64,000 bases of DNA, taken from the NCBI GenBank assembly GCA_000155695.1, contig DS990592.1:3271973-3335972 (forward strand). The letters run 5' to 3'. A model generated the notes under the pieces. The model made no database searches, was not told where the DNA came from, and saw only the letters and a program-made list of their open reading frames with translations. Position numbers and translations under genes: made by a program. Shown piece after piece: positions 1 to 64,000 of the stretch. The stretch is from Verrucomicrobiia bacterium DG1235. GTDB lineage: Bacteria > Verrucomicrobiota > Verrucomicrobiia > Opitutales > Opitutaceae. Every line of letters starts with the position of its first letter. The first letter of the stretch is position 1.

Positions 1-654
1 GAATACAGCTCCAAAACCTACCGCTCCCTGCTCCAAGAAGAAAACTTCCTTACCTTCTACCGGCAAGCCACCCCCATCGACGCCCTCGAACAAAGCCGCA
101 TCGGCTCCCGCCCCTCGCGTCGTAGCGGCAAGCCCAGCCTCAAAGACCTCCGCGCCATACCCTGGGTCTTCAGCTGGAACCAATCACGCTTCTACATGCC
201 AGGCTGGTACGGAGTCGGCTCCTCCATCACCGCCCTCAAAAAAGAAAAGCCCGAGCTCTACAAAGCCCTCAAAAAGTCAGCCCGCAGCTGGCCCTTCATC
301 CGCTACGTCCTCTACAACGTGGAAACCAGCATCGAGAGCGCCGATACCCTCATGATGCAGTCCTACGCAGAACTTGTATCCAACGACTCGATACGCGACA
401 AATTCTTCAAGCTCATCACCGACGAAAGAGCAGCCACCCGCGAAGCCCTCCAAGAGCTCCTCAACGGCCCGCTCGAAACCCGCCGGCCCCGCTTCTTCAA
501 GACCCTCCACGCCCGCGACAAATGGCTCGACCTCCTGCACGCCCAGCAAATCGAGCTCCTCGCCGCCTGGCGCCAGTCCGGCTCCGAAGAAGACCTCCGC
601 CGCGTGCTCCAAAGCATCAACGCCATCGCCGCCGGCCTCCGTACCACCGGCTAA
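1..654 (+). CDS. ppc: Phosphoenolpyruvate carboxylase, C-terminal part (5' end outside window)
   Basis: PEP carboxylase adds bicarbonate to PEP to give oxaloacetate, replenishing the TCA cycle. The reading frame is open from base 1, so only about the last 217 residues are present. They contain the family's C-terminal signatures: TPIDALEQSRIGSRPSRR, then LRAIPWVFSWNQSRF, then PGWYGVGS, and the characteristic end INAIAAGLRTTG, close to the INGIAAGMRNTG end of the E. coli enzyme. The Arg-rich GSRPSRR loop and the terminal NTG-like tail (here TTG) are at the active and allosteric regions in known structures. It stands alone; the next gene is on the other strand. A short hairpin follows the stop codon. 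Confidence 0.95.
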   Translation, partial: EYSSKTYRSLLQEENFLTFYRQATPIDALEQSRIGSRPSRRSGKPSLKDLRAIPWVFSWNQSRFYMPGWYGVGSSITALKKEKPELYKALKKSARSWPFIRYVLYNVETSIESADTLMMQSYAELVSNDSIRDKFFKLITDERAATREALQELLNGPLETRRPRFFKTLHARDKWLDLLHAQQIELLAAWRQSGSEEDLRRVLQSINAIAAGLRTTG

Positions 655-663
655 AAAGGTCGC

Positions 664-682
664 GTCCGCTGTCCCAGCGGAC
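664..682. repeat. Intergenic hairpin repeat between ppc and the DCC gene
   Basis: A 7-bp perfect stem, GTCCGCT and AGCGGAC, encloses the loop GTCCC. It sits in the 39-bp gap between two convergent genes. It resembles the other intergenic hairpin repeats of this window in style, and has no T-run on either side, so it is not a typical terminator. Confidence 0.5.
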
Positions 683-693
683 ATCCCTCCAAG

Positions 694-1092
694 CTAATCC
701 AAAAACCGCTCCCGCTCCCCAGCCGTCGGGATGCGGCACGCCTCCCTCTTGCCAAACCACTTATACCGCCGCCTCGCAAACGCATCGTAAGCCCAGTCTC
801 GCCACTCCGCCGGGATCACCTTCAACACATAAAACACCCGCCAAACGCCACCCAAAGCACGCCCGATCTCCAGCAAAGCATCCGTTCGCGTAAAAAGCCG
901 TTCCCCATCCCAAAAACAAATCGTATCCACATCTTCCCGACGCTCCTTCGGCAAAAGAGCCTTCGCCGTCTCCCCCTGAATCGGCGAAAACCAAAGCACC
1001 CGCTCATCATCCAGCCTCAGCAACCAATCCACCGACCAATTGCAAACCCCACACACCCCGTCAAAAAAAACAATCTTCCGCCCAACATCCAT
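694..1092 (-). CDS. DCC family thiol-disulfide oxidoreductase-like protein (DUF393)
   Basis: A protein of 132 residues. Near the N-terminus it has FFDGVCGVCN, the D-x-x-C-x-x-C motif that defines the DCC (DUF393) family, followed by a conserved LLRLDD and later a stretch rich in Trp, Arg and Tyr. Family members are thioredoxin-fold-like but their reactions are mostly unknown, so a redox role is inference from the CxxC pair. I chose the ATG at 1092 because AAGG lies 8 bases before it; an in-frame TTG at 1113 would add seven residues with no similarity to the family. No signal peptide is seen, so the protein is probably cytoplasmic. Confidence 0.85.
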   Translation of the reverse strand: MDVGRKIVFFDGVCGVCNWSVDWLLRLDDERVLWFSPIQGETAKALLPKERREDVDTICFWDGERLFTRTDALLEIGRALGGVWRVFYVLKVIPAEWRDWAYDAFARRRYKWFGKREACRIPTAGERERFLD

Positions 1093-1263
1093 CCCAGCAA
1101 CCTTACTTCCCAAAACCGTTCAGTCAACGTAGGGTTCTCGATCCAGAACGCACAACCAATCCTCAATCCCGGGCTATCAATCTGACAAACACTTAAGACT
1201 TGGTCATTTTCATTCGTGAATTTTCGTGCAATTCGTGGGCAGTCTTCTCTTTCAGCACGCTCC

Positions 1264-1294
1264 AAAAAAAGGACGCCCCTCACAGAGCGTCCTT
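1264..1294 (-). terminator. Rho-independent terminator of sucCD
   Basis: A perfect 8-bp stem (AAGGACGC at 1269-1276, GCGTCCTT at 1287-1294) is followed, in the minus-strand reading, by seven T (the A-run at 1264-1270). It lies just past the sucD stop codon. Confidence 0.85.
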
Positions 1295-1322
1295 CATAAA
1301 AATCAATCTTCGTTCGTGCAGC

Positions 1323-2246
1323 CTAGCTAAGCGTCACACCCTTAGCCTTCGCCGACCTCAACAAAGCGTCAGCCATATCCGAAGGCGTATCCGCTACTTC
1401 GATACCGCACTCCTTGAAGACCGCGATCTTCGCTTCAGCCGTGTCTTCCGCTCCGCCAACGATCGCGCCCGCATGACCCATGCGGCGCCCCGGAGGAGCA
1501 GTCGCCCCGGCGATGAATCCCGCCACGGGCTTCGTGCAATTTTCCTTGATCCAACGAGCCGCTTCCACTTCCGCGTTGCCACCGATCTCGCCGATCAAAA
1601 TTATGCCATGCGTATCCGGATCTTCATTGAAGAGCTTGATGACGTCCAAGTGCGAAGTCCCGTTAACCGGATCGCCGCCAATGCCCACGCAAGTGGATTG
1701 GCCAATGTCCTTAACCGTCAGCTGGTAAACCGCCTCGTACGTCAAAGTGCCGGAACGCGAAACCACGCCCACGTGCCCCTTCTTGTGAATGTATCCAGGA
1801 GCGATCCCGATGCGGCAACCGCCACTCGAATCCTCACCCTCGCCAGGACTTACCAAGCCCGGGCAATTCGGCCCGACCAAACGCGTCGAGCTGCCTTCCA
1901 TCGCACGCTTCACGCGAACCATGTCGCGAACCGGAATTCCCTCCGTGATCGCTACCGCCAGCTCTACCTTCGCGTCGACGCACTCTAGAATAGCGTCAGC
2001 TGCGAAAGGCGGCGGTACGAAGATTACGGATACAGTCGCGCCAGTGGCAGCCACCGCGTCAGCGACAGAACTGAAAATCGGCACGCTCTTTCCCGCATGC
2101 TCAAAAGTTTGACCGCCCTTGCCGGGCGTGACCCCGGCTACGACCTGCGTGCCGTAGTCGAGCGAAAGACGCGCGTGGCGAGCGCCAAACTCGCCAGTAA
2201 TGCCTTGGATGATGATCTTAGTCTCGGGTGTAATGAGAATGGACAT
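1323..2246 (-). CDS. sucD: Succinate-CoA ligase, alpha subunit
   Basis: The alpha subunit binds CoA and carries the phosphohistidine during conversion of succinyl-CoA to succinate with NTP formation in the TCA cycle. At 307 residues it is slightly longer than usual (about 290). The N-terminal Rossmann CoA-binding region reads [15 protein letters not shown] and TPGKGG; the active-site His lies in [10 protein letters not shown] near residue 258; [11 protein letters not shown] is also typical. A short insert (EGEDSSGGC) interrupts the usual [12 protein letters not shown] region. It starts 30 bases after sucC on the same strand, so both are almost certainly co-transcribed, and a strong terminator follows it. 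Confidence 0.97.
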
Positions 2247-2276
2247 GTCTTGTAATTGGGTTGAGGTCGGCAGTTG

Positions 2277-3458
2277 TTAGGCGACGAGATCGACGATCTT
2301 CTGAGCAGCATCAGCCATGCTGTCCCCGCTCACGATAGTAAGTCCGGAACCAGCTAATGTAGCCTTGCCCGCCTTCACGTTATTACCCTCAAGACGTACC
2401 ACTAGGGGTAGTTTGAGGCCGACTTCCTTGACCGCTTCCACGATGCCATTGGCAATAACGTCGCAGTCCATAATGCCGCCAAAGATATTGACGAAAATCC
2501 CCTTCACGTTCGGATCGCCCAGAATAATCTTAAAAGCAGCGACCACTTGCTCCTTCGTCGCGCCTCCTCCCACATCCAAGAAATTCGCCGGGCTTCCGCC
2601 ATAGTGCTTGATAATATCCATCGTCGACATCGCCAACCCGGCTCCATTCACCAAGCAAGCAATCGTCCCGTCGAGAGCAATGTACGAAAGACCGAACTTC
2701 GAGGCCTCGATCTCCTTAGGATCCTCCTCGTTCAAATCGCGCAAAGCCACGATCTCCGGATGACGATAAAGCGCGTTCGAATCAAAACTCACCTTCGCGT
2801 CGAGCGCTAAAACCTCGCCTGTCGAAGTCGTGATCAGCGGATTCACCTCAATCATGTCCGCATCCTTCTCGCAAAACATCGTATAAAGATTGCGGATCAG
2901 CTTCGCCGCATTCTTCGACTCGACCTTGTTGAGCCCGAGCTTCGTCACCAGCTCACGAAGCTGGAAATCCGCCAAGCCATACGCCGGATCGACGAACACC
3001 TTGAAAATCTTGTCCGGTGTCTCTTCCGCAACGGTTTCGATATCCATACCGCCTTCCGTCGAGGCGACCACTACCGGACGCGATGTCGCCCGATCCAGAA
3101 GCACCGCAAGGTAATACTCCTTCTCGATATCCGCGCCTTCCGTGAAATAAACCGTCTGCACCTTCCGACCGGCCTCGCCCGTCTGGATCGTTACAAGTGT
3201 ATTGCCGAGCATCTTGTTCGCATACTCGATCGCTTCCTCTTTGGTTTTGGCAAGCTTCACGCCACCCTTGAATCCATCGGTAAACGTCCCCTTGCCACGC
3301 CCTCCCGCGTGTATCTGGGATTTCACGACAACCAAGCCTTCCCCCAGACTGTCGATGCACGATTCGAACTCCTCGCTCGAACTCGTCGCGGAACCCTTGG
3401 GACAAGGGATTCCATATTCTTCAAAAAGCTGTTTCGCTTGGTATTCGTGAATATTCAT
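2277..3458 (-). CDS. sucC: Succinate-CoA ligase, beta subunit
   Basis: The beta subunit supplies the ATP-grasp nucleotide site and the succinate site of succinyl-CoA synthetase. The protein starts [12 protein letters not shown], the usual opening of SucC, at the ATG at 3458. The reading frame is open upstream to 3593, but that extension has no family similarity and would make the protein too long; with 3458 it has 393 residues, the normal size. Diagnostic stretches are [12 protein letters not shown], the metal-binding [15 protein letters not shown], and the C-terminal [15 protein letters not shown] and VRLEGNN. It leads the sucCD operon. No strong ribosome binding site is seen. Confidence 0.97.
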
Positions 3459-3677
3459 AGCCGGTGCTGGAAATTGCGAGAAAAGCAAAAACGCAAATGG
3501 AGGGTTAATCAACCCCCCACTCAGGAAAACAAGCAGAGGTGATCTCTCTATTAGAGCTTCAAATTCCTCCAGCCAACCCGCCCGCTTCTCCATCTAACCA
3601 ACCCCGTAGGGTTGCAGCTCGCCGCAGACCGCATCACCCCGCTCAGCTCCTCAAATGCGTCCCCGCCTAGCCAGACT

Positions 3678-4436
3678 CTAAAGCTTCAAATCCCCCAACA
3701 GCCGCTGCGTCAAAAATGCCGCCTGCATGCTCGAAAGCTCCTTGATCCCCTTCTTAGCCAAGCCAATCAGCTTCGCCAGCTCGTCCTCGGAAAACGTCGC
3801 CTCCTCGCCCGTGCCCTGCAACTCCACAAACTCGCCCTTACCCGTCATTACCACGTTAAAGTCCACGCTCGCATCTCTATCCTCGATATACGGAAGATCC
3901 AGCACCGGCTCGCCCTCGTAGATCCCCACGCTCACCGCCGCGATCGAGTCGCGAAACGGATTCTCCTTCAAAGTCCCCGCATCAATCAGCTTCTGCACCG
4001 CCAGGCGAGCCGCCAAATAAGCCCCCGTGATCGACGCCGTACGCGTGCCCCCATCCGCCTGCAGCACGTCGCAATCCACCCAAAGCGTATGCCCCGGCAG
4101 CTTCTGCAGATCGATAACCGCTCGCAAGGAACGCCCGATCAAACGCTGGATTTCCACCCCGCGCCCATCCTGCTTCCCGCGACTCGCGTCACGCTGCTTG
4201 CGATCCAAGGTGCTGTACGGAAGCATCGAATACTCCGCCGTCAGCCAGCCGCCACTCACATTCTGAGCCCGCATCCAGCCCGGAACCCGCTTCTCCAGCA
4301 TCGCTCCGCAAATCACCTTCGTATCGCCAAAGCTCACGAGCACCGAGCCCGTCGCATTCGCCGCAAAGTCGGCCTGAAAAGAAATCTCACGCAAGGCGTC
4401 GCACTTACGCCCATCGGGTCTAGAAAAGCTACTCAT
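3678..4436 (-). CDS. rph: Ribonuclease PH
   Basis: RNase PH is a phosphate-dependent 3'-5' exoribonuclease that trims tRNA 3' ends. The 252-residue product (start ATG at 4436, giving MSSFSRPDGR) has the length and motifs of the family: RPDGRKCDALREISF, GDTKVICGAMLEKRVPGW, TAEYSMLPYST, IGRSLRAVID, WVDCDVLQADGGTRTASITGA and DLPYIEDRDASVDFNVVMTG. An open frame continues upstream to 4526 but would add an unrelated hydrophobic segment, so I take the internal ATG. A 40-bp palindrome lies 80 bases upstream, between this gene and the divergent DUF1573 gene. Confidence 0.96.
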   Translation of the reverse strand: MSSFSRPDGRKCDALREISFQADFAANATGSVLVSFGDTKVICGAMLEKRVPGWMRAQNVSGGWLTAEYSMLPYSTLDRKQRDASRGKQDGRGVEIQRLIGRSLRAVIDLQKLPGHTLWVDCDVLQADGGTRTASITGAYLAARLAVQKLIDAGTLKENPFRDSIAAVSVGIYEGEPVLDLPYIEDRDASVDFNVVMTGKGEFVELQGTGEEATFSEDELAKLIGLAKKGIKELSSMQAAFLTQRLLGDLKL

Positions 4437-4514
4437 ATCCCGCGCAGCACAACCCGCCAACCCCGCCCACACAACCCAATTCCTCACCAAACCGACACCC
4501 CTCAAAACAACAAA

Positions 4515-4554
4515 CGCGCAATCCAATGTCTAACGTTAGACATTGGATTGCGCG
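4515..4554. repeat. Perfect 40-bp palindrome, copy 1
   Basis: Each 20-base arm starts CGCGCAATCC and meets its partner at a central AACGTT, with no unpaired loop. It lies in the 198-bp region between the divergent rph and DUF1573 genes, about 80 bases from each start codon. A nearly identical copy occurs at 62829-62866. As DNA it could be a dimeric protein's operator or cruciform; as RNA it would be a long hairpin from either strand. No T-run follows, so it is not an obvious terminator. Confidence 0.9.
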
Positions 4555-4634
4555 CACGCAGCCGAACTCCTACTCCGTTCCTCCCAAAGAATGTTTGAAC
4601 TTTTCCCGCCCCAGCAGATCATCACGACACAATC

Positions 4635-5348
4635 ATGAAGGCGCCCCACTCTCGCAAATCCCACCCAATCGCAATACGCATCCTCGCCGCGTTCGCTCTG
4701 TGCTTCCTAGCTCCGATCGCCGCACAAGCCGACGACCTTACCTGGAACCAGCAAACTCAGAGCTTCACAACCGGCTTCAAAGACGAATCCGTCACCGCGA
4801 CCTACTCTTTCACCAATACAAGTGACGTGCTCGTTTCCGTCGTCGAGACCAAAGCCTCCTGCGGCTGCACGGTCCCTACCCTCGAAAAACACGACTACCA
4901 GCCCGGCGAATCAGGCGAACTCAAAGCCATATTCACCATCGGCTCCCGCCAAGGCAAACAACGCAAAGCCATTACCGTCCTCACCGAAAACGCCGCCGGC
5001 GAAAGCGGCAGCTACGAACTTAAGCTCGAGGTCGACATCCCCATCCCCGTCACCCTGAAGCCCCGCGTTCGCTTCTGGAAAGTCAGCGAAACCGCCGAAA
5101 CCCAAGACATCGAAATCCTCTTCCACGAGCAGATGCCCATGAACCTCACCGATCTCGCCCGCAAAGATTCAGAGGAACCAAGCTCCTTTGACTACCAAAT
5201 CGAAACCATCACCGCCGGCTCGCACTATCGACTCAGCCTCACGCCCAAGACTCCCGACCTCAAATCCCGCGAGGTCTTCTACCTCCAAAGCGACCAAGAC
5301 GAAAAAGGCATGCTCCGCAAATTCCCCATTTACGCCTACGTCCGCTAG
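4635..5348 (+). CDS. Exported DUF1573 protein
   Basis: A 237-residue protein. Residues 1-33 form a Sec signal peptide: basic start, hydrophobic core ILAAFALCFLAPIAA, cleavage near AQA-DD. The mature part opens with the DUF1573 domain, recognised by the KASCGCTVP motif with its paired cysteines at about residues 76-78, followed by a second beta-rich half. DUF1573 has an immunoglobulin/ASPM-like fold and is widespread in Bacteroidota, Planctomycetota and Verrucomicrobiota; no biochemical role is established. It is transcribed alone, divergent from rph. Confidence 0.85.
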   Translation: MKAPHSRKSHPIAIRILAAFALCFLAPIAAQADDLTWNQQTQSFTTGFKDESVTATYSFTNTSDVLVSVVETKASCGCTVPTLEKHDYQPGESGELKAIFTIGSRQGKQRKAITVLTENAAGESGSYELKLEVDIPIPVTLKPRVRFWKVSETAETQDIEILFHEQMPMNLTDLARKDSEEPSSFDYQIETITAGSHYRLSLTPKTPDLKSREVFYLQSDQDEKGMLRKFPIYAYVR

Positions 5349-5373
5349 ACGTCAGTCGAGCCAAAAATCCTGC

Positions 5374-5407
5374 TGGCCGCAGGCCATCCTGCTTCCGCGC
5401 AGCGGAA
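5374..5407. repeat. Double-hairpin intergenic repeat, type II, copy 1
   Basis: Two adjacent short hairpins, both with the loop GCA: TGGCC/GGCCA at 5374-5386 and TTCCGC/GCGGAA at 5393-5407. Each is preceded by ATCCTGC-like text and the pair is followed by CCTGTT. A similar arrangement occurs at 27551-27630. It lies between the convergent DUF1573 and purB genes. Confidence 0.6.
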
Positions 5408-5524
5408 CCCCTGTTGACAAGAAATCTCAGCCAACAACCCAAATCACCCCCAGCAACTTGAACAGCTTCCAAAAAGAGTCACCAGTGTAAATCAGTGTCC
5501 TCAGTAGTTCAAAATCCATGACAC

Positions 5525-5554
5525 AAAAAAAAGGCCACCCATCACAGGTGGCCT
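5525..5554 (-). terminator. Terminator of purB
   Basis: An 8-bp stem (AGGCCACC at 5532-5539, GGTGGCCT at 5547-5554) is flanked on its low-coordinate side by a run of A, which is a T-run in the minus-strand transcript. It starts 27 bases past the purB stop codon. The + strand side has CTCTTT only, so action on the convergent DUF1573 transcript would be weak. Confidence 0.8.
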
Positions 5555-5580
5555 CTTTCGTATCCTAAAATCAATTACTC

Positions 5581-7017
5581 CTAGAGCATCCGCCCTGGCT
5601 TCACCTTCGTCGCCTCAGGGAACCTCTTCACCCACTTCGCCACGTCGCGCTTAAACTGGTCCACCTGCTGCGGAGCCGCCCCGATGAAACGCTTCGAGTT
5701 TCCAATGATCGCCTCCAGAGCCTTCAAGTCCAACGGAATACGATCGTCCTTCGCCAGCAGCCCAATCAAATCCGCCTCCTGAGCCCGACCCTGGCGAATA
5801 AATTTACTCGCCTCCAATGCCGCTTCCTTGATCGCTTCATGCGCCACCTCACGGCCCGCCCCCGCCTTCACGCTTTCCATCAAGATCGAAGTCGTCGCCA
5901 AGAACGGCAACTGCACCGCGTTCTCCGCCGCGATCGCCTCCTCAAAAACACCCATGTTTCCCAGAACCGTAATGTACGCCTCCAGCAAACCATCGATCGC
6001 GTAAAACGAATCCGGCAACATCACCCGACGCACCACCGAACAAGAAACATCGCCCTCGTTCCACTGGCCGCCCGTCAAGCCCGACGCCATCGCCGCGTAC
6101 CCCTTGAGAAGCGTGCAAAAACCATGCACACGCTCGCTGCTCCGGCAGTTCACCTTATGCGGCATCGCCGAAGAACCGACCTGGCCCTTCAGAAAGCCTT
6201 CCGTCATCAAACCCTGACCCGCCATCAAACGAATCGTATTCGTCATGTTCGCCGCAGCGGACGAAACCTGCTCCAAGGCAGTCACAGTATCCAAATCTAA
6301 ACTACGCGGATAAACCTGCCCCACATTCTTGAGAGACTTCTTAAAGCCAAGATGCTCGACAATTTTCTCCTCGAGCTTCAGTACCTTCTTCGCATCCCCA
6401 TCAAAAAGCGTCTGCTGATCCAGCTGCGTTCCCACCGCGCCCTTCAAGCCGCGAGCCGGATAACGTTCCACCAAATCATGCAAGCGGTCGATCGCCACCA
6501 ATAGCTCCTGCCCGCCCATCGCCAAACGCTTGCCCATGGTCGTCGCCTGAGCCGGCACATTGTGCGTGCGCCCCGTAATCATCAAGGTGCGATACTCCAC
6601 CGCCCGCTCCGAAATCTTGTTCAACGCAGCCACCACCTTCGTGCGCACCAGCTCCAGCCCGCGCAACACCTGCAGCTGCTCAACGTTCTCCGTCAAGTCG
6701 CGGCTCGTCATCCCCACATGAATCGTCTCGTAGCCCGCCAAAGCCGAAAACTCGTCGATACGCGCCTTCACGTCATGCAAGCAAACCCGCTCCCGCGCGT
6801 CGATCGAAGCCAAGTCGATCTTCCCCTTCACCTTCTCGTAGGCCTTGATCGCCTTAACCGGAATGTTCAGCCCCAGCTCCCGCTGCCCCTTCATCACCGC
6901 GATCCAATAGTCCCGCTCGATCAAGATACGCCCCTCGGGCGACCAAATTGCCTTCATCGCAGGAGAAGCATAGCGCTCCGCCAACACGTTCGTAATGACT
7001 GACTGTGAGTTTGGCAT
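5581..7017 (-). CDS. purB: Adenylosuccinate lyase
   Basis: PurB cleaves SAICAR to AICAR plus fumarate and adenylosuccinate to AMP plus fumarate in purine synthesis. The chosen start at 7017 gives 478 residues beginning MPNSQSVITNVLAERYASPAM; the upstream open frame (to 7116) lacks similarity. Fumarase/aspartase superfamily signatures are present: HVGMTSRDLTEN, the catalytic His region TGRTHNVPAQATTMGKR, and the mobile signature loop GSSAMPHKVN. In that loop the residue after Asn is Cys instead of the usual Pro. It is a single-gene unit with its own terminator, and an A-rich leader but no clear Shine-Dalgarno sequence. Confidence 0.96.
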   Translation of the reverse strand: MPNSQSVITNVLAERYASPAMKAIWSPEGRILIERDYWIAVMKGQRELGLNIPVKAIKAYEKVKGKIDLASIDARERVCLHDVKARIDEFSALAGYETIHVGMTSRDLTENVEQLQVLRGLELVRTKVVAALNKISERAVEYRTLMITGRTHNVPAQATTMGKRLAMGGQELLVAIDRLHDLVERYPARGLKGAVGTQLDQQTLFDGDAKKVLKLEEKIVEHLGFKKSLKNVGQVYPRSLDLDTVTALEQVSSAAANMTNTIRLMAGQGLMTEGFLKGQVGSSAMPHKVNCRSSERVHGFCTLLKGYAAMASGLTGGQWNEGDVSCSVVRRVMLPDSFYAIDGLLEAYITVLGNMGVFEEAIAAENAVQLPFLATTSILMESVKAGAGREVAHEAIKEAALEASKFIRQGRAQEADLIGLLAKDDRIPLDLKALEAIIGNSKRFIGAAPQQVDQFKRDVAKWVKRFPEATKVKPGRML

Positions 7018-7124
7018 GATAAAAAAAGTGCCCCGAACCCTACCCCCAACACAACCCAAGGAAAGCTTTTTCCCCCTCCCGTTCCTCCACCTCATTCTCC
7101 CAACCCAAAGCTCCAACCCCTCGA

Positions 7125-7168
7125 GCCGTCATCAGACGGCCCCCCAAGCACGGCCATCAGAGCCGTGC
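7125..7168. repeat. Intergenic double hairpin
   Basis: First hairpin: stem GCCGTC/GACGGC with loop ATCA (7125-7140). Second: stem GCACGGC/GCCGTGC with loop CATCAGA (7148-7168). Both share the loop core ATCA although the stems differ in sequence, as in the other double-hairpin repeats. Confidence 0.6.
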
Positions 7169-7332
7169 CACATATCCCCAAAACATCCGCGTAAATCTGC
7201 GGTTGAAAAAGCACGACCCATTCCCCAACCAGCTTCCCCCCTCCACGTCCTCTGCGATCGCCGCCGTACAAAAAACACACACTCCTTCCCCCAAAAAACC
7301 CTTGGCTCCCCAACCCCCATTCCCCATTCAAA

Positions 7333-7377
7333 CCTAACGACTTGCAAAGCCACCTAAGCGATCGCAGATCGCCCTGA
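7333..7377. repeat. Double-hairpin intergenic repeat, type I, copy 1
   Basis: Layout: CCTAACGA, small hairpin CTT-GCA-AAG (7341-7349), CCACCTAA, hairpin GCGATC-GCA-GATCGC (7358-7372), then CCTGAC. The same layout with different stems recurs at 18791-18835 and 27488-27534, always in the same orientation on the + strand. Confidence 0.7.
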
Positions 7378-7416
7378 CCAAACATCCATTTCCCCCTTTA
7401 CCACATTCTCCCGCCC

Positions 7417-8151
7417 ATGACCCAAAACCCAACACCCAGCACCCAGCACCCCACGCCGACCGACGCGCGAACCATCGTCATCGAGCTCAGCACCATGCGC
7501 TCCGGCTCCACCCTACTCAAAGCCCTCCTCTCCGCCGCCCCCGACATCTCCTCCCTCCCCGAAGTCAACTTCACCAAATTCCAGTCCCCCGACGCCCTCC
7601 AGAAGATCCACGCCCTCTGCTCAGAACGCATCATCATCCTCAAACGCCCCGCCTGGTTCAACGACGCCTCCCGCTACCCCAAGCTCCCCGCCGTCCCCGA
7701 CACCCGCCATCTCATCCTCACCCGCGACGTCCACACCAACGTCGCCTCCCTGCGCAAAATGGTCTTCCGCAAGCTCGAGCCCTACCTCCCCCGCGGCCCC
7801 ATCGACCGCTGGCTCGCCAACTACTGGTCCAAATCCTACGACTCCCTCCTCGCCCGCTTCCCCGACGACGGCCAAAAAAACATCTGGGTCCGCTACGAAG
7901 ACCTCGTAGCCAACCCCATCCACTGGACCGAAAAACTCTTCGCCTTCCTCGGCTCCGAACACACCGAAGGCGTCGACTCGTATCCGCCACCCCAGGACTA
8001 CGACTGGAAATGGGGCACCGACGACGGCGGCGACAAAATAAAATCCCTCAAAGTCCAGCCCAACCCCATCCCCCAATCCTCCCTCGACATCCTCGATCGC
8101 GTCCGCGACATCCCCCGCGTCGCCACCACCCGCCAAGCCCTCGGTTACTAA
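7417..8151 (+). CDS. Sulfotransferase family protein
   Basis: A 244-residue soluble protein with no signal peptide. Residues 19-36 (IVIELSTMRSGSTLLKAL) match the 5'-phosphosulfate-binding loop of PAPS-dependent sulfotransferases (xxRSGSTLL). Residues near 160 (WVRYEDLVANP) match the downstream RYEDL-NP element typical of the family, and HLILTRDVHTNVASLRKM matches the 3'-phosphate-binding Arg/Ser region. It should transfer sulfate from PAPS to a hydroxyl or amine, possibly on a carbohydrate or lipid; the acceptor cannot be told. The sulfatase gene starts 58 bases downstream on the same strand, so the two may be co-transcribed. The first 15 residues are Thr/Pro-rich and perhaps not all translated. 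Confidence 0.8.
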   Translation: MTQNPTPSTQHPTPTDARTIVIELSTMRSGSTLLKALLSAAPDISSLPEVNFTKFQSPDALQKIHALCSERIIILKRPAWFNDASRYPKLPAVPDTRHLILTRDVHTNVASLRKMVFRKLEPYLPRGPIDRWLANYWSKSYDSLLARFPDDGQKNIWVRYEDLVANPIHWTEKLFAFLGSEHTEGVDSYPPPQDYDWKWGTDDGGDKIKSLKVQPNPIPQSSLDILDRVRDIPRVATTRQALGY

Positions 8152-8161
8152 TAAACGTAGC

Positions 8162-8180
8162 GCGGTGCTTCAGCCCGCGT
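8162..8180. repeat. Short intergenic hairpin before the sulfatase
   Basis: CGCGG and CCGCG pair around the loop TGCTTCAGC, directly upstream of the sulfatase start. The surrounding text looks like a dispersed intergenic repeat. An alternative GTG start of the sulfatase would run through it, which is one reason to prefer the ATG at 8210. Confidence 0.4.
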
Positions 8181-8209
8181 CCCCGCCACCCCAATCACGC
8201 CCCTCTACC

Positions 8210-9994
8210 ATGCGCCAACTCCTCATCATCCTCTTCTCATTCACCACTCACTACTCACTACTCACCCCTCTTTCCGCCGCTTCGGGCGGAAATCCCCCCA
8301 ACGTCCTCGTCATCCTCGCCGACGACCAAGGCTGGGGAGATCTCTCCCTCCACGGTAGCCAAAATCTCAATACACCCACCCTCGACCGACTCGCCCAACA
8401 AGGGGCCCAGTTCGAAAACTTCTACGTCCAACCCGTCTGCTCCCCCACCCGCGCCGAATTCCTCACCGGCCGCTACTACCCACGCGGCGGCGTCTACGAC
8501 ACCGGAGCCGGCGGCGAACGCCTCGACGCCGACGAAGAAACCATCGCCCAAGTCTTCCGCACCGCCGGCTACGCCACCGCCGCCTTCGGCAAATGGCACA
8601 ACGGCACCCAAGCCCCATACCACCCAAACACCCGCGGCTTCGACGAATACTACGGCTTCACCTCCGGACACTGGGGCTCCTACTTCGACGCCCTGCTCGA
8701 CCACAACGGCTCCCTCGTCCAAAGCGCCGGCTACCTCCCCGATACCCTCACCACCGCCACTCTCGACTTCATCGAACAACAAACCGCCGACCAAACACCC
8801 TTCTTCGCCTACCTCGCCCTCCCCACTCCACACTCCCCCATGCAAACCACCGACGAAGACTGGGCCCGCTTCGCCAACAAAAAACTCACCTCCCTCGCCA
8901 CCAACCCCGCCGACGAAAACCCCGACCACACCCGCGCCGCCCTCGCCATGGTCGAAAACATCGACGCCAACGTCGGCCGCCTCCTCGACCGTATCCAAGA
9001 ACTCGATATCGAAGAAAATACCATCGTCGTCTACTTCACCGACAACGGCCCCAACGGCTGGCGCTACAACGCCAATATGCGTGGACGCAAAGGCTCCACC
9101 GACGAAGGCGGCACCCGCTCCCCCCTCTTCATCCGCTACCCACAAAAGATTCAGCCCGGCGCCACACTCAATACCATCGCCTCCTCCATCGATCTCCTCC
9201 CCACCCTCGGCCAACTCGCCAACATAACCTGGCAGCCCGCCCAAACCCTCGACGGCATCAGCCTCGCCCCCCAACTCCAAAACCCCAACCTCCGCCTTCC
9301 CGACCGCACAATCTTCTCCTACTGGTCCGGCCGCATCTCCGCCCGCACCCAAGACTACCGCCTCGACCACCAAGGCCAACTCTACCACATCCCCACCGAC
9401 CGCGGCCAAACCACCGACCTCTCAACAAAACACCCCGAGCTCACCGCCTCCCTCCAATCCCAAATCGACGCCTGGCGCTCCGAGCTCCTCACCCCAGACG
9501 CCGCCAACCCCGACCGTCCCCTCACCATCGGCTACCCCGGCCTCGCCATCACCCAACTCCCCGCCCGCGACGCCACCTGGTCAGGCAACATCACCCGCTC
9601 AAACCGCTGGCCCAACTGCTCCTACCTCACCGACTGGACCAGCGACGACGACCGCATCACCTTCACCGCCCACGTCGGCCAATCCGGCACCTACCAAGCC
9701 ACTCTCTACTACTCCGCCCCCAAGTCCGCCATCGGCACCGAGATCACCCTCACCACCTCAAACGGCTCCCAAACCACCGCCCGTATCCAACAAGCTCATA
9801 CGCCCCCCGCCTACGGCATGCAGCACGACCGCGTCCCCCGCGAAGAATCCTACGTCAAAGACTTCGCCCCCCTCGACCTCGGCCAAATCACCCTCCCCGA
9901 AGGTCCAACCACCCTCACCCTTTCCACCCTGAACATCAGCTCAAACACATCCCTCGAATTCCGACTCCTACTCCTGGAAAAAGCAGCAAATTGA
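8210..9994 (+). CDS. Secreted type I sulfatase (arylsulfatase family)
   Basis: Hydrolyses sulfate esters, probably on algal or other sulfated polysaccharides outside the cytoplasm. Starting at the ATG at 8210 the 594-residue protein has a signal peptide (MRQLLIILFSF ... LSAASG). Residues 29-45 give the metal-site start NVLVILADDQGWGD. CSPTR at 77-81 is the formylglycine signature (C-x-P-x-R), with the Cys matured by an FGE or anSME; TGRYYPRGG follows. GKWHNG near 129 is the second signature and FTDNGPNG holds further metal ligands. After about residue 445 comes an extra beta-sandwich-like domain (WSGNITRSNRWPNCSYLTDW onward) that could bind carbohydrate. Substrate class cannot be assigned from motifs. 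Confidence 0.92.
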   Translation: MRQLLIILFSFTTHYSLLTPLSAASGGNPPNVLVILADDQGWGDLSLHGSQNLNTPTLDRLAQQGAQFENFYVQPVCSPTRAEFLTGRYYPRGGVYDTGAGGERLDADEETIAQVFRTAGYATAAFGKWHNGTQAPYHPNTRGFDEYYGFTSGHWGSYFDALLDHNGSLVQSAGYLPDTLTTATLDFIEQQTADQTPFFAYLALPTPHSPMQTTDEDWARFANKKLTSLATNPADENPDHTRAALAMVENIDANVGRLLDRIQELDIEENTIVVYFTDNGPNGWRYNANMRGRKGSTDEGGTRSPLFIRYPQKIQPGATLNTIASSIDLLPTLGQLANITWQPAQTLDGISLAPQLQNPNLRLPDRTIFSYWSGRISARTQDYRLDHQGQLYHIPTDRGQTTDLSTKHPELTASLQSQIDAWRSELLTPDAANPDRPLTIGYPGLAITQLPARDATWSGNITRSNRWPNCSYLTDWTSDDDRITFTAHVGQSGTYQATLYYSAPKSAIGTEITLTTSNGSQTTARIQQAHTPPAYGMQHDRVPREESYVKDFAPLDLGQITLPEGPTTLTLSTLNISSNTSLEFRLLLLEKAAN

Positions 9995-10021
9995 CCGAAT
10001 CACCCGAAAGCATCCAATATC

Positions 10022-11125
10022 TCAATACCTTTTTCTCTCGTAATTTACGAGTCCCTTAAAAAGATACAAATACGTCGCAACAAACGGCTTGGGAAGCTTC
10101 ATAAACAAGTTCAACAGGCGAGGACTCCTCGATATTCTGTGATTCGTCAGAACTATAATGGCCGCGACCACATCACGTAGCTTCGGCCGCTCCCCCGTAC
10201 GGTCTTTGATGTTCAGGCGGAGCCACTTTCCGACTTTAGCCCTGGCCGACAAATTGTAGTGGTAGTTGATCGATCGCTTCTGACTTCGGTAAACAAACCG
10301 ACGATCCACCTGCTTCGCCTTGATTAGATTTCGCTCGCTCATCTCCATCATCACTTTTTCCGCAAGCGGCGTCCGTGCCAAAAAAACTGAGTACTTCACC
10401 AAATCCCGCTTCATTTCGTGTAGCCAAACATCCCCGGTCGACAGGTCACTGTAGTAACCCATATGATCGTGACAGTTCAAACAACGATCCAGAGATAGTA
10501 TATGAAGATTCTGGTAGTGACTGAAATCCTGAAAGGGAAACCGCTGCACCGACCCGTCCTTCATCGTTAGTTCCATCTGCCCACGCCAATGTCCCTGCCT
10601 ATAGCGAAACCTATCAATCTTCTTAGGATCAATACCCTTCTTTTCCCAAACCCTTTCTATCAACTCCTTCTTCGAATTGTGACCGCAAAACAAAGCAATA
10701 CGAAATCCAATCTTCTCTCGTAGCAACTTGTTTTTCGACATTCGTCGAGTTAAAGAGTTTATCTGTGATGGTAATCCAACTACAGCTACCTTCCCTTCAA
10801 AAGCCTTAACCAGATCAAGTCCCTTCAAAACAGGAATATCAAAATACTTACTCGACTGGGCCTCGAATAGCTCCTCCCTCGTCCTAGCAATGCTCAGTCG
10901 AAAGTTAAACTCCCCGTTCGCAAAATCCGAAGAGCATACCAACGCGCCTTCCACTTGTTCCGTTTCCAGCAAGTAGCATAGCGTCGCCGTAACGATTCCG
11001 CCTGAAGCAGCTCGCTTGCGTATTTCCTCATCCAAGCTGTAGCCTACCCAAGCCCTTCGGTAGCTACCTATAGGAGTACTCGTATCGATATTCTCTATAC
11101 CAGAATCGGTAGCTATATCACTCAT
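10022..11125 (-). CDS. FrhB-like (coenzyme F420 hydrogenase/dehydrogenase beta subunit) family protein
   Basis: A 367-residue protein of the family found both in F420-dependent enzymes and, frequently, in exopolysaccharide loci next to pyruvyl transferases, where its role is unresolved. Seen here: the N-terminal FrhB region RKRAASGGIVTATLCYLLE, the FAD-region-like KVAVVGLPSQINSL, and the Cys pattern CLNCHDHMGYYSDLSTGDVW. The N-terminal 4Fe-4S ferredoxin domain common in this family is absent. The gene overlaps the preceding GtrA gene (GTGATG: stop TGA overlaps both a GTG and the chosen ATG), so translation is coupled. It is the last gene of the minus-strand polysaccharide unit GT2 - pyruvyl transferase - GtrA - FrhB-like. 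Confidence 0.85.
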   Translation of the reverse strand: MSDIATDSGIENIDTSTPIGSYRRAWVGYSLDEEIRKRAASGGIVTATLCYLLETEQVEGALVCSSDFANGEFNFRLSIARTREELFEAQSSKYFDIPVLKGLDLVKAFEGKVAVVGLPSQINSLTRRMSKNKLLREKIGFRIALFCGHNSKKELIERVWEKKGIDPKKIDRFRYRQGHWRGQMELTMKDGSVQRFPFQDFSHYQNLHILSLDRCLNCHDHMGYYSDLSTGDVWLHEMKRDLVKYSVFLARTPLAEKVMMEMSERNLIKAKQVDRRFVYRSQKRSINYHYNLSARAKVGKWLRLNIKDRTGERPKLRDVVAAIIVLTNHRISRSPRLLNLFMKLPKPFVATYLYLFKGLVNYERKRY

Positions 11126-11505
11126 CACGACATCAAAGCCTTTCTTGCAAACAGAAATCGCATCACCGAAATCAGAATCGTCGCCGCAAAAACCGCAACC
11201 AAAGAATCAATCTCGAACGTCACCAAAGCCACGGAAAAAATTAAATAGTCCAACGATTTTATCCCAATTACCGCCCTCAGATAGACGCCCATGCGGAGCC
11301 AGCTCAATTCCGCCTTAAACGTCACCTTCGAATGCAGCAAATACGATACCGCGAAAACAACTACATGAGTTAGAAAATAAGCGAAATAAGAATTCAACCA
11401 CGGTTCAAGCAGCCAAACGATACCCAGTTTGCAGCCAAGAACTAAGCTGGTCACGCAACCAAATCGAAATAGCTGAGGCAGCAAGCGCCGCCATCGCCCC
11501 TTCAT
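11125..11505 (-). CDS. GtrA-like membrane protein
   Basis: A 126-residue integral membrane protein with four predicted helices (about residues 9-30, 38-57, 72-93, 95-118) and the basic interhelix stretch SKVTFKAE. GtrA-type proteins are thought to flip polyprenyl-linked sugars across the inner membrane, working with a GT2 enzyme and a GT-C enzyme; all three occur here side by side. I start at the ATG at 11505, 11 bases past the pyruvyl transferase stop, because MKGRWRRLLPQLF is the usual opening. An in-frame ATG at 11544 would overlap the upstream gene by 28 bases. Confidence 0.8.
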   Translation of the reverse strand: MKGRWRRLLPQLFRFGCVTSLVLGCKLGIVWLLEPWLNSYFAYFLTHVVVFAVSYLLHSKVTFKAELSWLRMGVYLRAVIGIKSLDYLIFSVALVTFEIDSLVAVFAATILISVMRFLFARKALMS

Positions 11506-11516
11506 CCCATTTGTGC

Positions 11517-12734
11517 TCAAGCCAACTCCCCCCAAACACGGCATACCCGGTCAAATTGCGCCTCGCTATCCAGCCTCACTTTCGGCAATCGCTCTAAGAC
11601 TTTCTGGGATATCCTCTCAGCCTCAGTATCCAATTCCTCTATACATTGAACCAGCTCTCCTTCACGAAGATCTCGATGTGGCAAACAATACTGTTCAAGA
11701 CCAAACTCTTCCATCACCTCACGGTACTTGTGACTCCAACCGGCAACCAAAACCGGCGTTGCGGTGCTCAGCGCTGCAACCATCCCATGAAATCGACTTG
11801 TGAGCACCACGCGACAAGCTCCAATTTCAGACTTCAGAGCAGCCGCATCCAGGCCCTCTCCGACTTGCCTCAAATTCCGAAGCCTTTTATCACTCGACGC
11901 TATCGCTTCCAAAACAGGCCTATCGTTGTTACGTAATTTCAATGTCCCTTCACGCCAAGAATGTGCGATCAATACAACATCCCAACCCATATCTAGAAGC
12001 GACAAGCAGACTTTCGACAAAACCTCAACGTATCCACTGTTCTTAGACATAACTAACGAACTTCCAATGATTCCGATTCTTCTCTGCCGCCCTTCGATCG
12101 CTTCAATGGGCCTAGCTGGCGCCAACAGAAAAGCTAGATCTGAGGCTCGATCCAAATTGATGCCATCTGGAAACCTTTCCTTCAAGTGCTTTTCCGTCAT
12201 CGACCCACGCGCGAATATTCGAGTCACACGAGCCAAAGCCAATCGTGCGCAAAACCGATTCGGCAAAGACCGGATCGGACCAATCGCTTGCGACAACTTG
12301 AAATACGGAACGCCTAACAAGGAAAACGGCAACGAAGTCAGCACATTGTAAGGCAGGAATTTTTCTCGGCCGTCAATATAGCCGACCCCTGCAACATCAA
12401 GTACAGCATCGAGCTTCGCCAGCTGCAAAAAGCCCAGACCGTGTGCTCTACTGGTACTGCCCTTCTTCCACCCAAACAGCCACGCCAAAAAAAACAACGG
12501 CACCCAGTTTAAGAGCAGCTGTGCCGGCGTGGCGCTATGCACAAATACATCGGCATCTAACTTCTCTTCGCGGTCCTCAGCAGGATAATAGCTTAACACA
12601 TGCATCACACACCCGGGATGCCGTCTCCTCACCTCTTGGATACAGACTGTCAACATCGCCTGAGCTCCTCGATTTCCAGTAAACGTGCCTCCCACAATCC
12701 CCACGTGCAAGGGCCTTTCCCCGCTATTCGCCAT
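11517..12734 (-). CDS. Polysaccharide pyruvyl transferase family protein (CsaB/WcaK type)
   Basis: This family transfers pyruvate from PEP to sugars of surface polysaccharides as a ketal. The 405-residue protein begins MANSGERPLHVGIVGGTFTGNRGAQAM, the glycine-rich opening of the family (G-x-x-x-x-x-NRGAQAM), and ends with the active-site block TSRFHGMVAALSTATPVLVAGW (His in SRFHG) followed by HKYREVMEEFGLEQY. A GGGGG tract lies 4 bases before the ATG at 12734. The start overlaps the end of the GT2 gene by 11 bases, indicating one operon. Acceptor sugar unknown. Confidence 0.87.
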   Translation of the reverse strand: MANSGERPLHVGIVGGTFTGNRGAQAMLTVCIQEVRRRHPGCVMHVLSYYPAEDREEKLDADVFVHSATPAQLLLNWVPLFFLAWLFGWKKGSTSRAHGLGFLQLAKLDAVLDVAGVGYIDGREKFLPYNVLTSLPFSLLGVPYFKLSQAIGPIRSLPNRFCARLALARVTRIFARGSMTEKHLKERFPDGINLDRASDLAFLLAPARPIEAIEGRQRRIGIIGSSLVMSKNSGYVEVLSKVCLSLLDMGWDVVLIAHSWREGTLKLRNNDRPVLEAIASSDKRLRNLRQVGEGLDAAALKSEIGACRVVLTSRFHGMVAALSTATPVLVAGWSHKYREVMEEFGLEQYCLPHRDLREGELVQCIEELDTEAERISQKVLERLPKVRLDSEAQFDRVCRVWGELA

Positions 12735-13695
12735 TTTTCCCCCGTCCAGAATTTTCCAAACGTCGCTCCAATTCACTCATCCGCCACTGTAAAGTCTCCA
12801 GCAATCGCCGATTCACCGCGATCAAATCTGCCAACAATGCCACAAGAGCCAACAGAAGCCCGGCACCCATCATGAACACTGCGAAAATAACCGACTGCAC
12901 GTGACCAGATCCTTCCCCAAGCAGGTAGTAGACCAAAAACCGCAACCCCGCCACAAACCCGATTCCAAATCCAAGACCCGCCAAAGTCAGGAAAAAGCGC
13001 ATCGGTCGATATACCACAAATATACGCAACATCGTAACCACCGAGCGCTTCACATACGAATAAACACTCTTCACCAATCGGGATGGCCGCGTCTTCTCAT
13101 TTACTCGCACCGGCACCGAAACGACTTTCATCCCATTCTGTCCCGCCTGGATGATCGTCTCCAGAGTGTAAGTGTATTCGCTAAACACATTCAACCGCGA
13201 TGCCACCGAACGACTCATCGCTCGAAACCCGCTCGGAGCATCGGCCACATCCGTGCCGCTCAACGAACGTACCACTCGGCTACCCAACTTCTGCAACCAT
13301 TTCTTCAGCGGCGAAAACTCCGCAATCCCATCAATAGGCCGCGCCCCGATCGCCATGTCTGCCTCACCCTTCAAGACCGGGTTTACGATTCTCACAATAT
13401 CCGCACCGCAGTACTGATTATCAGCATCTGTATTGACGATGATATCCGCGCCCAGCCTCAAGCTCGCCTCTAACCCAGTCGAAAACGCTTTCGCCAAGCC
13501 TTGGTTGTGAGGCACTCTAACTACATGATCCACCCCCTTCTCTCTCGCCACTTCCGCAGTGCCATCAATGCTTCCGTCGTCAACCACGAGCCACTCCACC
13601 GAGTCCACACCCGGAATCGCTCGCGGCAAATCCAGTAGAGTCTCAGGAAGCGTTTCAGCTTCATTGTAGCAAGGAATCTGTATGATCACTTTCAT
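12724..13695 (-). CDS. Glycosyltransferase family 2, polyprenyl-phosphate type, with two C-terminal TM helices
   Basis: A 323-residue enzyme that probably loads a hexose onto undecaprenyl phosphate. The GT-A fold is marked by IIQIPCYNEAETLPETL, WLVVDDGSIDGTAEVA and the nucleotide-sugar/metal-binding DAD in NTDADNQY (residues 90-92). GARPIDGIAEFSPLKKW and DAPSGFRAMSR are typical of the DPM1/ArnC-like subgroup. Two membrane helices follow (about 231-256 and 269-292) and then a charged coil. I start at the ATG at 13695 (MKVIIQIPCYNE); the frame is open to 13857 without similarity. It is divergent from the GT-C gene at 13863 and leads the minus-strand operon. Confidence 0.9.
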   Translation of the reverse strand: MKVIIQIPCYNEAETLPETLLDLPRAIPGVDSVEWLVVDDGSIDGTAEVAREKGVDHVVRVPHNQGLAKAFSTGLEASLRLGADIIVNTDADNQYCGADIVRIVNPVLKGEADMAIGARPIDGIAEFSPLKKWLQKLGSRVVRSLSGTDVADAPSGFRAMSRSVASRLNVFSEYTYTLETIIQAGQNGMKVVSVPVRVNEKTRPSRLVKSVYSYVKRSVVTMLRIFVVYRPMRFFLTLAGLGFGIGFVAGLRFLVYYLLGEGSGHVQSVIFAVFMMGAGLLLALVALLADLIAVNRRLLETLQWRMSELERRLENSGRGKNGE

Positions 13696-13862
13696 TGTAT
13701 CCGAAAACCCTTGATGGCTACAGCCAAAGCAATCAACGAATATCTTACTCAGCATTCGCCTACCTCCATAAAAAGGTTGTCCTCGCCGCCTCCCAAACCT
13801 CTCCTTCCCACCGCATAGGTTGCGCATCTCTCCCATAGTCCTATTCATTACGGACAACGCAT

Positions 13863-16754
13863 ATGACTCTCCTCCAGCTCGCCTCTCTCGGCTATATTCC
13901 CGGCACCTTCGTCCTCGGCAACGCGGCCATACGCCTCTTCCAAGACCGTTACACTATCGAGCTACGATTCATCGAACGCTTTGCCCTCTCCTTCCTCATC
14001 GGTGGCTGTGCCTTATTCCCCATATTATTCGTAAGCGCCTGGTTCGGCGCATTCCACTCCGCCATAAACGGCGCTCTCGGTTGGATCCTGCTCATCGCAC
14101 TTTCCCGGTACTCGTTCCGCGGATACCAATCACCTTCTACCGGCCAATACATCCTCCTTCTCTCCGCCCTTGGCATCTTCTTCTGGAATGCGACTTACTC
14201 GACAGAAAGTATCTTCTCCGGACGCGACCAAGGCGTATACTCAAATGGCGCTGCCCACATAGCCCAAGAGCACCAACTCTTCGACGATCCTCCCTATCAC
14301 AACCTCTACGACAGCCGCTACTTCACACTCACTAGGGGAGGCGTCCAAGGAGGAGGCTACTTTTTCAAACGCTCCGCCGGCCATCTCTACCTCCAATTCC
14401 CCCCCACTACCGCAATACACATGGCCCAAGCCTTCGGCATCGCCGGCTACCCCGGCATCTTCGGCTTCAATGCCCTCCTAGGCTCCCTTAGCCTCATCCT
14501 CTTCTACTCGTTGGCGCGCCGCGCAATCGGCGATGCCCGCCCCGCCGCACTCGCGGCCGCATTTTTCACGCTAAACGCAGCCCAAATCTGGAACTTGCGC
14601 ATCACCCTCAGCGAGCCTCTCGCCCAACTTCTCTTGCTAGGCGGACTCTTCCTCATGGTTCTCGGCGCCAGAAACTCCAACAGATACGCTTTGCTACTCG
14701 GCGCTGTACTGACCAGCGCCAACGCCTTCGTCCGCATCGACGGCCTCCTCGCCTCCACCGGAATATGTGCAGCTCTGGCCTTCCTCTCGATCTCTTCGAC
14801 CGAAAAAAGAGTCCGTGGCCCCTCTATGGCATTAATCGCCAGCGCCAGCGCCGCAACCGCCCTGCTCGCAACCCTATTCGGCTTTCTTACATCACCGGGT
14901 TACTACAACGACTTCTATCCAAAAATCGTCGCCATGATTCTCGCAGCGACCCTCCTCGCTATCCTCGGATACGTCCCGCTTCCAAACATCTTCCGCCAAC
15001 GTATTCAAACCGCACTAAAATCGAAACATTTTGTCTTCTCCCTTCTCAGCGCCATCACCCTCGCCTCCCTCTACGCCTACTTCATTCGACCCAACATCGA
15101 ACCCTTCGCTGAATTTCCCGCAAGCAAACACCTCACCGGGCGTGACTATCGAGAACTTACCCTTGTCCACCTATCAGCCTATCTAAGCTTGCCGATCCTT
15201 GTACTAGCAGTCGCCGGTTTCTGCTTATCCCTCAAAGATTCGCTACAACAACGATCCTCTCATTGGACCATTCTCGCCATCGTCTGGGCCACCTTCGCCT
15301 TGCTCTATATCTACGCCCCACACATCAGTCCAGATCACCCTTGGCGCATACGTCGATACACGCCTATCATCATTCCAGGATTCTGCCTTTTTGCCGGCGT
15401 ATCCATAAACTGGATTATTAATCGGTATACCCCGAGAGCCTCGCCATTCGCTACCTCGCTCATCGGCATAAGCATCTTCATAGGGCTTACATTCGCGGCA
15501 CTGCGACCGATCGTCTTCGAGAAATTCCACCGCGGAGGCGCCGCATTTATCCAAAGCATTGCAAAAAACATCCCCCAAGACGCCCTCGTCGTGACGGATC
15601 TCGAAAAACCAATCTTCGGGGCGCTCTTTCTCGCCGAAGGTCGCCAATTCGTTCGAGGCCACCCAGATAATCCCAATCATAAAAAGCTTATCGCCGAAAT
15701 CTTGGAGAAGGAGATCGCCGCTGGCAGGCAAATTGTATTCGCGACTTCCACACCACTTGCCGACCCCCAAACCGGTCGTTCGCGCGGCTTTCACTTGGTC
15801 GACCGCAATATAGTCGGAGTGCACCACCCACCAGCAACAAATATCTCTCGACGAGATCTCAGCGTCTATCTCACCTATGCAAACCAGCCTCTTGGCTACG
15901 CTCCGGAGGATGAGCGAATCCTCATAGGAGCACATCCAATTTTAGGCGTATCCGAAACAGGACTACACAACCAAGAACACAGCGGTGAAACTTTTTTCCG
16001 GTGGACCTCCGGCGACACTCGATTTTCAGTGCCATGGACCAACCTAAGCCTCCCGCGCTCTCTCAGCTTCACTGCAATTTCAGCAGCTCCAAACGGCACA
16101 ACCACTACTATTAGAGTTAACGGGGTAACTCTCTTCGAAGGGAAATTCCCCCGAGAAGGCTCCACAATTGAACTGCCTATCGATCAAATAAGCTGGAACG
16201 TAGACAAAATAGAACTACAAATCCTCTGCGAAACTTGGTCCCCCGCTAAATCCTACGAAAACTCTAATGACGTTCGCGAACTGGGGCTCCAACTTGGCGG
16301 TTTTATTTTCAAAATGAAGCGAGACGACCTCTTGCGCGACGTTTCTTTCGGCGACCGCCCTCTTTATGGAATCCAAGAGTCGGGCCTACACGATACCGAA
16401 ACCATTGGCGAAAACGCCGTTCGCTGGACTAACGGCGCCGCTACCTTCGCTATGGATTTCGATCCTACCTATCAACCAACGCAAATCAAAATCAACCTAC
16501 TTAGCGTCAACCCAGAAGGTGGCACTCTCACTGTCCTGTGGAACGGAGCACCCATAATTCAATCCGAATCGATTGAAGGCAATGTCGTCCTAACCGCCCC
16601 CGTAGACTCTTGGAACCGCAATAGCAGAAACATCCTAGAGATTAAAAACCAACCATTTGTCCCCAGTGAACATAATTCCGAGAGCCAAGATCATCGACAA
16701 CTTGGAGTCATGGTCGACTCGATTCAGATCACCGGTAACACCGCTACCCAATAG
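13863..16754 (+). CDS. Large polytopic membrane protein, probable GT-C glycosyltransferase with duplicated C-terminal domain
   Basis: A 963-residue protein. Residues 1 to about 560 carry a dozen or more hydrophobic helices. Between the early helices is SGRDQGVYSNGAAHIAQE, an acidic loop placed like the catalytic Asp loop of GT-C enzymes (ArnT, PMT), which use lipid-linked sugars. After a soluble linker come two copies of one beta-rich domain, at about 690-810 and 830-955: GVSETGLHNQEHSGETFFRW and GIQESGLHDTETIGENAVRW open them, each then running into a TR/AAxF segment and ending with an RELG/RQLG element. Such domains follow membrane glycosyltransferases in several environmental phyla; they would lie outside the membrane. 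Its divergent partner is the GT2 enzyme, which could make the lipid-linked donor. Exact reaction unknown. Confidence 0.75.
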   Translation: MTLLQLASLGYIPGTFVLGNAAIRLFQDRYTIELRFIERFALSFLIGGCALFPILFVSAWFGAFHSAINGALGWILLIALSRYSFRGYQSPSTGQYILLLSALGIFFWNATYSTESIFSGRDQGVYSNGAAHIAQEHQLFDDPPYHNLYDSRYFTLTRGGVQGGGYFFKRSAGHLYLQFPPTTAIHMAQAFGIAGYPGIFGFNALLGSLSLILFYSLARRAIGDARPAALAAAFFTLNAAQIWNLRITLSEPLAQLLLLGGLFLMVLGARNSNRYALLLGAVLTSANAFVRIDGLLASTGICAALAFLSISSTEKRVRGPSMALIASASAATALLATLFGFLTSPGYYNDFYPKIVAMILAATLLAILGYVPLPNIFRQRIQTALKSKHFVFSLLSAITLASLYAYFIRPNIEPFAEFPASKHLTGRDYRELTLVHLSAYLSLPILVLAVAGFCLSLKDSLQQRSSHWTILAIVWATFALLYIYAPHISPDHPWRIRRYTPIIIPGFCLFAGVSINWIINRYTPRASPFATSLIGISIFIGLTFAALRPIVFEKFHRGGAAFIQSIAKNIPQDALVVTDLEKPIFGALFLAEGRQFVRGHPDNPNHKKLIAEILEKEIAAGRQIVFATSTPLADPQTGRSRGFHLVDRNIVGVHHPPATNISRRDLSVYLTYANQPLGYAPEDERILIGAHPILGVSETGLHNQEHSGETFFRWTSGDTRFSVPWTNLSLPRSLSFTAISAAPNGTTTTIRVNGVTLFEGKFPREGSTIELPIDQISWNVDKIELQILCETWSPAKSYENSNDVRELGLQLGGFIFKMKRDDLLRDVSFGDRPLYGIQESGLHDTETIGENAVRWTNGAATFAMDFDPTYQPTQIKINLLSVNPEGGTLTVLWNGAPIIQSESIEGNVVLTAPVDSWNRNSRNILEIKNQPFVPSEHNSESQDHRQLGVMVDSIQITGNTATQ

Positions 16755-16793
16755 AATTAGCAAAGATCCTCCTAACAAATTAGAACCCTCACC

Positions 16794-17567
16794 TCACCCG
16801 AAATAATACCCATCTCGATACGCCTTAGGCGTCACCCCAAAGGCCTTTCGAAAAGCGCTGCAAAAGGCAGAGCTGTGAGTAAAGCCTGTATTCGCCGCGA
16901 TCTCCTTTATAGAATAACCAGTGCCGACCAATTGCTCGCGAGCGGAACTCAACCTTCGCTCCAATATCATTTGCCGAGGTGTTGAGCCATACGCCGTCTT
17001 AAACTGGTCATGCAAATGCGCCACGCTCCAGCCCGCCTCCTTCGCGAGCGATTCGACCTTCAGCGGCTCTGCATACCGTGTCTCTATTAACGACCGTACT
17101 ACGCGAAGCGGTTCCGCAACCCCCACAGTCTCAAGACGATGATGATGCAACAAGGCTTGGTAACGTAATCTTGAATACAAATGATCGAGCAAAGAGTCAT
17201 TCCCAAAGGAATCGTCTAAAAACATCCGAATGGATTCCTCGGTCAAACTCACTATTTCTCCTAAATCATGCCAATAGGAAAAACGGGGAACATGTCGCTC
17301 CCGCGATCCCCCATCCATTCTCACCGCAAGACAACTGTACGGCGATTCTGGATCGCTTCTCCCTATCGTTTGGTCACCAGCCACGTGCCAAAGCATAGCC
17401 CCCGGAAGGACTTCCGTCCAACCTCCATCGGTCTCCACCCAGCCACGCCCACTCGTCACGACCTCCACCAACTCTGCTCCATCACGTACCGGATGAGGAC
17501 TCGGCTGCGTGCCTGGCATTTGGTGGTAATGCACCACAGATTGAAGATTCGAAGGGCGGACATTCAT
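16794..17567 (-). CDS. AraC family transcriptional regulator
   Basis: A 257-residue regulator. Residues 1-100 form a cupin-like ligand-binding domain (EVVTSGRGWVETDGGWTEVLPGAMLW). Residues 155-255 form the two-helix-turn-helix AraC DNA-binding domain: VESLAKEAGWSVAHLHDQFK, then YSIKEIAANTGFTHSSAFCSAFRKAFGVTPKAYR, the classic AraC signature. It is divergent from the Gfo/Idh/MocA gene with 133 bases between, so it probably controls that gene and the following isomerase in response to a sugar or sugar acid. Confidence 0.93.
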   Translation of the reverse strand: MNVRPSNLQSVVHYHQMPGTQPSPHPVRDGAELVEVVTSGRGWVETDGGWTEVLPGAMLWHVAGDQTIGRSDPESPYSCLAVRMDGGSRERHVPRFSYWHDLGEIVSLTEESIRMFLDDSFGNDSLLDHLYSRLRYQALLHHHRLETVGVAEPLRVVRSLIETRYAEPLKVESLAKEAGWSVAHLHDQFKTAYGSTPRQMILERRLSSAREQLVGTGYSIKEIAANTGFTHSSAFCSAFRKAFGVTPKAYRDGYYFG

Positions 17568-17611
17568 AGTGTCACACCTCAGGCAAGACCACGCTTTTCA
17601 AAACACAATCC

Positions 17612-17626
17612 GATATTTTTGATATC
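17612..17626. promoter_or_regulatory. Small inverted repeat in the AraC-Gfo/Idh divergent region
   Basis: GATAT and ATATC pair around TTTTG, and a second GATAT-like element (CCTATCG) follows at once. Position, 45 bases from the regulator start and 75 from the oxidoreductase start, fits an operator, but the repeat is short and AT-rich and could be chance. Confidence 0.25.
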
Positions 17627-17700
17627 CTATCGAATTGATGTATTCCTTATGCATCCAAATCATAGGTCCCTATAAAACCTAGCCCCACCCCAAAAAAATC

Positions 17701-18753
17701 ATGAGCGAAATACGATTTGGATTCATTGGCTCCGGAAAGATCTCACACTTCTCCGCCGAAGCCCTCCTCAGACACCCGCAGGCCAAACTCGTCGCCGCGC
17801 AAGACCTCAACGAGGAACGCGTCGACGACCTAGCAGACAAATTTGACATCAAGCACCGTTTCGCCAACTCCAGCGAACTCTTCGCATGCCCCGAGGTTGA
17901 CGCCGTCTACATCGCCGTCCCCAACAAGTTCCACGCCCCTCTAGCCATCGAAGCCATGCGAGCCGGCAAGCATGTACTTCTCGAAAAACCCTTCGCCATG
18001 AACACAGCCGAAGCGGAGGAAGTCATCCGTGTATCCAAGGAAACAGGACGCGTCTTCACCCTCGGCATGAACCAACGCTTCAACGAAGACTCCCAAAAGA
18101 TAAAAGCAATCGCCGCTGGCGGCGCTCTCGGAGACATTTACTACGCCAAGGCCTACTGGTTCCGCCGCGAAGGCATCCCAAAACTTGGCACATGGTTCGG
18201 AAACAAAGCCCTCGCCGGAGCGGGAGCCATCAACGATATCGGAGTCCACCTCCTCGACTTATGTCTGCATACTATGGACAACTTCGATCCCGTCTCCGTC
18301 TTCGGTACCACCTACACGAAATTCGGCAACCGAGGCCTCGGCGAAGGCGGATGGGGGCTCTCCGATAGCACCGACACTACTTTCGACGTGGACGACCTAG
18401 CCTCCGCCCTCATCAAAATGCGAAACGGAGCCACCGTCTCACTCGAAGTCTCATGGGCAGCTCACATGGGCGAAAGAGAACGTACCGACGTCGAGCTCTA
18501 CGGCACCGAAATGGGCGCCAGCATGTATCCAGCTAAGCTCTACAAACGCGACCCCTACGACGCCGACTACCAAGTTGTCGAAAACGTCGCCGCCCAGGCC
18601 GCGCTCCCCCATTGCGATCGTTTCCACAATTTCATCAATCACCTTCTGGATGGCGAGCCACTGCTCGTCACCCCTGATCAAGCGCTCGTCGTCCAGAAGA
18701 TCCTCGACGCTGTCGCCGTCTCCACCCGCACCGGAAAATCCGTCGAACTGTAG
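17701..18753 (+). CDS. Gfo/Idh/MocA family oxidoreductase
   Basis: An NAD(P)-dependent sugar or inositol dehydrogenase-like protein of 350 residues, cytoplasmic. The Rossmann start is RFGFIGSGKISHFSAEALLRH, with AVYIAVPNKFHAPLAIEAM and the family hallmark GKHVLLEKPFAMNTAEAEE (catalytic Lys of EKP). The C-terminal half has NDIGVHLLDLCLHTM, carrying the D-x-x-x-H typical of the active site. It is followed after 147 bases by a sugar isomerase/epimerase and faces an AraC regulator; together they look like a small inducible catabolic unit for a sugar or polyol whose identity cannot be read from sequence. Confidence 0.93.
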   Translation: MSEIRFGFIGSGKISHFSAEALLRHPQAKLVAAQDLNEERVDDLADKFDIKHRFANSSELFACPEVDAVYIAVPNKFHAPLAIEAMRAGKHVLLEKPFAMNTAEAEEVIRVSKETGRVFTLGMNQRFNEDSQKIKAIAAGGALGDIYYAKAYWFRREGIPKLGTWFGNKALAGAGAINDIGVHLLDLCLHTMDNFDPVSVFGTTYTKFGNRGLGEGGWGLSDSTDTTFDVDDLASALIKMRNGATVSLEVSWAAHMGERERTDVELYGTEMGASMYPAKLYKRDPYDADYQVVENVAAQAALPHCDRFHNFINHLLDGEPLLVTPDQALVVQKILDAVAVSTRTGKSVEL

Positions 18754-18790
18754 AATCTTCCATCTCCTATCTCCCTCAACTCCAATCAAA

Positions 18791-18835
18791 ACCTAACGAC
18801 CGCAGGGCACCTACTCGGCCGTAGGCCGACCTGAC
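18791..18835. repeat. Double-hairpin intergenic repeat, type I, copy 2
   Basis: Layout: ACCTAACGA, small hairpin CC-GCA-GG (18800-18806), GCACCTAC, hairpin TCGGCC-GTA-GGCCGA (18815-18829), CCTGACA. Stems differ from the copies at 7333 and 27488 but pairing and the spacer words are kept. It lies between the oxidoreductase and isomerase genes. Confidence 0.7.
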
Positions 18836-18900
18836 AAACCTCCCTATTGAATCTGAGCCCATCTATGCAATCTGTGGGCAAAACCTAAACCCATTCCACC

Positions 18901-19647
18901 ATGTCCATTCTCAACCACCTCGCCGTCCAATCCTACTGCTTCCGCGAGTTTAAAGACAATGCCGAGGTCGCCGCCAAAGTACGCGAAATCGGACTCGAAA
19001 GCATCGAAGTCTGCGAAATCCACGCCGACTTCCAAAACCTAACCACCTGGCGCGATACCATCAAAACCTACGAAGACGCCGGCGTATCCATAATCTCGAT
19101 CGGTGTGCAAACTTTCGACGGCGCCGACTCCGACGAATCCTTCTTCGAATGCGCCGCAGCCGCCGGAGCCAAACACATCTCAGCCCACTTCAAGGTAGGC
19201 ACCTTCGCCAAGGCTATCAGCCAAGTGAAATCCTGGTCAGACAAGTACGACATAAAAGTCGGCATCCACTGCCACGGCGGCTATATGTTCGGCGGCTCTC
19301 CAGACGTGCTCGACACCCTCATCGGCCTCGGCACCCCGCAAATCGGTCTCTGCATGGATACCGCATGGGCCATGCAAATCGGCCCTAAACACGGAAACCC
19401 CATCGAATGGGCCCAGAAATACGCCGGACAACTCTACGGCATTCACTTCAAAGACTTCACATTCGACCGCGACGCCATGTGGAAAGATACCGTCGTAGGC
19501 GAAGGCAACCTCGACCTGCCAGCGCTCCTCGCTGAACTCGAAACGCAAAAGTTCTCCGGCGTATCCATTCTCGAATACGAGGCGGACCCGGAAAACCCAG
19601 TTCCCGCCCTCAAGGCCTGCGTAGAAAAAATGCGCGAGTTAGCTTAA
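18901..19647 (+). CDS. Sugar phosphate isomerase/epimerase (AP endonuclease 2-like TIM barrel)
   Basis: A 248-residue protein of the xylose isomerase-like TIM barrel superfamily. Metal-ligand strands are recognisable: ESIEVCEIHAD, HISAHFK, KVGIHCHGGY, IGLCMDTAW, YGIHFKDF and VSILEYEADPE, which supply the His, Asp and Glu ligands of the divalent metal. Family members interconvert keto- and aldo-sugars or dehydrate inosose; the substrate here is unknown. Genetic linkage with the Gfo/Idh/MocA oxidoreductase is a common pairing in polyol and sugar degradation. A perfect 11-bp terminator hairpin follows 24 bases after the stop codon. Confidence 0.9.
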   Translation: MSILNHLAVQSYCFREFKDNAEVAAKVREIGLESIEVCEIHADFQNLTTWRDTIKTYEDAGVSIISIGVQTFDGADSDESFFECAAAAGAKHISAHFKVGTFAKAISQVKSWSDKYDIKVGIHCHGGYMFGGSPDVLDTLIGLGTPQIGLCMDTAWAMQIGPKHGNPIEWAQKYAGQLYGIHFKDFTFDRDAMWKDTVVGEGNLDLPALLAELETQKFSGVSILEYEADPENPVPALKACVEKMRELA

Positions 19648-19671
19648 GCTCGAAGCCAAATACCACCATAC

Positions 19672-19699
19672 AAGCCGCGATATCCTATCGCGGCTTTTT
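19672..19699 (+). terminator. Terminator of the isomerase gene
   Basis: A perfect 11-bp stem (AAGCCGCGATA, loop TCC, TATCGCGGCTT) leads into a T-run at 19695-19699. It also stands 12 bases from the stop of the convergent HDOD gene. Confidence 0.9.
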
Positions 19700-19711
19700 C
19701 GTGCCTGCAAA

Positions 19712-20902
19712 TCAATCGAAGTCGTAAGCGAAATCCTGCGGCAGACCGAGTCTCTCAGCGAGATCCTCATTCAGCCTGTCTCCACAATAGCATGACACCC
19801 CTTGATTCGTATGAGCAGCATAATTCGAAAAGTGGAGAAGCGATGTCGGACAAAAAACCTTCTCAGCAACCTTTTCCGGCTGATGATGCCATGTCACCGC
19901 CCGAACGATCACCTCAGGCAAGCCCCACATCGCAAACAAAAATCCGCCCACCGCCGCATGATCACAGTTGTAGTTCGCACGCTCGAGTTTCCAGCACGGA
20001 GTGTTGGAGTCAACAGACTGACCCATCAGGTCAGCATAGTCGTTCCCCTTGGAAGCGAGCAAAACAAGTTTTCCGAGATCGTGTAAAAGCGCGATACTGC
20101 TGATCTGCTGCACCAGACGAATATTCTTGATGTACTGTCTCATGCGCAGCCCATACTGACTCGCCTCTATCGAATGCTGCAAAATGGAGTTAGCCAGCTC
20201 GTGCAGCCCAGGGCTGAGTCGCAACTGTTTCTTGGCTAGCTCAGTAATCGCCAGATTGCGCACGAAATCCATGCCCAGCAACTGCAGCGCCTCCTCAATT
20301 GTCTCAACCCCGCCAGCAGATCCATAAAACGCCGTGTTAGCTATCTGCAGGATCGTGGCGACCGCAGTCGGATGACGCATGATTATCTTCGCCAGCGTCT
20401 CTAGCTCGCACTCGGGATCGTCAGCCGTTTTCAGCAACTCCTGCATCGGCTGCGTATTGACATGGAGCTCCTTCGTGTCTCGCACGATCGCAGCCACCTC
20501 CGGTTTCCGTATCCGCAAATGCGTAACAAGCACCTGACGTACCGCCAAATTCAGATCGCTCGGTGTAATCGGTTTTTCGATACGCCGATGTACCAATCCC
20601 ATCGAACCAGAATATACGTCCTTGTCAGCCTCTGAATAGATCAGAAAACGAAGCGAATTGGGAGAAAGCTCCTTCGCCTTGCGCAAAAACGCGATCGAAT
20701 CACAGTCCGACAGCTTTGAGCCAACCACAAATACGTCCGCCCGAGCTTCCTTCACCGCTCGTTCAGCTTCCTCGGAGCCCGACGCCACACGTACGACCCA
20801 GCCCGGAAGATTGAACGAAGCCTCGGATCGCACAGCATCGAGGAACTGGAGATCACTATCAACTACCAGTATGCTTACGATTTTTTTTCCAGCCGCGCTC
20901 AT
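19712..20902 (-). CDS. HDOD-domain signalling protein with a receiver-like N-terminus lacking the phospho-acceptor Asp
   Basis: A 396-residue cytoplasmic protein. Residues 8-125 have the response-regulator fold (SILVVDSD, then DVFVVGSKLSD, then KPITPSDLNLAV). The position of the phosphorylated Asp is occupied by Gly61, and the conserved Pro four residues later by Ser, while the Lys near 110 (EKPI) remains; the receiver is therefore probably not phosphorylated. Residues 150-370 are an HDOD domain (LAKIIMRHPTAVATILQIANTAFYG, ALLHDLGKLVLL, AVTWHHQPE), a degenerate HD-type module that usually mediates regulation without hydrolysis. An ATG at 20974 would add 24 residues; the one at 20902 fits the domain start better. 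Confidence 0.88.
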   Translation of the reverse strand: MSAAGKKIVSILVVDSDLQFLDAVRSEASFNLPGWVVRVASGSEEAERAVKEARADVFVVGSKLSDCDSIAFLRKAKELSPNSLRFLIYSEADKDVYSGSMGLVHRRIEKPITPSDLNLAVRQVLVTHLRIRKPEVAAIVRDTKELHVNTQPMQELLKTADDPECELETLAKIIMRHPTAVATILQIANTAFYGSAGGVETIEEALQLLGMDFVRNLAITELAKKQLRLSPGLHELANSILQHSIEASQYGLRMRQYIKNIRLVQQISSIALLHDLGKLVLLASKGNDYADLMGQSVDSNTPCWKLERANYNCDHAAVGGFLFAMWGLPEVIVRAVTWHHQPEKVAEKVFCPTSLLHFSNYAAHTNQGVSCYCGDRLNEDLAERLGLPQDFAYDFD

Positions 20903-21295
20903 CAGTTTAATTTCACTTAATTCCGCTATGACCCTGTAGTTATCGGCATTCGAGTCACTACCTTGCGTAATCATCGTGATATGAAGGAATTAAAAATGGG
21001 TTTTGGTAAGCAATAAGCATTTAACCGCGTAAATTTGAAACCCTTTTAACGGTTGTATCCAACCTTCAAACACATTAATCAGCAATATAACTTAACCCAC
21101 TCGTATAATAACGCCAATAGATCCTGCAGAATGCACCCAGTGTCCTTACCCTAATGCCGGGGCATATATCTACCTCACCTCTAGTGCTTTTTCCACGCTG
21201 GCTAGAAACAAAAATACGTGCAAACAATCAAAAACCTCGAAACCAAGCCCTCACCGACTACGTATTGCCTCTTCGTGGCAGCTTACCACTCACTC
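20903..21295. other. AT-rich intergenic region between divergent HDOD and cyclophilin genes
   Basis: About 390 bp with no supported gene. The segment 20995-21130 is clearly richer in A and T than its surroundings and is a plausible promoter area for both directions. I see no strong hairpin or repeat. Alternative starts of both flanking genes (20974 and 21218) lie inside it. Confidence 0.55.
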
Positions 21296-22594
21296 ATGAA
21301 ACGAACCCTCTTTGCATTCTCACTTATCGCAACTTCCGTAAGCTTAATGGCTTTCGAGCCAACCGAGGAAGGCATTTACGCCGTTTTCGACACCTCAATG
21401 GGCGAATTCACCATGGAACTCGCCTACGACGGCGTCCCACTGACGACAGCGAACTTCGTCGGCCTCGCAGAGGGCAAGATCCCTCGCTTCTCACCCGAAA
21501 CCGGCGAACCCGTCTCAGTCGGACCCTTCTATGATGGCCTCATCTTCCACCGGGTTGTCGACCAATTCGCGATCCAGTCGGGCGACCCACTCCCCGACGA
21601 CCCAGAAATCAACGGTCCCGGGTACAGCATCCCCGACGAAATGCACCCAAGCCTAAGCCATAACATTCCCTACGTCATCGCCATGGCCAACAGCTATTGC
21701 TTCGAGTGCGAAGCGGCCGGTCAAGTTTGGGAAATTGGAGAAAATACAGGCGGATCCCAGTTCTACATCACCATTGAGCCGCCCCAAGGCGCGGGGGGGC
21801 CGGTCGACCTAGACGGACACTACTCCATCTTCGGAGTGCTCGTCGAGGGAGAGGAAGTCCTAGAAGCAATCGGGGACGTAAGCGTAGATTCCTCCGCAAA
21901 CAATCGTCCTCTCGAGGATGTCGTCATAAATTCCGTTACCATCGTGAGAGAGGGTGACGATGCTATGGCCTGGAACATAGACGACTACGAGCTACCCGGA
22001 CGAGAGCCTGTCGATGTAGGTGTTGAATTCGGCAAAACCGCTAACGGACCCGCCTTTCAAGTCTCCTCAGAATCGGGAGAGAACTTGGTCGTCCGCAAAA
22101 GCTCCGACCTCCAAACCTGGACCGACGCGGTACTCAGCGCCGACGACGATTCCGATACGCTATCAGTCGAATTAGGCGAGATGGAGAAACTCTTCGTACA
22201 ATTCGATTCCATCAAAAACCCGATTTCGTATCAGGAGCGAATCCCCAACGCGACCTTCACCATGGAGATGAGCCTGCACCCCCTAAGCTCCGAGCCGTGG
22301 ACCTTCGCTTTCAACGACAGCATCGACGACTTCGACGAGGAAAACGGGTTCGGCACCGTCAGCATCCCTGATTTGCCAAACGCGGTCTTGATAGGATACG
22401 AATACCACCGGCTCCCTAACGGCGCGCGCCTCAGAGTCGTAACCGAAAGCCAGCAGATCATGACATTCTACCTGCGCTACACAGACGGAAATAGCGGAGG
22501 ATTCCTTGCCTGGGTTGACGACTACCTGCACGGTAGCAACAACCAGCCACTTCGCTTCCCCGCCACCGGAACTTTCGAGCTCGTAATACCCTAG
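21296..22594 (+). CDS. Exported cyclophilin-type peptidyl-prolyl isomerase with C-terminal extension
   Basis: A 432-residue protein. A signal peptide (MKRTLFAFSLIATSVSLMAF) precedes a cyclophilin domain at about 26-215 that should catalyse proline isomerisation during folding outside the cytoplasm. Core motifs: FDTSMGEFTMELAYDGVPLT, ANFVGLAEG, the catalytic block FHRVVDQFAIQSGDP with Arg86, and GGSQFYITI. A 14-residue insert with a Cys pair (SYCFECEAAGQ) sits before the GSQF element, where compact cyclophilins have NTNGSQF. Residues 230-432 form a beta-rich extension shared with the next gene. The chosen ATG gives a good signal peptide; an earlier GTG-type start at 21218 does not. Confidence 0.9.
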   Translation: MKRTLFAFSLIATSVSLMAFEPTEEGIYAVFDTSMGEFTMELAYDGVPLTTANFVGLAEGKIPRFSPETGEPVSVGPFYDGLIFHRVVDQFAIQSGDPLPDDPEINGPGYSIPDEMHPSLSHNIPYVIAMANSYCFECEAAGQVWEIGENTGGSQFYITIEPPQGAGGPVDLDGHYSIFGVLVEGEEVLEAIGDVSVDSSANNRPLEDVVINSVTIVREGDDAMAWNIDDYELPGREPVDVGVEFGKTANGPAFQVSSESGENLVVRKSSDLQTWTDAVLSADDDSDTLSVELGEMEKLFVQFDSIKNPISYQERIPNATFTMEMSLHPLSSEPWTFAFNDSIDDFDEENGFGTVSIPDLPNAVLIGYEYHRLPNGARLRVVTESQQIMTFYLRYTDGNSGGFLAWVDDYLHGSNNQPLRFPATGTFELVIP

Positions 22595-22616
22595 CCCCCA
22601 ACACCCCCAAAAAAAC

Positions 22617-23873
22617 TTGCGACTATCGAAAGGAATCTTCTCAGCAACCATCTCATCCCTCGCCGCGCTGCTCTCATGCCCCACAGCAGCTCAAGAGGAC
22701 GAACCGACGCTGACCGACGGCATCTACGCCGTTTTTGATACCTCCCTCGGCGAATTCACCGCTGAACTCGACTACCAACTCGCCCCCATCTCCTGCGCGA
22801 GCTTCGTCGGACTCGCAGAAGGCTCCACAAACGTATGGGACGACGCAAGCGGAGCCGCCGTCAACTTCCCCTTCTTCGACGGACTGATATTCCACGCCGT
22901 CGAGGACGGCTTCTACATCCAGAGCGGCGACCCAAACGGAGATGATCCGCTGAATGAAGATATTAACCATGGTCCCGGCTACGCCTTCCCAGACGAAGCC
23001 AGCCCCTACATCGGACACGACATAGCCGGAACGCTATCGATGGCCAACAGCGGACCCAATACCAACGGAAGCCAATTCTTCATCACGCTCGATGCCGCAA
23101 ATGATCTCGACGGCCTCCACAACGCATTCGGGACCATCGTTAGCGGCATGGAAACCGTCCAAGCCATCGGAGCGGTCGACGTCGACGAAAACAACCAGCC
23201 GACCACCGACGTTTCGATCAACACCGTCACCATCCTCCGCATCGGCGAAGACGCCGAGGCCTTCAACCCCAGCCTCCACCTCTTTCCCACCTCCTACCCG
23301 GCAGACATCGACCTGCTCTACCTGCGCGGCACCGGACCCGTGCTCCGCGTCAATGCCGAAGAAAAGTCACGCTACGTCGTCGCCAGCGCCATCGACCTCG
23401 TCGACTGGCAAGACTCCGCCTACCTAGCAGGCGATTTCGAAGCAGCCAAGACACACGACCTCCTCTTCACCGAAGACATCACCTCCGAAAACCCCAAGAA
23501 ATTCCTCAACGTATCAGAAATCCAAGGACACGTTTCCCTTGACGCAAGCGGAGCCGAGCTCGTCATAACAACCCAAACAAGCGGCGACCCCTATATCGAG
23601 ACCATCGACTTCAGCTCAGGATTCAAAGGCCTCTACTCCCTTCCGGAGGACAGCTGGATCATCGAATATCGCTGGTACGAAATCAGCCAAAACCGCACCC
23701 AAGTCGAAATAGAATTCATCGACACCAACGCCACGACTCCAATTATCCAATACTATTTGGACTGGACAGACGGCACCGTCTACATCCGCGACGCCACCCC
23801 CGACGTCATTGAAGAAGGAGATCCAGACAATTGGGTACTCGAAGGCACTTTCACCTTCGTAACGCCAGACTAG
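22617..23873 (+). CDS. Exported cyclophilin paralogue lacking the catalytic Arg
   Basis: A 418-residue paralogue of the preceding gene with the same layout: signal peptide, cyclophilin domain at about 35-215, C-terminal beta-rich extension. GEFTAELDYQLAPISCASFVGLAEG and MANSGPNTNGSQFFITL are normal, but the catalytic block reads FHAVEDGFYIQSGDP: the Arg that catalyses isomerisation in cyclophilins (Arg55 of human CypA, Arg86 in the neighbour) is Ala94. It may therefore bind proline peptides without turning them over. The only fitting start is TTG at 22617, 22 bases past the upstream stop, so the two are probably translated from one mRNA. Confidence 0.85.
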   Translation: MRLSKGIFSATISSLAALLSCPTAAQEDEPTLTDGIYAVFDTSLGEFTAELDYQLAPISCASFVGLAEGSTNVWDDASGAAVNFPFFDGLIFHAVEDGFYIQSGDPNGDDPLNEDINHGPGYAFPDEASPYIGHDIAGTLSMANSGPNTNGSQFFITLDAANDLDGLHNAFGTIVSGMETVQAIGAVDVDENNQPTTDVSINTVTILRIGEDAEAFNPSLHLFPTSYPADIDLLYLRGTGPVLRVNAEEKSRYVVASAIDLVDWQDSAYLAGDFEAAKTHDLLFTEDITSENPKKFLNVSEIQGHVSLDASGAELVITTQTSGDPYIETIDFSSGFKGLYSLPEDSWIIEYRWYEISQNRTQVEIEFIDTNATTPIIQYYLDWTDGTVYIRDATPDVIEEGDPDNWVLEGTFTFVTPD

Positions 23874-23887
23874 CGAAATCTGGATAC

Positions 23888-23918
23888 AAAAAAGCCTCTC
23901 CTTCTCAGAAGAAGAGGC
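23888..23918 (-). terminator. Terminator of the SPFH gene
   Basis: A 12-bp stem with one mismatch (GCCTCTCCTTCT at 23894, AGAAGAGGC arm to 23918) has an A-run at 23888-23893, which is a T-run for the minus strand. It lies between convergent genes and may also slow + strand transcripts. Confidence 0.75.
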
Positions 23919-23944
23919 ATCGAAAGCAATCCTCAGACGCGTCT

Positions 23945-24877
23945 TTAAATCGACGAGCCTCTCGTTTCTTCGAAAACCTTCGTCAAGCTCGCCACCGTGC
24001 CGGAAATATCCGCCAGGTTCGAAGGAATGATCATCGTATTATTCTCCTTCGCAAGATTGCCGAACTCCTTCACCCACTGCTCCGCGACGCGCAAACTGAC
24101 TGCCTCCTTGCCACCCGGCATACTGATCGCCTCGGAGACTTTCTTCAGGCCCTCCGCCGTCGCAGTCGCCACCAGCTCGATTTCCTGAGCCCGACCTTCC
24201 GCCTCGTTAATGCGCTTCATCTTCTCGCCCTCGGACCAGTTGATAGCCTCCTGTCTTTCACCCATGGATACATTTACCTTAGCCTCACGATCACCCTCAG
24301 ACTTCGCTACCACCGCTCGCCGCTCGCGTTCCGCACGCATCTGCTTTTCTAGCGCATCCTTCACGCTCTGAGGCGGCTCGATATTTCGAATCTCGTAGCG
24401 CGTGATCTTCAGCCCCCAAGGCTCCGAAGCCTTGTCGATCGCCTCGATGATATTCGCATTGATCGCCTCGCGCTCCTCAAAGGTCTTATCGAGCTCCATC
24501 TTGCCGATCTCGGAACGAAGCGTCGTCTGAGCCAGCTGCGTCGCCGCATAGCGATAATTATCAATCCCATAACTCGCCTTCCGCGGATCCAAAACTTGGA
24601 AATAAAGAATACCATCAATCTCGACCGCGATGTTATCCTTGGTGATACAGGTCTGCGGGGCCACGTCCGTAGCGATTTCCTTCAAAGAATGCTTGTAGGA
24701 AACTTTGTCCAGAAACGGCACCAGGATATGAAAACCCGCCTCCAGCGTTTTCGAATACTTGCCAAGTCGCTCTACGACATGCGCCTCTTTCTGAGGCACG
24801 ATACGAGCAGTCTTCATCAAGATGATGAGTACCGCGATTAGGATGACAGAAGTTACGATCAAAGCTTGTAATTGCAT
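23945..24877 (-). CDS. SPFH/Band 7 domain protein (stomatin/QmcA type)
   Basis: A 310-residue inner-membrane protein: one N-terminal helix (residues 4-20), then the SPFH domain (RIVPQKEAHVVERLGKYSKTLEAGFHILVPFLDKV, ITKDNIAVEIDGILYFQVLDPRKASYG, TLRSEIGKMELDKTFEEREAINANI), then a long charged coiled coil (about 190-260) that drives oligomerisation. Such proteins organise membrane microdomains and are encoded with NfeD proteins in two-gene operons, exactly as here: the NfeD gene ends 32 bases upstream. Specific clients are unknown. A terminator follows. Confidence 0.93.
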   Translation of the reverse strand: MQLQALIVTSVILIAVLIILMKTARIVPQKEAHVVERLGKYSKTLEAGFHILVPFLDKVSYKHSLKEIATDVAPQTCITKDNIAVEIDGILYFQVLDPRKASYGIDNYRYAATQLAQTTLRSEIGKMELDKTFEEREAINANIIEAIDKASEPWGLKITRYEIRNIEPPQSVKDALEKQMRAERERRAVVAKSEGDREAKVNVSMGERQEAINWSEGEKMKRINEAEGRAQEIELVATATAEGLKKVSEAISMPGGKEAVSLRVAEQWVKEFGNLAKENNTMIIPSNLADISGTVASLTKVFEETRGSSI

Positions 24878-24909
24878 AAATTTCGTGGGTTTAGGGTAAA
24901 AATTATAAT

Positions 24910-25368
24910 CTAGCCGCGCGGCCTAATATTTAGACAAAGACCATCAATCGATTCGATAACAGCAATCGAGCCTTCCTTCAGCTCCTGCTCGCACCGACCC
25001 TTCCAATTCGCGCCCTTGAACTCCACTTTCCCGTAGGGCTTCTCCGAGCTAAAATTCGTCAAGCAAGTCACTTCCTTACCCAGCAAGTCGGACATCTCGT
25101 CGCGATTTCCCTCATCCGCAGACTGCCCCACAAACCACCCCTTAAAAAGCCAGCGTAGTCCAAATAAGAATACAAGCGACAAACCCGTAAACCAAAGCAG
25201 CTGGGCGCTCGTCTCCGTCACCACGCCCATGTAGCACAGCAAGGAGACCACCAAGGCCCCCATCCCGAAAAACACGATCACCAATCCCGGTATCAGGAAC
25301 TCGGCGATAATTAAAACGATGCCGGCAATTAGCCACAGCACGGCGGGATCAAGGGTAAGGTCGCTCAT
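24910..25368 (-). CDS. NfeD family membrane protein
   Basis: A 152-residue protein with two or three helices at residues 8-31, 37-50 and 58-73 (VLWLIAGIVLIIAEFLIPGLVIVFFGMGAL is typical NfeD text) and a C-terminal soluble OB-fold domain (LLGKEVTCLTNF ... GKVEFKGANWKG ... VIESIDGLCLNIRP). NfeD proteins partner SPFH proteins in stomatin operons. It is upstream of, and co-directional with, the SPFH gene. Confidence 0.9.
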   Translation of the reverse strand: MSDLTLDPAVLWLIAGIVLIIAEFLIPGLVIVFFGMGALVVSLLCYMGVVTETSAQLLWFTGLSLVFLFGLRWLFKGWFVGQSADEGNRDEMSDLLGKEVTCLTNFSSEKPYGKVEFKGANWKGRCEQELKEGSIAVIESIDGLCLNIRPRG

Positions 25369-25487
25369 GGGTTTGACGCGAGAAAACCCTACTTACGCAA
25401 ATCCCGCAAGCCAGAACCGGTAGGCAGCATTCGCAACAAGACAGATTTATTTGCCCAAGCGGCAAAAATGCGAATTGTACCTCCCTT

Positions 25488-26702
25488 GTGATAAGCGTTC
25501 AGGAAGCCGAGAAACTCATACTCGATAGCATCGGGGAAATAGAAACAGAAACCGTCGCCCTCGACGCCACACTAGGACGCTGCCTGCGAGAGCCCATCAG
25601 TGCCGACCGAGCCCTCCCTCCGTTCGATCGAGCCACCCTCGATGGCATCGCCATCAACTCATCCGCCTACAACACCGGACAACGAAAATTCCAGATCCAC
25701 GGCACCGCCGCAGCCGGAGCCCCCCAGCAAGAGTTGCCCGATATCAAAAGCTGCCTCGAAATCATGACCGGCGCTCCCCTCCCAAAACTCGCCGACTGCG
25801 TGGTCCGTATCGAAGACGTCGATATCACCGCCAAAACCGCCACCCTCAAAGACAATCTTCAGCTCGAATACCACACCGCCGTACATGGCCAAGGCTCCGA
25901 CTGCAAAACAGGCGACGAACTCCTCACTCCCAACCGCCGCCTCACCGCCAAGGAAATCGCCATCGCCGCCTCCGTCGGAAAATCAGAAATCGCCGTATCC
26001 AAATCACCAAACATCGCCATCGTCTCCACAGGCGACGAACTCGTATCCATCGACCAGATACCAGAATCACACCAAATCCGTCGCTCAAACGACATCACAC
26101 TCTCCGCCGCTCTCGTCTCCGCCGGATTCCCCAACGTAGAACTCGTCCACATCCCCGACGATCCAGAGCTCATCGAAACCCGCCTACGCGAGCTCACAGC
26201 CCGATGCGACGCCATCGTCCTCGCCGGCGGCGTATCCAAAGGTAAATACGACTACATCCCCGAAACCCTCGCAAAGCTCGGCGTCTCCATCCGCTTCCAA
26301 TGGGTCAGCCAACGCCCCGGCAAACCCATGTGGTACGGCCAGTTCTCCCGCGACGGGAGCCGCCTGCCCGTCTTCGCCCTTCCGGGCAATCCCGTCTCCT
26401 GCTTCACCTGCCTCAGGCGCTACGTCATTCCCGCCCTCGAAAAATGGACCGGCCTCCCACCCTCCAAGCCCCTATACGCAAAACTCACTCACGACCTCAC
26501 CTTCAAGCCCGAGATCACCCTCTTCCTACCCGCATCCACCGACCCGCGCCCCAGCGGCGAACTCTGGGCCAAGCCCGTACTCTTCAACACATCCGGCGAC
26601 TTCATCTCCGTCGCCCAGACCGACGGATTTCTCGAGCTCCCAAAAACGAGATCCATCTTCCCCGAAGGCGAACCCTTCCAATTCTACCCCTGGCCCCGCT
26701 AG
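25488..26702 (+). CDS. moeA: Molybdopterin molybdenumtransferase
   Basis: MoeA inserts molybdate into adenylylated molybdopterin to finish the basic molybdenum cofactor. The 404-residue protein has the normal length and motifs: [48 protein letters not shown], the loop ANDITLSA-like [11 protein letters not shown], and [16 protein letters not shown] (normally GGVSxGxxDY). The start is a GTG at 25488 with no clear ribosome binding site. It opens the cluster moeA-moaC-moaD-moaE, all on the + strand, so late and early steps of the pathway are joined. The genes for GTP cyclisation (moaA) and adenylylation (mog/moaB) are not in the window. Confidence 0.95.
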
Positions 26703-26740
26703 CCAAATTTCACTCTTCACTTTTCACCATACACGCTTCC

Positions 26741-27232
26741 ATGTCCTTCACCCACCTCGACGAATCCAACCAGCCGCACATGGTAGACGTGACCGATAAA
26801 AAAGTCACCCGCCGTTCCGCCACCGCCCGCGCCATCGTGCGACTCACCCCCGAGATCATGGCCCAATTCGACGGCCAAGAACTCCAGAGCAAAAAAGGCC
26901 CCGTCTTCCACACCGCCATCCTCGCCGGCATCCAAGCCGCCAAAAAAACCAGCGACCTCATCCCCCTCTGCCATCCGCTTCCCCTCACCAAATGCGCCGT
27001 CACCATCGCGCCCATCGAAGGACAGCCAGCCGTCGAGATCCTCGCCACCGCCGTCACCGACGCCAAGACCGGCGTCGAAATGGAAGCCCTCACCGCAGCC
27101 AGCGGAGCCGCCCTCACGTTGTACGACATGTGCAAAGCCCTCTCCAAAGCCATCGTCATCGAAGAAATAAAACTCCTCGAAAAAACCGGAGGCAAATCCG
27201 GCGACTACCAAGCTGAAACTCCCGATTCCTAA
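26741..27232 (+). CDS. moaC: Cyclic pyranopterin monophosphate synthase
   Basis: MoaC converts the MoaA product 3',8-cyclo-GTP to cyclic pyranopterin monophosphate. The 163-residue product starts [19 protein letters not shown] and shows [43 protein letters not shown] and [24 protein letters not shown], the active-site regions of the family (Lys, His and Met-Glu-Ala-Leu). I start at the ATG at 26741, 38 bases after moeA; the longer open frame overlapping moeA has no similarity. Stop and moaD start are five bases apart. Confidence 0.96.
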
Positions 27233-27237
27233 CTCCC

Positions 27238-27477
27238 GTGCAACTCACCATCACCTACTTCGCCCTCCTGCGCGACCAACGCGGACTCGACACCGAAACC
27301 ATCGATTCCCCCGCCGCCACCCCCGCAGAACTCTACACCCAGCTCGCCGAGCAACATAGCTTCACCCTGCCCAGCTCCGCCCTAAAAGTCGCCGTCAACG
27401 ACGACTTCGCCCACTGGACCACCCCACTCAAAGACGGCGACACCATCGTCTTCATCCCCCCCGTAGCCGGCGGCTAA
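27238..27477 (+). CDS. moaD: Molybdopterin synthase sulfur carrier subunit
   Basis: A 79-residue ubiquitin-like protein ending in PVAGG. The C-terminal Gly-Gly is adenylylated and thiocarboxylated by a MoeB-type enzyme and then donates sulfur to MoaE-bound cPMP. Typical strands: LTITYFALLRDQRG at the start, LKVAVNDDF and LKDGDTIVFIPPVAGG at the end. GTG start at 27238, directly behind moaC. Confidence 0.93.
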   Translation: MQLTITYFALLRDQRGLDTETIDSPAATPAELYTQLAEQHSFTLPSSALKVAVNDDFAHWTTPLKDGDTIVFIPPVAGG

Positions 27478-27487
27478 GCCCACCAAA

Positions 27488-27534
27488 CCTACCGTCGCAA
27501 CGCGACACCTACTCGCTCGTCAGAGCGACCTGAC
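27488..27534. repeat. Double-hairpin intergenic repeat, type I, copy 3
   Basis: Layout: ACCTACC, hairpin GTCGC-AAC-GCGAC (27494-27506), ACCTAC, hairpin TCGCTC-GTCA-GAGCGA (27513-27528), CCTGACA. It interrupts the molybdenum cofactor operon between moaD and moaE. Confidence 0.7.
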
Positions 27535-27550
27535 AATCTCTTACCACACC

Positions 27551-27630
27551 ATCCTGCCGCCGCCGCGCGGCGATCCCAAGTCACGCCGTAGAAATCGCGA
27601 AGGCGGATGCCCGCGCAGCGGATCCTGTTA
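27551..27630. repeat. Double-hairpin intergenic repeat, type II, copy 2
   Basis: ATCCTGC leads into a GC-rich palindrome (CGCCGC/GCGGCG, 27561-27572); after a 38-base spacer comes CCGC-GCA-GCGG (27611-27621) and ATCCTGTT. Word order matches the copy at 5374-5415. A short CAC repeat (27634-27650) follows, just before the moaE start. Confidence 0.5.
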
Positions 27631-27649
27631 AATCACCACCACCACCACC

Positions 27650-28081
27650 ATGCATTCACCCACCTTCAGCATGTCCTCCACCCCGCTCGAGCCGGAGGTC
27701 CTAAAAAAAGAACTCCTCGACTCCCACGCCGGAGCGCTCGCCACCTTCGAAGGCTGGGTGCGCAACCACAACGAAGGCCAGCCAGTCGACCAGCTCGAAT
27801 ACTCCTCCTACCCACAGCTCGCCGAAAAGGAAGGCCAACGCATCGTCGCCGAGGCCCTCGAACGCTTCGAGATCGACGCCGCCATCGCCCAACATCGCGT
27901 CGGCCTCCTCCCCATAGGCGGAATCGCCGTCTGGGTAGGCGTTTCAGCCGCCCACCGTGGAGCCGCCTTCGACGCCTGCCGCTACATAATCGAAGAGATT
28001 AAAAGCCGCGTACCCATCTGGAAGAAGGAATACTACTCAACCGGCGTCACAGACTGGGTGAATTGCCACCAAGAAACTTAA
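27650..28081 (+). CDS. moaE: Molybdopterin synthase catalytic subunit
   Basis: MoaE binds cPMP and receives two sulfurs from thiocarboxylated MoaD to form the dithiolene of molybdopterin. The 143-residue protein shows AGALATFEGWVRNHNEGQPV, LEYSSYPQLAEKEGQRIV, the HRVG element (AIAQHRVGLLPIGGIAVWVGVSAAHRGAAFDACRYIIEEIK) and the C-terminal PIWKKEYYSTGVTDWVN with the active-site lysines. It is separated from moaD by 172 bases of repeat sequence but shares its direction. A second possible start is the ATG eight residues in (MSSTPLEPE). Confidence 0.94.
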   Translation: MHSPTFSMSSTPLEPEVLKKELLDSHAGALATFEGWVRNHNEGQPVDQLEYSSYPQLAEKEGQRIVAEALERFEIDAAIAQHRVGLLPIGGIAVWVGVSAAHRGAAFDACRYIIEEIKSRVPIWKKEYYSTGVTDWVNCHQET

Positions 28082-28133
28082 TCCGAGCCCATCCGGGACG
28101 ATATTCCACAGTGTATAGCTGCGCGCTTAAAAG

Positions 28134-28400
28134 ATGCACTACGTGGAAAAACTATTTCAGTCACTTCAACCTCTCTACAATCAGCCGTGGTTCCCATACG
28201 CGGTCGGCGTTCTAGGGCTGATCTTCGCATACTCGGTCTGGATGACGCTTCGCTCCCTCCCCAAGCTCGTCATGTACCCCATCATCATGTCCACCGCAGT
28301 CATTATTTTCATGAACTGGATCTACCACCGCAACGAGCCGGAGATGCTTACCCCCATGGTCAACATGATCGCCCAGTTCCTGCCAAACTCCGGCCAGTAA
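28134..28400 (+). CDS. Small two-helix membrane protein of unknown function
   Basis: An 88-residue protein with two clear hydrophobic helices at about residues 21-39 (YAVGVLGLIFAYSVWMTL) and 45-64 (LVMYPIIMSTAVIIFMNWIY), separated by a short basic turn, and polar ends. AAAAG precedes the ATG by a few bases. I do not recognise the family. It follows moaE by 52 bases and could be co-transcribed, but no link to cofactor synthesis can be seen. Confidence 0.7.
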   Translation: MHYVEKLFQSLQPLYNQPWFPYAVGVLGLIFAYSVWMTLRSLPKLVMYPIIMSTAVIIFMNWIYHRNEPEMLTPMVNMIAQFLPNSGQ

Positions 28401-28625
28401 GTCCCGCAAGCGCTCCTCGCTTACCTCGCCCCCAAAGCCCGCCGCATCCCCGGCCCCGCTTCCGCGACATCGATTCGCCCCAAACCGCAATTCCGTTCAT
28501 GCGGCCCGCCAATACCCTTCATGTGTGGGAAAAATCCAACAGGATACCCAACACGATTCGCTTTTTAGCGCTTGATGGGGTCATTTAGCGGGACTTAACT
28601 CGCACCCCTCAAAACACGATCCACT

Positions 28626-30128
28626 ATGTCGACAGCACAATCAGACATCGGACTCATCGGCCTCGCCGTCATGGGTCAAAACCTCGCACTGAACATAGCC
28701 GACCACGGCTTCAAAATCTCGGTGTACAACCGCACGACGTCCAAGACCGACGAATTCGTCGCGAAGAACCCAGACACTCCCGGCGGCCTCGTCGGAGCGC
28801 AGACCCTCGAGGAATTCGTTCAGTCCCTCAAACGCCCGCGCAAGATCATCATCCTCGTCCAGGCAGGCAAAGCCACCGACGCCGTCATCGCCGGCCTCAC
28901 CCAGCTCCTCGAGCCAGACGACATCATCATCGACGGAGGCAACGCTCTCTGGACCGACACCATCCGTCGCGAGAAAGAGCTCAACGACGCTGGCTTCCGC
29001 TTCATCGGCTCCGGCGTCTCTGGCGGCGAAGAAGGAGCACGCTTCGGCCCCTCCCTCATGCCAGGCGGCAAAGAGTCCGCGTGGAACGAGCTCAAACCCA
29101 TCTGGGAAGCCATCGCCGCTAAAGTCGACGCAGAAACCGGCAAGCCCATCGAAGGCGCCGCGCCCGGCAAGCCCGTCGAAGGCGGCGTGACCTGCACCAC
29201 CTACATCGGCGAAAACGGAGCCGGCCACTACGTCAAGATGGTCCACAACGGCATCGAGTACGGCGACATGCAGATGATCTGCGAAGCCTACGCCATCATG
29301 TCCAAGCTCCTCGACATGGAGCCCAAGGAAATGTCCAAGGTCTTCGGCGAGTGGAACGAAGGCGTCCTCGACTCCTTCCTCATCGAAATCACCACCGACA
29401 TCCTCCAGCAGGACGACCCCGCCACCGGCAAGCCATTCGTCGACATCGTACTCGACACCGCCGGCCAAAAAGGCACCGGCAAGTGGACCTCCGTCAACGC
29501 CCTCGACATGGGCGTCGCCGCCCCCTCCATCGCCGAAGCCGTGTTCGCCCGCTGCATCTCCGCAGTCAAGGAAGAGCGCGTAGCCGCCTCCAAGATCATC
29601 AACCCCATCTTCGACGCCTTCGAAGGCGACAAGGACGAGTTCGTCCAAGCCATCCACGACGCCCTCTACTGCTCCAAGATCTGTTCCTACGCCCAAGGCT
29701 TCCAGCTCATGCGTGCCGCACAGGAAGAGTACGATTGGAAACTCAACTTCGGTGAGATCTCCATGATCTTCCGCGGAGGTTGCATCATCCGCGCCGCCTT
29801 CCTCCAGAAGATCTACGAAGCCTACCAACGCGACGAAAACCTCGCCAACCTCCTCCTCGACCCCTATTTCAAGGGCGAAGTCGAGCGCTGCGAGAAAAAC
29901 TGGCGCAAGGTCGTCGCCGCCGCCGCCACCTGCGGAGTCGCCATCCCGACCTTCATGTCCGCCCTGTCCTACTACGACAGCTACCGCAGCGAACGCCTCC
30001 CAGCAAACCTCCTGCAAGCCCAGCGCGACTACTTCGGAGCCCACACCTACGAGCGCGTCGACCAGCCACGCGGAAAATTCTTCCACATCGACTGGCCCGA
30101 TCCCGCCCGCCCCCAAATCGAAGCCTAG
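28626..30128 (+). CDS. gnd: 6-phosphogluconate dehydrogenase, decarboxylating
   Basis: Oxidises and decarboxylates 6-phosphogluconate to ribulose 5-phosphate with NADP in the oxidative pentose phosphate pathway. The 500-residue protein has the standard order: [22 protein letters not shown] (NADP Rossmann loop), [38 protein letters not shown] (catalytic Lys and substrate Asn), [12 protein letters not shown], and the C-terminal [10 protein letters not shown]. It is 20-30 residues longer than usual, partly from an insert at about 175-190 ([16 protein letters not shown]) with a near-repeat of GKPxEG. Single gene with a strong terminator. Confidence 0.97.
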
Positions 30129-30216
30129 CTCACTTAAGGCGCCGAGCGAAACGAGACTCTAGGAGCAACGCCACCAAGCAAACGCCTCTCACTCGCCAAG
30201 CAAATTCACCTCCCCC

Positions 30217-30245
30217 AGCCCGCGTCCCCCGACGCGGGCTTTTTC
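30217..30245 (+). terminator. Terminator of gnd
   Basis: A 10-bp perfect stem (AGCCCGCGTC / GACGCGGGCT, loop CCCC) leads straight into five T, 88 bases past the gnd stop codon. Confidence 0.9.
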
Positions 30246-30259
30246 GCACCCCAAAAAAA

Positions 30260-30292
30260 CCTCCCTAAAACCTCCCTAAAACCTCCCTAAAA
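30260..30292. repeat. Three tandem 11-bp units
   Basis: Three exact copies of CCTCCCTAAAA, followed by a broken fourth. The unit length equals about one helical turn. No gene overlaps. Confidence 0.85.
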
Positions 30293-30328
30293 CCTCACCC
30301 AACACCCCCCGAAACCCTCCCCGGAACA

Positions 30329-30354
30329 CGAAACGCGCAACGTTACACGTTTCG
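30329..30354. repeat. Imperfect 26-bp palindrome centred on AACGTT
   Basis: Arms CGAAACGCGCAAC and GTTACACGTTTCG pair at 11 of 13 positions with no loop. The centre AACGTT and a nearby CGCGCAA are shared with the 40-bp palindromes at 4515 and 62829, so it may be a distant member of the same element. It lies in the 360-bp gap between gnd and padR, which otherwise holds only the terminator, the tandem units and the padR operators. Confidence 0.5.
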
Positions 30355-30429
30355 CGCCCCAGCCCACCCCCGAAACACCTCTCCTTCTTCTCGCTCTAGA
30401 TTCGCCGACCCACGCCTCCACCTCCTTAT

Positions 30430-30475
30430 TGTTGACATCCTACATCAATCAAATTCTTATTGTAGACGTCCAACA
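30430..30475 (+). promoter_or_regulatory. padR-ADOP promoter with two 15-bp operator-like repeats
   Basis: TGTTGACATCCTACA (30430-30444) and TGTAGACGTCCAACA (30461-30475) are direct copies 31 bases apart; each is itself an inverted repeat of the form TGTnGACnTCnnACA. The first contains a perfect -35 box TTGACA (30432-30437). The second lies where a transcript would start. Two helix-dyad sites three turns apart directly before a padR gene strongly suggest autoregulation by PadR dimers. Confidence 0.65.
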
Positions 30476-30487
30476 TCAAGGAATCCT

Positions 30488-30823
30488 ATGACCGATACAA
30501 AGCACGAACTTATGCAGGGCACCCTCGACCTGCTCATCCTCAAGGTCCTTTCCGGCGAGAAGCTGCACGGATGGGACGCCGCCAAGCGCATCCAACTCCT
30601 CTCGGGCGACCGCTTCCTCATAAAACAAGGTTCCCTCTATCCCGCCCTTCACCGCCTTGAGCAAAAAGCCTGGATCGAAGCCGAATGGGGCGTATCCAAA
30701 GGCCGCAGCGCCAAATTTTACCAGGTCACGGAATCAGGCCACCAACAGCTCGAAGCTGAAACCAGCCGCTGGGAAAGCTTCGTCGAATCCGTCGCCATGA
30801 TCCTCGGCAAGAAAATTGTCTAG
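30488..30823 (+). CDS. PadR family transcriptional regulator
   Basis: A 111-residue winged-helix repressor of the short PadR subfamily. LMQGTLDLLILKVLSGEKLHGWDAAKRIQ is the typical first half, FLIKQGSLYPALHRLEQKAWIEAEW the recognition helix and wing, and YQVTESGHQQLEAE the start of the C-terminal dimerisation helix. AAGGA lies 7 bases before the ATG. The permease gene starts two bases after its stop codon (TAGCCATG), so they form one operon, the usual arrangement for this subfamily. Confidence 0.93.
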   Translation: MTDTKHELMQGTLDLLILKVLSGEKLHGWDAAKRIQLLSGDRFLIKQGSLYPALHRLEQKAWIEAEWGVSKGRSAKFYQVTESGHQQLEAETSRWESFVESVAMILGKKIV

Positions 30824-30825
30824 CC

Positions 30826-33516
30826 ATGAAAGACTGGATACGCATCTCCACCCATCGCCTGCGGTCGCTCTTCCATAGCTCCGACACCCGCGCCAAGCTC
30901 GACGATGAAATCGCCTTCCACATCGAAATGCTCACCGAGCAAAACGTTAAACAAGGCATGTCTCCCCCCAAAGCTCGCGCCGCAGCCCTAAGGGAATTCG
31001 GCCACGTCGATAGCGTGCGCGAAGCCTGCAAAGCATCCTGGGGCGTACGCCTCTACGAAGACTTCTTCATGGATCTACGCGACGCCATTCGCCAAGCCAT
31101 GAAACGCCAAGGCCACACCCTCGTCATCGTACTCACCCTCGGTATATGCCTCGGCTCCAACACCACCGCCCTAAACTTCGTTCAAAAGATCGTCTCCCAA
31201 CCCTACGACTACGAACAAGCGGACCGTATCCTGAAAGTGGGGATGCAGCAGCCGAAAGTCGGTCGTATGGAAGTCAGCGAGCTCTCTATCCCCAAATACG
31301 AAATCCTAAAACAAAACACTCTTGCCACTCTCGAAGTAGGCCTCATCGACAGCAAAGAATTAGATCTCGACCTCAAAGGAGATACTCAACGCGTCAAAGC
31401 AGACCTCATCACTTCGGACGTCTGGAGCATCACCGGAGTTCGCCCGCTATACGGACACCTCTTCTCCGCTCAGGAAATTTTGGACACAGACGGAAAACTG
31501 GCCGTGCTCAGCGAGTCCCTCGCCAATCAACTCGCCCAAGAATCGCAGTCCCTCATAGGATCCACCGTCCACCTCGACTCCAATCCCTACAAAGTCATCG
31601 GCATCGTTCCAAACTCCTTCCACCTCAGTTACACCAGAGCGAACCTCTTCCTCCCTCGCCTCTTCACGCCCAAAGAAAGAGAAGCTTCAAATCGATTCGA
31701 CCACTCCTACATAGGTATCGCCAAAGTGCTTCTCGGCACAAGCATCGAGCAAGCTCGTCATTCCATCAGCTCAGCTTACGACGTATACCTTGAAACGTAT
31801 CCAGAAGACCGCGACGACCAGGAACGCTATGGCTCTACCTTCGCCAGCATCCCTATAAACGAATCCCTAGAAGAAAGCCTCCCGCAAATCGGTGGCGCGT
31901 TTCACTCCATTCAAATCGTCACCCTCATCGTGCTCGCTATCGGCTGCCTCAATGTCAGCGGCATGTTCCTGCTCAAAAGCTATTCCCGCGTGCACGACTT
32001 CGCCATGAGAAAAGCCCTCGGAGCCACCAATTTCCGAATCGTACGCCAGATGGTTATCGAGGTCTGCTTCTACTTCTTCCTCGGGGGACTGACCAGCTTC
32101 CTCTTCCTACGCGCCGGATTCTGGGCTGCGGAAGCCCTCTACATCGACGAGATCCCATGGATCTCCTCATTCAAGATCGACCTCTTCTCCCTCGGAGCGA
32201 CCGCCGCGGTAGCCCTCGCCGCCGCCCTTCTCACCGCCATAGTACCCACCCTTTCAATACTTCGACGAGACCTAAACGAATACATAAAATCAGGCGGACG
32301 CACCACCACCTCTTCCGCATCCAAACATCGAATACACGCCTTCTTCGTCACCTCCCAGGTCTCCCTCTCGGTCATCCTCCTCGTCATGGCAGGTATCTTA
32401 ACCAGTAACTTGCACCAAACCCTACAGAAAGACATCGGCTTCCAGAAAGAGGGTCGCATCGCCTTCGAAGTCCCCCAGCCGACCTACCGCTTCGGCAGCG
32501 GACACGACGCATACCTAAGCAACGTTCTCCCCTACCAAGAACGCGCCCTTGAGACCATACGCACCCTACCCGGCGTCATTTCCGCCTCCGCTACCAACCG
32601 CATCCCCATGTCCCCCTACCACACCGGACATAGCACCATCACCATGACCCACCACGAGTACCAGCATGACGAGCCGCGCGCTCGAGTACTCAGAGTCACC
32701 ACTCGTCCTGGTTTTTTCGATACCATGGACTCCCGCCTGCTCAGAGGACGAGACTTCGCGGCCACCGACACCTTCGACACCGAGCGCGTCGTCATCGTCA
32801 GCCAAAACCTCGTCGATAAATACTATCAGGACCAAGAACCCATCGGCTCCACCCTTACCATGTGGGGCAATAGCATGCGCATCGTCGGAGTCGCCGAAGA
32901 CATGCAAGACAAGCCCTACTTCATCCCATGGGACGGCTACACCCTCTACTTCCCTTACACCCAATGGTCCGACCTCAGCCGAAAATACACCGTCTACATC
33001 GCCCACGTCCAAGGCGACATCGAACAACAGAGCCTCGCCATCGAACGTGCCCTCAAACGCCTCGACCCCCAGCTCACCGTCGTCTCCACCCCACTCTACG
33101 AAACCTTCGAAATGGCGACCTTCGCCCAGCGCATCCCTATGGTCATTTCGATTTTCTTCGGTTCGCTAGCCCTGCTGCTTTCCGGCCTCGGAATCTACGG
33201 ACTCATCAGCTACATCGTCGAAGAACGCGTCAAGGAACTCGGCATCCGCATGGCCTTCGGCGCCTCGCCGCGACGAATCCTAAAGCGCGTCCTAGGCGGC
33301 AGCGGGCAACTCGTCGCATGGGGCCTCGTCGTCGGACTCCTTATTGCCATCCCTGTTTCAATCAAAATCAATCCGATCCTTTCAGACATCGACGCCACCA
33401 ATCCCGCCATTTTCGCGACCGTATCCGCGTTCGTCCTGGCAATAAGCATCACCGCAAGCTTCATCCCAGCCAGACGCGCCACGCAAATCGACATCGCAAA
33501 AACATTGAAACTATAA
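30826..33516 (+). CDS. ADOP-type (duplicated orphan permease) ABC permease
   Basis: An 896-residue inner-membrane protein of the MacB/FtsX permease superfamily. Residues 1-75 form the small helical prefix domain usual for ADOP proteins (LDDEIAFHIEMLTEQNVKQGMSPPKARAAALREFG). Then come a helix, a first periplasmic MacB-like core domain, three helices (about 360-480), a further helix near 510-530, a second periplasmic core (VISASATNRIPMSP onward), and a last three-helix FtsX block (about 770-885, with LGIRMAFGASPRRILKRVL, the ATPase-coupling motif). No ATPase gene is nearby, hence 'orphan'. PadR plus ADOP pairs are common in Acidobacteriota and Verrucomicrobiota; substrate unknown. Confidence 0.9.
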   Translation: MKDWIRISTHRLRSLFHSSDTRAKLDDEIAFHIEMLTEQNVKQGMSPPKARAAALREFGHVDSVREACKASWGVRLYEDFFMDLRDAIRQAMKRQGHTLVIVLTLGICLGSNTTALNFVQKIVSQPYDYEQADRILKVGMQQPKVGRMEVSELSIPKYEILKQNTLATLEVGLIDSKELDLDLKGDTQRVKADLITSDVWSITGVRPLYGHLFSAQEILDTDGKLAVLSESLANQLAQESQSLIGSTVHLDSNPYKVIGIVPNSFHLSYTRANLFLPRLFTPKEREASNRFDHSYIGIAKVLLGTSIEQARHSISSAYDVYLETYPEDRDDQERYGSTFASIPINESLEESLPQIGGAFHSIQIVTLIVLAIGCLNVSGMFLLKSYSRVHDFAMRKALGATNFRIVRQMVIEVCFYFFLGGLTSFLFLRAGFWAAEALYIDEIPWISSFKIDLFSLGATAAVALAAALLTAIVPTLSILRRDLNEYIKSGGRTTTSSASKHRIHAFFVTSQVSLSVILLVMAGILTSNLHQTLQKDIGFQKEGRIAFEVPQPTYRFGSGHDAYLSNVLPYQERALETIRTLPGVISASATNRIPMSPYHTGHSTITMTHHEYQHDEPRARVLRVTTRPGFFDTMDSRLLRGRDFAATDTFDTERVVIVSQNLVDKYYQDQEPIGSTLTMWGNSMRIVGVAEDMQDKPYFIPWDGYTLYFPYTQWSDLSRKYTVYIAHVQGDIEQQSLAIERALKRLDPQLTVVSTPLYETFEMATFAQRIPMVISIFFGSLALLLSGLGIYGLISYIVEERVKELGIRMAFGASPRRILKRVLGGSGQLVAWGLVVGLLIAIPVSIKINPILSDIDATNPAIFATVSAFVLAISITASFIPARRATQIDIAKTLKL

Positions 33517-33947
33517 GATTCGAACACCACTAGGCCAATGCCCTAGGTTAGTCGCCTTTTTAAACATACGGTTTTATATCAACACTGTAAAATGATATTA
33601 CGCGTCAGCCCACTGAGAAAATACTACTATATCGATCGATCACAATAGCATCTAATCGCGAAACGCTTCGGATTCCCTGAATCACTTCAAATACCACTCA
33701 AAGCCCGTGTAGTGCATAACTACACGGGCTTTTCCGTATGCATAATCCACAACCGCGAAAAACGAGAGAAACCGAAACTGCTATTAATAATTTCTGGCGT
33801 TACTCATATTTCTTCTGCATATTTCCGATCTCCCCTAGGACTCCCCCCCTCGTAATTCTCCTCAAACAGCCGACCTTTCGTCGAAACGTTTTACCCCAAA
33901 AACGCTCGATGAAACAACTCTCCAACTTGAACTTGAGAATTAGTATC
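33517..33947. other. 430-bp region between the ADOP permease and the next gene
   Basis: No supported gene. It contains the terminator hairpin at 33700-33732 and AT-rich sequence on both sides. The frame of the following gene is open from 33738, but that part (residues lacking a signal peptide, with several Arg/Thr/Pro-rich runs) is probably leader. The promoter of the TonB cluster should lie between 33733 and 33947. Confidence 0.5.
33700..33735 (+). terminator. Strong hairpin terminator
   Basis: A perfect 14-bp stem (AAAGCCCGTGTAGT / ACTACACGGGCTTT, loop GCATA) ends in a short T-run. It lies 184 bases past the permease stop codon, and its symmetrical A/T ends could work in both directions. 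Confidence 0.8.
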
Positions 33948-35810
33948 ATGCGCCTACGGAATATCTGCTCCACGCTCGCAAAGACCGTTCTTTGCGCGGC
34001 CGCCCCGCTCTTTTTGCCTACGCTCCTCTTAGCCCAAGAAGAAAAGACCCCCGACCCCTGGTTTACCGAAGATCGAAAAGCTCCGGAGATCGAGGAAGCC
34101 CAAACTCCGGATCAGGACGCCCCAACTGCAATTCTTCGAAAAACTAAACCGGCCACCATCGCCAAACGCTTACGTAAATCCCTCGATCTCATTCCCGAAG
34201 GAAATCTCAGCAAGCGCATAGACCTCCTGGAAGAAATTGTATCCACCGCTAAATCAAGCCCCGAAGACCTCAGTCTTCTCGCAAGACTCAAGACCACCAA
34301 GCAAGACGCGATCAACGCGATCGACTCAGCTAGCGCCACCAGTCATTCGATTCTAGATTCGATAGAAAATATCGGAGCCTACTCTAACTATTTCAATTCA
34401 GACCCAAGTCTTCTCGTATACCTTCTCGAGTCTGATTTTTCGCAAAGACTCAGCGCCCATGTCAGCTCTCTAAGTCGCCGAGGAAAGGGAGCCGAGCTCG
34501 CAATCCTTCAATCGGAAATCAACAATTCTGGCCTAAAAAACATCTTCGGCTACCGGATTAAGACCTCAGTCATCGATGCTACGAGCGGAATGATTGCTCG
34601 CCGCTGGGATGAGTTATCTCTCAACGCCACCACTCTTCCCGGAGAAGCCTACCTCCTAGGCCGACTGCTAGAGCAAAATGACAAGAAGCTCGCCCTCGCT
34701 ATCGAGCTACCGCCAAACGCCGACCCCAAGCTCACCAGCAATATTGGCCGAAGTATAGAAAGCGCATGGGGCAAAGCCTTCAAGCTCGTCGACCAACAAG
34801 CCCGAGCGAAGCAACCAGAGTTCATACTTAAAATTGATGCAAACCGTATCCAATCGACACATACATCCAGCGAAAAAACCGTCGAATCCGTAATTCCAGG
34901 AGCAATCGTAGAGGAGCCAAACCCTGATTTCCTCGATCTGGTCGCGCGATACGAAAAAGCAGCCAGTATCTACGAAAACGCCGTCAAATCCTACGAAGCG
35001 CGCTACCAGCAATATTTGGACTCAATGGACGACACGGAATATAGAAACGCACAGGCAAGCCTCAAACAGGCTGAATCAAACCTCAAGGCCACTCCTCCTC
35101 CCACGGGTCCTGGCAGCAGCCCCGAATACGACGCCGCCCGAGCGCAATTCCAAACCGCACAAGCGTTGGCATTCTCAATTTCAGCTCCCTCCGCGATTCA
35201 ACCAAGTGAACCTGTACCCTACCACCTCGATATCCTCGAAGAACTCTACCTCGTCCCAAGCACGCTCATAAGCAGCGAGGATAAAACCCCCTACGAGTAC
35301 GTCGAAAAATCGCTCTCCTATATCTTCGAGAGCAGAGCCCCCATTACCCTCGAATCACCTGCGAGCGAGAAGGTCGCCGCCGAGTCTCTCGTTACTTTCA
35401 CCCAAAATCGCGCTTGGACGAAAACCTTAGGAGCAAACCCGCGGGACCCTACAGCCGACGAAGGAACGTATTCTGAATCCGCTTACAACTCAGCTCTCGA
35501 TATCTTCGGTCTCGAATTCAGTTCACACTGCGCCCGAGAGCTAGGCTCCCTATTCGAAAAAGCGAAAACCAGCCTCCAAACGCAGCAAAACGACCTCCCT
35601 CAAACACTCCTCTACCTAGCCTTAAAAGCCGCTACATCGGGGTCTGACCAGCTCGCCATCAACGAGGCAGAACTCAAATCCCTCGCCGAACTCGCCCAGA
35701 AACCCAATCTATCCTCAAGCCAGTTCCGAGCGCGATGCATCGCCCTAATCCTCGCAAAAACAGAGTTCTCAAATCTGGCGGACGAGGAGCAAATCGCTCA
35801 ATTCCTCTAA
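33948..35810 (+). CDS. Exported protein of unknown function heading the TonB cluster
   Basis: About 620 residues. From the ATG at 33948 the N-terminus is a good signal peptide (MRLRNICSTLAKTVLCAAAP ... LLLAQ-EE); an ATG at 33909 would place 13 residues before it. The mature protein is rich in Ser, Ala, Leu and Glu with long helical stretches: a segment at about 80-140 built of short Lys/Leu/Ile repeats, and a coiled-coil-like part near 365-420 (YEKAASIYENAVKSYEARYQQYLDS) followed by a Pro-rich linker. No enzyme motif is recognisable. It precedes the DUF3450 gene by 105 bases in the same direction. A role as periplasmic or outer-membrane-side partner of the TonB system is inference from position only. 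Confidence 0.7.
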   Translation: MRLRNICSTLAKTVLCAAAPLFLPTLLLAQEEKTPDPWFTEDRKAPEIEEAQTPDQDAPTAILRKTKPATIAKRLRKSLDLIPEGNLSKRIDLLEEIVSTAKSSPEDLSLLARLKTTKQDAINAIDSASATSHSILDSIENIGAYSNYFNSDPSLLVYLLESDFSQRLSAHVSSLSRRGKGAELAILQSEINNSGLKNIFGYRIKTSVIDATSGMIARRWDELSLNATTLPGEAYLLGRLLEQNDKKLALAIELPPNADPKLTSNIGRSIESAWGKAFKLVDQQARAKQPEFILKIDANRIQSTHTSSEKTVESVIPGAIVEEPNPDFLDLVARYEKAASIYENAVKSYEARYQQYLDSMDDTEYRNAQASLKQAESNLKATPPPTGPGSSPEYDAARAQFQTAQALAFSISAPSAIQPSEPVPYHLDILEELYLVPSTLISSEDKTPYEYVEKSLSYIFESRAPITLESPASEKVAAESLVTFTQNRAWTKTLGANPRDPTADEGTYSESAYNSALDIFGLEFSSHCARELGSLFEKAKTSLQTQQNDLPQTLLYLALKAATSGSDQLAINEAELKSLAELAQKPNLSSSQFRARCIALILAKTEFSNLADEEQIAQFL

Positions 35811-35915
35811 GTCACACCCAATCCAACCCTAGACCTTCACCGCAGATTAGTGGAGGTCGAAATTGGGCAACAAATCCATCCCGTCCGAATTCGCTTACAC
35901 TGCCAGATCCTCCAC

Positions 35916-36695
35916 ATGACACTTCGCCGCGCCCCTCTCATCGCCGTCTTCCTGATCAACAGCTTGATTCCCTATGCGGCAACCGCCCAGGAACTCGACG
36001 TCCTGAAGGACACCACTCACCGTTGGATACAAACGCGAAATCGAATATCGAAAGATAAAAGCGATTGGATTGCGGAAAAAGAACTCCTTCAAGGATCTAT
36101 CGACACTCTCACGTCAACTGAGGAAATCTTCACAGACAATGTCGAAATCCTACAAATGCAGAGCAGCGATCTCGCCAAGAAAATAGAGGAAGCAAATTCG
36201 CAAGTAGCTTCCTTCGTACAAACAAACGAGTTCATAAAGTCCCATGTAACCGTATACGAAAAAAGGATACAAGATCTTGCCAAACGCTTGCCAACCCCAC
36301 TCGTCGACGAAATCAGGCCACTTCTTCGAAAAATCCCAAGCGAAGAAAACGATTCCACTCCGACCCCAAATCGCCTGCAAAACGTAATCGCGATCTCCAC
36401 CCTCATAGACGAATTCAACAACGACTTAACCCTTGCCCACACTATCAAAACCCTCGAAGACGGTAGCGCGATAGAAGTCCGAGTCCTCTACTGGGGACTA
36501 GCCGGAGCCTACGCCTCAAACACCGACGGAACGAATGCATGGATCATCACCCCCGCCCAAGGAGAGTGGACGTGGAACGACGCTCTCGACAACGCTCCCG
36601 CTATAAAAAGGCTCTTCGACGTATACGACAAATCGGTTGATCCAGCCCTCGTGCAAATCCCCTTTAGCTTCCATTCTGAAGGAGGGGTCGAATGA
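35916..36695 (+). CDS. DUF3450 family periplasmic protein
   Basis: 259 residues. A signal peptide (MTLRRAPLIAVFLINSLIPYAATAQ) is followed by a coiled coil at about 35-120 and a globular C-terminal part (IEVRVLYWGLAGAYASNTDGTNAWIITPAQGEWTWNDA), the latter typical of DUF3450. In Vibrio and other Gammaproteobacteria DUF3450 genes stand directly before TtpC-type ExbB genes of the TonB2 system, the same order as here. Its stop overlaps the next start (ATGA). I start at the ATG at 35916; the open frame upstream lacks a signal peptide. Confidence 0.87.
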   Translation: MTLRRAPLIAVFLINSLIPYAATAQELDVLKDTTHRWIQTRNRISKDKSDWIAEKELLQGSIDTLTSTEEIFTDNVEILQMQSSDLAKKIEEANSQVASFVQTNEFIKSHVTVYEKRIQDLAKRLPTPLVDEIRPLLRKIPSEENDSTPTPNRLQNVIAISTLIDEFNNDLTLAHTIKTLEDGSAIEVRVLYWGLAGAYASNTDGTNAWIITPAQGEWTWNDALDNAPAIKRLFDVYDKSVDPALVQIPFSFHSEGGVE

Positions 36696-38101
36696 AACGA
36701 GCATCAGCCCTCGCCCTCCACGCGCTCGCCACCGCATCCCTTTTATTCGGACAAGCAGAAGCCGAATTCGCGGACCTTATCGAGAAAACCCAAACCAGAA
36801 TCGATCAAAGCCTTCAGGAGTACCAAAGCTTCCTCGTAGAAACCCAATCCGAGAAGCTAAAGCTCGTATCACAAATCAATACCCTAGAAAACGCCCTCGT
36901 AAAACTGCGACGCGACGAACAGGCCGCAACCCGCGACGCCAAGGAGGGAGAACTCACACTCGAAGAGCTGCAGATCCGTATCAAAGCCCTCGATACGCAA
37001 GCCCAGTATTCGCACGGCGTGCTCTCAGAATACCTCACAAACTTCGAAAGCCGCATCCACGTCTCCGAAGACCAGAACTACCTCGAACCGCTTCGCGAAA
37101 CACGCGAGCTGCTCAACAGCCAAGCAGACAATCCCGCCGAACGCCTCCCCATTCTCTTTCAAGCTCTCGACCTTGGCCTAGCGCGACAAGAATCGCTCCT
37201 CGGAGGAACACGCTTCCCTGGTCGAGCGATCACTCCAACCGGTGGCGTCAAGTCCGGCGCCATCGCCCTCGTCGGTCCCGTCGCCTTTTTCACGGCAGAC
37301 GATTCATCGGCCACCGGACCCCTCCGCTTCAACTCCGGAACGATCGAGCCCGGACTCTCCGCCATTCTTCCTGAAGACGCAGCGGCCCTAAAAAACATTA
37401 TCGAACAAGGCTCCGGACTCCTTCCGCTCGACAGCTCCCTCGGCAACGCCCTTGTTCTCAAAAAGGCAAAAGGCACTCTCACCGAACACATCGCCAAAGG
37501 AGGCTGGGTCGGCTACGCCATCCTCATCCTCGGGGCCATTTCAATACTCGTCGCCCTCTACAAGCTAATCGATCTGCGAGGAAATCGCATCCAAACTCCA
37601 GAAGACATTCGAGCAATCGCACAATCCGCCGCAAAGGGCGCCAACGAAGAAGCCAACTCCAAGATCGGATCCAAAACCGGTCCCATCGCCAACATGCTCG
37701 TTCTCGGTATCGAATTTTCAATGACAAGCCAGGAAACCCTGCTCGACGCTATGGAGTCCTGCATTCTCAGGCACCGGCCCCGCCTCGAGCGTTTCCTTCC
37801 CATTCTCGCCACCACCGCAGCAGTCGCCCCACTCATGGGACTCCTCGGCACCGTCGTCGGCATGATCAAGACGTTCACGCTTATCGAAGTCTTCGGAACC
37901 GGCGACGCCAAATCACTCTCCTCAGGTATTTCCGAAGCGCTCGTCACTACCGAGCTCGGACTCATCGTCGCCATCCCAGCCCTCATTTTCCATGGAATCT
38001 TCACCCGCATCATGCGCAGCCGACTAGGAACCATGGAGCAAGTCGCTGCAGACTTCAGCCGCCACCTCTTCGCTCTTAAGGAGAAAGGCGGCCAAAAATG
38101 A
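36692..38101 (+). CDS. TtpC-like MotA/TolQ/ExbB proton channel protein with periplasmic coiled-coil domain
   Basis: 469 residues. After a signal peptide (to about residue 24) comes a long periplasmic coiled coil (25-150) and a small beta domain (LARQESLLGGTRFPGRAITP ... GTIEPGLSAILP). Then three helices follow in the MotA/TolQ/ExbB fold: near 275-295 (GWVGYAILILGAISILVAL), 370-395 and 415-440, with APLMGLLGTVVGMIKTF and the conserved Thr-rich LSSGISEALVTTELGL. This layout matches Vibrio TtpC, an extra ExbB-like member required by the TonB2 system. GAAGGAGGGG provides a good ribosome binding site. It overlaps both neighbours by four bases. Confidence 0.9.
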   Translation: MKRASALALHALATASLLFGQAEAEFADLIEKTQTRIDQSLQEYQSFLVETQSEKLKLVSQINTLENALVKLRRDEQAATRDAKEGELTLEELQIRIKALDTQAQYSHGVLSEYLTNFESRIHVSEDQNYLEPLRETRELLNSQADNPAERLPILFQALDLGLARQESLLGGTRFPGRAITPTGGVKSGAIALVGPVAFFTADDSSATGPLRFNSGTIEPGLSAILPEDAAALKNIIEQGSGLLPLDSSLGNALVLKKAKGTLTEHIAKGGWVGYAILILGAISILVALYKLIDLRGNRIQTPEDIRAIAQSAAKGANEEANSKIGSKTGPIANMLVLGIEFSMTSQETLLDAMESCILRHRPRLERFLPILATTAAVAPLMGLLGTVVGMIKTFTLIEVFGTGDAKSLSSGISEALVTTELGLIVAIPALIFHGIFTRIMRSRLGTMEQVAADFSRHLFALKEKGGQK

Positions 38102-38613
38102 GCCCGGACTGGCTCAGACCCGTCTGGGAAATCATCCACAGCGGCGGTCCCATCATGATCGCCCTCGGCTTGATCGCCTTCCTGCTCTACCGAAATATCC
38201 TGGGACTTTTCCTCTTCACCAGTCGACTCGACGCCCACGCCAGCTTCTTCTCCCACACCCAAGAACGCACCCGCAACGCCGTGCAGGACTTTCGGGACAA
38301 CCTCTCCCAGCTTGTCCGCACCCAGCTCAAGTACGCCAATGTGCTCATCGCTGCCGCCCCCCTACTCGGTCTCCTCGGTACCGTTATCGGAATGCTGGAT
38401 ACATTCAAAGGCATTGGAGCCGAAGCCGGGCAAGACACCACCAAAGCCGTAGCCGACGGCGTAAAAGTCGCCCTCATCACCACCCAGACCGGACTTATGA
38501 TCGCCATTTTCGGCCTCCTTCTCACACAGGTCATTAGCCGTATCTACCGGTCAAAAGACCTGCAGCTTCTCGAACTCGAAATCCAGACCATGAAACGAAA
38601 CCTCTCCTCATGA
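38098..38613 (+). CDS. exbB: ExbB proton channel subunit
   Basis: 171 residues with three helices and the standard ExbB/TolQ text: [42 protein letters not shown] and [23 protein letters not shown]. ExbB and ExbD form the pentamer-dimer motor that uses the proton gradient to energise TonB. It starts inside the end of the TtpC-like gene and ends inside the start of exbD, so translation of the three is coupled. Confidence 0.93.
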
Positions 38614-39011
38614 GACGCCGCAAATCAGTCAACGACCAGAGCGACAACGTCGATATCAACCTCTCCCCGATGATCGACTGCATATTCATCCTGCTCATCT
38701 TCTTTATCGTAACCACCGTCTTCATCGAAGAAAGCGGCATCGAGGTCAACAAGCCACAAGCCGCCTCAGCGCAAGCCCTCGACAAAAACTCCATCCTTAT
38801 CGCTATATCCGACGGAGACAACGTCTACTACGGAGGCGAGGAAATCGGCATCTCCGGCGTCCGCCCACGCATTCAACGTATCCTCGCCACCGAAGAATCC
38901 AACGTGATCATTCAAGCTGACGCCTCGGCAAGCCACGGCACATTCGCTCGAGTATACGGCGAGGCTAAAGCCGCAGGAGCAAAACGTATCCACTTTGCCA
39001 CTGACCAGTAA
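38610..39011 (+). CDS. exbD: ExbD/TolR biopolymer transport protein
   Basis: 133 residues: a short basic cytoplasmic tail, one helix containing the proton-carrying Asp ([23 protein letters not shown]), and a periplasmic domain ([15 protein letters not shown] ... [34 protein letters not shown]). The Asp in PMIDC corresponds to Asp25 of E. coli ExbD. Four-base overlap with exbB. Confidence 0.94.
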
Positions 39012-39026
39012 CCAATAGTTAGATAC

Positions 39027-39722
39027 ATGGCCTCACTCGAACAACAGCTGCGTCGCAAAAAGCTTAGCCCGGTCACCTTCCTGGGCGGTATCGCACTTGC
39101 TGCTATCGTGTTCTTGTCAATGGGACTAACGCAGCTCGGAATCGACTTCACCCCGCCCGAAGAACCCGCTCCTCTACTCGAGTTCCACCTTCCGCCTCCT
39201 CCCCCGCCTCCCCCCGCTAAAGCCGCGCCCAAGAAAACTAAAGTATCCATCAACTTCGACCTCCCCGCCACCTCAGGACCAGCGGACGTACCCCTCGGTT
39301 TCCTTGACATCGATTTCGGCCTCACCCCAGAAAAAATAACTAAAAGCACCGTTAACGTCGATGATACCATCGAAAGCTTCCAGACCGACGGCCTAGACGA
39401 TCTCACTGTTTACGACTTCGTAGACGTGAGCGAGAAGCCTACCACAAAATACAACCCACCCCTCAATATCCCCCCTGCACTCATCAACAATACCCGCGAC
39501 CCGGTCGTATTCACCTATCTCTGTCGCATCGACACCTCCGGAAACGCAACGGATATCCATATTATCGATACAGACTTCCCAGACGCCATTCCCGTATTGG
39601 TCAGATACGTACAAAACATCCGATTTACAGTAGCGAAAATAGACGGTAAGCCCGTCAACTGCATCGTACGCAGAAAAACCACTTACTACCCTAGCTCCAC
39701 CAAGAGCCCCTTTTCCATATGA
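39027..39722 (+). CDS. tonB: TonB-like energy transducer
   Basis: 231 residues: N-terminal basic segment, one helix at 17-37 (PVTFLGGIALAAIVFLSMGL), a Pro-rich periplasmic linker (EFHLPPPPPPPPAKAAPKK), an acidic middle, and a C-terminal domain at about 140-231 with the TonB-type pattern VVFTYLCRIDTSGNATDIHII and a final strand. TonB carries the ExbB/ExbD force to outer-membrane TonB-dependent receptors. The helix lacks the usual SxxxH motif: the His position is not obvious (SPVTFLGGIA), as in several TonB2/TonB3-type proteins. Overlaps the TPR gene by four bases. Confidence 0.82.
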   Translation: MASLEQQLRRKKLSPVTFLGGIALAAIVFLSMGLTQLGIDFTPPEEPAPLLEFHLPPPPPPPPAKAAPKKTKVSINFDLPATSGPADVPLGFLDIDFGLTPEKITKSTVNVDDTIESFQTDGLDDLTVYDFVDVSEKPTTKYNPPLNIPPALINNTRDPVVFTYLCRIDTSGNATDIHIIDTDFPDAIPVLVRYVQNIRFTVAKIDGKPVNCIVRRKTTYYPSSTKSPFSI

Positions 39723-41080
39723 CCCGCGCTGCAAAAACTCTCCTGCTCGCCATCGTGCTTTGCCCCTCATTCGCCCAAGCGCGCGAGCTCGGCGAACCCG
39801 ATCTCTCCAGCGACGAATTCCAAGCCCGCTTCACCGCCAGCTATGGAGTCCTGTCCGAAAAAGAGCCACCCCTTAACGACATCGAAATCGTCATGCTGAA
39901 AAAAGTGGCTCCACTCCTGCGCATCAACAAAGTCCAGGCTCAAAACTTCCTCCAAAGCATGATCAACTCAGAGGAAAAGCACAGCGCCTCCTTCAACTAC
40001 CTGCTGGGAAATATCTACTACGAGAGCGACGAATTCCTCCTCGCCGAGACCCAATACAAAGCCGCTATCGAACGCTTCCCTGATTTCCAAAGAGCGTGGA
40101 CCAATCTCGGCGTGCTCAAGCTCCGCTCAGGCGACACCAAGAGCGCCCTAATCTCCTTCGTAAAGGCCATCGAACTGGGCGATACCAAAGGCCAAACCTT
40201 CGGCATGCTAGGCTATTGCCACTACGCCGAAGGCAACTACATCTCCGCCGAAGTCGCCTACAATCGCGCCGTGCTCGCCGAGCCCGACAACCTCGACTGG
40301 CTCGAAGGAAAAGCCCAAACCTATCTCAAGGCAGAACGCTACGTCGAAGCCATCCGCATGCAGGACGAACTCATCGCCCGCCGCCCACGCCACGCCGAGT
40401 ACTGGCTCGCCCAGACAAACGCCTACCTCGGCCAAAAGGACCTCGCTCGCGCCGCCCGAAATCTCGAAATCGTCCGTTCGCTCGGCGCCGCAGATTTCAA
40501 GTCCCTTTATCTACTCGGAGGTCTTTACGTGAAACTCGAAATGCCGGGCACCGCGCGGGAAGCCTACCTGCAAGCCGCCCAGCTCGCGCGCCCCTCCGAC
40601 GTCAAGTTTCTCATCGAGGCCGCCAGGCTTTTCGCCCAAAACGAGGAAATTGAAAGCGCACGGGAACTCTTCAATCTCATCGACCTATCAGGAACCGACC
40701 TCGCCGCCCAAGACCGACGCGACTACAAAGTAATCGAAGCGGACCTCGCAGCCTTCGACGGGGACACGACGAGAGCTATCAGTCTCCTTCAAGAAGCCGA
40801 GCAAATCGACCCCATGTACGGACTCGTACTCATCAAGCTCGCTCGCCTGCACTCCAGCCAAAACAACAGAGACAAGGCCTACATGCTCCTCGATCGAGCA
40901 GAGAAAGATTCTGAATTTGAATACAATTCCCTCATCACCCGAGTCAAACTCCTCATCGAAGAAGAGCGCTTCGCAGAATCCCAAGTCTATGTCGGAAGAG
41001 CGCTAAAACTAAATTCAAGCGAAACGGTCCAAACCCTCTACCAACAAATCGAAAACGCCGCCAAGGCTGACCGTTCCTAA
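39719..41080 (+). CDS. Exported tetratricopeptide repeat protein
   Basis: 453 residues with a signal peptide (MTRAAKTLLLAIVLCPSFAQA) and at least seven TPR units from about residue 88 to 430; clear ones are SFNYLLGNIYYESDEFLLAETQYKAAIERFP, WTNLGVLKLRSGDTKSALISFVKAIEL and MLGYCHYAEGNYISAEVAYNRAVLAEP. TPR proteins of this kind end DUF3450-TtpC-ExbB-ExbD-TonB operons in Vibrio and relatives. It probably gives protein contacts in the periplasm. Its stop codon overlaps the stop of the convergent nucleotidyltransferase gene by four bases, with no terminator between. Confidence 0.9.
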   Translation: MTRAAKTLLLAIVLCPSFAQARELGEPDLSSDEFQARFTASYGVLSEKEPPLNDIEIVMLKKVAPLLRINKVQAQNFLQSMINSEEKHSASFNYLLGNIYYESDEFLLAETQYKAAIERFPDFQRAWTNLGVLKLRSGDTKSALISFVKAIELGDTKGQTFGMLGYCHYAEGNYISAEVAYNRAVLAEPDNLDWLEGKAQTYLKAERYVEAIRMQDELIARRPRHAEYWLAQTNAYLGQKDLARAARNLEIVRSLGAADFKSLYLLGGLYVKLEMPGTAREAYLQAAQLARPSDVKFLIEAARLFAQNEEIESARELFNLIDLSGTDLAAQDRRDYKVIEADLAAFDGDTTRAISLLQEAEQIDPMYGLVLIKLARLHSSQNNRDKAYMLLDRAEKDSEFEYNSLITRVKLLIEEERFAESQVYVGRALKLNSSETVQTLYQQIENAAKADRS

Positions 41081-41658
41081 TTTTCAGTATCCCTATCCAA
41101 GATACAACCTGCGTGTTCGACCTCGAGAAAACGAGCACCCACATTCTCCTCTATTATCCCCTTCGCTCCCTTATCGCCTTTAAGCTGTCCCAAACCCTCA
41201 AAGCAGCTCCGAGGAAAGCACACCGGATGCCCCCGCTGTCCCTCGAAGCAAGGCACTACAATTCGCTCTCCCTTCTCCTCGTAAAACGCCTCGCACACCT
41301 TTCGCGTCTCCGCTTCCCGCAACTCCCCCAAATCGCCTAGCGAAATCAGGCAACCCTCTAACTCCTTATCGACCAGAGCGCTTACCCCAAACGCCAAGCT
41401 CGAGCCCATCCCTTCCTCAAAATTCGGATTCACCACAAATCGAACCGGCAAGCCACTCAGAGCGGTCTTCACCCGCTCTGCCTCATGGCCTAAAACCACT
41501 ACAATCTCCCGCAAGCCAAGCCCCAAAAACGGTCGCACCGAGCGTGATACAAGAAATTCCCCACCCATCGTATCCAAAAGTTTATTACGCTTCCCGAATC
41601 TTCGTGACATCCCTGCTGCCAAAATCACCGCGCTCAAATCCGAAAACCCATCGCTCAT
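41077..41658 (-). CDS. MobA/MocA-like nucleotidyltransferase
   Basis: 193 residues. The N-terminal LSAVILAAGMSRRFGKRNKLL is the NTP-binding signature of the MobA-like NTP transferase fold; IVVVLGHEAERVKTAL, NPNFEEGMGSSL and GQRGHPVCFPRS match the MocA branch, which attaches CMP to molybdopterin for the xanthine dehydrogenase family. The second signature normally reads GDMP or GDQP but here is SLGDLGELREAE, so the residue after Asp differs. Stop-start overlap with the upstream xdhC gene (ATGA) supports a joint role in maturation of molybdenum hydroxylases. Confidence 0.85.
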   Translation of the reverse strand: MSDGFSDLSAVILAAGMSRRFGKRNKLLDTMGGEFLVSRSVRPFLGLGLREIVVVLGHEAERVKTALSGLPVRFVVNPNFEEGMGSSLAFGVSALVDKELEGCLISLGDLGELREAETRKVCEAFYEEKGERIVVPCFEGQRGHPVCFPRSCFEGLGQLKGDKGAKGIIEENVGARFLEVEHAGCILDRDTEN

Positions 41659-42620
41659 CGCTTCGCGTTCCGCTCCCGAATCAGCTGCGCCACAATACTC
41701 ACCGCAATCTCCGCTGGCGTCTTACTCCCGATATCGATTCCCACTGGACCAAAGATTCGCTCCAGTGTCTCCGCTTCGAAACCTAGCTTTCCCAAGCGAC
41801 GCAACCGAGCCGCATGGCTCTTCTTGCTACCGAGAGCTCCGATGTATCCACAACCTGTAGACAAGGCCGCCGTCAACGCTTGATCGTCGATCTTCGGATC
41901 GTGCGTAATCGCCACCAAAGCATCCTCTCCACCTAAAGCATATCGCTTCAGGGCTACTTCCGGCCACTCCACACGGATCTCGTCCGGAGAAAACTGAAAC
42001 CGATCTTCCCGCGCGTAATGCTCCCTCGGATCAATCACTACCACCTCATACTGCAACATCTTGGCAGCAGACGCGAGATGCAGCGCAATATGAGACGCCC
42101 CAATAACAAAAAGCCGCTTTCTTCGCCCAAGAAAACGATACAACACTCGTTCCCCGTCCTCCGAAACCTCATAGGTCTCCTGCCGCAAGTCGTCGCCAAA
42201 TTTCAATGTATCCGATTTTTCGCTACTCCTCCAAACGCAAGGAGTATGCTCGTCTAACGCTTTCACGACTTGATCGACAAAAGACTCATCCGATCCTTCC
42301 CGCAAATGCGGAGCCGGTTCAATACGCACCTCGATCGACCCGCCGCAAGAAAGCTCGATCTCCCACGGAAACCCCTCACCTGGGCCAAACCTTAGCCAAC
42401 GCGTCTCACCGTCACTTAAGCAACTCTTCGCCGCCTCGATCACCTCGTGCTCCACACAGCCCGCGCTTACCGAACCAATGAAGCGAACCCCATCCTCATG
42501 AATCGCCAGCACAGAGCCCACCCCGCGAGGCGATGGCTTGCTCGCCCGCACCACAGTCGCCAGCGCGAAGCGCTCCCGATCTACAAACCACTTGCGAAGC
42601 TGAGGCCAAATATCCTGCAT
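41655..42620 (-). CDS. xdhC: XdhC/CoxI family molybdenum cofactor maturation protein
   Basis: 321 residues. XdhC proteins bind molybdenum cofactor and help its sulfuration and insertion into xanthine dehydrogenase-type enzymes. N-terminal domain: FALATVVRASKPSPRGVGSVLAI and VSAGCVEHEVI; C-terminal Rossmann domain: RLFVIGASHIALHLASAAKMLQYEVVVIDPRE, then AITHDPKIDDQAL, GYIGALGSKK and GPVGIDIGSKTPAEIAVSIVAQ, all family hallmarks. The gene lies seven bases after the antiporter gene and overlaps the MocA-like gene. The target dehydrogenase is not in the window. Confidence 0.93.
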   Translation of the reverse strand: MQDIWPQLRKWFVDRERFALATVVRASKPSPRGVGSVLAIHEDGVRFIGSVSAGCVEHEVIEAAKSCLSDGETRWLRFGPGEGFPWEIELSCGGSIEVRIEPAPHLREGSDESFVDQVVKALDEHTPCVWRSSEKSDTLKFGDDLRQETYEVSEDGERVLYRFLGRRKRLFVIGASHIALHLASAAKMLQYEVVVIDPREHYAREDRFQFSPDEIRVEWPEVALKRYALGGEDALVAITHDPKIDDQALTAALSTGCGYIGALGSKKSHAARLRRLGKLGFEAETLERIFGPVGIDIGSKTPAEIAVSIVAQLIRERNAKR

Positions 42621-42626
42621 AGAAAG

Positions 42627-44465
42627 CTAGCTAACAGCGGGTTCAACCACCGCGAGTTCCTTGCTTTGCTTGCCAAAGAACCAGAGAAAACCGCCCACAG
42701 CGATTGGATACAAAACGTAGAACGTCCAAACCGGCATGCCATAAGACACGGATGCGTAGCCAAACACGCAAGAGAAGGCCACTGTCGCGAGCGCGTAATA
42801 CAATTGAGTATTCACATGGGCAATGTGATCGCAGCCAGAAGAGACCGACGAAAGCACAGTCGTATCACTGATCGGACTACAGTGATCGCCAAAAATCGAG
42901 CCATCCAAAATGGCCGCCGCTGTCAGCAGGAAGATTATAAAATACTCCGGCTGCAAAGCCCCCATATCAACCGCTAGCGGCAAGAGAATCGGAATCAGGA
43001 TACCCATCGTCGCCCAGCTCGATCCAGTGGCGAAAGACATCACCCCCGCCACCACAAAAGTCAGCAGTGGCAACATCCAGATCGGCAAGCTGCCACCAAG
43101 CATCGCGATGAGATACTGAGCCGTACCAAGCGAATCGCAAATCTCCCGCATCGACCACGCCATCGCGAGAATGAAAATAGCCAGCCACATTGTAGAGATG
43201 CCCTTCCTGTAGGAACGAACTCCATCGCCAATCTTTATCACTCCCTGAAAAAGTGGCAACAGTACCGCCACCGCTCCCGCGACTAAAGAAGAAATCAGCA
43301 TCGCAGGCATCGCGCCAGCCTCGCTCTCACCAGTTGGATCGTAAACCGCAGCCCCAAAGATCGCCCGAATCCCATCCATGCTGGTGTACGAAAGAGTTTC
43401 GCCTGCAGCCTCCAACCGATCGGATCCCAGTATCAAAATTCCAATTACAATCCCTATCATCAAAACAGCCACCGGAACCGCAGCGTTATACCAGCGGGGC
43501 TTGACTTCCGCTTTCTCCATAGCTCTTGACTCAGCTTGAAAACCGACCTTCGAATGCCCATCACCCACAACCTTGCCTTCATGAAACGCGCGACGCTCTG
43601 CCTGTAACATGGGGCCAAAGTCACGCCCGGACACGGAGGTCATGAAAACGAAAACCAAAGTGCCAATACAATAAAATCGCATCGGCAGCATCGCCACGAG
43701 TATGCCGTATCCAGAAAGTCCTACACCTTGCTGCTCAGCCACTCCTCCCAACAGGCTCACCTCAAACGCCACCCAAGTAGACAACAAAGCAAGCCCCGCC
43801 ACCGGCGCCGTCGTCGAGTCGACGATGTACGCGAGCTTCTCGCGAGAGATCTTCCACCGGTCCGACAACTTCTGCATCGTAGTGCCGACTACCACCGCAT
43901 TCGAGTAATCATCGAAGAAAAGCATCAAGCCACTCAGGCCTATGGTCACCTTCGTTCGGCGACGCCCTTTGGCGAATCGCGTCATCACTTGAACCAAGCC
44001 ATCCAAGCCGCCGCTTCGAGACATCACCTGCACCATGCCCACTAGCGAAATGAGAAACAGAATGATCATCACATTGAACTCCTGCAGAGCCGGCTTGATC
44101 AGAAAGTCATTCACTCCGAGCACCGCGGTCGCCAATGGATTTAGCCCGTACGACAAAAAGGATCCCAGGGCGAACGCTGATACCAACGCCCCAACCATGG
44201 TCCGGAAAAAAGCGGCGATCATCACCGCTAGCAAAGGCGGCAATAGTGATGTCCAGTGTCCCTTGACTTGCACCTCGCGAGCCCCCTCCCGCAAATAGTC
44301 GATAAAGGACCAATCCGCTCCCGAAACCGCCAAGGAGGACGACCCCGCCACTTGATCTACCTCTTGAGTGATCGGCACGATCGCCAGAAACGAGCACACC
44401 CCTAGCAGGGTCAGAAAAAATGCGAGCCAACGCTTCGGGCGCAGCCAAGTCGGAAGTTCTTTCAT
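42627..44465 (-). CDS. NhaC-type Na+/H+ antiporter
   Basis: 612 residues, with about 12-14 membrane helices. Family motifs are IGLSGLMLFFDDYSNAVVVGTTMQKLSDR and the C-terminal ATGSSWATMGILIPILLPL ... ILDGSIFGDHCSPISDTTVLSSVSSGCDHI. The GDHCSPISDTT loop is diagnostic of the NhaC/ion transporter superfamily. I start at the ATG at 44465 (MKELPTWLRPKRW); the open frame to 44510 adds a doubtful segment. It is the first gene of a minus-strand run with xdhC and the MocA-like gene; whether the antiporter (or an organic-acid transporter of this fold) feeds that pathway is unclear. Confidence 0.9.
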   Translation of the reverse strand: MKELPTWLRPKRWLAFFLTLLGVCSFLAIVPITQEVDQVAGSSSLAVSGADWSFIDYLREGAREVQVKGHWTSLLPPLLAVMIAAFFRTMVGALVSAFALGSFLSYGLNPLATAVLGVNDFLIKPALQEFNVMIILFLISLVGMVQVMSRSGGLDGLVQVMTRFAKGRRRTKVTIGLSGLMLFFDDYSNAVVVGTTMQKLSDRWKISREKLAYIVDSTTAPVAGLALLSTWVAFEVSLLGGVAEQQGVGLSGYGILVAMLPMRFYCIGTLVFVFMTSVSGRDFGPMLQAERRAFHEGKVVGDGHSKVGFQAESRAMEKAEVKPRWYNAAVPVAVLMIGIVIGILILGSDRLEAAGETLSYTSMDGIRAIFGAAVYDPTGESEAGAMPAMLISSLVAGAVAVLLPLFQGVIKIGDGVRSYRKGISTMWLAIFILAMAWSMREICDSLGTAQYLIAMLGGSLPIWMLPLLTFVVAGVMSFATGSSWATMGILIPILLPLAVDMGALQPEYFIIFLLTAAAILDGSIFGDHCSPISDTTVLSSVSSGCDHIAHVNTQLYYALATVAFSCVFGYASVSYGMPVWTFYVLYPIAVGGFLWFFGKQSKELAVVEPAVS

Positions 44466-44510
44466 AAACGAAACGAGGCTTAGCAAAAACGCGAACCGCG
44501 CCACGGGCAA

Positions 44511-44529
44511 ACCGTTAATGATAAACGGT
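44511..44529. promoter_or_regulatory. Inverted repeat upstream of the antiporter
   Basis: ACCGTT and AACGGT pair around AATGATA, 46-64 bases before the antiporter start codon. The place fits an operator or promoter-proximal site; the repeat is short. Confidence 0.3.
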
Positions 44530-44571
44530 CAGAACTCCCCAACCATTTGCCCTATCGCAGCTCCCAAAACG

Positions 44572-44605
44572 AAAAAACCCTCACAGCCACTAAGCCGTAA
44601 GGGTT
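44572..44605 (-). terminator. Terminator of the first PFK gene
   Basis: A 12-bp stem with G-T pairs (AACCCTCACAGC at 44576, GCCGTAAGGGTT to 44605) is followed on the minus strand by a T-run (A-run at 44572-44577). It lies 25 bases past the PFK stop. Confidence 0.8.
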
Positions 44606-44629
44606 CTGAAAATCCGCTGAGTCGAGCGA

Positions 44630-45889
44630 TTAAATTTCGTAGGCAGGAAGTACCTTGTCGATGCTCGCTCCCTTGAACTTCGCGAAATTCGGCAAACCGT
44701 TTTCCCAAGTCAAAGTCACCTCGCCCTGGATGAGCGGAGTCGCGTACTTCACGAACGGGAAGTTAACGCTAATGCCGTCATCGTTGATCCAATCCGCCGG
44801 AAGCTGCTTCGACCCCGTTGGCACGTCGGACAGATCGACCCAGCCCGTTTCGCACTTGTAGGAATCCGCCTCAGCGCGCTGCAAGGTGATCATCTTGCCG
44901 CTCTTGCCATTTTCCACCGCTTGGGTGACCGCTGCCGATCCCGCCAAATAAGCTTCATCCGTATCCGTCTGAGACGCGCCGTGAGCCGCAGCGCGAGCCG
45001 ATACGCCTAGCTTGCTTGAGCGAGCGCTCACACCTAGACGCGTTTCGACGAGATTGCGGAGAAATTCTCCAGTGCCGCCAAGCTGCACATGCCCAAAGGC
45101 GTCCGTGCTCGTCGAAGTGAGCGCCACGTAATTCCCGTCCGCGTCCACCAGACCTTCGCCCGTAACGATCAAACAGTACTTTTCCCGAGCGAGAACCTTC
45201 TGCACGTCGGCAACAAACTTCTCCGCATCGAATGCGACCTCGGGAATGAGAATCAAGTGCGGCGGATCATGCGGATGGTCACGGCGCTTCGCGAGAGCCG
45301 CGCCCGCTGCGATCCAACCCGTGTTGCGACCTTGAACCTCAAGGATGGAAACATAATCGCCCTCGCCGATTGACTCGTTGTCGCAAGCCATCTCGCGAAC
45401 GGTAGTCGCCACATGCTTGATCACGCTGCCGTAGCCCGGACAATGATCCGTACCGGAAATATCGTTGTTGATCGTCTTCGGAATGCCGATGATGCGCATT
45501 TCGTAGTCTTGCGCCTTCGCCAGCGCGTCGAGCTGATCGAGCATCGCCATCGACTCGCTATCGCCGATGTAGAAGAAGTAGCGGATATCGTGGGCCTTGA
45601 AAACTTCAAGAGCGCGCTCGAGGTCTTCCTCTTTCTTGAAAGCGTAGCGACAGGTGCCAAGGGCAGAGCCCGGAGTAGATTTCAGGAGACGGATCGTCTG
45701 CTGCGACTCAGCAGCAAGATCGATCATATCCTCACTCAAGACGCCGATCACCCCATTGAGTCCGCCGTAGATCTCTTCAATGCACTCATGGTTGAGCGCT
45801 TCTTCGATGACGCCCGCAAGGCTGGCGTTGATCACTGCAGTAGGTCCGCCAGACTGGCAGACGAGGCAATTTCCTTCTAATTCCGACAT
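44630..45889 (-). CDS. Phosphofructokinase family protein with altered catalytic motifs
   Basis: 419 residues with the PFK fold: CLVCQSGGPTAVINASLAGVI at the N-terminus, STPGSALGTCR, and GIPKTINNDISGTDHCPGYGS. Two key places deviate. The phosphoryl-donor motif, GGDGT in ATP-type and GGDDT in PPi-type enzymes, reads GDSES (residues 109-113). The catalytic loop, normally KTIDND, reads KTINND, so the general base Asp (Asp127 in E. coli PfkA) is Asn141; the second Asp (143) is kept. DHCPGYGSVIKH and ILEVQGRNTGWIAAGAAL are otherwise normal. It may be an enzyme of a divergent clade or a regulatory pseudoenzyme. A canonical PPi-type paralogue lies 1.9 kb away. Confidence 0.85.
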   Translation of the reverse strand: MSELEGNCLVCQSGGPTAVINASLAGVIEEALNHECIEEIYGGLNGVIGVLSEDMIDLAAESQQTIRLLKSTPGSALGTCRYAFKKEEDLERALEVFKAHDIRYFFYIGDSESMAMLDQLDALAKAQDYEMRIIGIPKTINNDISGTDHCPGYGSVIKHVATTVREMACDNESIGEGDYVSILEVQGRNTGWIAAGAALAKRRDHPHDPPHLILIPEVAFDAEKFVADVQKVLAREKYCLIVTGEGLVDADGNYVALTSTSTDAFGHVQLGGTGEFLRNLVETRLGVSARSSKLGVSARAAAHGASQTDTDEAYLAGSAAVTQAVENGKSGKMITLQRAEADSYKCETGWVDLSDVPTGSKQLPADWINDDGISVNFPFVKYATPLIQGEVTLTWENGLPNFAKFKGASIDKVLPAYEI

Positions 45890-46127
45890 GATGAGAAAAG
45901 GTTCAATACGTTAGTAACTGGCAAGACAAAGGACATCCCCAACAGCTTGGCAACCCCTATTTGGAAGGAGTCCAAACATCGCCACTTTTCAAGCATCCTA
46001 CACGATCATAAGAACCCAAATCCTTAGGGGAAACACAGTTGCCGCATCAGGAATCAAAACGTCAGGAACGCGAGAACTACCCAAAATCTTGACCCGCGAC
46101 GCGCGCCCCATCATTTCAGTACGCCTT

Positions 46128-47636
<1,509 letters not shown>

Positions 47637-47677
47637 GGTAGGATTCGGGCGACGCCCCAAACCTAGACACTTCCCTC

Positions 47678-47706
47678 AGCCCGTCCTTTCAGTGGACGGG
47701 CTTTTT
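47678..47706 (+). terminator. Terminator of glyS
   Basis: A 9-bp perfect stem (AGCCCGTCC / GGACGGGCT, loop TTTCAGT) leads into five T. Confidence 0.9.
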
Positions 47707-47717
47707 CATACCCCCAC

Positions 47718-47748
47718 AAAAAAGGCCGAAGCGAAAAACGCTCCGGCC
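47718..47748 (-). terminator. Terminator of the PPi-type PFK gene
   Basis: A 10-bp stem with one mismatch (GGCCGAAGCG at 47724, CGCTCCGGCC to 47748) carries an A-run at 47718-47723, i.e. a T-run for the minus strand, just past the PFK stop codon. Together with the glyS terminator it forms a back-to-back pair between convergent genes. Confidence 0.85.
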
Positions 47749-47771
47749 AGTATTCAAAATCAACTACAATC

Positions 47772-48998
47772 CTAGTGGCTCGTGTCCTGCACCGCGCCCT
47801 TGGGCTGGCCAATCTCCGAAAGCAACTCGTTGAACCAAGGCTCATCCGTGTTGAACGGCTTACCGCCCGCCACGCGGTCGAATTCACACGCGCGCAAAAT
47901 GTCGCGATTGTTCTCGTCATGACCGATCACGCCGCTTTCGCCGGCAAACGCAGCCTCGACCGCCTTGTCCGTGCAGCTCTTGATCAAGTTAAGATCCTTC
48001 GCGTTCGCCGCAGCCGCCCGAGAGTAGTATCCACTCTTCTGGACAAGCACCTTCTCGGCGCCGATCATTTCCTTAAACTGCTTCGCAAAGTACGCCCCCG
48101 GATTGATGAAATCCAACTGCACGTGCCCAAACGCATCACGCACGATCTCCTCGCCCGCCGCTTCCTTCTTAGCCACGATGTCCGCGACGCCTGCGCCTTC
48201 GGACAAGAAAATGTTCACCGCGTCATGCTCGTCCAACTGCTTGCGCAAACGCGCTGCTTCAGACTCTAGATCGATACTCAGCTCCGGCACGTAGATCGCA
48301 TGCACGTCATGGCGCTCGCGAGCGAGCCCGATTTCCGGAACCCAGTAGCGACATTTCTGGCGCTTGTGGTATTCATAAGCTGTATACGCTGCGAGCCATC
48401 CACAATGGCGACCCATCACCTCGTGCACGATCAACATGCGCGGGCTGGAATTGTGCTCCGCCACCACGTTCTCAAAGTAATTCGCTCCGTGCTCGGCCGC
48501 CGTGTAAGCGCCAAGAGACTGTTTGATCGGGTAGACGTCGTTATCGATCGTCTTCGGCAGGCCAATCACTCTCAACGCGTAGTCGTGCTTCGCCAAGTAA
48601 GCCGCCAAGTCCGCCGCCGCCGTGTTCGTGTCGTCGCCACCAATCGTGTGCAGCACGTCCACGCCGTCCTTCACAAGCTGATCAGCCGCCACCTTCTGAG
48701 GATCTTCGCCCTCCTTCACCAGACCGCGCTTCACGCAGTCCTTCACATTCGTCAGCTTCACGCGGCTGTTGCCAATCGGACTCCCGCCAAAAAGGTGCAG
48801 ATTACCCGCGTTCTTGCGAATCTCCGGAGTCACCTGGTAGCTCAAGCCCTTCAGAAGACCGTAATAACCGTTCTTGTAGCAGATGATCTCCACGTCCGGA
48901 TCGATCTCCGTGTAGCGCTGGATCAGACCACCAATTGCTGAGGAAAGACAAGGGGCCAAACCGCCTGCCGTTAGGATGCCTACTTTCTTAACTTTCAT
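47772..48998 (-). CDS. pfp: PPi-type 6-phosphofructokinase
   Basis: Phosphorylates fructose 6-phosphate, reversibly if PPi-dependent. 408 residues from the ATG at 48998 (MKVKKVGILTAGGLAPCLSS). The donor motif is GGDDT (residues 120-124); Asp in the fourth position is the accepted mark of PPi dependence in place of the Gly of ATP-type enzymes. The catalytic loop GLPKTIDNDVYPIKQSLGAYTAAEHG is intact (Asp152, Asp154), and VHEVMGRHCGWLAAYTA is the substrate-binding MGR motif. The frame is open to 49082, but that extension has no similarity. This is the catalytically canonical member of the two PFK genes here. Confidence 0.93.
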   Translation of the reverse strand: MKVKKVGILTAGGLAPCLSSAIGGLIQRYTEIDPDVEIICYKNGYYGLLKGLSYQVTPEIRKNAGNLHLFGGSPIGNSRVKLTNVKDCVKRGLVKEGEDPQKVAADQLVKDGVDVLHTIGGDDTNTAAADLAAYLAKHDYALRVIGLPKTIDNDVYPIKQSLGAYTAAEHGANYFENVVAEHNSSPRMLIVHEVMGRHCGWLAAYTAYEYHKRQKCRYWVPEIGLARERHDVHAIYVPELSIDLESEAARLRKQLDEHDAVNIFLSEGAGVADIVAKKEAAGEEIVRDAFGHVQLDFINPGAYFAKQFKEMIGAEKVLVQKSGYYSRAAAANAKDLNLIKSCTDKAVEAAFAGESGVIGHDENNRDILRACEFDRVAGGKPFNTDEPWFNELLSEIGQPKGAVQDTSH

Positions 48999-49383
48999 AG
49001 TGCGAAAATGTGTGAGGACCGAAATGGCTAGAGAACTTTCTCGCCGAATACAAGCGCCCATCAGCCCACGGATCGAGAGCAAGTAGCTTTTCGCAAAACA
49101 GGCATATAACCAGAACCGTCTCTCGAACCACGAAAACAGGGACAGCTGCTCACTCCACTACCTAAGATCCAGACCTCCCGAGTCCACAAAACTACTAATA
49201 GGCTCGAGAACACACGCTGATAACCGACTGAACCCTTCCCTTAGCTAGCTTTTAACAAAAAACCCGAGACCTGTTCACTCGGACCAGTTCAGAAAGCGAC
49301 GGTAACTACCGATAAATTCAATCGTGAGTCACCACTACCACACCCTGCAAATACCTGCAGGTTTACTCTCAAGGGCTTCGACC
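48999..49383. other. 385-bp region between divergent PFK and sensor kinase genes
   Basis: No supported gene. It contains a weak hairpin (CCGAG/CTCGG around 49265-49285, next to an A-run) and the palindrome ACCTGCAGGT near the kinase start. Promoters for both genes should lie here; none is convincing by eye. A GTG at 49324 could start the kinase 20 codons earlier. Confidence 0.5.
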
Positions 49384-52300
49384 ATGACCCGAGCTGCAGC
49401 AAGGAAGAATCTCCTCCGTCCACAGATTCTAATACTCGCCCTTGTCTGTCTGGCGTCGCTCAGCGCTACCCATGCCTACTCCCAAGCGGAATCAGAAAGG
49501 AGGACAGAAACAGAGCTCCTCAAACTCCAAAATATCGGTGAATTCTGGGAGGCTTCCAAAAACGAGAAAACGAGCCATCTCACCCACTCCTACGAGTTCG
49601 ACATCACGGTTCTCTACTACGATCCCCATTGGCACTTGCTTTGGATCGCCAACAAAGGCCATTCCACTGGCTTCTTCCCTATTCTCAAAAAGCCCTTCCC
49701 TTTCGAAAATGGTCAAGTTCTGACCATCAAAGGAGAACTCATTCCATCCGAGGGTCTTGATCCCGATAAGATGGAAATCGCAAGAGCGTCGACGAGCGTC
49801 GAGCTTCCGACTAAGGAACTTTCAAACGTACTATCCGAAGCTAGAGAACAGAACTTTCAATGGGTTTCCGTCCATGCGTTTGTCGACGAGCAAACTCAGG
49901 TTGACCCGCAGCATATCGATTTTGAACTCATACGCGGCTCCCAACGAATCAAGGCCCACCTGCTTGTCGATCCAGACCGAAAGATCCCCAATCTCACACG
50001 GACCTTTGTTCACTTCAAAGGCCTACTTGTCACTGAACCCAACTACGAAAATCCGCTAGGCAGCCTCGTCCTGTGGAGCAGTGACCAAAACCATATCAGC
50101 CAGAGCCAACAAAAACGAGCAGACAGCTTCGAGTCCCAAGCCATCCCAATCCAAGAACTCAGAGATCACGCGACCAACGAATGGGTCAGGATTGAAGGCA
50201 CCGTGCAATCCTTCGAACGCGGACAACATCTCTCGCTGTCCGACCCTACTGGATACATCCAAGTCATACCCAACCAAACCCTCCAACTCAATATCGGCGA
50301 CAAAATTGAGGTACTTGGAAGTCCCCTGGAAAACGACAACGGATGGACGCTCGCAAACGCGCTTTACCGACCAATCACAGACTTTGATCTTCAAGGTTCA
50401 ATGCGAGGGGTCACCTCTGAAAACAAATACCACATCAGACTGGCCAGCGAAATTCTTCAACTCGACTCGCTGCAAGCCATCCAACAACAAACCGCCAAAC
50501 TTAGCGGAGTCATCACCTACTCAGACCCCGAAAAACGCTACTTCTACCTCAACGACCTCTCCGGAGGCATACGAGTGCAGCTTGAAGAGCCATGGCCAGA
50601 CGCCATACCTGCGGGTAACTTCGCGTACGTCGATGGACACGTATCCCCTGGCGGCTTCGCTCCGTTCATCACTGCGGAAAAGCTACGAATCACAGGGCCT
50701 TCCAAAATGCCAGACTCCAAGCTGGTAACCCTTCCGCAAGCCCTGACGGGCATCGAAGAAGGCCGGTGGATCGAAATGAAGGCAAACCTCTACGGGATGG
50801 AGACCGAAGGCAGGACTACCATTCTGAAACTCTCGAGCCCCACCGGAGAGTTCACTGCCCTACTGCCGCTCTCACACCAACAGCTGGAGATAAACAAGGG
50901 ATCGACCATCAGCGTAAAGGGAGTTTGCGTCGCTAGTGATCGAGAAAACAACCAGCTCCCAGGGGTTTCCATACTCGTGCCAAACACTAGCCGTATCACA
51001 ATTATAGATACCGCCCCAAAGGATCCATTCAGCTACAATCCGACCCCCATTCCCAATATCCTTCGCTATCGCTCGATGAAGACTGCCGCGAAACAGGTCC
51101 TCATCCGCGGAACCGTACTTCTTCATATACCTGGAAAAAGTATTTTTATCAGCGATGGAGAGCACACCGTGAGGGCCCTACTAGACTCCGATACGCCAAC
51201 CCAGCCAGGCGACATCGTAGACATTGTCGGACTTCCCGGCCGATCAGGAAATCACTTCGTCCTGCGCAACTCGATGCTCAAAAAAGTTGAGAGCGGCACC
51301 CCGCCAAAACCCACAGTGATAAGCCAAGATTCGCCTCTCGAAAAAAGCCGCTACGCCCAACTCGTGCAGTACAAGGGAAGACTTATTGATAGCGAACAAA
51401 ACGACGAGCAGACCCGACTCGTCGTACAGCTTAACGGATACCTTACGGAAGTCCTTTTCCCCAATTCCCCCAAAACCGAAAGCCAAAAATGGCAAAACGG
51501 ATCTCAACTTCAAGTCAGCGGACTCTACTTCAACGAAGCCGACGAATACAGTTCCTCCAAGTCTATAACAATCCTAGCCCGCAACCCATCCGATATACAG
51601 GTGCTCCAGCTCCCTAGCTGGTGGAATCAACAGCGCGCCCTCGCCGTTTCCGGCGGATCCGCACTCGCCCTAGTCCTCGGTATCGCGTGGGTTACCACGC
51701 TCAAGCGACGCGTCAAAAAGCAAACCTCACTAATCAGACAACAAGTAGACAAAGAAAAGCAACTCATCGAAGCAGCTACCGATTTCATCTTCACTCTCGA
51801 TCTCCAAGGCAATTTCACCTCATTCAATTCCACATGCGAATCAATCACTGGATTCTCACGCGACGAAATTAAAACAATGCTCGTCTACGATCTGCTAAAC
51901 AAAGCAGACGCCAAACTCGCTCGACTCGCTCTCACGCGGCGAAAAACAAAAGCGGAAACAAAAAGCCTGCAGAGCGAGATCATTCGCAAGGACGGCTCCA
52001 AACTCTGGGTAGAAACCAGCCTCCGCTTTCTTCGAACAGAAGGAAAAGTGACAGGTATGTTTTGTATCATGCGAGACATTACACTACGAAAAAAAGTCCA
52101 CCAGGAACTCACTCGCGCTCGCGACGCCGCCGAATCCAACACCAAAGCCAAAAGCGCTTTCCTCGCCACCATGAGTCATGAGCTGCGCACTCCCATGAAT
52201 GGCGTTATTAGCATGGCCAACATCCTGCTCGATACTGACCTAGACGAAACTCAACGCGACTACACCAGCACGATTCGCGACAGTGGCGAATCGCTCCTAA

Positions 52301-53292
52301 CGCTCCTCAACGACATACTCGACCTCTCGAAAGCGGAAGCGGGCAAGCTTTCCATCGAACCCTTCGAGCTCGACCTAAAAGAACTACTCAACCAAAGCGT
52401 CTCCCTGCTCAGTACCACAGCACAGCAAAAGAACATCCAGCTAGAAACAAACGTTACAGACGATACCCCCACCTTGCTCATTGGTGACGCCGGACGCATT
52501 AAACAGGTCATTCTAAACCTCACAGGAAACGCCATCAAGTTTACAGAGGACGGTCACGTTAAAATAAACGTATCCAAACTCGAGGATACAAATAAACATG
52601 TAAATATTCGTATTGAAATTGAAGATACAGGCGTAGGGATTTCAGAAACGGCAGCGTCACGCCTCTTCCGCCCCTTCGAACAAGCAGACGGATCACACTC
52701 ACGTCGCTTCGGGGGCACCGGGCTTGGGCTCGCCATATCTAAGGAAATCGTCGAGCTTATGGATGGAGAAATCGGCGTCGATAGCGTGCTCGGAAAAGGG
52801 TCGACATTCTGGTTCACCCTAAAACTCGAAAAGGTAGATATTGACGCCCAACAACAAACTCTCATCTCTAAAAGCAAAGAGAAATCTGCCAAGAAGAGCC
52901 AACGCTGGAAGGGTCCGCCGCTCAAGATCCTCATCGCCGAAGACTTGCCAATTAATCAACGCGTCACCCGACTCCAACTCAAAAAAATTGGCCTCACCGC
53001 AGACCTGGCGGAGAACGGAGTCGAAGTGCTCGATGCAGTAAGATCAAAACGCTACGACGTCATTTTGATGGATTGCCAAATGCCAGTTATGGACGGCTAC
53101 CAAGCTACAAAAAAGCTGCGAGCCGTTCCGGAGCATTCAGATATCCATATCGTAGCGCTCACCGCCAACGCGATGGAAGGAGACAAAGAACGCTGCTTCG
53201 CCGCCGGAATGAATGACTTCGTCAGCAAACCAACTCGACCGGACACCCTCCTCACCGCCTTCGAAAACTTCGCGAAGGTCGGGAGAAACTAA
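49384..53292 (+). CDS. Hybrid sensor histidine kinase with a large repeated OB-fold-like periplasmic region
   Basis: 1302 residues. A signal peptide or first helix (about 12-33) is followed by roughly 715 periplasmic residues and a membrane helix at 752-773 (ALAVSGGSALALVLGIAWV). The periplasmic part looks like seven tandem OB-type beta barrels, starting near 63, 155, 264, 368, 458, 568 and 655; they share an opening like VRIEGTVQ or VLIRGTVL and a closing like GDKIEVLG or GDIVDIVG. The cytoplasmic part holds PAS (795-910, FIFTLDLQGNFTSFNSTCESITGF), HisKA with His932 (MSHELRTPMNG), HATPase (NAIKFT, DTGVGIS, GGTGLGLAIS) and a receiver with Asp1230 (DVILMDCQMPVMDGY). There is no HPt or output domain, so it must pass phosphate to a partner elsewhere. 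Confidence 0.93.
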   Translation: MTRAAARKNLLRPQILILALVCLASLSATHAYSQAESERRTETELLKLQNIGEFWEASKNEKTSHLTHSYEFDITVLYYDPHWHLLWIANKGHSTGFFPILKKPFPFENGQVLTIKGELIPSEGLDPDKMEIARASTSVELPTKELSNVLSEAREQNFQWVSVHAFVDEQTQVDPQHIDFELIRGSQRIKAHLLVDPDRKIPNLTRTFVHFKGLLVTEPNYENPLGSLVLWSSDQNHISQSQQKRADSFESQAIPIQELRDHATNEWVRIEGTVQSFERGQHLSLSDPTGYIQVIPNQTLQLNIGDKIEVLGSPLENDNGWTLANALYRPITDFDLQGSMRGVTSENKYHIRLASEILQLDSLQAIQQQTAKLSGVITYSDPEKRYFYLNDLSGGIRVQLEEPWPDAIPAGNFAYVDGHVSPGGFAPFITAEKLRITGPSKMPDSKLVTLPQALTGIEEGRWIEMKANLYGMETEGRTTILKLSSPTGEFTALLPLSHQQLEINKGSTISVKGVCVASDRENNQLPGVSILVPNTSRITIIDTAPKDPFSYNPTPIPNILRYRSMKTAAKQVLIRGTVLLHIPGKSIFISDGEHTVRALLDSDTPTQPGDIVDIVGLPGRSGNHFVLRNSMLKKVESGTPPKPTVISQDSPLEKSRYAQLVQYKGRLIDSEQNDEQTRLVVQLNGYLTEVLFPNSPKTESQKWQNGSQLQVSGLYFNEADEYSSSKSITILARNPSDIQVLQLPSWWNQQRALAVSGGSALALVLGIAWVTTLKRRVKKQTSLIRQQVDKEKQLIEAATDFIFTLDLQGNFTSFNSTCESITGFSRDEIKTMLVYDLLNKADAKLARLALTRRKTKAETKSLQSEIIRKDGSKLWVETSLRFLRTEGKVTGMFCIMRDITLRKKVHQELTRARDAAESNTKAKSAFLATMSHELRTPMNGVISMANILLDTDLDETQRDYTSTIRDSGESLLTLLNDILDLSKAEAGKLSIEPFELDLKELLNQSVSLLSTTAQQKNIQLETNVTDDTPTLLIGDAGRIKQVILNLTGNAIKFTEDGHVKINVSKLEDTNKHVNIRIEIEDTGVGISETAASRLFRPFEQADGSHSRRFGGTGLGLAISKEIVELMDGEIGVDSVLGKGSTFWFTLKLEKVDIDAQQQTLISKSKEKSAKKSQRWKGPPLKILIAEDLPINQRVTRLQLKKIGLTADLAENGVEVLDAVRSKRYDVILMDCQMPVMDGYQATKKLRAVPEHSDIHIVALTANAMEGDKERCFAAGMNDFVSKPTRPDTLLTAFENFAKVGRN

Positions 53293-53323
53293 CCCCGAAC
53301 AACTGCCTGTAGTACGATAATAG

Positions 53324-54736
53324 CTACAGCAACATTCGACGACTCACAATCTCCCGCCAATAGCTCTCCACCAGCCCCATCCGCAAGCCAATCGCTTCTC
53401 GAGCATCCCGAAGACTAAGTTTCTCTAGACCTCGAAAAGCGACGTCCTGCAGCGGCGAGCACGTTGAGATAAACCCGAGCCGCGCCCCATCGTGGTACAC
53501 CTGGCGCATGTCATCGGAATAAACCCCGTCCCCGGAAACCTCGCACATCTGCATCATCGCTAGCTTCAAATCTGCCGCATAAGTCGTCTGCCGATTGCTG
53601 CTCCCGTCATAGAATCCCCTGCAAAACGCCCGATCCCTCGGACTCGCCCCTCGGCCGAGCAAGGCATGCACCCAGACGCGCTCCTCCCTTTCCTCACCCA
53701 CGCGCCCTTCCCAAATCGAGTGAGCCGTATCCCGAGCGAATCGCTCCTTCGCCTCCAACAAGTTCGTTCGCGATACCTCAAAATAGTCGTCCCAACGCTG
53801 AGCCTCCAAATCCTGCTGCACGAGCGGATGCTCCTTCTCGTCAAGAACCTTACTAATCTCCTCGAAACACGCGCGAGCCGTGTCTCGCTGCTCCTCCAAA
53901 ACCGCGAGTAGCTTCGCATGCGCAGCTTCAAGCCCATCACGAAAAGACGCCTCCTCGATCTCAGGCAAGGCATCCGACGCGTCGAGCAAACGATTCGCCT
54001 CAGCCGCAGCCTCCTCAAAACTACGCGACGAATCAGTCGGCAAAACACTGAAACAGTCATCCCATTCGTCATCCGGCAATAGCCTCCGCGTCGCCGGATC
54101 TTCAAGAAAACGCTGCTGCTCTATATCCCGATAATAAGCCTCCAACATCCCTATCTTGAGATTCACCCGCTTGCGTACCTCATCAATCGTCATGTCCAGA
54201 TACGGAGTGAAATCCACCAAATCAAGTGGTTCGCAGTCTGAGATATAACCTAGCTTCGCCGCATCCAAAAACACACTACGCGACTCGTCATCCATCTGAT
54301 ACGCATTCGGATAATAGTGCTTGGCGATGTAGGCAAACACCTCCCGATTCAAAGACTGAAGCTTGTTCGTCGAGCCCATCGTAAAGCCGATCACAAACGC
54401 CTCATCCTTCGGCAGAAGCCCCCGACCGAGCAGCACATGAATATAGTCGTGCGCCCGCAAATCCACACCACCATAGAAGAAGCTCTTCACCAAGTGCGAA
54501 TCCTTCCCCTCCGTCCAACGAATCACCTCGGGGATCTTCCCCTGCGGAGCCGCCACTACTTGCAGATACTCGTAGGCCTGCCGCAGCGTCAAATGTCCGT
54601 ACGAAAGCGGGAGAAACCAGCGCTTGTAGGAAACCTTACCGCTTTTCAACGCTCGAACCCGCACGCCACGCGGCACGCGCGGATCTTCATCTGTCGTAAT
54701 ATAATTTCCACTACGCTTGGCAAATTCGTCATACAT
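53324..54736 (-). CDS. Protein with two tandem Coq4-like domains, the second degenerate
   Basis: 470 residues, no signal peptide or membrane helix. Residues 95-205 and 352-462 are clearly related: HDYIHVLLGRGLLPKDEAFV with VWVHALLGRGASPRDRAF, LDAAKLGYISDCEPL with HDGARLGFISTCSPL, and NLKIGMLEAYYRDI with GLRMGLVESYWREI. The first copy carries His96-Asp97-x2-His100-x11-Glu112, the metal-binding HDxxHx11E pattern of Coq4, a ubiquinone-biosynthesis protein. In the second copy these positions are Arg353, Val354, His357 and Arg369, so the site is lost. A charged helical linker (about 235-330) joins them. It is the last gene of a six-gene operon, 20 bases after telA. The Coq4 relation is inferred from the motif; an enzymatic role is open. 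Confidence 0.75.
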   Translation of the reverse strand: MYDEFAKRSGNYITTDEDPRVPRGVRVRALKSGKVSYKRWFLPLSYGHLTLRQAYEYLQVVAAPQGKIPEVIRWTEGKDSHLVKSFFYGGVDLRAHDYIHVLLGRGLLPKDEAFVIGFTMGSTNKLQSLNREVFAYIAKHYYPNAYQMDDESRSVFLDAAKLGYISDCEPLDLVDFTPYLDMTIDEVRKRVNLKIGMLEAYYRDIEQQRFLEDPATRRLLPDDEWDDCFSVLPTDSSRSFEEAAAEANRLLDASDALPEIEEASFRDGLEAAHAKLLAVLEEQRDTARACFEEISKVLDEKEHPLVQQDLEAQRWDDYFEVSRTNLLEAKERFARDTAHSIWEGRVGEEREERVWVHALLGRGASPRDRAFCRGFYDGSSNRQTTYAADLKLAMMQMCEVSGDGVYSDDMRQVYHDGARLGFISTCSPLQDVAFRGLEKLSLRDAREAIGLRMGLVESYWREIVSRRMLL

Positions 54737-54756
54737 AGCCTCGAAGAATGTTCAAA

Positions 54757-55968
54757 CTACTGAACCTCAAGATCCAGACTATCGATTTTCGGAGCGATCT
54801 TGCTGCCGGCCCGCATGCGCTGAATGGCTTCTTCCCCGGCCTTCGATAGCGTGTCGAGCTCTTGAATCTGTACCGCCATCTGCGGAAGCGCTTCCTGGCG
54901 ATAGCGAGCGATATCGTCCATGGCCGCCGTGATGTCGTTGAACGACGACTTCAACGCCTCCATATCGAGCGAGGTCGAAGCTGCCTGCTTGTGGATTTCA
55001 ACTCCCTGCGTGCGCAAACGCGAAGCCGTGCCCGCGATCAGCTTTGAAGTTGTCCGATTCAAAGATTCGATCTTGTCGAGCACTAGCTTCTGGTTCGCTA
55101 GGGCGAGCGCCACCGTGACCGCTACTTGTAGTGCTGAAACGGTTACATTGATTGCCCGACCGACTCCACGGATCAATTCGCGATTATTACGAATAATCAA
55201 CTCGATGGAAAGAATCCCCTGCTGGTTAACCACCAGCTGCTGCTGCAGATCCTGAATACGCTGACGCAACGGGAAAACCAGCTCCTCGGAAATGAACTTG
55301 TGACGCGGATCCTCCGGAGCAATCTCGCGCTCAAGCTGATAGCTCAGCTTCTCGTCAATCACCTGCCCCATCGAGATGAGTCGCGACAACTGCTGCGTCA
55401 GTTTCTGCATCACCACCTGGTCCTGAGCCAAAGTCTTGTTGTCACGCTCTAGCGTATCACGACCGGCTTCCAAAGACTTGATGATCTGATCAATCAGCTC
55501 CTGGGCGCTCGCATACTTCAGAAAGTACGCCTCAATCTTATTTCCGATTCCGGGAATCCAAGACAAGGCCTTCGCTACGCCGCTCACGCTAAAGTCCAAG
55601 TCGTTGGGATTCAGCTCGTCGATTTCCTGCTTAAGTGAAATCAAAGCATCCGCCACCGGCCCGCCCTCGCCGCCGCGCTCCATCAATTGCTTGATCGGCT
55701 GCTGCAACATCTTGCTTCGATGCGAGGATGCCCTCTGCACATCCACGCCCATCGAGTCGATAAGCGCCTTCTTCGACGCCTTGTCCTCCGGATCATCCGG
55801 CTGAATCGCGATCACCGCGGCGACGAACTGGTCAGCCTTGACCACGATTTCCGGATCGAGCGCCGCCGGTTCCTTTTCCTCAACCTGAGCGAAACCGAGC
55901 TCAACCTTGAGATCATCTGGAGTTGAGAGGCTCAAGGCCTCGGATGGAGTGTTGGTGGATTCTGACAT
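54757..55968 (-). CDS. telA: TelA/toxic anion resistance family protein
   Basis: 403 residues, soluble and mostly helical. Family text runs from about residue 60 to 385: SSHRSKMLQQPIKQLM, FSVSGVAKALSWIPGIGNKIEAYFLKY, SAQELIDQIIKSLEAGRDTLERDN, VFPLRQRIQDLQQQL, ELIRGVGRAINVTVSALQVAVTVALALANQKLVLDKI. TelA proteins were named from tellurite-resistance loci and recur with vWA and membrane proteins in stress operons; their molecular action is unknown. It lies four bases after the coiled-coil membrane protein gene, indicating close co-expression and probably physical contact. Confidence 0.92.
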   Translation of the reverse strand: MSESTNTPSEALSLSTPDDLKVELGFAQVEEKEPAALDPEIVVKADQFVAAVIAIQPDDPEDKASKKALIDSMGVDVQRASSHRSKMLQQPIKQLMERGGEGGPVADALISLKQEIDELNPNDLDFSVSGVAKALSWIPGIGNKIEAYFLKYASAQELIDQIIKSLEAGRDTLERDNKTLAQDQVVMQKLTQQLSRLISMGQVIDEKLSYQLEREIAPEDPRHKFISEELVFPLRQRIQDLQQQLVVNQQGILSIELIIRNNRELIRGVGRAINVTVSALQVAVTVALALANQKLVLDKIESLNRTTSKLIAGTASRLRTQGVEIHKQAASTSLDMEALKSSFNDITAAMDDIARYRQEALPQMAVQIQELDTLSKAGEEAIQRMRAGSKIAPKIDSLDLEVQ

Positions 55969-55972
55969 AAGG

Positions 55973-56788
55973 CTATTTTTGGGTTTGGTAGATTTCTACA
56001 TTATTTGAAAGATGGGAAAGTTCCGAAATCGCGGCATCCATTTCTAGCTTCGCTTGCCCTGGAGCTGTATCCACTGAGGAAAGACGGCTACCTGTTTCTA
56101 GCAACTGCGTCATCGCTTTCTCGTTTTGATTGAGTAAGGCATCGATTCGCTCCTTCGCCTCATCGGCAAGCCGCAGGCGACTTCGCAGGGCCTCGTAGTC
56201 TGCCTCCGAATTTTGGATACCATTTTCGTCAAGGTACTTGATCTGCTTCTCTATGTAAGAGCGATCTATCGAACTCACGCTCTTGAGCTGGATAACGACC
56301 TTCTGAAGATTGTCCACACCCGCGAGATAAACCTGCTCCGCCACTCCCAGATACCGACCAAACGTCAACTCATGCTCCTCGAACTTCTCGCCCACGATCG
56401 CCGCAAAGGTTTCGTACTTCACCCTCAAGTTCGACAACTGAGCGCTCCCGGCCTCGCAGCCTAGCTTCGTCAGCTCATCGCCTATCGCCTGAATCCTCGC
56501 CTCGCGCTCCCGACGCATCTGCTCGCGCAATCGCCTCAAGTACTTGACCGCCATCCGGTCCTTTCCAAACGCGAATCCATACGCCCACATCGCGCCTCCG
56601 GCGAGAGCGAGCCCCCCAATCGCAATGCCAATCCAAGCCGCATCGAACATAGCAAAACTCACCCCTAGTCCCATAGCCGCCGCCACCGGATAGCTGCTGG
56701 CAGGCTGAGTCCAGATCCGACGATTCACCGATCGAGACACGCTCTTCCGCGAAAAGTCCTCAACTGCTAGCTGCCTTTTATTCGCCAT
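55973..56788 (-). CDS. Two-TM coiled-coil protein of the TelA operon
   Basis: 271 residues. After a basic N-terminus come two adjacent helices at about 33-50 and 52-73 (AAAMGLGVSFAMFDAAWIGIAIGGLALAGGAMWAYGF), then a long charged coiled coil (80-110 and 140-240). TelA genes are often accompanied by such two-helix/coiled-coil proteins (XpaC-like in Firmicutes), but I cannot show homology. Most of the protein should lie in the cytoplasm, where it could link TelA to the membrane. It starts two bases after the preceding gene's stop. Confidence 0.75.
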   Translation of the reverse strand: MANKRQLAVEDFSRKSVSRSVNRRIWTQPASSYPVAAAMGLGVSFAMFDAAWIGIAIGGLALAGGAMWAYGFAFGKDRMAVKYLRRLREQMRREREARIQAIGDELTKLGCEAGSAQLSNLRVKYETFAAIVGEKFEEHELTFGRYLGVAEQVYLAGVDNLQKVVIQLKSVSSIDRSYIEKQIKYLDENGIQNSEADYEALRSRLRLADEAKERIDALLNQNEKAMTQLLETGSRLSSVDTAPGQAKLEMDAAISELSHLSNNVEIYQTQK

Positions 56789-56790
56789 CT

Positions 56791-58329
56791 CTAATACGTA
56801 TCCCTCAAAAATGAAAACTCCACCCGCGACAACCTATTCTGATGCGCTCGATAGGACTCGCCCGCCAATCTCCGCAAAGGCTGCTCGCCGCCAACTCCCA
56901 CCGCTCGCACCCGATCCTCGTCTATCGCGTAGTGATCAACTAAATACTTTGCCACGGATCGAGCTCGCTCTTCCGATAGCTGACGATTCGCTTCCGCATC
57001 TCCTCGAGCGCTTGTATGCCCCGCCACTAGAATTCGAAAATCGGGATAGTTCTGCAAGATATCGACCATCTCCTCAATCGAACTGACTCCTTCCGGACTC
57101 AAACCCGCAGTCCCGCTCTGAAAGGAGATCGGGCGCAACTTTAATGTCCCTACACTCTGCAAAGAATTCCATTGCTCCGCGTTGAGCGGCCGAAAGTCAC
57201 GACTCGAACCAGCTCCCGCCATAGCGCGATTCCGAGACTGACCTCCCAACAAATCGAGAATAACTGTATCGTAAATCACACTACGCGGATCTCCTCTTGG
57301 CAAAGGACTCGTGGAAAAATCTCCAAACTCAATCAACACTCCCACCGTTCGCTCGATTGAATCATAGAGCCGATACATTGGAGAAGCTCCATCCTGCAAG
57401 GCGCCAAACCACAAAAACGCGTTTTCAGACAACCCCTTCCATTCCACCCCATCGATCAATGTTCGCGCTGAATCTTCGGATACATTCGCATCGAGAGCAA
57501 TTTGCTCCACAAGGTCCAACGGATTCGAGCGGTAATCATCGAGAACTGAATAATACAGACCTAAAAAATCGCTCAACGCCTCCGGCTCCGACTGAATAAA
57601 ATCGTGCCGAGCCACCAGCACGTCGACAATCAATCCGGCCGCGCTTTCCGAACCTATCAGCTTCACAAAACGATCATCCTTCAAAGCTACCGACAAGTCC
57701 GGCTCCCAAAGCACCGCCAGCTCTACCCGCTCCGACATCAATTCCTCGAGCGCCTCTTCAGAGCCCCCCACCAGCCTCTGCCACGAACGATTCCCACTCA
57801 GCTCCTCCAAGCCGAAATCCACCGAAATCGCCTTCAGCAAATGGTGGCTGGGCGAATCCCCCGTAAACACGATCTTCCGCGGCGTCCCATCCTTGAGATC
57901 GTCGATGCCAGCAACCGAATCCACTCGACCGACCAGAGCATCGCTCCCTTTCGACTCTGAAAGCACCGCGACGATACTGCCGGGATAATCGCGATCCCTT
58001 CCATTCAGAAGAAATGAATCGACCGTAAACACCGCCAGATCAATTTCGCCCCGCGAGAGGGCTTCGACCCTTCTTTTGTAGTCGCCGCCGTCATCCGCCA
58101 AGCTCAAGCCATAGCCCTCGCCTAGCAAGCGATCGCGAAACGCCTTCGAGCGAAAGATGAAATAGCCAGCATAGGGATCAATTCCCAGCCGGATCGTCGC
58201 CTTCGTCTGAGTCAAGGAGCTAGCCGCTCCACGCTCTTTCTCGATCTTGTATCCTCGATACTGATACGGTCCCACTGACACCAGCACGATCGCGGCAAAC
58301 AAAAAAAAGGCTCCTCTTAACTCGCGCAT
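56791..58329 (-). CDS. Periplasmic solute-binding domain fused to OmpA-like domain (second SBP-OmpA)
   Basis: 512 residues. An N-terminal helix (GAFFLFAAIVLVSVGPYQY) anchors or exports it. Residues 45-300 look like a type II periplasmic binding protein of the NMT1/phosphonate kind (ATIRLGIDPYAGYFIF, GEIDLAVFTVDSFLLNG, KIVFTGDSPSHHLLKAI, VELAVLWEPDLSVAL). Residues 395-505 form an OmpA C-terminal domain (LRPISFQSGTAGLSPEG, NRQLSEERARSVAKYLVDHY, DRVRAVGVGGEQPL). The peptidoglycan-contacting Asp of the usual GHTD is Ser here (AGHTSARGD). No permease or ATPase is linked, so the binding domain probably senses instead of importing. Confidence 0.83.
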   Translation of the reverse strand: MRELRGAFFLFAAIVLVSVGPYQYRGYKIEKERGAASSLTQTKATIRLGIDPYAGYFIFRSKAFRDRLLGEGYGLSLADDGGDYKRRVEALSRGEIDLAVFTVDSFLLNGRDRDYPGSIVAVLSESKGSDALVGRVDSVAGIDDLKDGTPRKIVFTGDSPSHHLLKAISVDFGLEELSGNRSWQRLVGGSEEALEELMSERVELAVLWEPDLSVALKDDRFVKLIGSESAAGLIVDVLVARHDFIQSEPEALSDFLGLYYSVLDDYRSNPLDLVEQIALDANVSEDSARTLIDGVEWKGLSENAFLWFGALQDGASPMYRLYDSIERTVGVLIEFGDFSTSPLPRGDPRSVIYDTVILDLLGGQSRNRAMAGAGSSRDFRPLNAEQWNSLQSVGTLKLRPISFQSGTAGLSPEGVSSIEEMVDILQNYPDFRILVAGHTSARGDAEANRQLSEERARSVAKYLVDHYAIDEDRVRAVGVGGEQPLRRLAGESYRAHQNRLSRVEFSFLRDTY

Positions 58330-58349
58330 GCTTCGCTATCCGATCTCCG

Positions 58350-59123
58350 CTAGTTTTGAAAATCGCTCGGATCGATGAAACTCTCAGACTCGGAGGCGAT
58401 CACCTGATTTAGCGCGTCTATCAAAGCTTTCGGCGAACTCGCTGTTACGTACTGCGTCACGCCGGGTAAATTCAAGGCATGATCCGCAACTCCAAACCCA
58501 ATCGTCTGCACCTCGATCGGCGACTCCCGAGTCACCTCCATCGCCACACCGGCCGGATTGCCGTCGCTCGAAGCTCCGTCCGTCACGATTACCAACACGT
58601 AACGGCCATATCCGCTCTGACGCTGAGCCTGCTCCGTCAAAACACGATAGCCAGTCACGATCGACTCCACCAATGGCGTCCGCCCCTTAGCCCGTATTTG
58701 AGAAACGGATCCAATAAACGCCTGCCGATTCCCCCGCCCCAGCGGCAACAACTCCCGCACAGGATCAAAGGTCAGCAAACCTAGATTAGCGTCCTCCGGC
58801 AAATTATTGGCAAAGGTGACCAATGCCTGCTTGCCTGCCTCGATTTTCGGAAGCTGCTGGGCCACCAGCTCATTCATGCTCCCACTCGCGTCAAAAATCA
58901 CATAGTAATTCGTCAGCACCGGATCTGCCTCCATCAAAACATTCGCTTCCTGAATCGCGGGAGGCCAAGGTCCATCCGGTATTAAGTTCGTCACTACAGC
59001 CTTTCGAGACTGGCTCGAAGGGACTGGCGACTGCGGAGGAGGATTTTCGTTGCTATCCTTCAAAATCATCAGCACCGCGACCACGCCGATTGCTGCAATC
59101 GTTCCTAGCTTATTCTTATTCAT
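58350..59123 (-). CDS. Membrane-anchored von Willebrand factor A domain protein
   Basis: 257 residues. One N-terminal helix (TIAAIGVVAVLMILK), a Pro/Ser-rich spacer, and a vWA domain from about 70 to 240. The metal-ion-dependent adhesion site is complete: DASGSM (Asp78, Ser80, Ser82), the Thr of RTPLVESI and the Asp of VIVTDGASSDG. The domain therefore can bind a divalent metal and a protein ligand, and it faces the periplasm if the helix is a signal anchor. It sits between the two SBP-OmpA genes, with gaps of 12 and 20 bases. Confidence 0.9.
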   Translation of the reverse strand: MNKNKLGTIAAIGVVAVLMILKDSNENPPPQSPVPSSQSRKAVVTNLIPDGPWPPAIQEANVLMEADPVLTNYYVIFDASGSMNELVAQQLPKIEAGKQALVTFANNLPEDANLGLLTFDPVRELLPLGRGNRQAFIGSVSQIRAKGRTPLVESIVTGYRVLTEQAQRQSGYGRYVLVIVTDGASSDGNPAGVAMEVTRESPIEVQTIGFGVADHALNLPGVTQYVTASSPKALIDALNQVIASESESFIDPSDFQN

Positions 59124-59135
59124 AGCGAGGACCGG

Positions 59136-60905
59136 TTAAAAGAGAGGCTCAAACACTTCGGCTTCCGCCTCCACCTGTATCAACCGGAATACGACACGCC
59201 GCGTCGCCTCCCACTCCTCCCGCGTGCGCGGGGCGCTCGCAAGGCTAAGGTCTCCATCCGCATCATACGAGGCGCCTTGCGTGTTGGGCTTCATCACCCC
59301 ATGCCCCACTACGCCGAACTGACTCGGATCAAGACTCAGCCCCATCGCCTGCCCGTAGTTCATCAGACTATCCTTCACCGCGTTTGCTCGCGAATAACTA
59401 AGATTCTTAGCCGACTGCTTCACTCGATTCAACACCATCTGCTGGGAGCCATTCTTCTTAGCCCGAAGATAACTCGTCGGATCGCTATGCCCCTCGATCG
59501 TCAACAAGGCCCCGCCATATATCGAAACCAACTCGATCACCTTGTTGAATTCACTCTGATACAAGTCTGAGGAAAAGGCATTCTGATTTGGACTAAAATA
59601 GATCTCAAAAGCGTATAGCTCCCCTTCATCGAGCGTATTCATTTGCTGGCGACGTGAAAGCACCGCCGCTACAGCCCCCTCATCAAATCGCTTCGTCTCC
59701 GCAACGAGGCTCGCGCCCGAAAGCTGACGCAATCGCTCGTAGTCAAACGGGGCCTTCGAAAGCTCGCGAGTCGTCTGGATCAACCCGAGCCCAAGGAACG
59801 AATTCTGTATCTCTGAGTTCAATGCCTCGAACCGACGCTGATCGTGAGGATTCGTGAAAAAACGCTGGTTGCCTCCAAGACCGACAAACCGCGCATCCGC
59901 GTACATCCCGCGCATATCCTCAACCATATTCGCGTCATCGAGCAGCAACTCCGCCGAAGCCCGAAGCGTCTCGTTCAGCTCAGAGCCATTTGCCGCAACT
60001 TGCTCCCTCAAGGCTTCCTCCGCCTTCGCCAAGGCAACCACGAACTTTTCCACCACCTCTGGGTACCGTTGATAGAAATCACGCCGCACCGCGTACACGT
60101 CGGCGATCACGCGGTCAGCCGTTTTCGTTGAAAGCAATATCTTCGCGCCGTGCACGCTGCCCTCAGCCCCGGTTCCGACAGAGCCGCCCGAAGTGAGCGC
60201 CAAGGCATCCGGAATGATCGCCATCGCCGCATCTACCTCCGCGTCTTGCGCGAGCGCCATGGCTGGACTGCTCGAGTCTGGTCCAGCCTCGAAGAGATCC
60301 GGCATCCAGCGGATAGTCACGTCGTCTGTAGTGAGTCCGACACTACTAAGCACTGTCGTCAAATAATCCACATGGGGTCCGTATGCCTGCAAGGCGATCG
60401 TCTTCCCCTTCAAATCTGCAGGACGTCGTATGCTATCTTTAACTACAAGAGCATCACCTCCAGCCGACCAAGTCAGCTGATAGATCACTACCATCTCCGT
60501 AAACGATTGCCGCTCTGTCACGTCCGTCGCCATGTTCAGCATACCCATCGTTCCCCGCAGAAATGGCGTATCACCCCTCAAGTATCCCTCAACCTGGCGG
60601 GCGAAATTGTCCTCTCGATAGAGCGACACCTCCAGGCCTTGTTCAGCGAAAGCGCTACCGCCACGCGTCACCCGAGCATTGCCATTCGCTAGCACCGTTT
60701 GAATATCTCCTCCCCAAGCAATGAGGGGGACCTTCAGTCGAGTCGAAGATCCGCTCCAAGCCTGAGCCTGCACAGTGACGCTCTCCGAAAGCGGGTCTTG
60801 GCTCACATAGTCGAGCCCTAAGGCTGCCGCAACGAAAACGGGAAATGAAATAAAAAGACACGAGGTACGCAGCAACCTCGCAAGGTGGGTTAGTTGGGTA
60901 GTCAT
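59136..60905 (-). CDS. Periplasmic solute-binding domain fused to OmpA-like domain (first SBP-OmpA)
   Basis: 589 residues and the first gene of the operon. After an N-terminal hydrophobic segment (SCLFISFPVFVAAALGL), residues 55-360 resemble a type II solute-binding protein (KVPLIAWGGDIQTVLANG, LKGKTIALQAYGPHVDYLTTVLSSVGL, DAEVDAAMAIIPDALAL). Residues 435-585 form an OmpA-like domain (YAFEIYFSPNQNAFSSDLYQ, LTIEGHSDPT with the peptidoglycan-binding Asp kept, LSYSRANAVKDSLM, FGVVGHGVMKP), with a 15-20 residue insert between GHSD and the SRA helix. It differs strongly from the second SBP-OmpA, so the two may bind different ligands or form a heteromer. Confidence 0.85.
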   Translation of the reverse strand: MTTQLTHLARLLRTSCLFISFPVFVAAALGLDYVSQDPLSESVTVQAQAWSGSSTRLKVPLIAWGGDIQTVLANGNARVTRGGSAFAEQGLEVSLYREDNFARQVEGYLRGDTPFLRGTMGMLNMATDVTERQSFTEMVVIYQLTWSAGGDALVVKDSIRRPADLKGKTIALQAYGPHVDYLTTVLSSVGLTTDDVTIRWMPDLFEAGPDSSSPAMALAQDAEVDAAMAIIPDALALTSGGSVGTGAEGSVHGAKILLSTKTADRVIADVYAVRRDFYQRYPEVVEKFVVALAKAEEALREQVAANGSELNETLRASAELLLDDANMVEDMRGMYADARFVGLGGNQRFFTNPHDQRRFEALNSEIQNSFLGLGLIQTTRELSKAPFDYERLRQLSGASLVAETKRFDEGAVAAVLSRRQQMNTLDEGELYAFEIYFSPNQNAFSSDLYQSEFNKVIELVSIYGGALLTIEGHSDPTSYLRAKKNGSQQMVLNRVKQSAKNLSYSRANAVKDSLMNYGQAMGLSLDPSQFGVVGHGVMKPNTQGASYDADGDLSLASAPRTREEWEATRRVVFRLIQVEAEAEVFEPLF

Positions 60906-61028
60906 AGGTTCAGAAAAATTCCGGGTCGCAAATGACAGACTAGGTATTTTCTCGTAATCCAGTCAACTGCTAAGCGAACAAGTTCCACTTCCTTTTAAAA
61001 ACCCTAGCCGCCCATCTGGCAACACTTG

Positions 61029-61940
61029 CTAACCAGCTCCTACCCACAAGGGCGATTGGCGCATGGCCAATTCCTCGCCACGCCTCAATTCCACCTCTAC
61101 CTGACCAAGCCGCATCCCCGCCCAACCTTGCTGAGTGATTCGCGTCACGCCACCACCCCTGCGCGGTAGCTCAACAAGCTCGTCCAAAAATGTATGCGAA
61201 TGAGCCCCCAGAATCAGGTCGATCCCCTCCACCTCCGCCGGGAAACGATCGTCGCGCATTTCCTCGCCCTCGTAGCGCGTGTTGTAGCCCATATGCGAAA
61301 GGCATACGATCACGTTACACCCGCGAGCCTTCAACTCCGCCACCGAGCGACGCGCAGACTCCACCGGATCGAGGTAGCTTACACCCTCGTGATTATGCCC
61401 AGCCACCATGCCGTCAAATTTGCAAAGCAGTCCGAACAACCCCACCTTGAACGGACCGATCTGCTTGATAGTCCAAGGCTTAACAATCGGAGCCAAGGCC
61501 TTCGCTCCACTCCAATCAAGATTGCTCGAAATCCACTCGAACCCCGCCAACGGCATCGTCTTTTCAAGACCCTCGATTCCGTTGTCGAACTCGTGATTCC
61601 CCACCGTCGCGACCTCGTAACCCATCTTGTTCATCGCCTCGATCTCCACCTCGCCACCATAAAGATTGTAGTACGGCGTCCCTTGAAACATGTCCCCGCT
61701 GTCCACCAGCAAAGTATACTCTCTTTGCGCGCGTATCCGGTCGATCAATACCTTCCTGCGAGCAACCCCGCCAAGTCCCTGATTCCTGCTCCCGTCCATC
61801 GGAAAAGGATCAATTCGCGAATGCGTATCATTCGTCTGCAAAATCGTCAGCTTCGGCGCCGCATTTCCAACCCTAGCCATCGCTCCCGACAATACCGTCA
61901 GTCCCAAGCCAGCCGTCCCAATAAATCGTCTTCTATTCAT
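61029..61940 (-). CDS. 5'-nucleotidase/UshA-like metallophosphatase, catalytic domain only
   Basis: 303 residues. A Tat-type signal peptide (MNRRRFIGTAGLGLTVLSG) leads to a dinuclear-metal phosphoesterase: LQTNDTHSRIDP, VDSGDMFQGTPYYNLYGG, ATVGNHEFDNG, VCLSHMGYNTR and LILGAHSHTFLDELVE supply the expected Asp, Asn and His ligands. In UshA-type 5'-nucleotidases this domain is followed in the same chain by a substrate-binding C-terminal domain; here that domain is encoded by the upstream gene, which ends 17 bases before this one starts. It probably removes phosphate from nucleotides in the periplasm. Confidence 0.92.
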   Translation of the reverse strand: MNRRRFIGTAGLGLTVLSGAMARVGNAAPKLTILQTNDTHSRIDPFPMDGSRNQGLGGVARRKVLIDRIRAQREYTLLVDSGDMFQGTPYYNLYGGEVEIEAMNKMGYEVATVGNHEFDNGIEGLEKTMPLAGFEWISSNLDWSGAKALAPIVKPWTIKQIGPFKVGLFGLLCKFDGMVAGHNHEGVSYLDPVESARRSVAELKARGCNVIVCLSHMGYNTRYEGEEMRDDRFPAEVEGIDLILGAHSHTFLDELVELPRRGGGVTRITQQGWAGMRLGQVEVELRRGEELAMRQSPLWVGAG

Positions 61941-61957
61941 AATGATATACCTCTCCC

Positions 61958-62719
61958 CTAGTCTATCAGCGTCACACGGTCCTCTCCCGCATCGAAGATC
62001 TTTACCCCTTGCTCCGTCAAAGCCGACAAATGCAGCACGATCGCATCTCGTTGTATCAAATTAGCAGATACACGCTGCTCGATAATCCACTCCTCTCGAA
62101 AAAGCTCCTCCCAAGTCGAGACCAGATAATCGATCGAAACCATCTTATAGCGCCTCTTCGGATCAATAAGCTCCCCGCCAATCCGCGCCTCGACCAGCTT
62201 CTGATCGCTATTGTACGCAACCTGCATGCCGGAAATAGCCGAGGCTCCACCCCCCGAGATTTGCCGCGCCAGCTCCAAGGCCAATTCACCGTCCACTTCC
62301 AAATAGGTCAGATAATTCTGAAACGGCGACAACTCCGTGAGCAAGCCCATCGTCAGCTCCCCCTCCGGCATATTCCGCCGCAAGCCGCCAAAATTAGTTA
62401 CCGCGAAATCTATCTCCTCGCCAAACTCCTTCGCGCCCACCACCCGCAGCGAATCCGCCACTAGGTTCGAAAGACCGCACTCCGGACGCCGCCGCGATAG
62501 CGGCTCCGCCGCATAGCCGATCACCTCCGCCGCAAACGCCTCCACTCCAGCGCGGTACGGAATCAGGTACGCCTCCATCTCCGCGTCGCCCTTCGTCTCC
62601 GCATCGACCCGGACAATCGAGAAATCGACCCCGACCGCCGCCTCCTCCACCGGAGCCGAAACCGCCCACAAGGATGCCCACAAAAAACAGAGACTAAAAA
62701 ACGAAAACCGTACCCGCAT
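61958..62719 (-). CDS. 5'-nucleotidase C-terminal (substrate-binding) domain protein
   Basis: 253 residues from the ATG at 62719, which gives a signal peptide (MRVRFSFFSLCFLWASLWAVSAP); an ATG four codons earlier is also possible. The rest is the UshA C-terminal domain: AEPLSRRRPECGLSNLVADSLR, AVTNFGGLRRNMPEGELTMGLLTELSPFQNYLTYLEVDG, ISGMQVAYNSD and YKMVSIDYLVSTWEE. In that family the Asn-Phe-Gly-Gly-Leu-Arg loop binds the substrate. With the catalytic domain in the next gene, the enzyme is split and in reversed order relative to UshA. Confidence 0.9.
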   Translation of the reverse strand: MRVRFSFFSLCFLWASLWAVSAPVEEAAVGVDFSIVRVDAETKGDAEMEAYLIPYRAGVEAFAAEVIGYAAEPLSRRRPECGLSNLVADSLRVVGAKEFGEEIDFAVTNFGGLRRNMPEGELTMGLLTELSPFQNYLTYLEVDGELALELARQISGGGASAISGMQVAYNSDQKLVEARIGGELIDPKRRYKMVSIDYLVSTWEELFREEWIIEQRVSANLIQRDAIVLHLSALTEQGVKIFDAGEDRVTLID

Positions 62720-62828
62720 GAACGCTACCATCACGAAACGATAGCAACTTTCAAGCCACCACCCGCGCTTTTTCCGCGCCAAACACCCCCCACCCCAACA
62801 AACCTCAAACTTCCCAGCAAACTGCCAT

Positions 62829-62866
62829 GCGCAATCCAATGTCTAACGTTAGACATTCGATTGCGC
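62829..62866. repeat. 38-bp palindrome, copy 2
   Basis: Same sequence as the 40-bp palindrome at 4515-4554 except for one base at 62858 (C for G), which breaks one pair of the right arm; the outermost CG pair is also missing. It lies in the gap between two minus-strand genes, nine bases past the stop of the upstream one. Two copies 58 kb apart with 37 identical bases point to a mobile or conserved genomic element. Confidence 0.85.
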
Positions 62867-62874
62867 CACCCTTG

Positions 62875-63414
62875 CTACTCTCCAGGCAGCTTAAAATGCC
62901 GATTCAGCTCATACATCATCTCAGTCAAGGCCTTCGTCATCGCCTCAATCCGAGCCCTCCGCTCAAACTCCTGCGACGACAGCGTCGTAAGCGAACCCCT
63001 AGATCTAAACGAACCCAACTTATTCCGGTAGCCATCAGCCTTGAGCCGCGCCCTGATCACCGCCTCCAAAGTATTCATCCGATCCCGCTCCCACCTCACT
63101 GCATAGATCTCCAAAACGGGCAGACCCTTTTCCACCCGATCCAGAGGATCCACGATTTCTACCGCCATCGGAAACCCTGTTCTCTCTAAAACCACAGCAA
63201 GCGCCTCGGCAAACTCCTCCCGCGCCGTTTGCTCCATCGCGTCCGCAATAGACGGAGCGCTAAAATTCAAATCCACGTTTGCGTTATAATAAAAACTGAC
63301 CTGCAGCAGCTCCTCCTCATTCAGGAAAATAAACGGATCGTCTCGCTTCGCCCAAGCACCCGAAACCACAGCAAACACTAAAACAACCAAAACCGTTCCT
63401 CTGAATTTACTCAT
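62875..63414 (-). CDS. Small exported protein of unknown function
   Basis: 179 residues with a signal peptide (MSKFRGTVLVVLVFAVVSGAWA). The mature part has a beta segment (FIFLNEEELLQVSFYYNANVDLNFSAP), helices at about 55-80, and a C-terminal Arg/Lys-rich helical half (RLKADGYRNKLGSFRSRGSL ... RARIEAMTKALTEMMYELNRHFKLPGE). The strong ribosome binding site AAGGAGG lies 9 bases before the ATG at 63414 and only 3 before an ATG at 63420, which decides the start. Family not recognised. It may be co-transcribed with the 5'-nucleotidase genes downstream. Confidence 0.75.
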   Translation of the reverse strand: MSKFRGTVLVVLVFAVVSGAWAKRDDPFIFLNEEELLQVSFYYNANVDLNFSAPSIADAMEQTAREEFAEALAVVLERTGFPMAVEIVDPLDRVEKGLPVLEIYAVRWERDRMNTLEAVIRARLKADGYRNKLGSFRSRGSLTTLSSQEFERRARIEAMTKALTEMMYELNRHFKLPGE

Positions 63415-63569
63415 CTCCATTTCCTCCTTCCATTCTTAGTCCCCCTCCTTGCAAAAGAGATCCCAATACAAACACCTCCCCGCCCACAACACAAGACAGC
63501 CCACAATTCCCCGCCGCAAAGCTTGCAGCCCGCCACCTGCTCGCGCCTCAATACCGTCGCCATTCCTCC

Positions 63570-64000
63570 ATGCAGCCGCCGATCCTCCTACTCACTCCCC
63601 ATCGCACGCTCCAGTTAAAACCCCAGGAGACCGGCTCCGCCAACAAAGCCAAAATCGAACGCCTCGCCCAAGCCTTCAAGCGCTCCACTTCGGAAGGCCT
63701 CTTCCTGCTCGCCGCCCAAGCACAAGATACCAGCGAACCCAGCCTGCTCTTCTGGAAAAGCTTCGCCAGCAGATTCCTCGACCAACTCTGCCGCCTCCCA
63801 CAGAGCTCCGCCCGCCCGGATACCATCCCCTCCCCACCCAACGAAGCACTCGCCTTCATCATCGTCTCCGCCCCACCCCTTCCCGGTGGTGAGTATCTGA
63901 ATACAGAACTGCTCCGCTCCCTCTGGACCGAACTCTCCCATTGGACCCTCCAAGCCATCGCCGAAAGCTCCCTCGGCCTCCCCGACTGGCTCAAAAAAAA
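63570..64000 (+). CDS. N-terminal part of a probable SNF2-type DEAD/DEAH-box helicase (3' end outside window)
   Basis: 143 residues to the window edge, frame still open. The text (LLLTPHRTLQLKP, RLAQAFKRSTSEGLFLLAAQ, LLFWKSFASRFLDQLCRLP, FIIVSAPPLPGGEYLNTELLRSLWTELSHW, LPDWLKK) resembles the non-catalytic N-terminal region of large bacterial SNF2-family helicases, with APPxxGxEYL as the best landmark. The helicase motifs would lie beyond the window, so the call is a judgement from remembered family text, not from catalytic residues. Confidence 0.5.
   Translation, partial: MQPPILLLTPHRTLQLKPQETGSANKAKIERLAQAFKRSTSEGLFLLAAQAQDTSEPSLLFWKSFASRFLDQLCRLPQSSARPDTIPSPPNEALAFIIVSAPPLPGGEYLNTELLRSLWTELSHWTLQAIAESSLGLPDWLKK

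Follow-up and report, generated by a model that had tools for sequence, protein, structure and literature searches.

A recurrent TelA gene cluster with wall-tethered solute receptors: a candidate envelope-maintenance system

In our assessment, the chance is about even that the six-gene operon described here is one form, with TelA, of a widespread system that is tethered to the cell wall and maintains the envelope or protects the membrane. Its relatives, under many phylum labels, combine as one unit solute receptors tethered to the wall, an adhesion domain that depends on metal, and proteins that are candidates for membrane remodelling. TelA is linked to tellurite and nisin tolerance, with no agreed mechanism, and its occurrence in the slot of PspA-family proteins gives a concrete and testable hypothesis for what it does. 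The operon lies in the window, by which we mean the whole 64,000-nucleotide stretch of Verrucomicrobiia bacterium DG1235 DNA that was analysed. Its six ORFs, verified on the window sequence, span 53324-60905 and encode, from gene 1 to gene 6, an SBP-OmpA protein, a vWA protein, a further SBP-OmpA protein, a membrane coiled coil, TelA and a duplicated Coq4-like protein. When recomputed, the ORF coordinates and the gaps between them (exactly 12, 20, 2, 4 and 20 bases, in the same order) agreed with the original prediction of six close-packed minus-strand genes. The features are as follows.

59136..60905, minus strand: gene 1, SBP(NMT1)-OmpA protein, 589 aa
about 60006-60650, minus strand: SBP domain of gene 1
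about 59271-59600, minus strand: OmpA domain of gene 1
58350..59123, minus strand: gene 2, 257-aa vWA protein anchored by an N-terminal hydrophobic segment (residues 6-24)
58878..58892, minus strand: MIDAS DxSxS of gene 2 (D78-S82), completed by T149 and D182
56791..58329, minus strand: gene 3, 512-aa SBP-OmpA protein, also anchored by an N-terminal hydrophobic segment
about 56866-57123, minus strand: OmpA domain of gene 3
55973..56788, minus strand: gene 4, 271 aa, with a helical region and, at the N-terminus, a broad hydrophobic stretch that resembles a hairpin
54757..55968, minus strand: gene 5, TelA, predicted long helices, 403 aa
55099..55155, minus strand: TelA hydrophobic stretch (residues 272-290, hydropathy 1.93), candidate membrane contact
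53324..54736, minus strand: gene 6, Coq4-like protein of 470 aa with an internal duplication
54401..54451, minus strand: HDxxHx11E motif in the first copy of gene 6 (H96-E112)
about 53330-53674, minus strand: second copy of gene 6

Hydrophobic segments are present in each of genes 1-5. The base composition of the operon is not distinctive (0.548 against 0.551 elsewhere), and promoter-like sites between 53100 and 61200 show no excess, with two found and 4.2 expected. An Rfam search of the window and six relative loci returned zero matches, and these loci therefore contain no guanidine riboswitch.

The order of genes 1-5 is conserved beyond chance across many labelled phyla. Relative loci were found via gene 1, so that all conservation counts are conditional on it; the 80 loci used are the best of 296 matches and include near-duplicates and many loci cut by contig ends, and one of them (L067), which has no gene 1 ORF, was left out of counts over 79. 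Of the 53 relatives in which gene 1 is followed by 5.5 kb or more of sequence, the vWA gene was present in 53, a full-length second SBP-OmpA gene in 51, the coiled-coil gene in 49 and TelA in 44. Full length here means at least 430 aa; a looser count gives 52 of 53. The two loci that lack a full-length copy are L101, with no gene 3, and L132, where it is in pieces. Unassigned ORFs were skipped when gene order was scored, and neighbouring ORFs were grouped by single-linkage BLAST (clusters c0-c9), with Pfam run on representatives only. Taxon labels are record titles, mostly of MAGs, and some look questionable, such as Bordetella parapertussis for L112 and L115. Marine laboratory strains such as Rheinheimera baltica are among the carriers. 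Divergence from gene to gene is also correlated with that of gene 1 (gene 3, r 0.91; gene 4, 0.83; gene 2, 0.80; gene 5, 0.73; permease, 0.87), although these values include shared host phylogeny. A conserved envelope-spanning set, as originally predicted, is thus upheld for genes 1-5, and conservation is not limited to TelA and the coiled-coil gene. The prediction that all six genes form one system fares less well for gene 6, which is found in only six of the 53 loci.

Both gene 1 and gene 3 encode an SBP fused to OmpA. Gene 1 begins with a signal-like hydrophobic stretch (residues 16-34) and matches NMT1 in Pfam (E 3.4e-9); its OmpA match falls under the Pfam cut-off (21 against 27.2 bits), and its wall-binding residues are conserved, D475 in all 91 sequences and R506 in 89 of them. 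The OmpA domain of gene 3 (E 3.2e-17), which accompanies an SsuA-type SBP domain (E 8e-8), retains Arg455 but carries S440 at the position of the canonical wall-binding Asp, a residue found there in just two of 75 gene 3 sequences. It had been proposed that the OmpA domains hold peptidoglycan; the conserved residues of gene 1 favour this, but because gene 3 lacks the canonical Asp, it is doubtful that both domains do so. The vWA domain of gene 2 (Pfam E 9e-10) has the intact MIDAS attributed to it, as D78, S80, S82, T149 and D182 are all present and each is conserved in 91-93 of 93 sequences.

Gene 5 is a clear TelA protein (PF05816, 243.2 bits against a curated cut-off of 30, E 4.9e-72), and a hydrophobic stretch of at least 1.6 is found in 33 of 51 homologues. 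In the window TelA follows gene 4, and the six genes contain no PspA-family match. Across 67 loci, the ORF after gene 4 is TelA in 47, SBP-type in seven and PspA-like in five; the remainder comprise a contig end (five), nothing within 1.5 kb (two) and one unassigned ORF. The PspA-like assignment draws on a profile match to solved PspA/Vipp1 chains (best E 4.2e-7), with the Pfam PspA cut-off reached by one of the five members. The presence of a PspA-family gene in the TelA slot of these five loci suggests that TelA does a PspA-like job, although sequence kinship between TelA and the PspA-like proteins was not detectable (HHalign probability 0.1). Searches with TelA against phages, and with its profile against solved structures, gave nothing informative. 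In fold comparison of the predicted TelA model (mean pLDDT 67), the best matches were alpha-pore-forming toxins at Z 10.6, under the tool's trusted level for helical bundles; such values are frequent among helical bundles and we set these matches aside.

Gene 4 matches no Pfam family, although the loci examined contain 67 ORFs homologous to it. Its topology fits Snf7 with a TM segment, but none of the 45 members searched matched Snf7 or PspA, and comparison with the PspA-like proteins gave an HHalign probability of 1.4; detectable homology of gene 4 to PspA or Snf7 is accordingly unsupported.

The closest published relatives are the operons of Ravi et al. 2024 (PMC11237479, section 18), which combine PspA/Snf7, AAA+, ABC ATPase, permease and PBPB-OmpA genes. 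They resemble our cluster in their SBP-OmpA and membrane coiled-coil proteins, and versions of the cluster that carry PspA-like and AAA+ genes (L035, L036, L037, L039 and L131) extend this likeness. AAA+ ATPase-type genes occur no farther than 10.5 kb from gene 1, on either strand, in 26 of 79 loci, and in 19 of these 26 the gene is the ORF adjacent to a core gene (group c2 includes a 93 aa fragment, L062); the genome's one match to the c2 type is 33% identical and distant from the operon. They differ in having PspA in the slot that TelA fills in the window, where the six genes include neither an importer nor an AAA+ gene. The claim that this is not a described system must therefore be tempered by these sister operons, although TelA, von Willebrand/vWA and Coq4 do not appear in the main text of that paper. 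The xpaC-yaaN (TelA) operon of B. subtilis, which the source passage places in the sigma-W regulon, is similar in setting TelA beside a second gene within a stress regulon. As given there it consists of just xpaC and yaaN, whereas gene 4 of the window has no XpaC match, and XpaC is absent from the 12 families matched by the 45 gene 4 members.

Based on these comparisons, we infer a physical complex, a direction of signalling, a membrane role for TelA and a role for gene 6. The secreted, wall-binding gene 1 protein, the membrane-anchored vWA protein and the membrane-anchored SBP-OmpA protein of gene 3 would form a periplasmic assembly, whose contacts may be altered when the SBP domains bind solute and the vWA domain docks through its metal. 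This change would pass to the membrane-hairpin coiled coil of gene 4 and on to TelA, which may be a PspA-like scaffold of the inner membrane with a protective or remodelling function. Many relatives add a linked ABC importer and about a third an AAA+ ATPase; the window locus has no linked importer and adds the duplicated Coq4-like protein, which probably binds lipid and metal. More specifically, and only tentatively, TelA and PspA-family proteins could be swapped in one slot as functional counterparts (TelA standing in for PspA/ESCRT-III), with the window holding a TelA-type machine that lacks the importer and has its output coupled to the Coq4-like protein.

An alternative that we consider unlikely, yet the most serious rival, is solute uptake, in which wall-tethered SBPs pass substrate to a linked ABC importer, the vWA, coiled-coil and TelA proteins organise the import site, and the importer here acts in trans. 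The lack of transporter subunits had been taken to argue against uptake. None was indeed found at this locus (a profile scan of the six genes and the four ORFs around them gave no ABC ATPase or permease, and no AAA+ ATPase), but importer SBP, permease and ATPase genes are all linked, meaning no more than 10.5 kb from gene 1 on whichever strand, in 31 of the 53 relatives, so uptake is still in play as a role and the transporter genes are part of the wider system. Singly, permease occurs in 35 and ATPase in 34, and the two lie near each other in 30. The third SBP of the relatives (SBP3) fits the TIGR03427 'putative urea' importers, exceeding the cut-off in three of three tested, and its divergence follows gene 3 (r 0.86) and the permease (r 0.90), with a lower value for gene 1 (r 0.59); the linked ATPase tracks the core less well (gene 1, r 0.53; gene 5, r 0.38). 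The window locus has no such importer and its gene 3 scores 20.5 bits against a TIGR03427 cut-off of 333.9. Elsewhere in the genome, contig C5 holds another, below-cut-off match (147.3 bits) with permease and ATPase ORFs, but in a separate, metabolic-looking operon. Where the downstream sequence extends for 8.5 kb or more, 14 of 47 loci resemble the window in having neither SBP3 nor permease and, to our knowledge, ordinary uptake needs no two wall-binding SBPs, vWA or TelA.

Less probable still is a horizontally spread module whose effector, TelA, would confer resistance to, or defence against, anions or membrane-active toxins, tellurite and bacteriocins among them. The window's copy looks horizontally acquired: TelA exceeds the cut-off in one of 387 genomes of the phylum (weak below-cut-off matches occur in three more), a quick tree places gene 1 beside Nitrospinota and Kordiimonas, and copies of the cluster lie on Vibrio megaplasmids. 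A mutant in the TelA-like lmo1967 of Listeria showed raised sensitivity to nisin and tellurite (Collins 2010, as reported in a citing passage), and the literature passage calls the role of the Listeria TelA-like pair not well established. This phenotype, like the sigma-W setting of xpaC-yaaN, also speaks for the envelope-maintenance reading. The frequent importer linkage, however, suits a metabolic or maintenance role equally. That unrelated genes simply share a transcript seems very improbable; the occasional presence of gene 6 would fit, but for genes 1-5 we reject it on their conserved order and correlated divergence. The envelope-maintenance reading is itself weakened by the undetected kinship of TelA, and of gene 4, with the PspA-like proteins, by the equivocal TelA fold matches, by the position of the genome's only c2-type AAA+ match far from the operon, by the looser fit of ATPase and SBP3 divergence to the core, by the importer missing here and by the possibility that uptake is the main job in relatives.

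Gene 6 was predicted to be a double Coq4-like protein. The duplication is clear: one half aligns to the other with 78.6 bits (E 2e-23), and without composition adjustment the score is 74.3 bits, where 100 shuffles reach 21.6 at most. HDxxHx11E, described as the Coq4 metal motif in the passage from PMC9774615, is present in the first copy in nine of nine sequences of the family alignment and lost from the second. Kinship to Coq4 appears to be remote and confined to the first copy: the sequence and model comparisons that point to it are the motif, a profile match to two Coq4 proteins (HHalign probability 67.5, E 5e-5) and fold comparison with Coq4 structures 6e12 and 3msq (VIA Z 7.0 and 6.5; model pLDDT 60). 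PF05019 (Coq4), in contrast, misses gene 6, which has one weak below-cut-off family match in all; pairwise BLAST against Coq4 aligned mostly the motif (E 0.026), and an ordinary Coq4 is unsupported. Plain Foldseek with the model gave no match under E 0.001, and neither the gene 6 profile against solved structures nor a scan of the genome's contigs was informative. Gene 1 co-occurs with gene 6 in seven of seven genomes, but the hypergeometric value (6e-9) is overstated, as the set includes three weak gene 1 matches and five genomes of one genus, with both genes on one contig stretch in three of seven. Importer absence was not significantly associated with gene 6 (three of five loci against 11 of 42, Fisher p 0.15), and the three importer-less gene 6 loci, two from Photobacterium and one from Oceanobacter, fall in one branch of the gene 1 tree.

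The original prediction held that six minus-strand genes lie at 53324-60905 with gaps of only 12, 20, 2, 4 and 20 bases, and this layout is borne out by the open reading frames (ORFs). Searches of Pfam and NCBIfam gave gene 1 (SBP-OmpA) an NMT1-type SBP match and a sub-threshold OmpA match, gene 2 a VWA match, gene 3 (the second SBP-OmpA, SBP-OmpA2) OmpA and SsuA-type SBP matches, and gene 5 a match to TelA (E 4.9e-72); gene 6 had a single weak match below cut-off, and gene 4, the membrane coiled-coil protein, had no family match. Hydrophobic segments lie at the N-termini of the products of genes 1, 2 and 3, over a broad stretch of gene 4 and at residues 272-290 of TelA. Promoter- and terminator-like sites within 53100-61200 were no more frequent than in shuffled sequence. 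The flanking features are:

61029-61940 and 61958-62839, minus strand: 5'-nucleotidase-type ORF pair, upstream of the operon on the same strand
49324-53292, plus strand: hybrid histidine kinase, downstream of the operon and convergent

The two domains of the 5'-nucleotidase-type protein are split into adjacent ORFs with 17 bases between them, the C-terminal-domain ORF coming first in transcription order. The kinase has PAS and receiver domains and a long N-terminal part with weak OB-fold matches.

The order of genes 1-5 recurs elsewhere, as had been proposed for checking, both on plasmids and in genomes of other species. A plasmid search with gene 1 matched seven records, all Vibrio; the three strong records examined have genes 1-5 in the order of the window, with an ABC ATPase gene ahead of them and, after them, genes for a 'putative urea' SBP and a permease. 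A fourth, diverged record retains only genes 1 and 2. We also compared a gene 1 alignment with 84,980 species (one genome each) and analysed the best 80 of 296 relatives. Scored on the same strand with unassigned ORFs skipped, and with many contigs ending early, genes 1-2 were in order in 77/80, genes 1-3 in 69/80, genes 1-4 in 54/80 and genes 1-4 with TelA in 40/80. In the 53 of these loci whose downstream sequence extends 5.5 kb or more past gene 1, its same-strand partners were vWA (53/53), full-length SBP-OmpA2 (51/53), gene 4 (49/53) and TelA (44/53), all counts being conditional on gene 1. Pairwise identities of gene 1 correlate with those of genes 2-5 (r 0.73 to 0.91, host phylogeny still included). 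The vWA gene is duplicated in tandem in two Nitrospinota MAGs (L057 and L058).

The MIDAS of gene 2, already noted as intact, has its residues conserved in 91-93 of 93 sequences. In the OmpA domain of gene 1 the Asp is kept in 91/91 and the Arg in 89/91 sequences; in gene 3 the Arg is kept in 73/75 and the Asp is present in only 2/75. In OmpA domains that have been characterised, these two positions bind diaminopimelate. The best-supported model is that gene 4 would link a wall-tethered periplasmic assembly to TelA, which would act at the inner membrane. The data establish which genes make up the set, that they are conserved, that their functional residues are intact and that TelA and PspA-like genes alternate in one slot; we infer the complex, its signal, the action of TelA and the contribution of gene 6. 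Our literature search found no published description of the TelA-containing set; the survey of Ter systems by Anantharaman and colleagues may contain an earlier mention. Ravi et al. 2024 (PMC11237479, section 18) mention a sister version, operons that combine PspA/Snf7, AAA+, ABC and PBPB-OmpA genes; the main text of that paper contains none of the terms TelA, toxic anion, von Willebrand, vWA or Coq4.

The slot after gene 4 holds TelA in most loci and a PspA-like gene in a few. Among 67 loci (best 80 of 296), the next same-strand ORF was TelA in 47, PspA-like in five and SBP-type in seven (four of these with TelA further along); in five the contig ended, in two there was none within 1.5 kb, and one was unassigned. 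Used as a profile, the PspA-like set hits solved structures of PspA and Vipp1 (best E 4.2e-7), and one of its five members reaches the Pfam PspA cut-off. Sequence kinship between TelA and the PspA-like proteins was not detectable, so that, if our functional reading is right, unrelated proteins are exchanged in one slot. An AAA+ gene of neighbour group c2 is present in all five PspA-like loci.

Uptake as the principal function is a serious rival to this wall-to-membrane coupling. In other genomes an importer and an AAA+ ATPase are frequent parts of the system. Within 10.5 kb of gene 1 on either strand, the 53-locus subset (best 80 of 296) has SBP3 in 37, permease in 35, ATPase in 34 and all three in 31 loci. 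Identities of gene 1 correlate with those of permease (r 0.87), SBP3 (r 0.59) and ATPase (r 0.53), host phylogeny included. SBP3 exceeded the TIGR03427 cut-off in 3/3 tested; the best matches, none of them reaching its cut-off, were TauC for the permeases and PhnT2 and NtrCD for the single ATPase examined. For the window's operon an importer may be supplied in trans, because another contig of its genome (C5) has ORFs for a permease, an ATPase and an SBP that resembles TIGR03427. AAA+-type genes (groups c2, c4 and c7, assigned from their representatives) lie within the same range on either strand in 24/53 loci, and in 26/79 of the best 80 of 296, directly adjoining a core gene in 19 of those 26. 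The importer locus on C5 is:

L141 (contig C5), 3376-11027: ABC importer whose SBP is TIGR03427-like

Together with its neighbours, presumably glutamine-synthetase-like, creatininase-like and urea-carboxylase-associated ORFs, it resembles a guanidine or urea operon. Two diverged SBP-OmpA loci, L041 and L042, have an ABC ATPase and a vWA gene nearby (the latter by Pfam and by a weak gene 2 match, respectively), L042 also having an AAA+ gene; they are perhaps a more distant branch of this system.

The operon was likely acquired horizontally. Gene 1 matched 29/387 same-phylum genomes, counting the window's own, and 20 surroundings were examined for relatives of the six genes. TelA exceeded its cut-off in 1/387 of these genomes, that of the window, and in 1/57 relatives. 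In the gene 1 tree the window's copy shares a branch (SH-aLRT 100) with three sequences from Nitrospinota and one from Kordiimonas, separate from six loci of its own phylum (L033-L037, L040). Of these, L035-L037 carry the PspA-like and AAA+ version, L034 has neither TelA nor a PspA-like gene, and the sequence ends early at L033 and L040. Base composition of the operon is not atypical. Three loci from MAGs labelled Sungiibacteriota or Parcubacteria (L063, L077, L116; one group in the gene 1 tree, support 97) combine the cluster with an AAA+-type gene of group c7. Such cells are thought to have no outer membrane, which makes its presence surprising, and misbinning is possible.

The description of gene 6 as a double Coq4-like protein held for the duplication and, remotely, for the resemblance, with PF05019 itself giving no match. 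Its halves align (78.6 bits, E 2e-23), scoring 74.3 bits without composition adjustment vs at most 21.6 in 100 shuffles. The motif HDxxHx11E, given as that of COQ4 in PMC9774615, occurs in 9/9 gene 6 family sequences and is missing from the second copy. HHalign against two Kordiimonas PF05019-matching proteins gave probability 67.5 (E 5e-5). For residues 48-195 of a model with mean pLDDT 60, the top VIA matches were 6e12 (Z 7.0), a COQ4 homologue (PMC9774615), and 3msq (Z 6.5), titled putative ubiquinone biosynthesis protein; the third-ranked (Z 5.0) fell in a different region. Plain Foldseek returned no significant match for the model, 3msq ranking second. Gene 6 is present in 6/53 loci (at least 5.5 kb, best 80 of 296), and directly follows TelA, as in the window, in two Photobacterium loci, Oceanobacter and one MAG. 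It occurs in 7/387 same-phylum genomes, all seven with a gene 1 match (three weak) and three having gene 6 close to gene 1. A further match is:

L150 (Streptomycetaceae plasmid), 7959-9470: gene 6-like match, at two places in the record

There a tandem pair of equal-size hypothetical ORFs adjoins an AarF/UbiB kinase gene, a neighbour that would be consistent with a role in the chemistry of quinones or other lipids.
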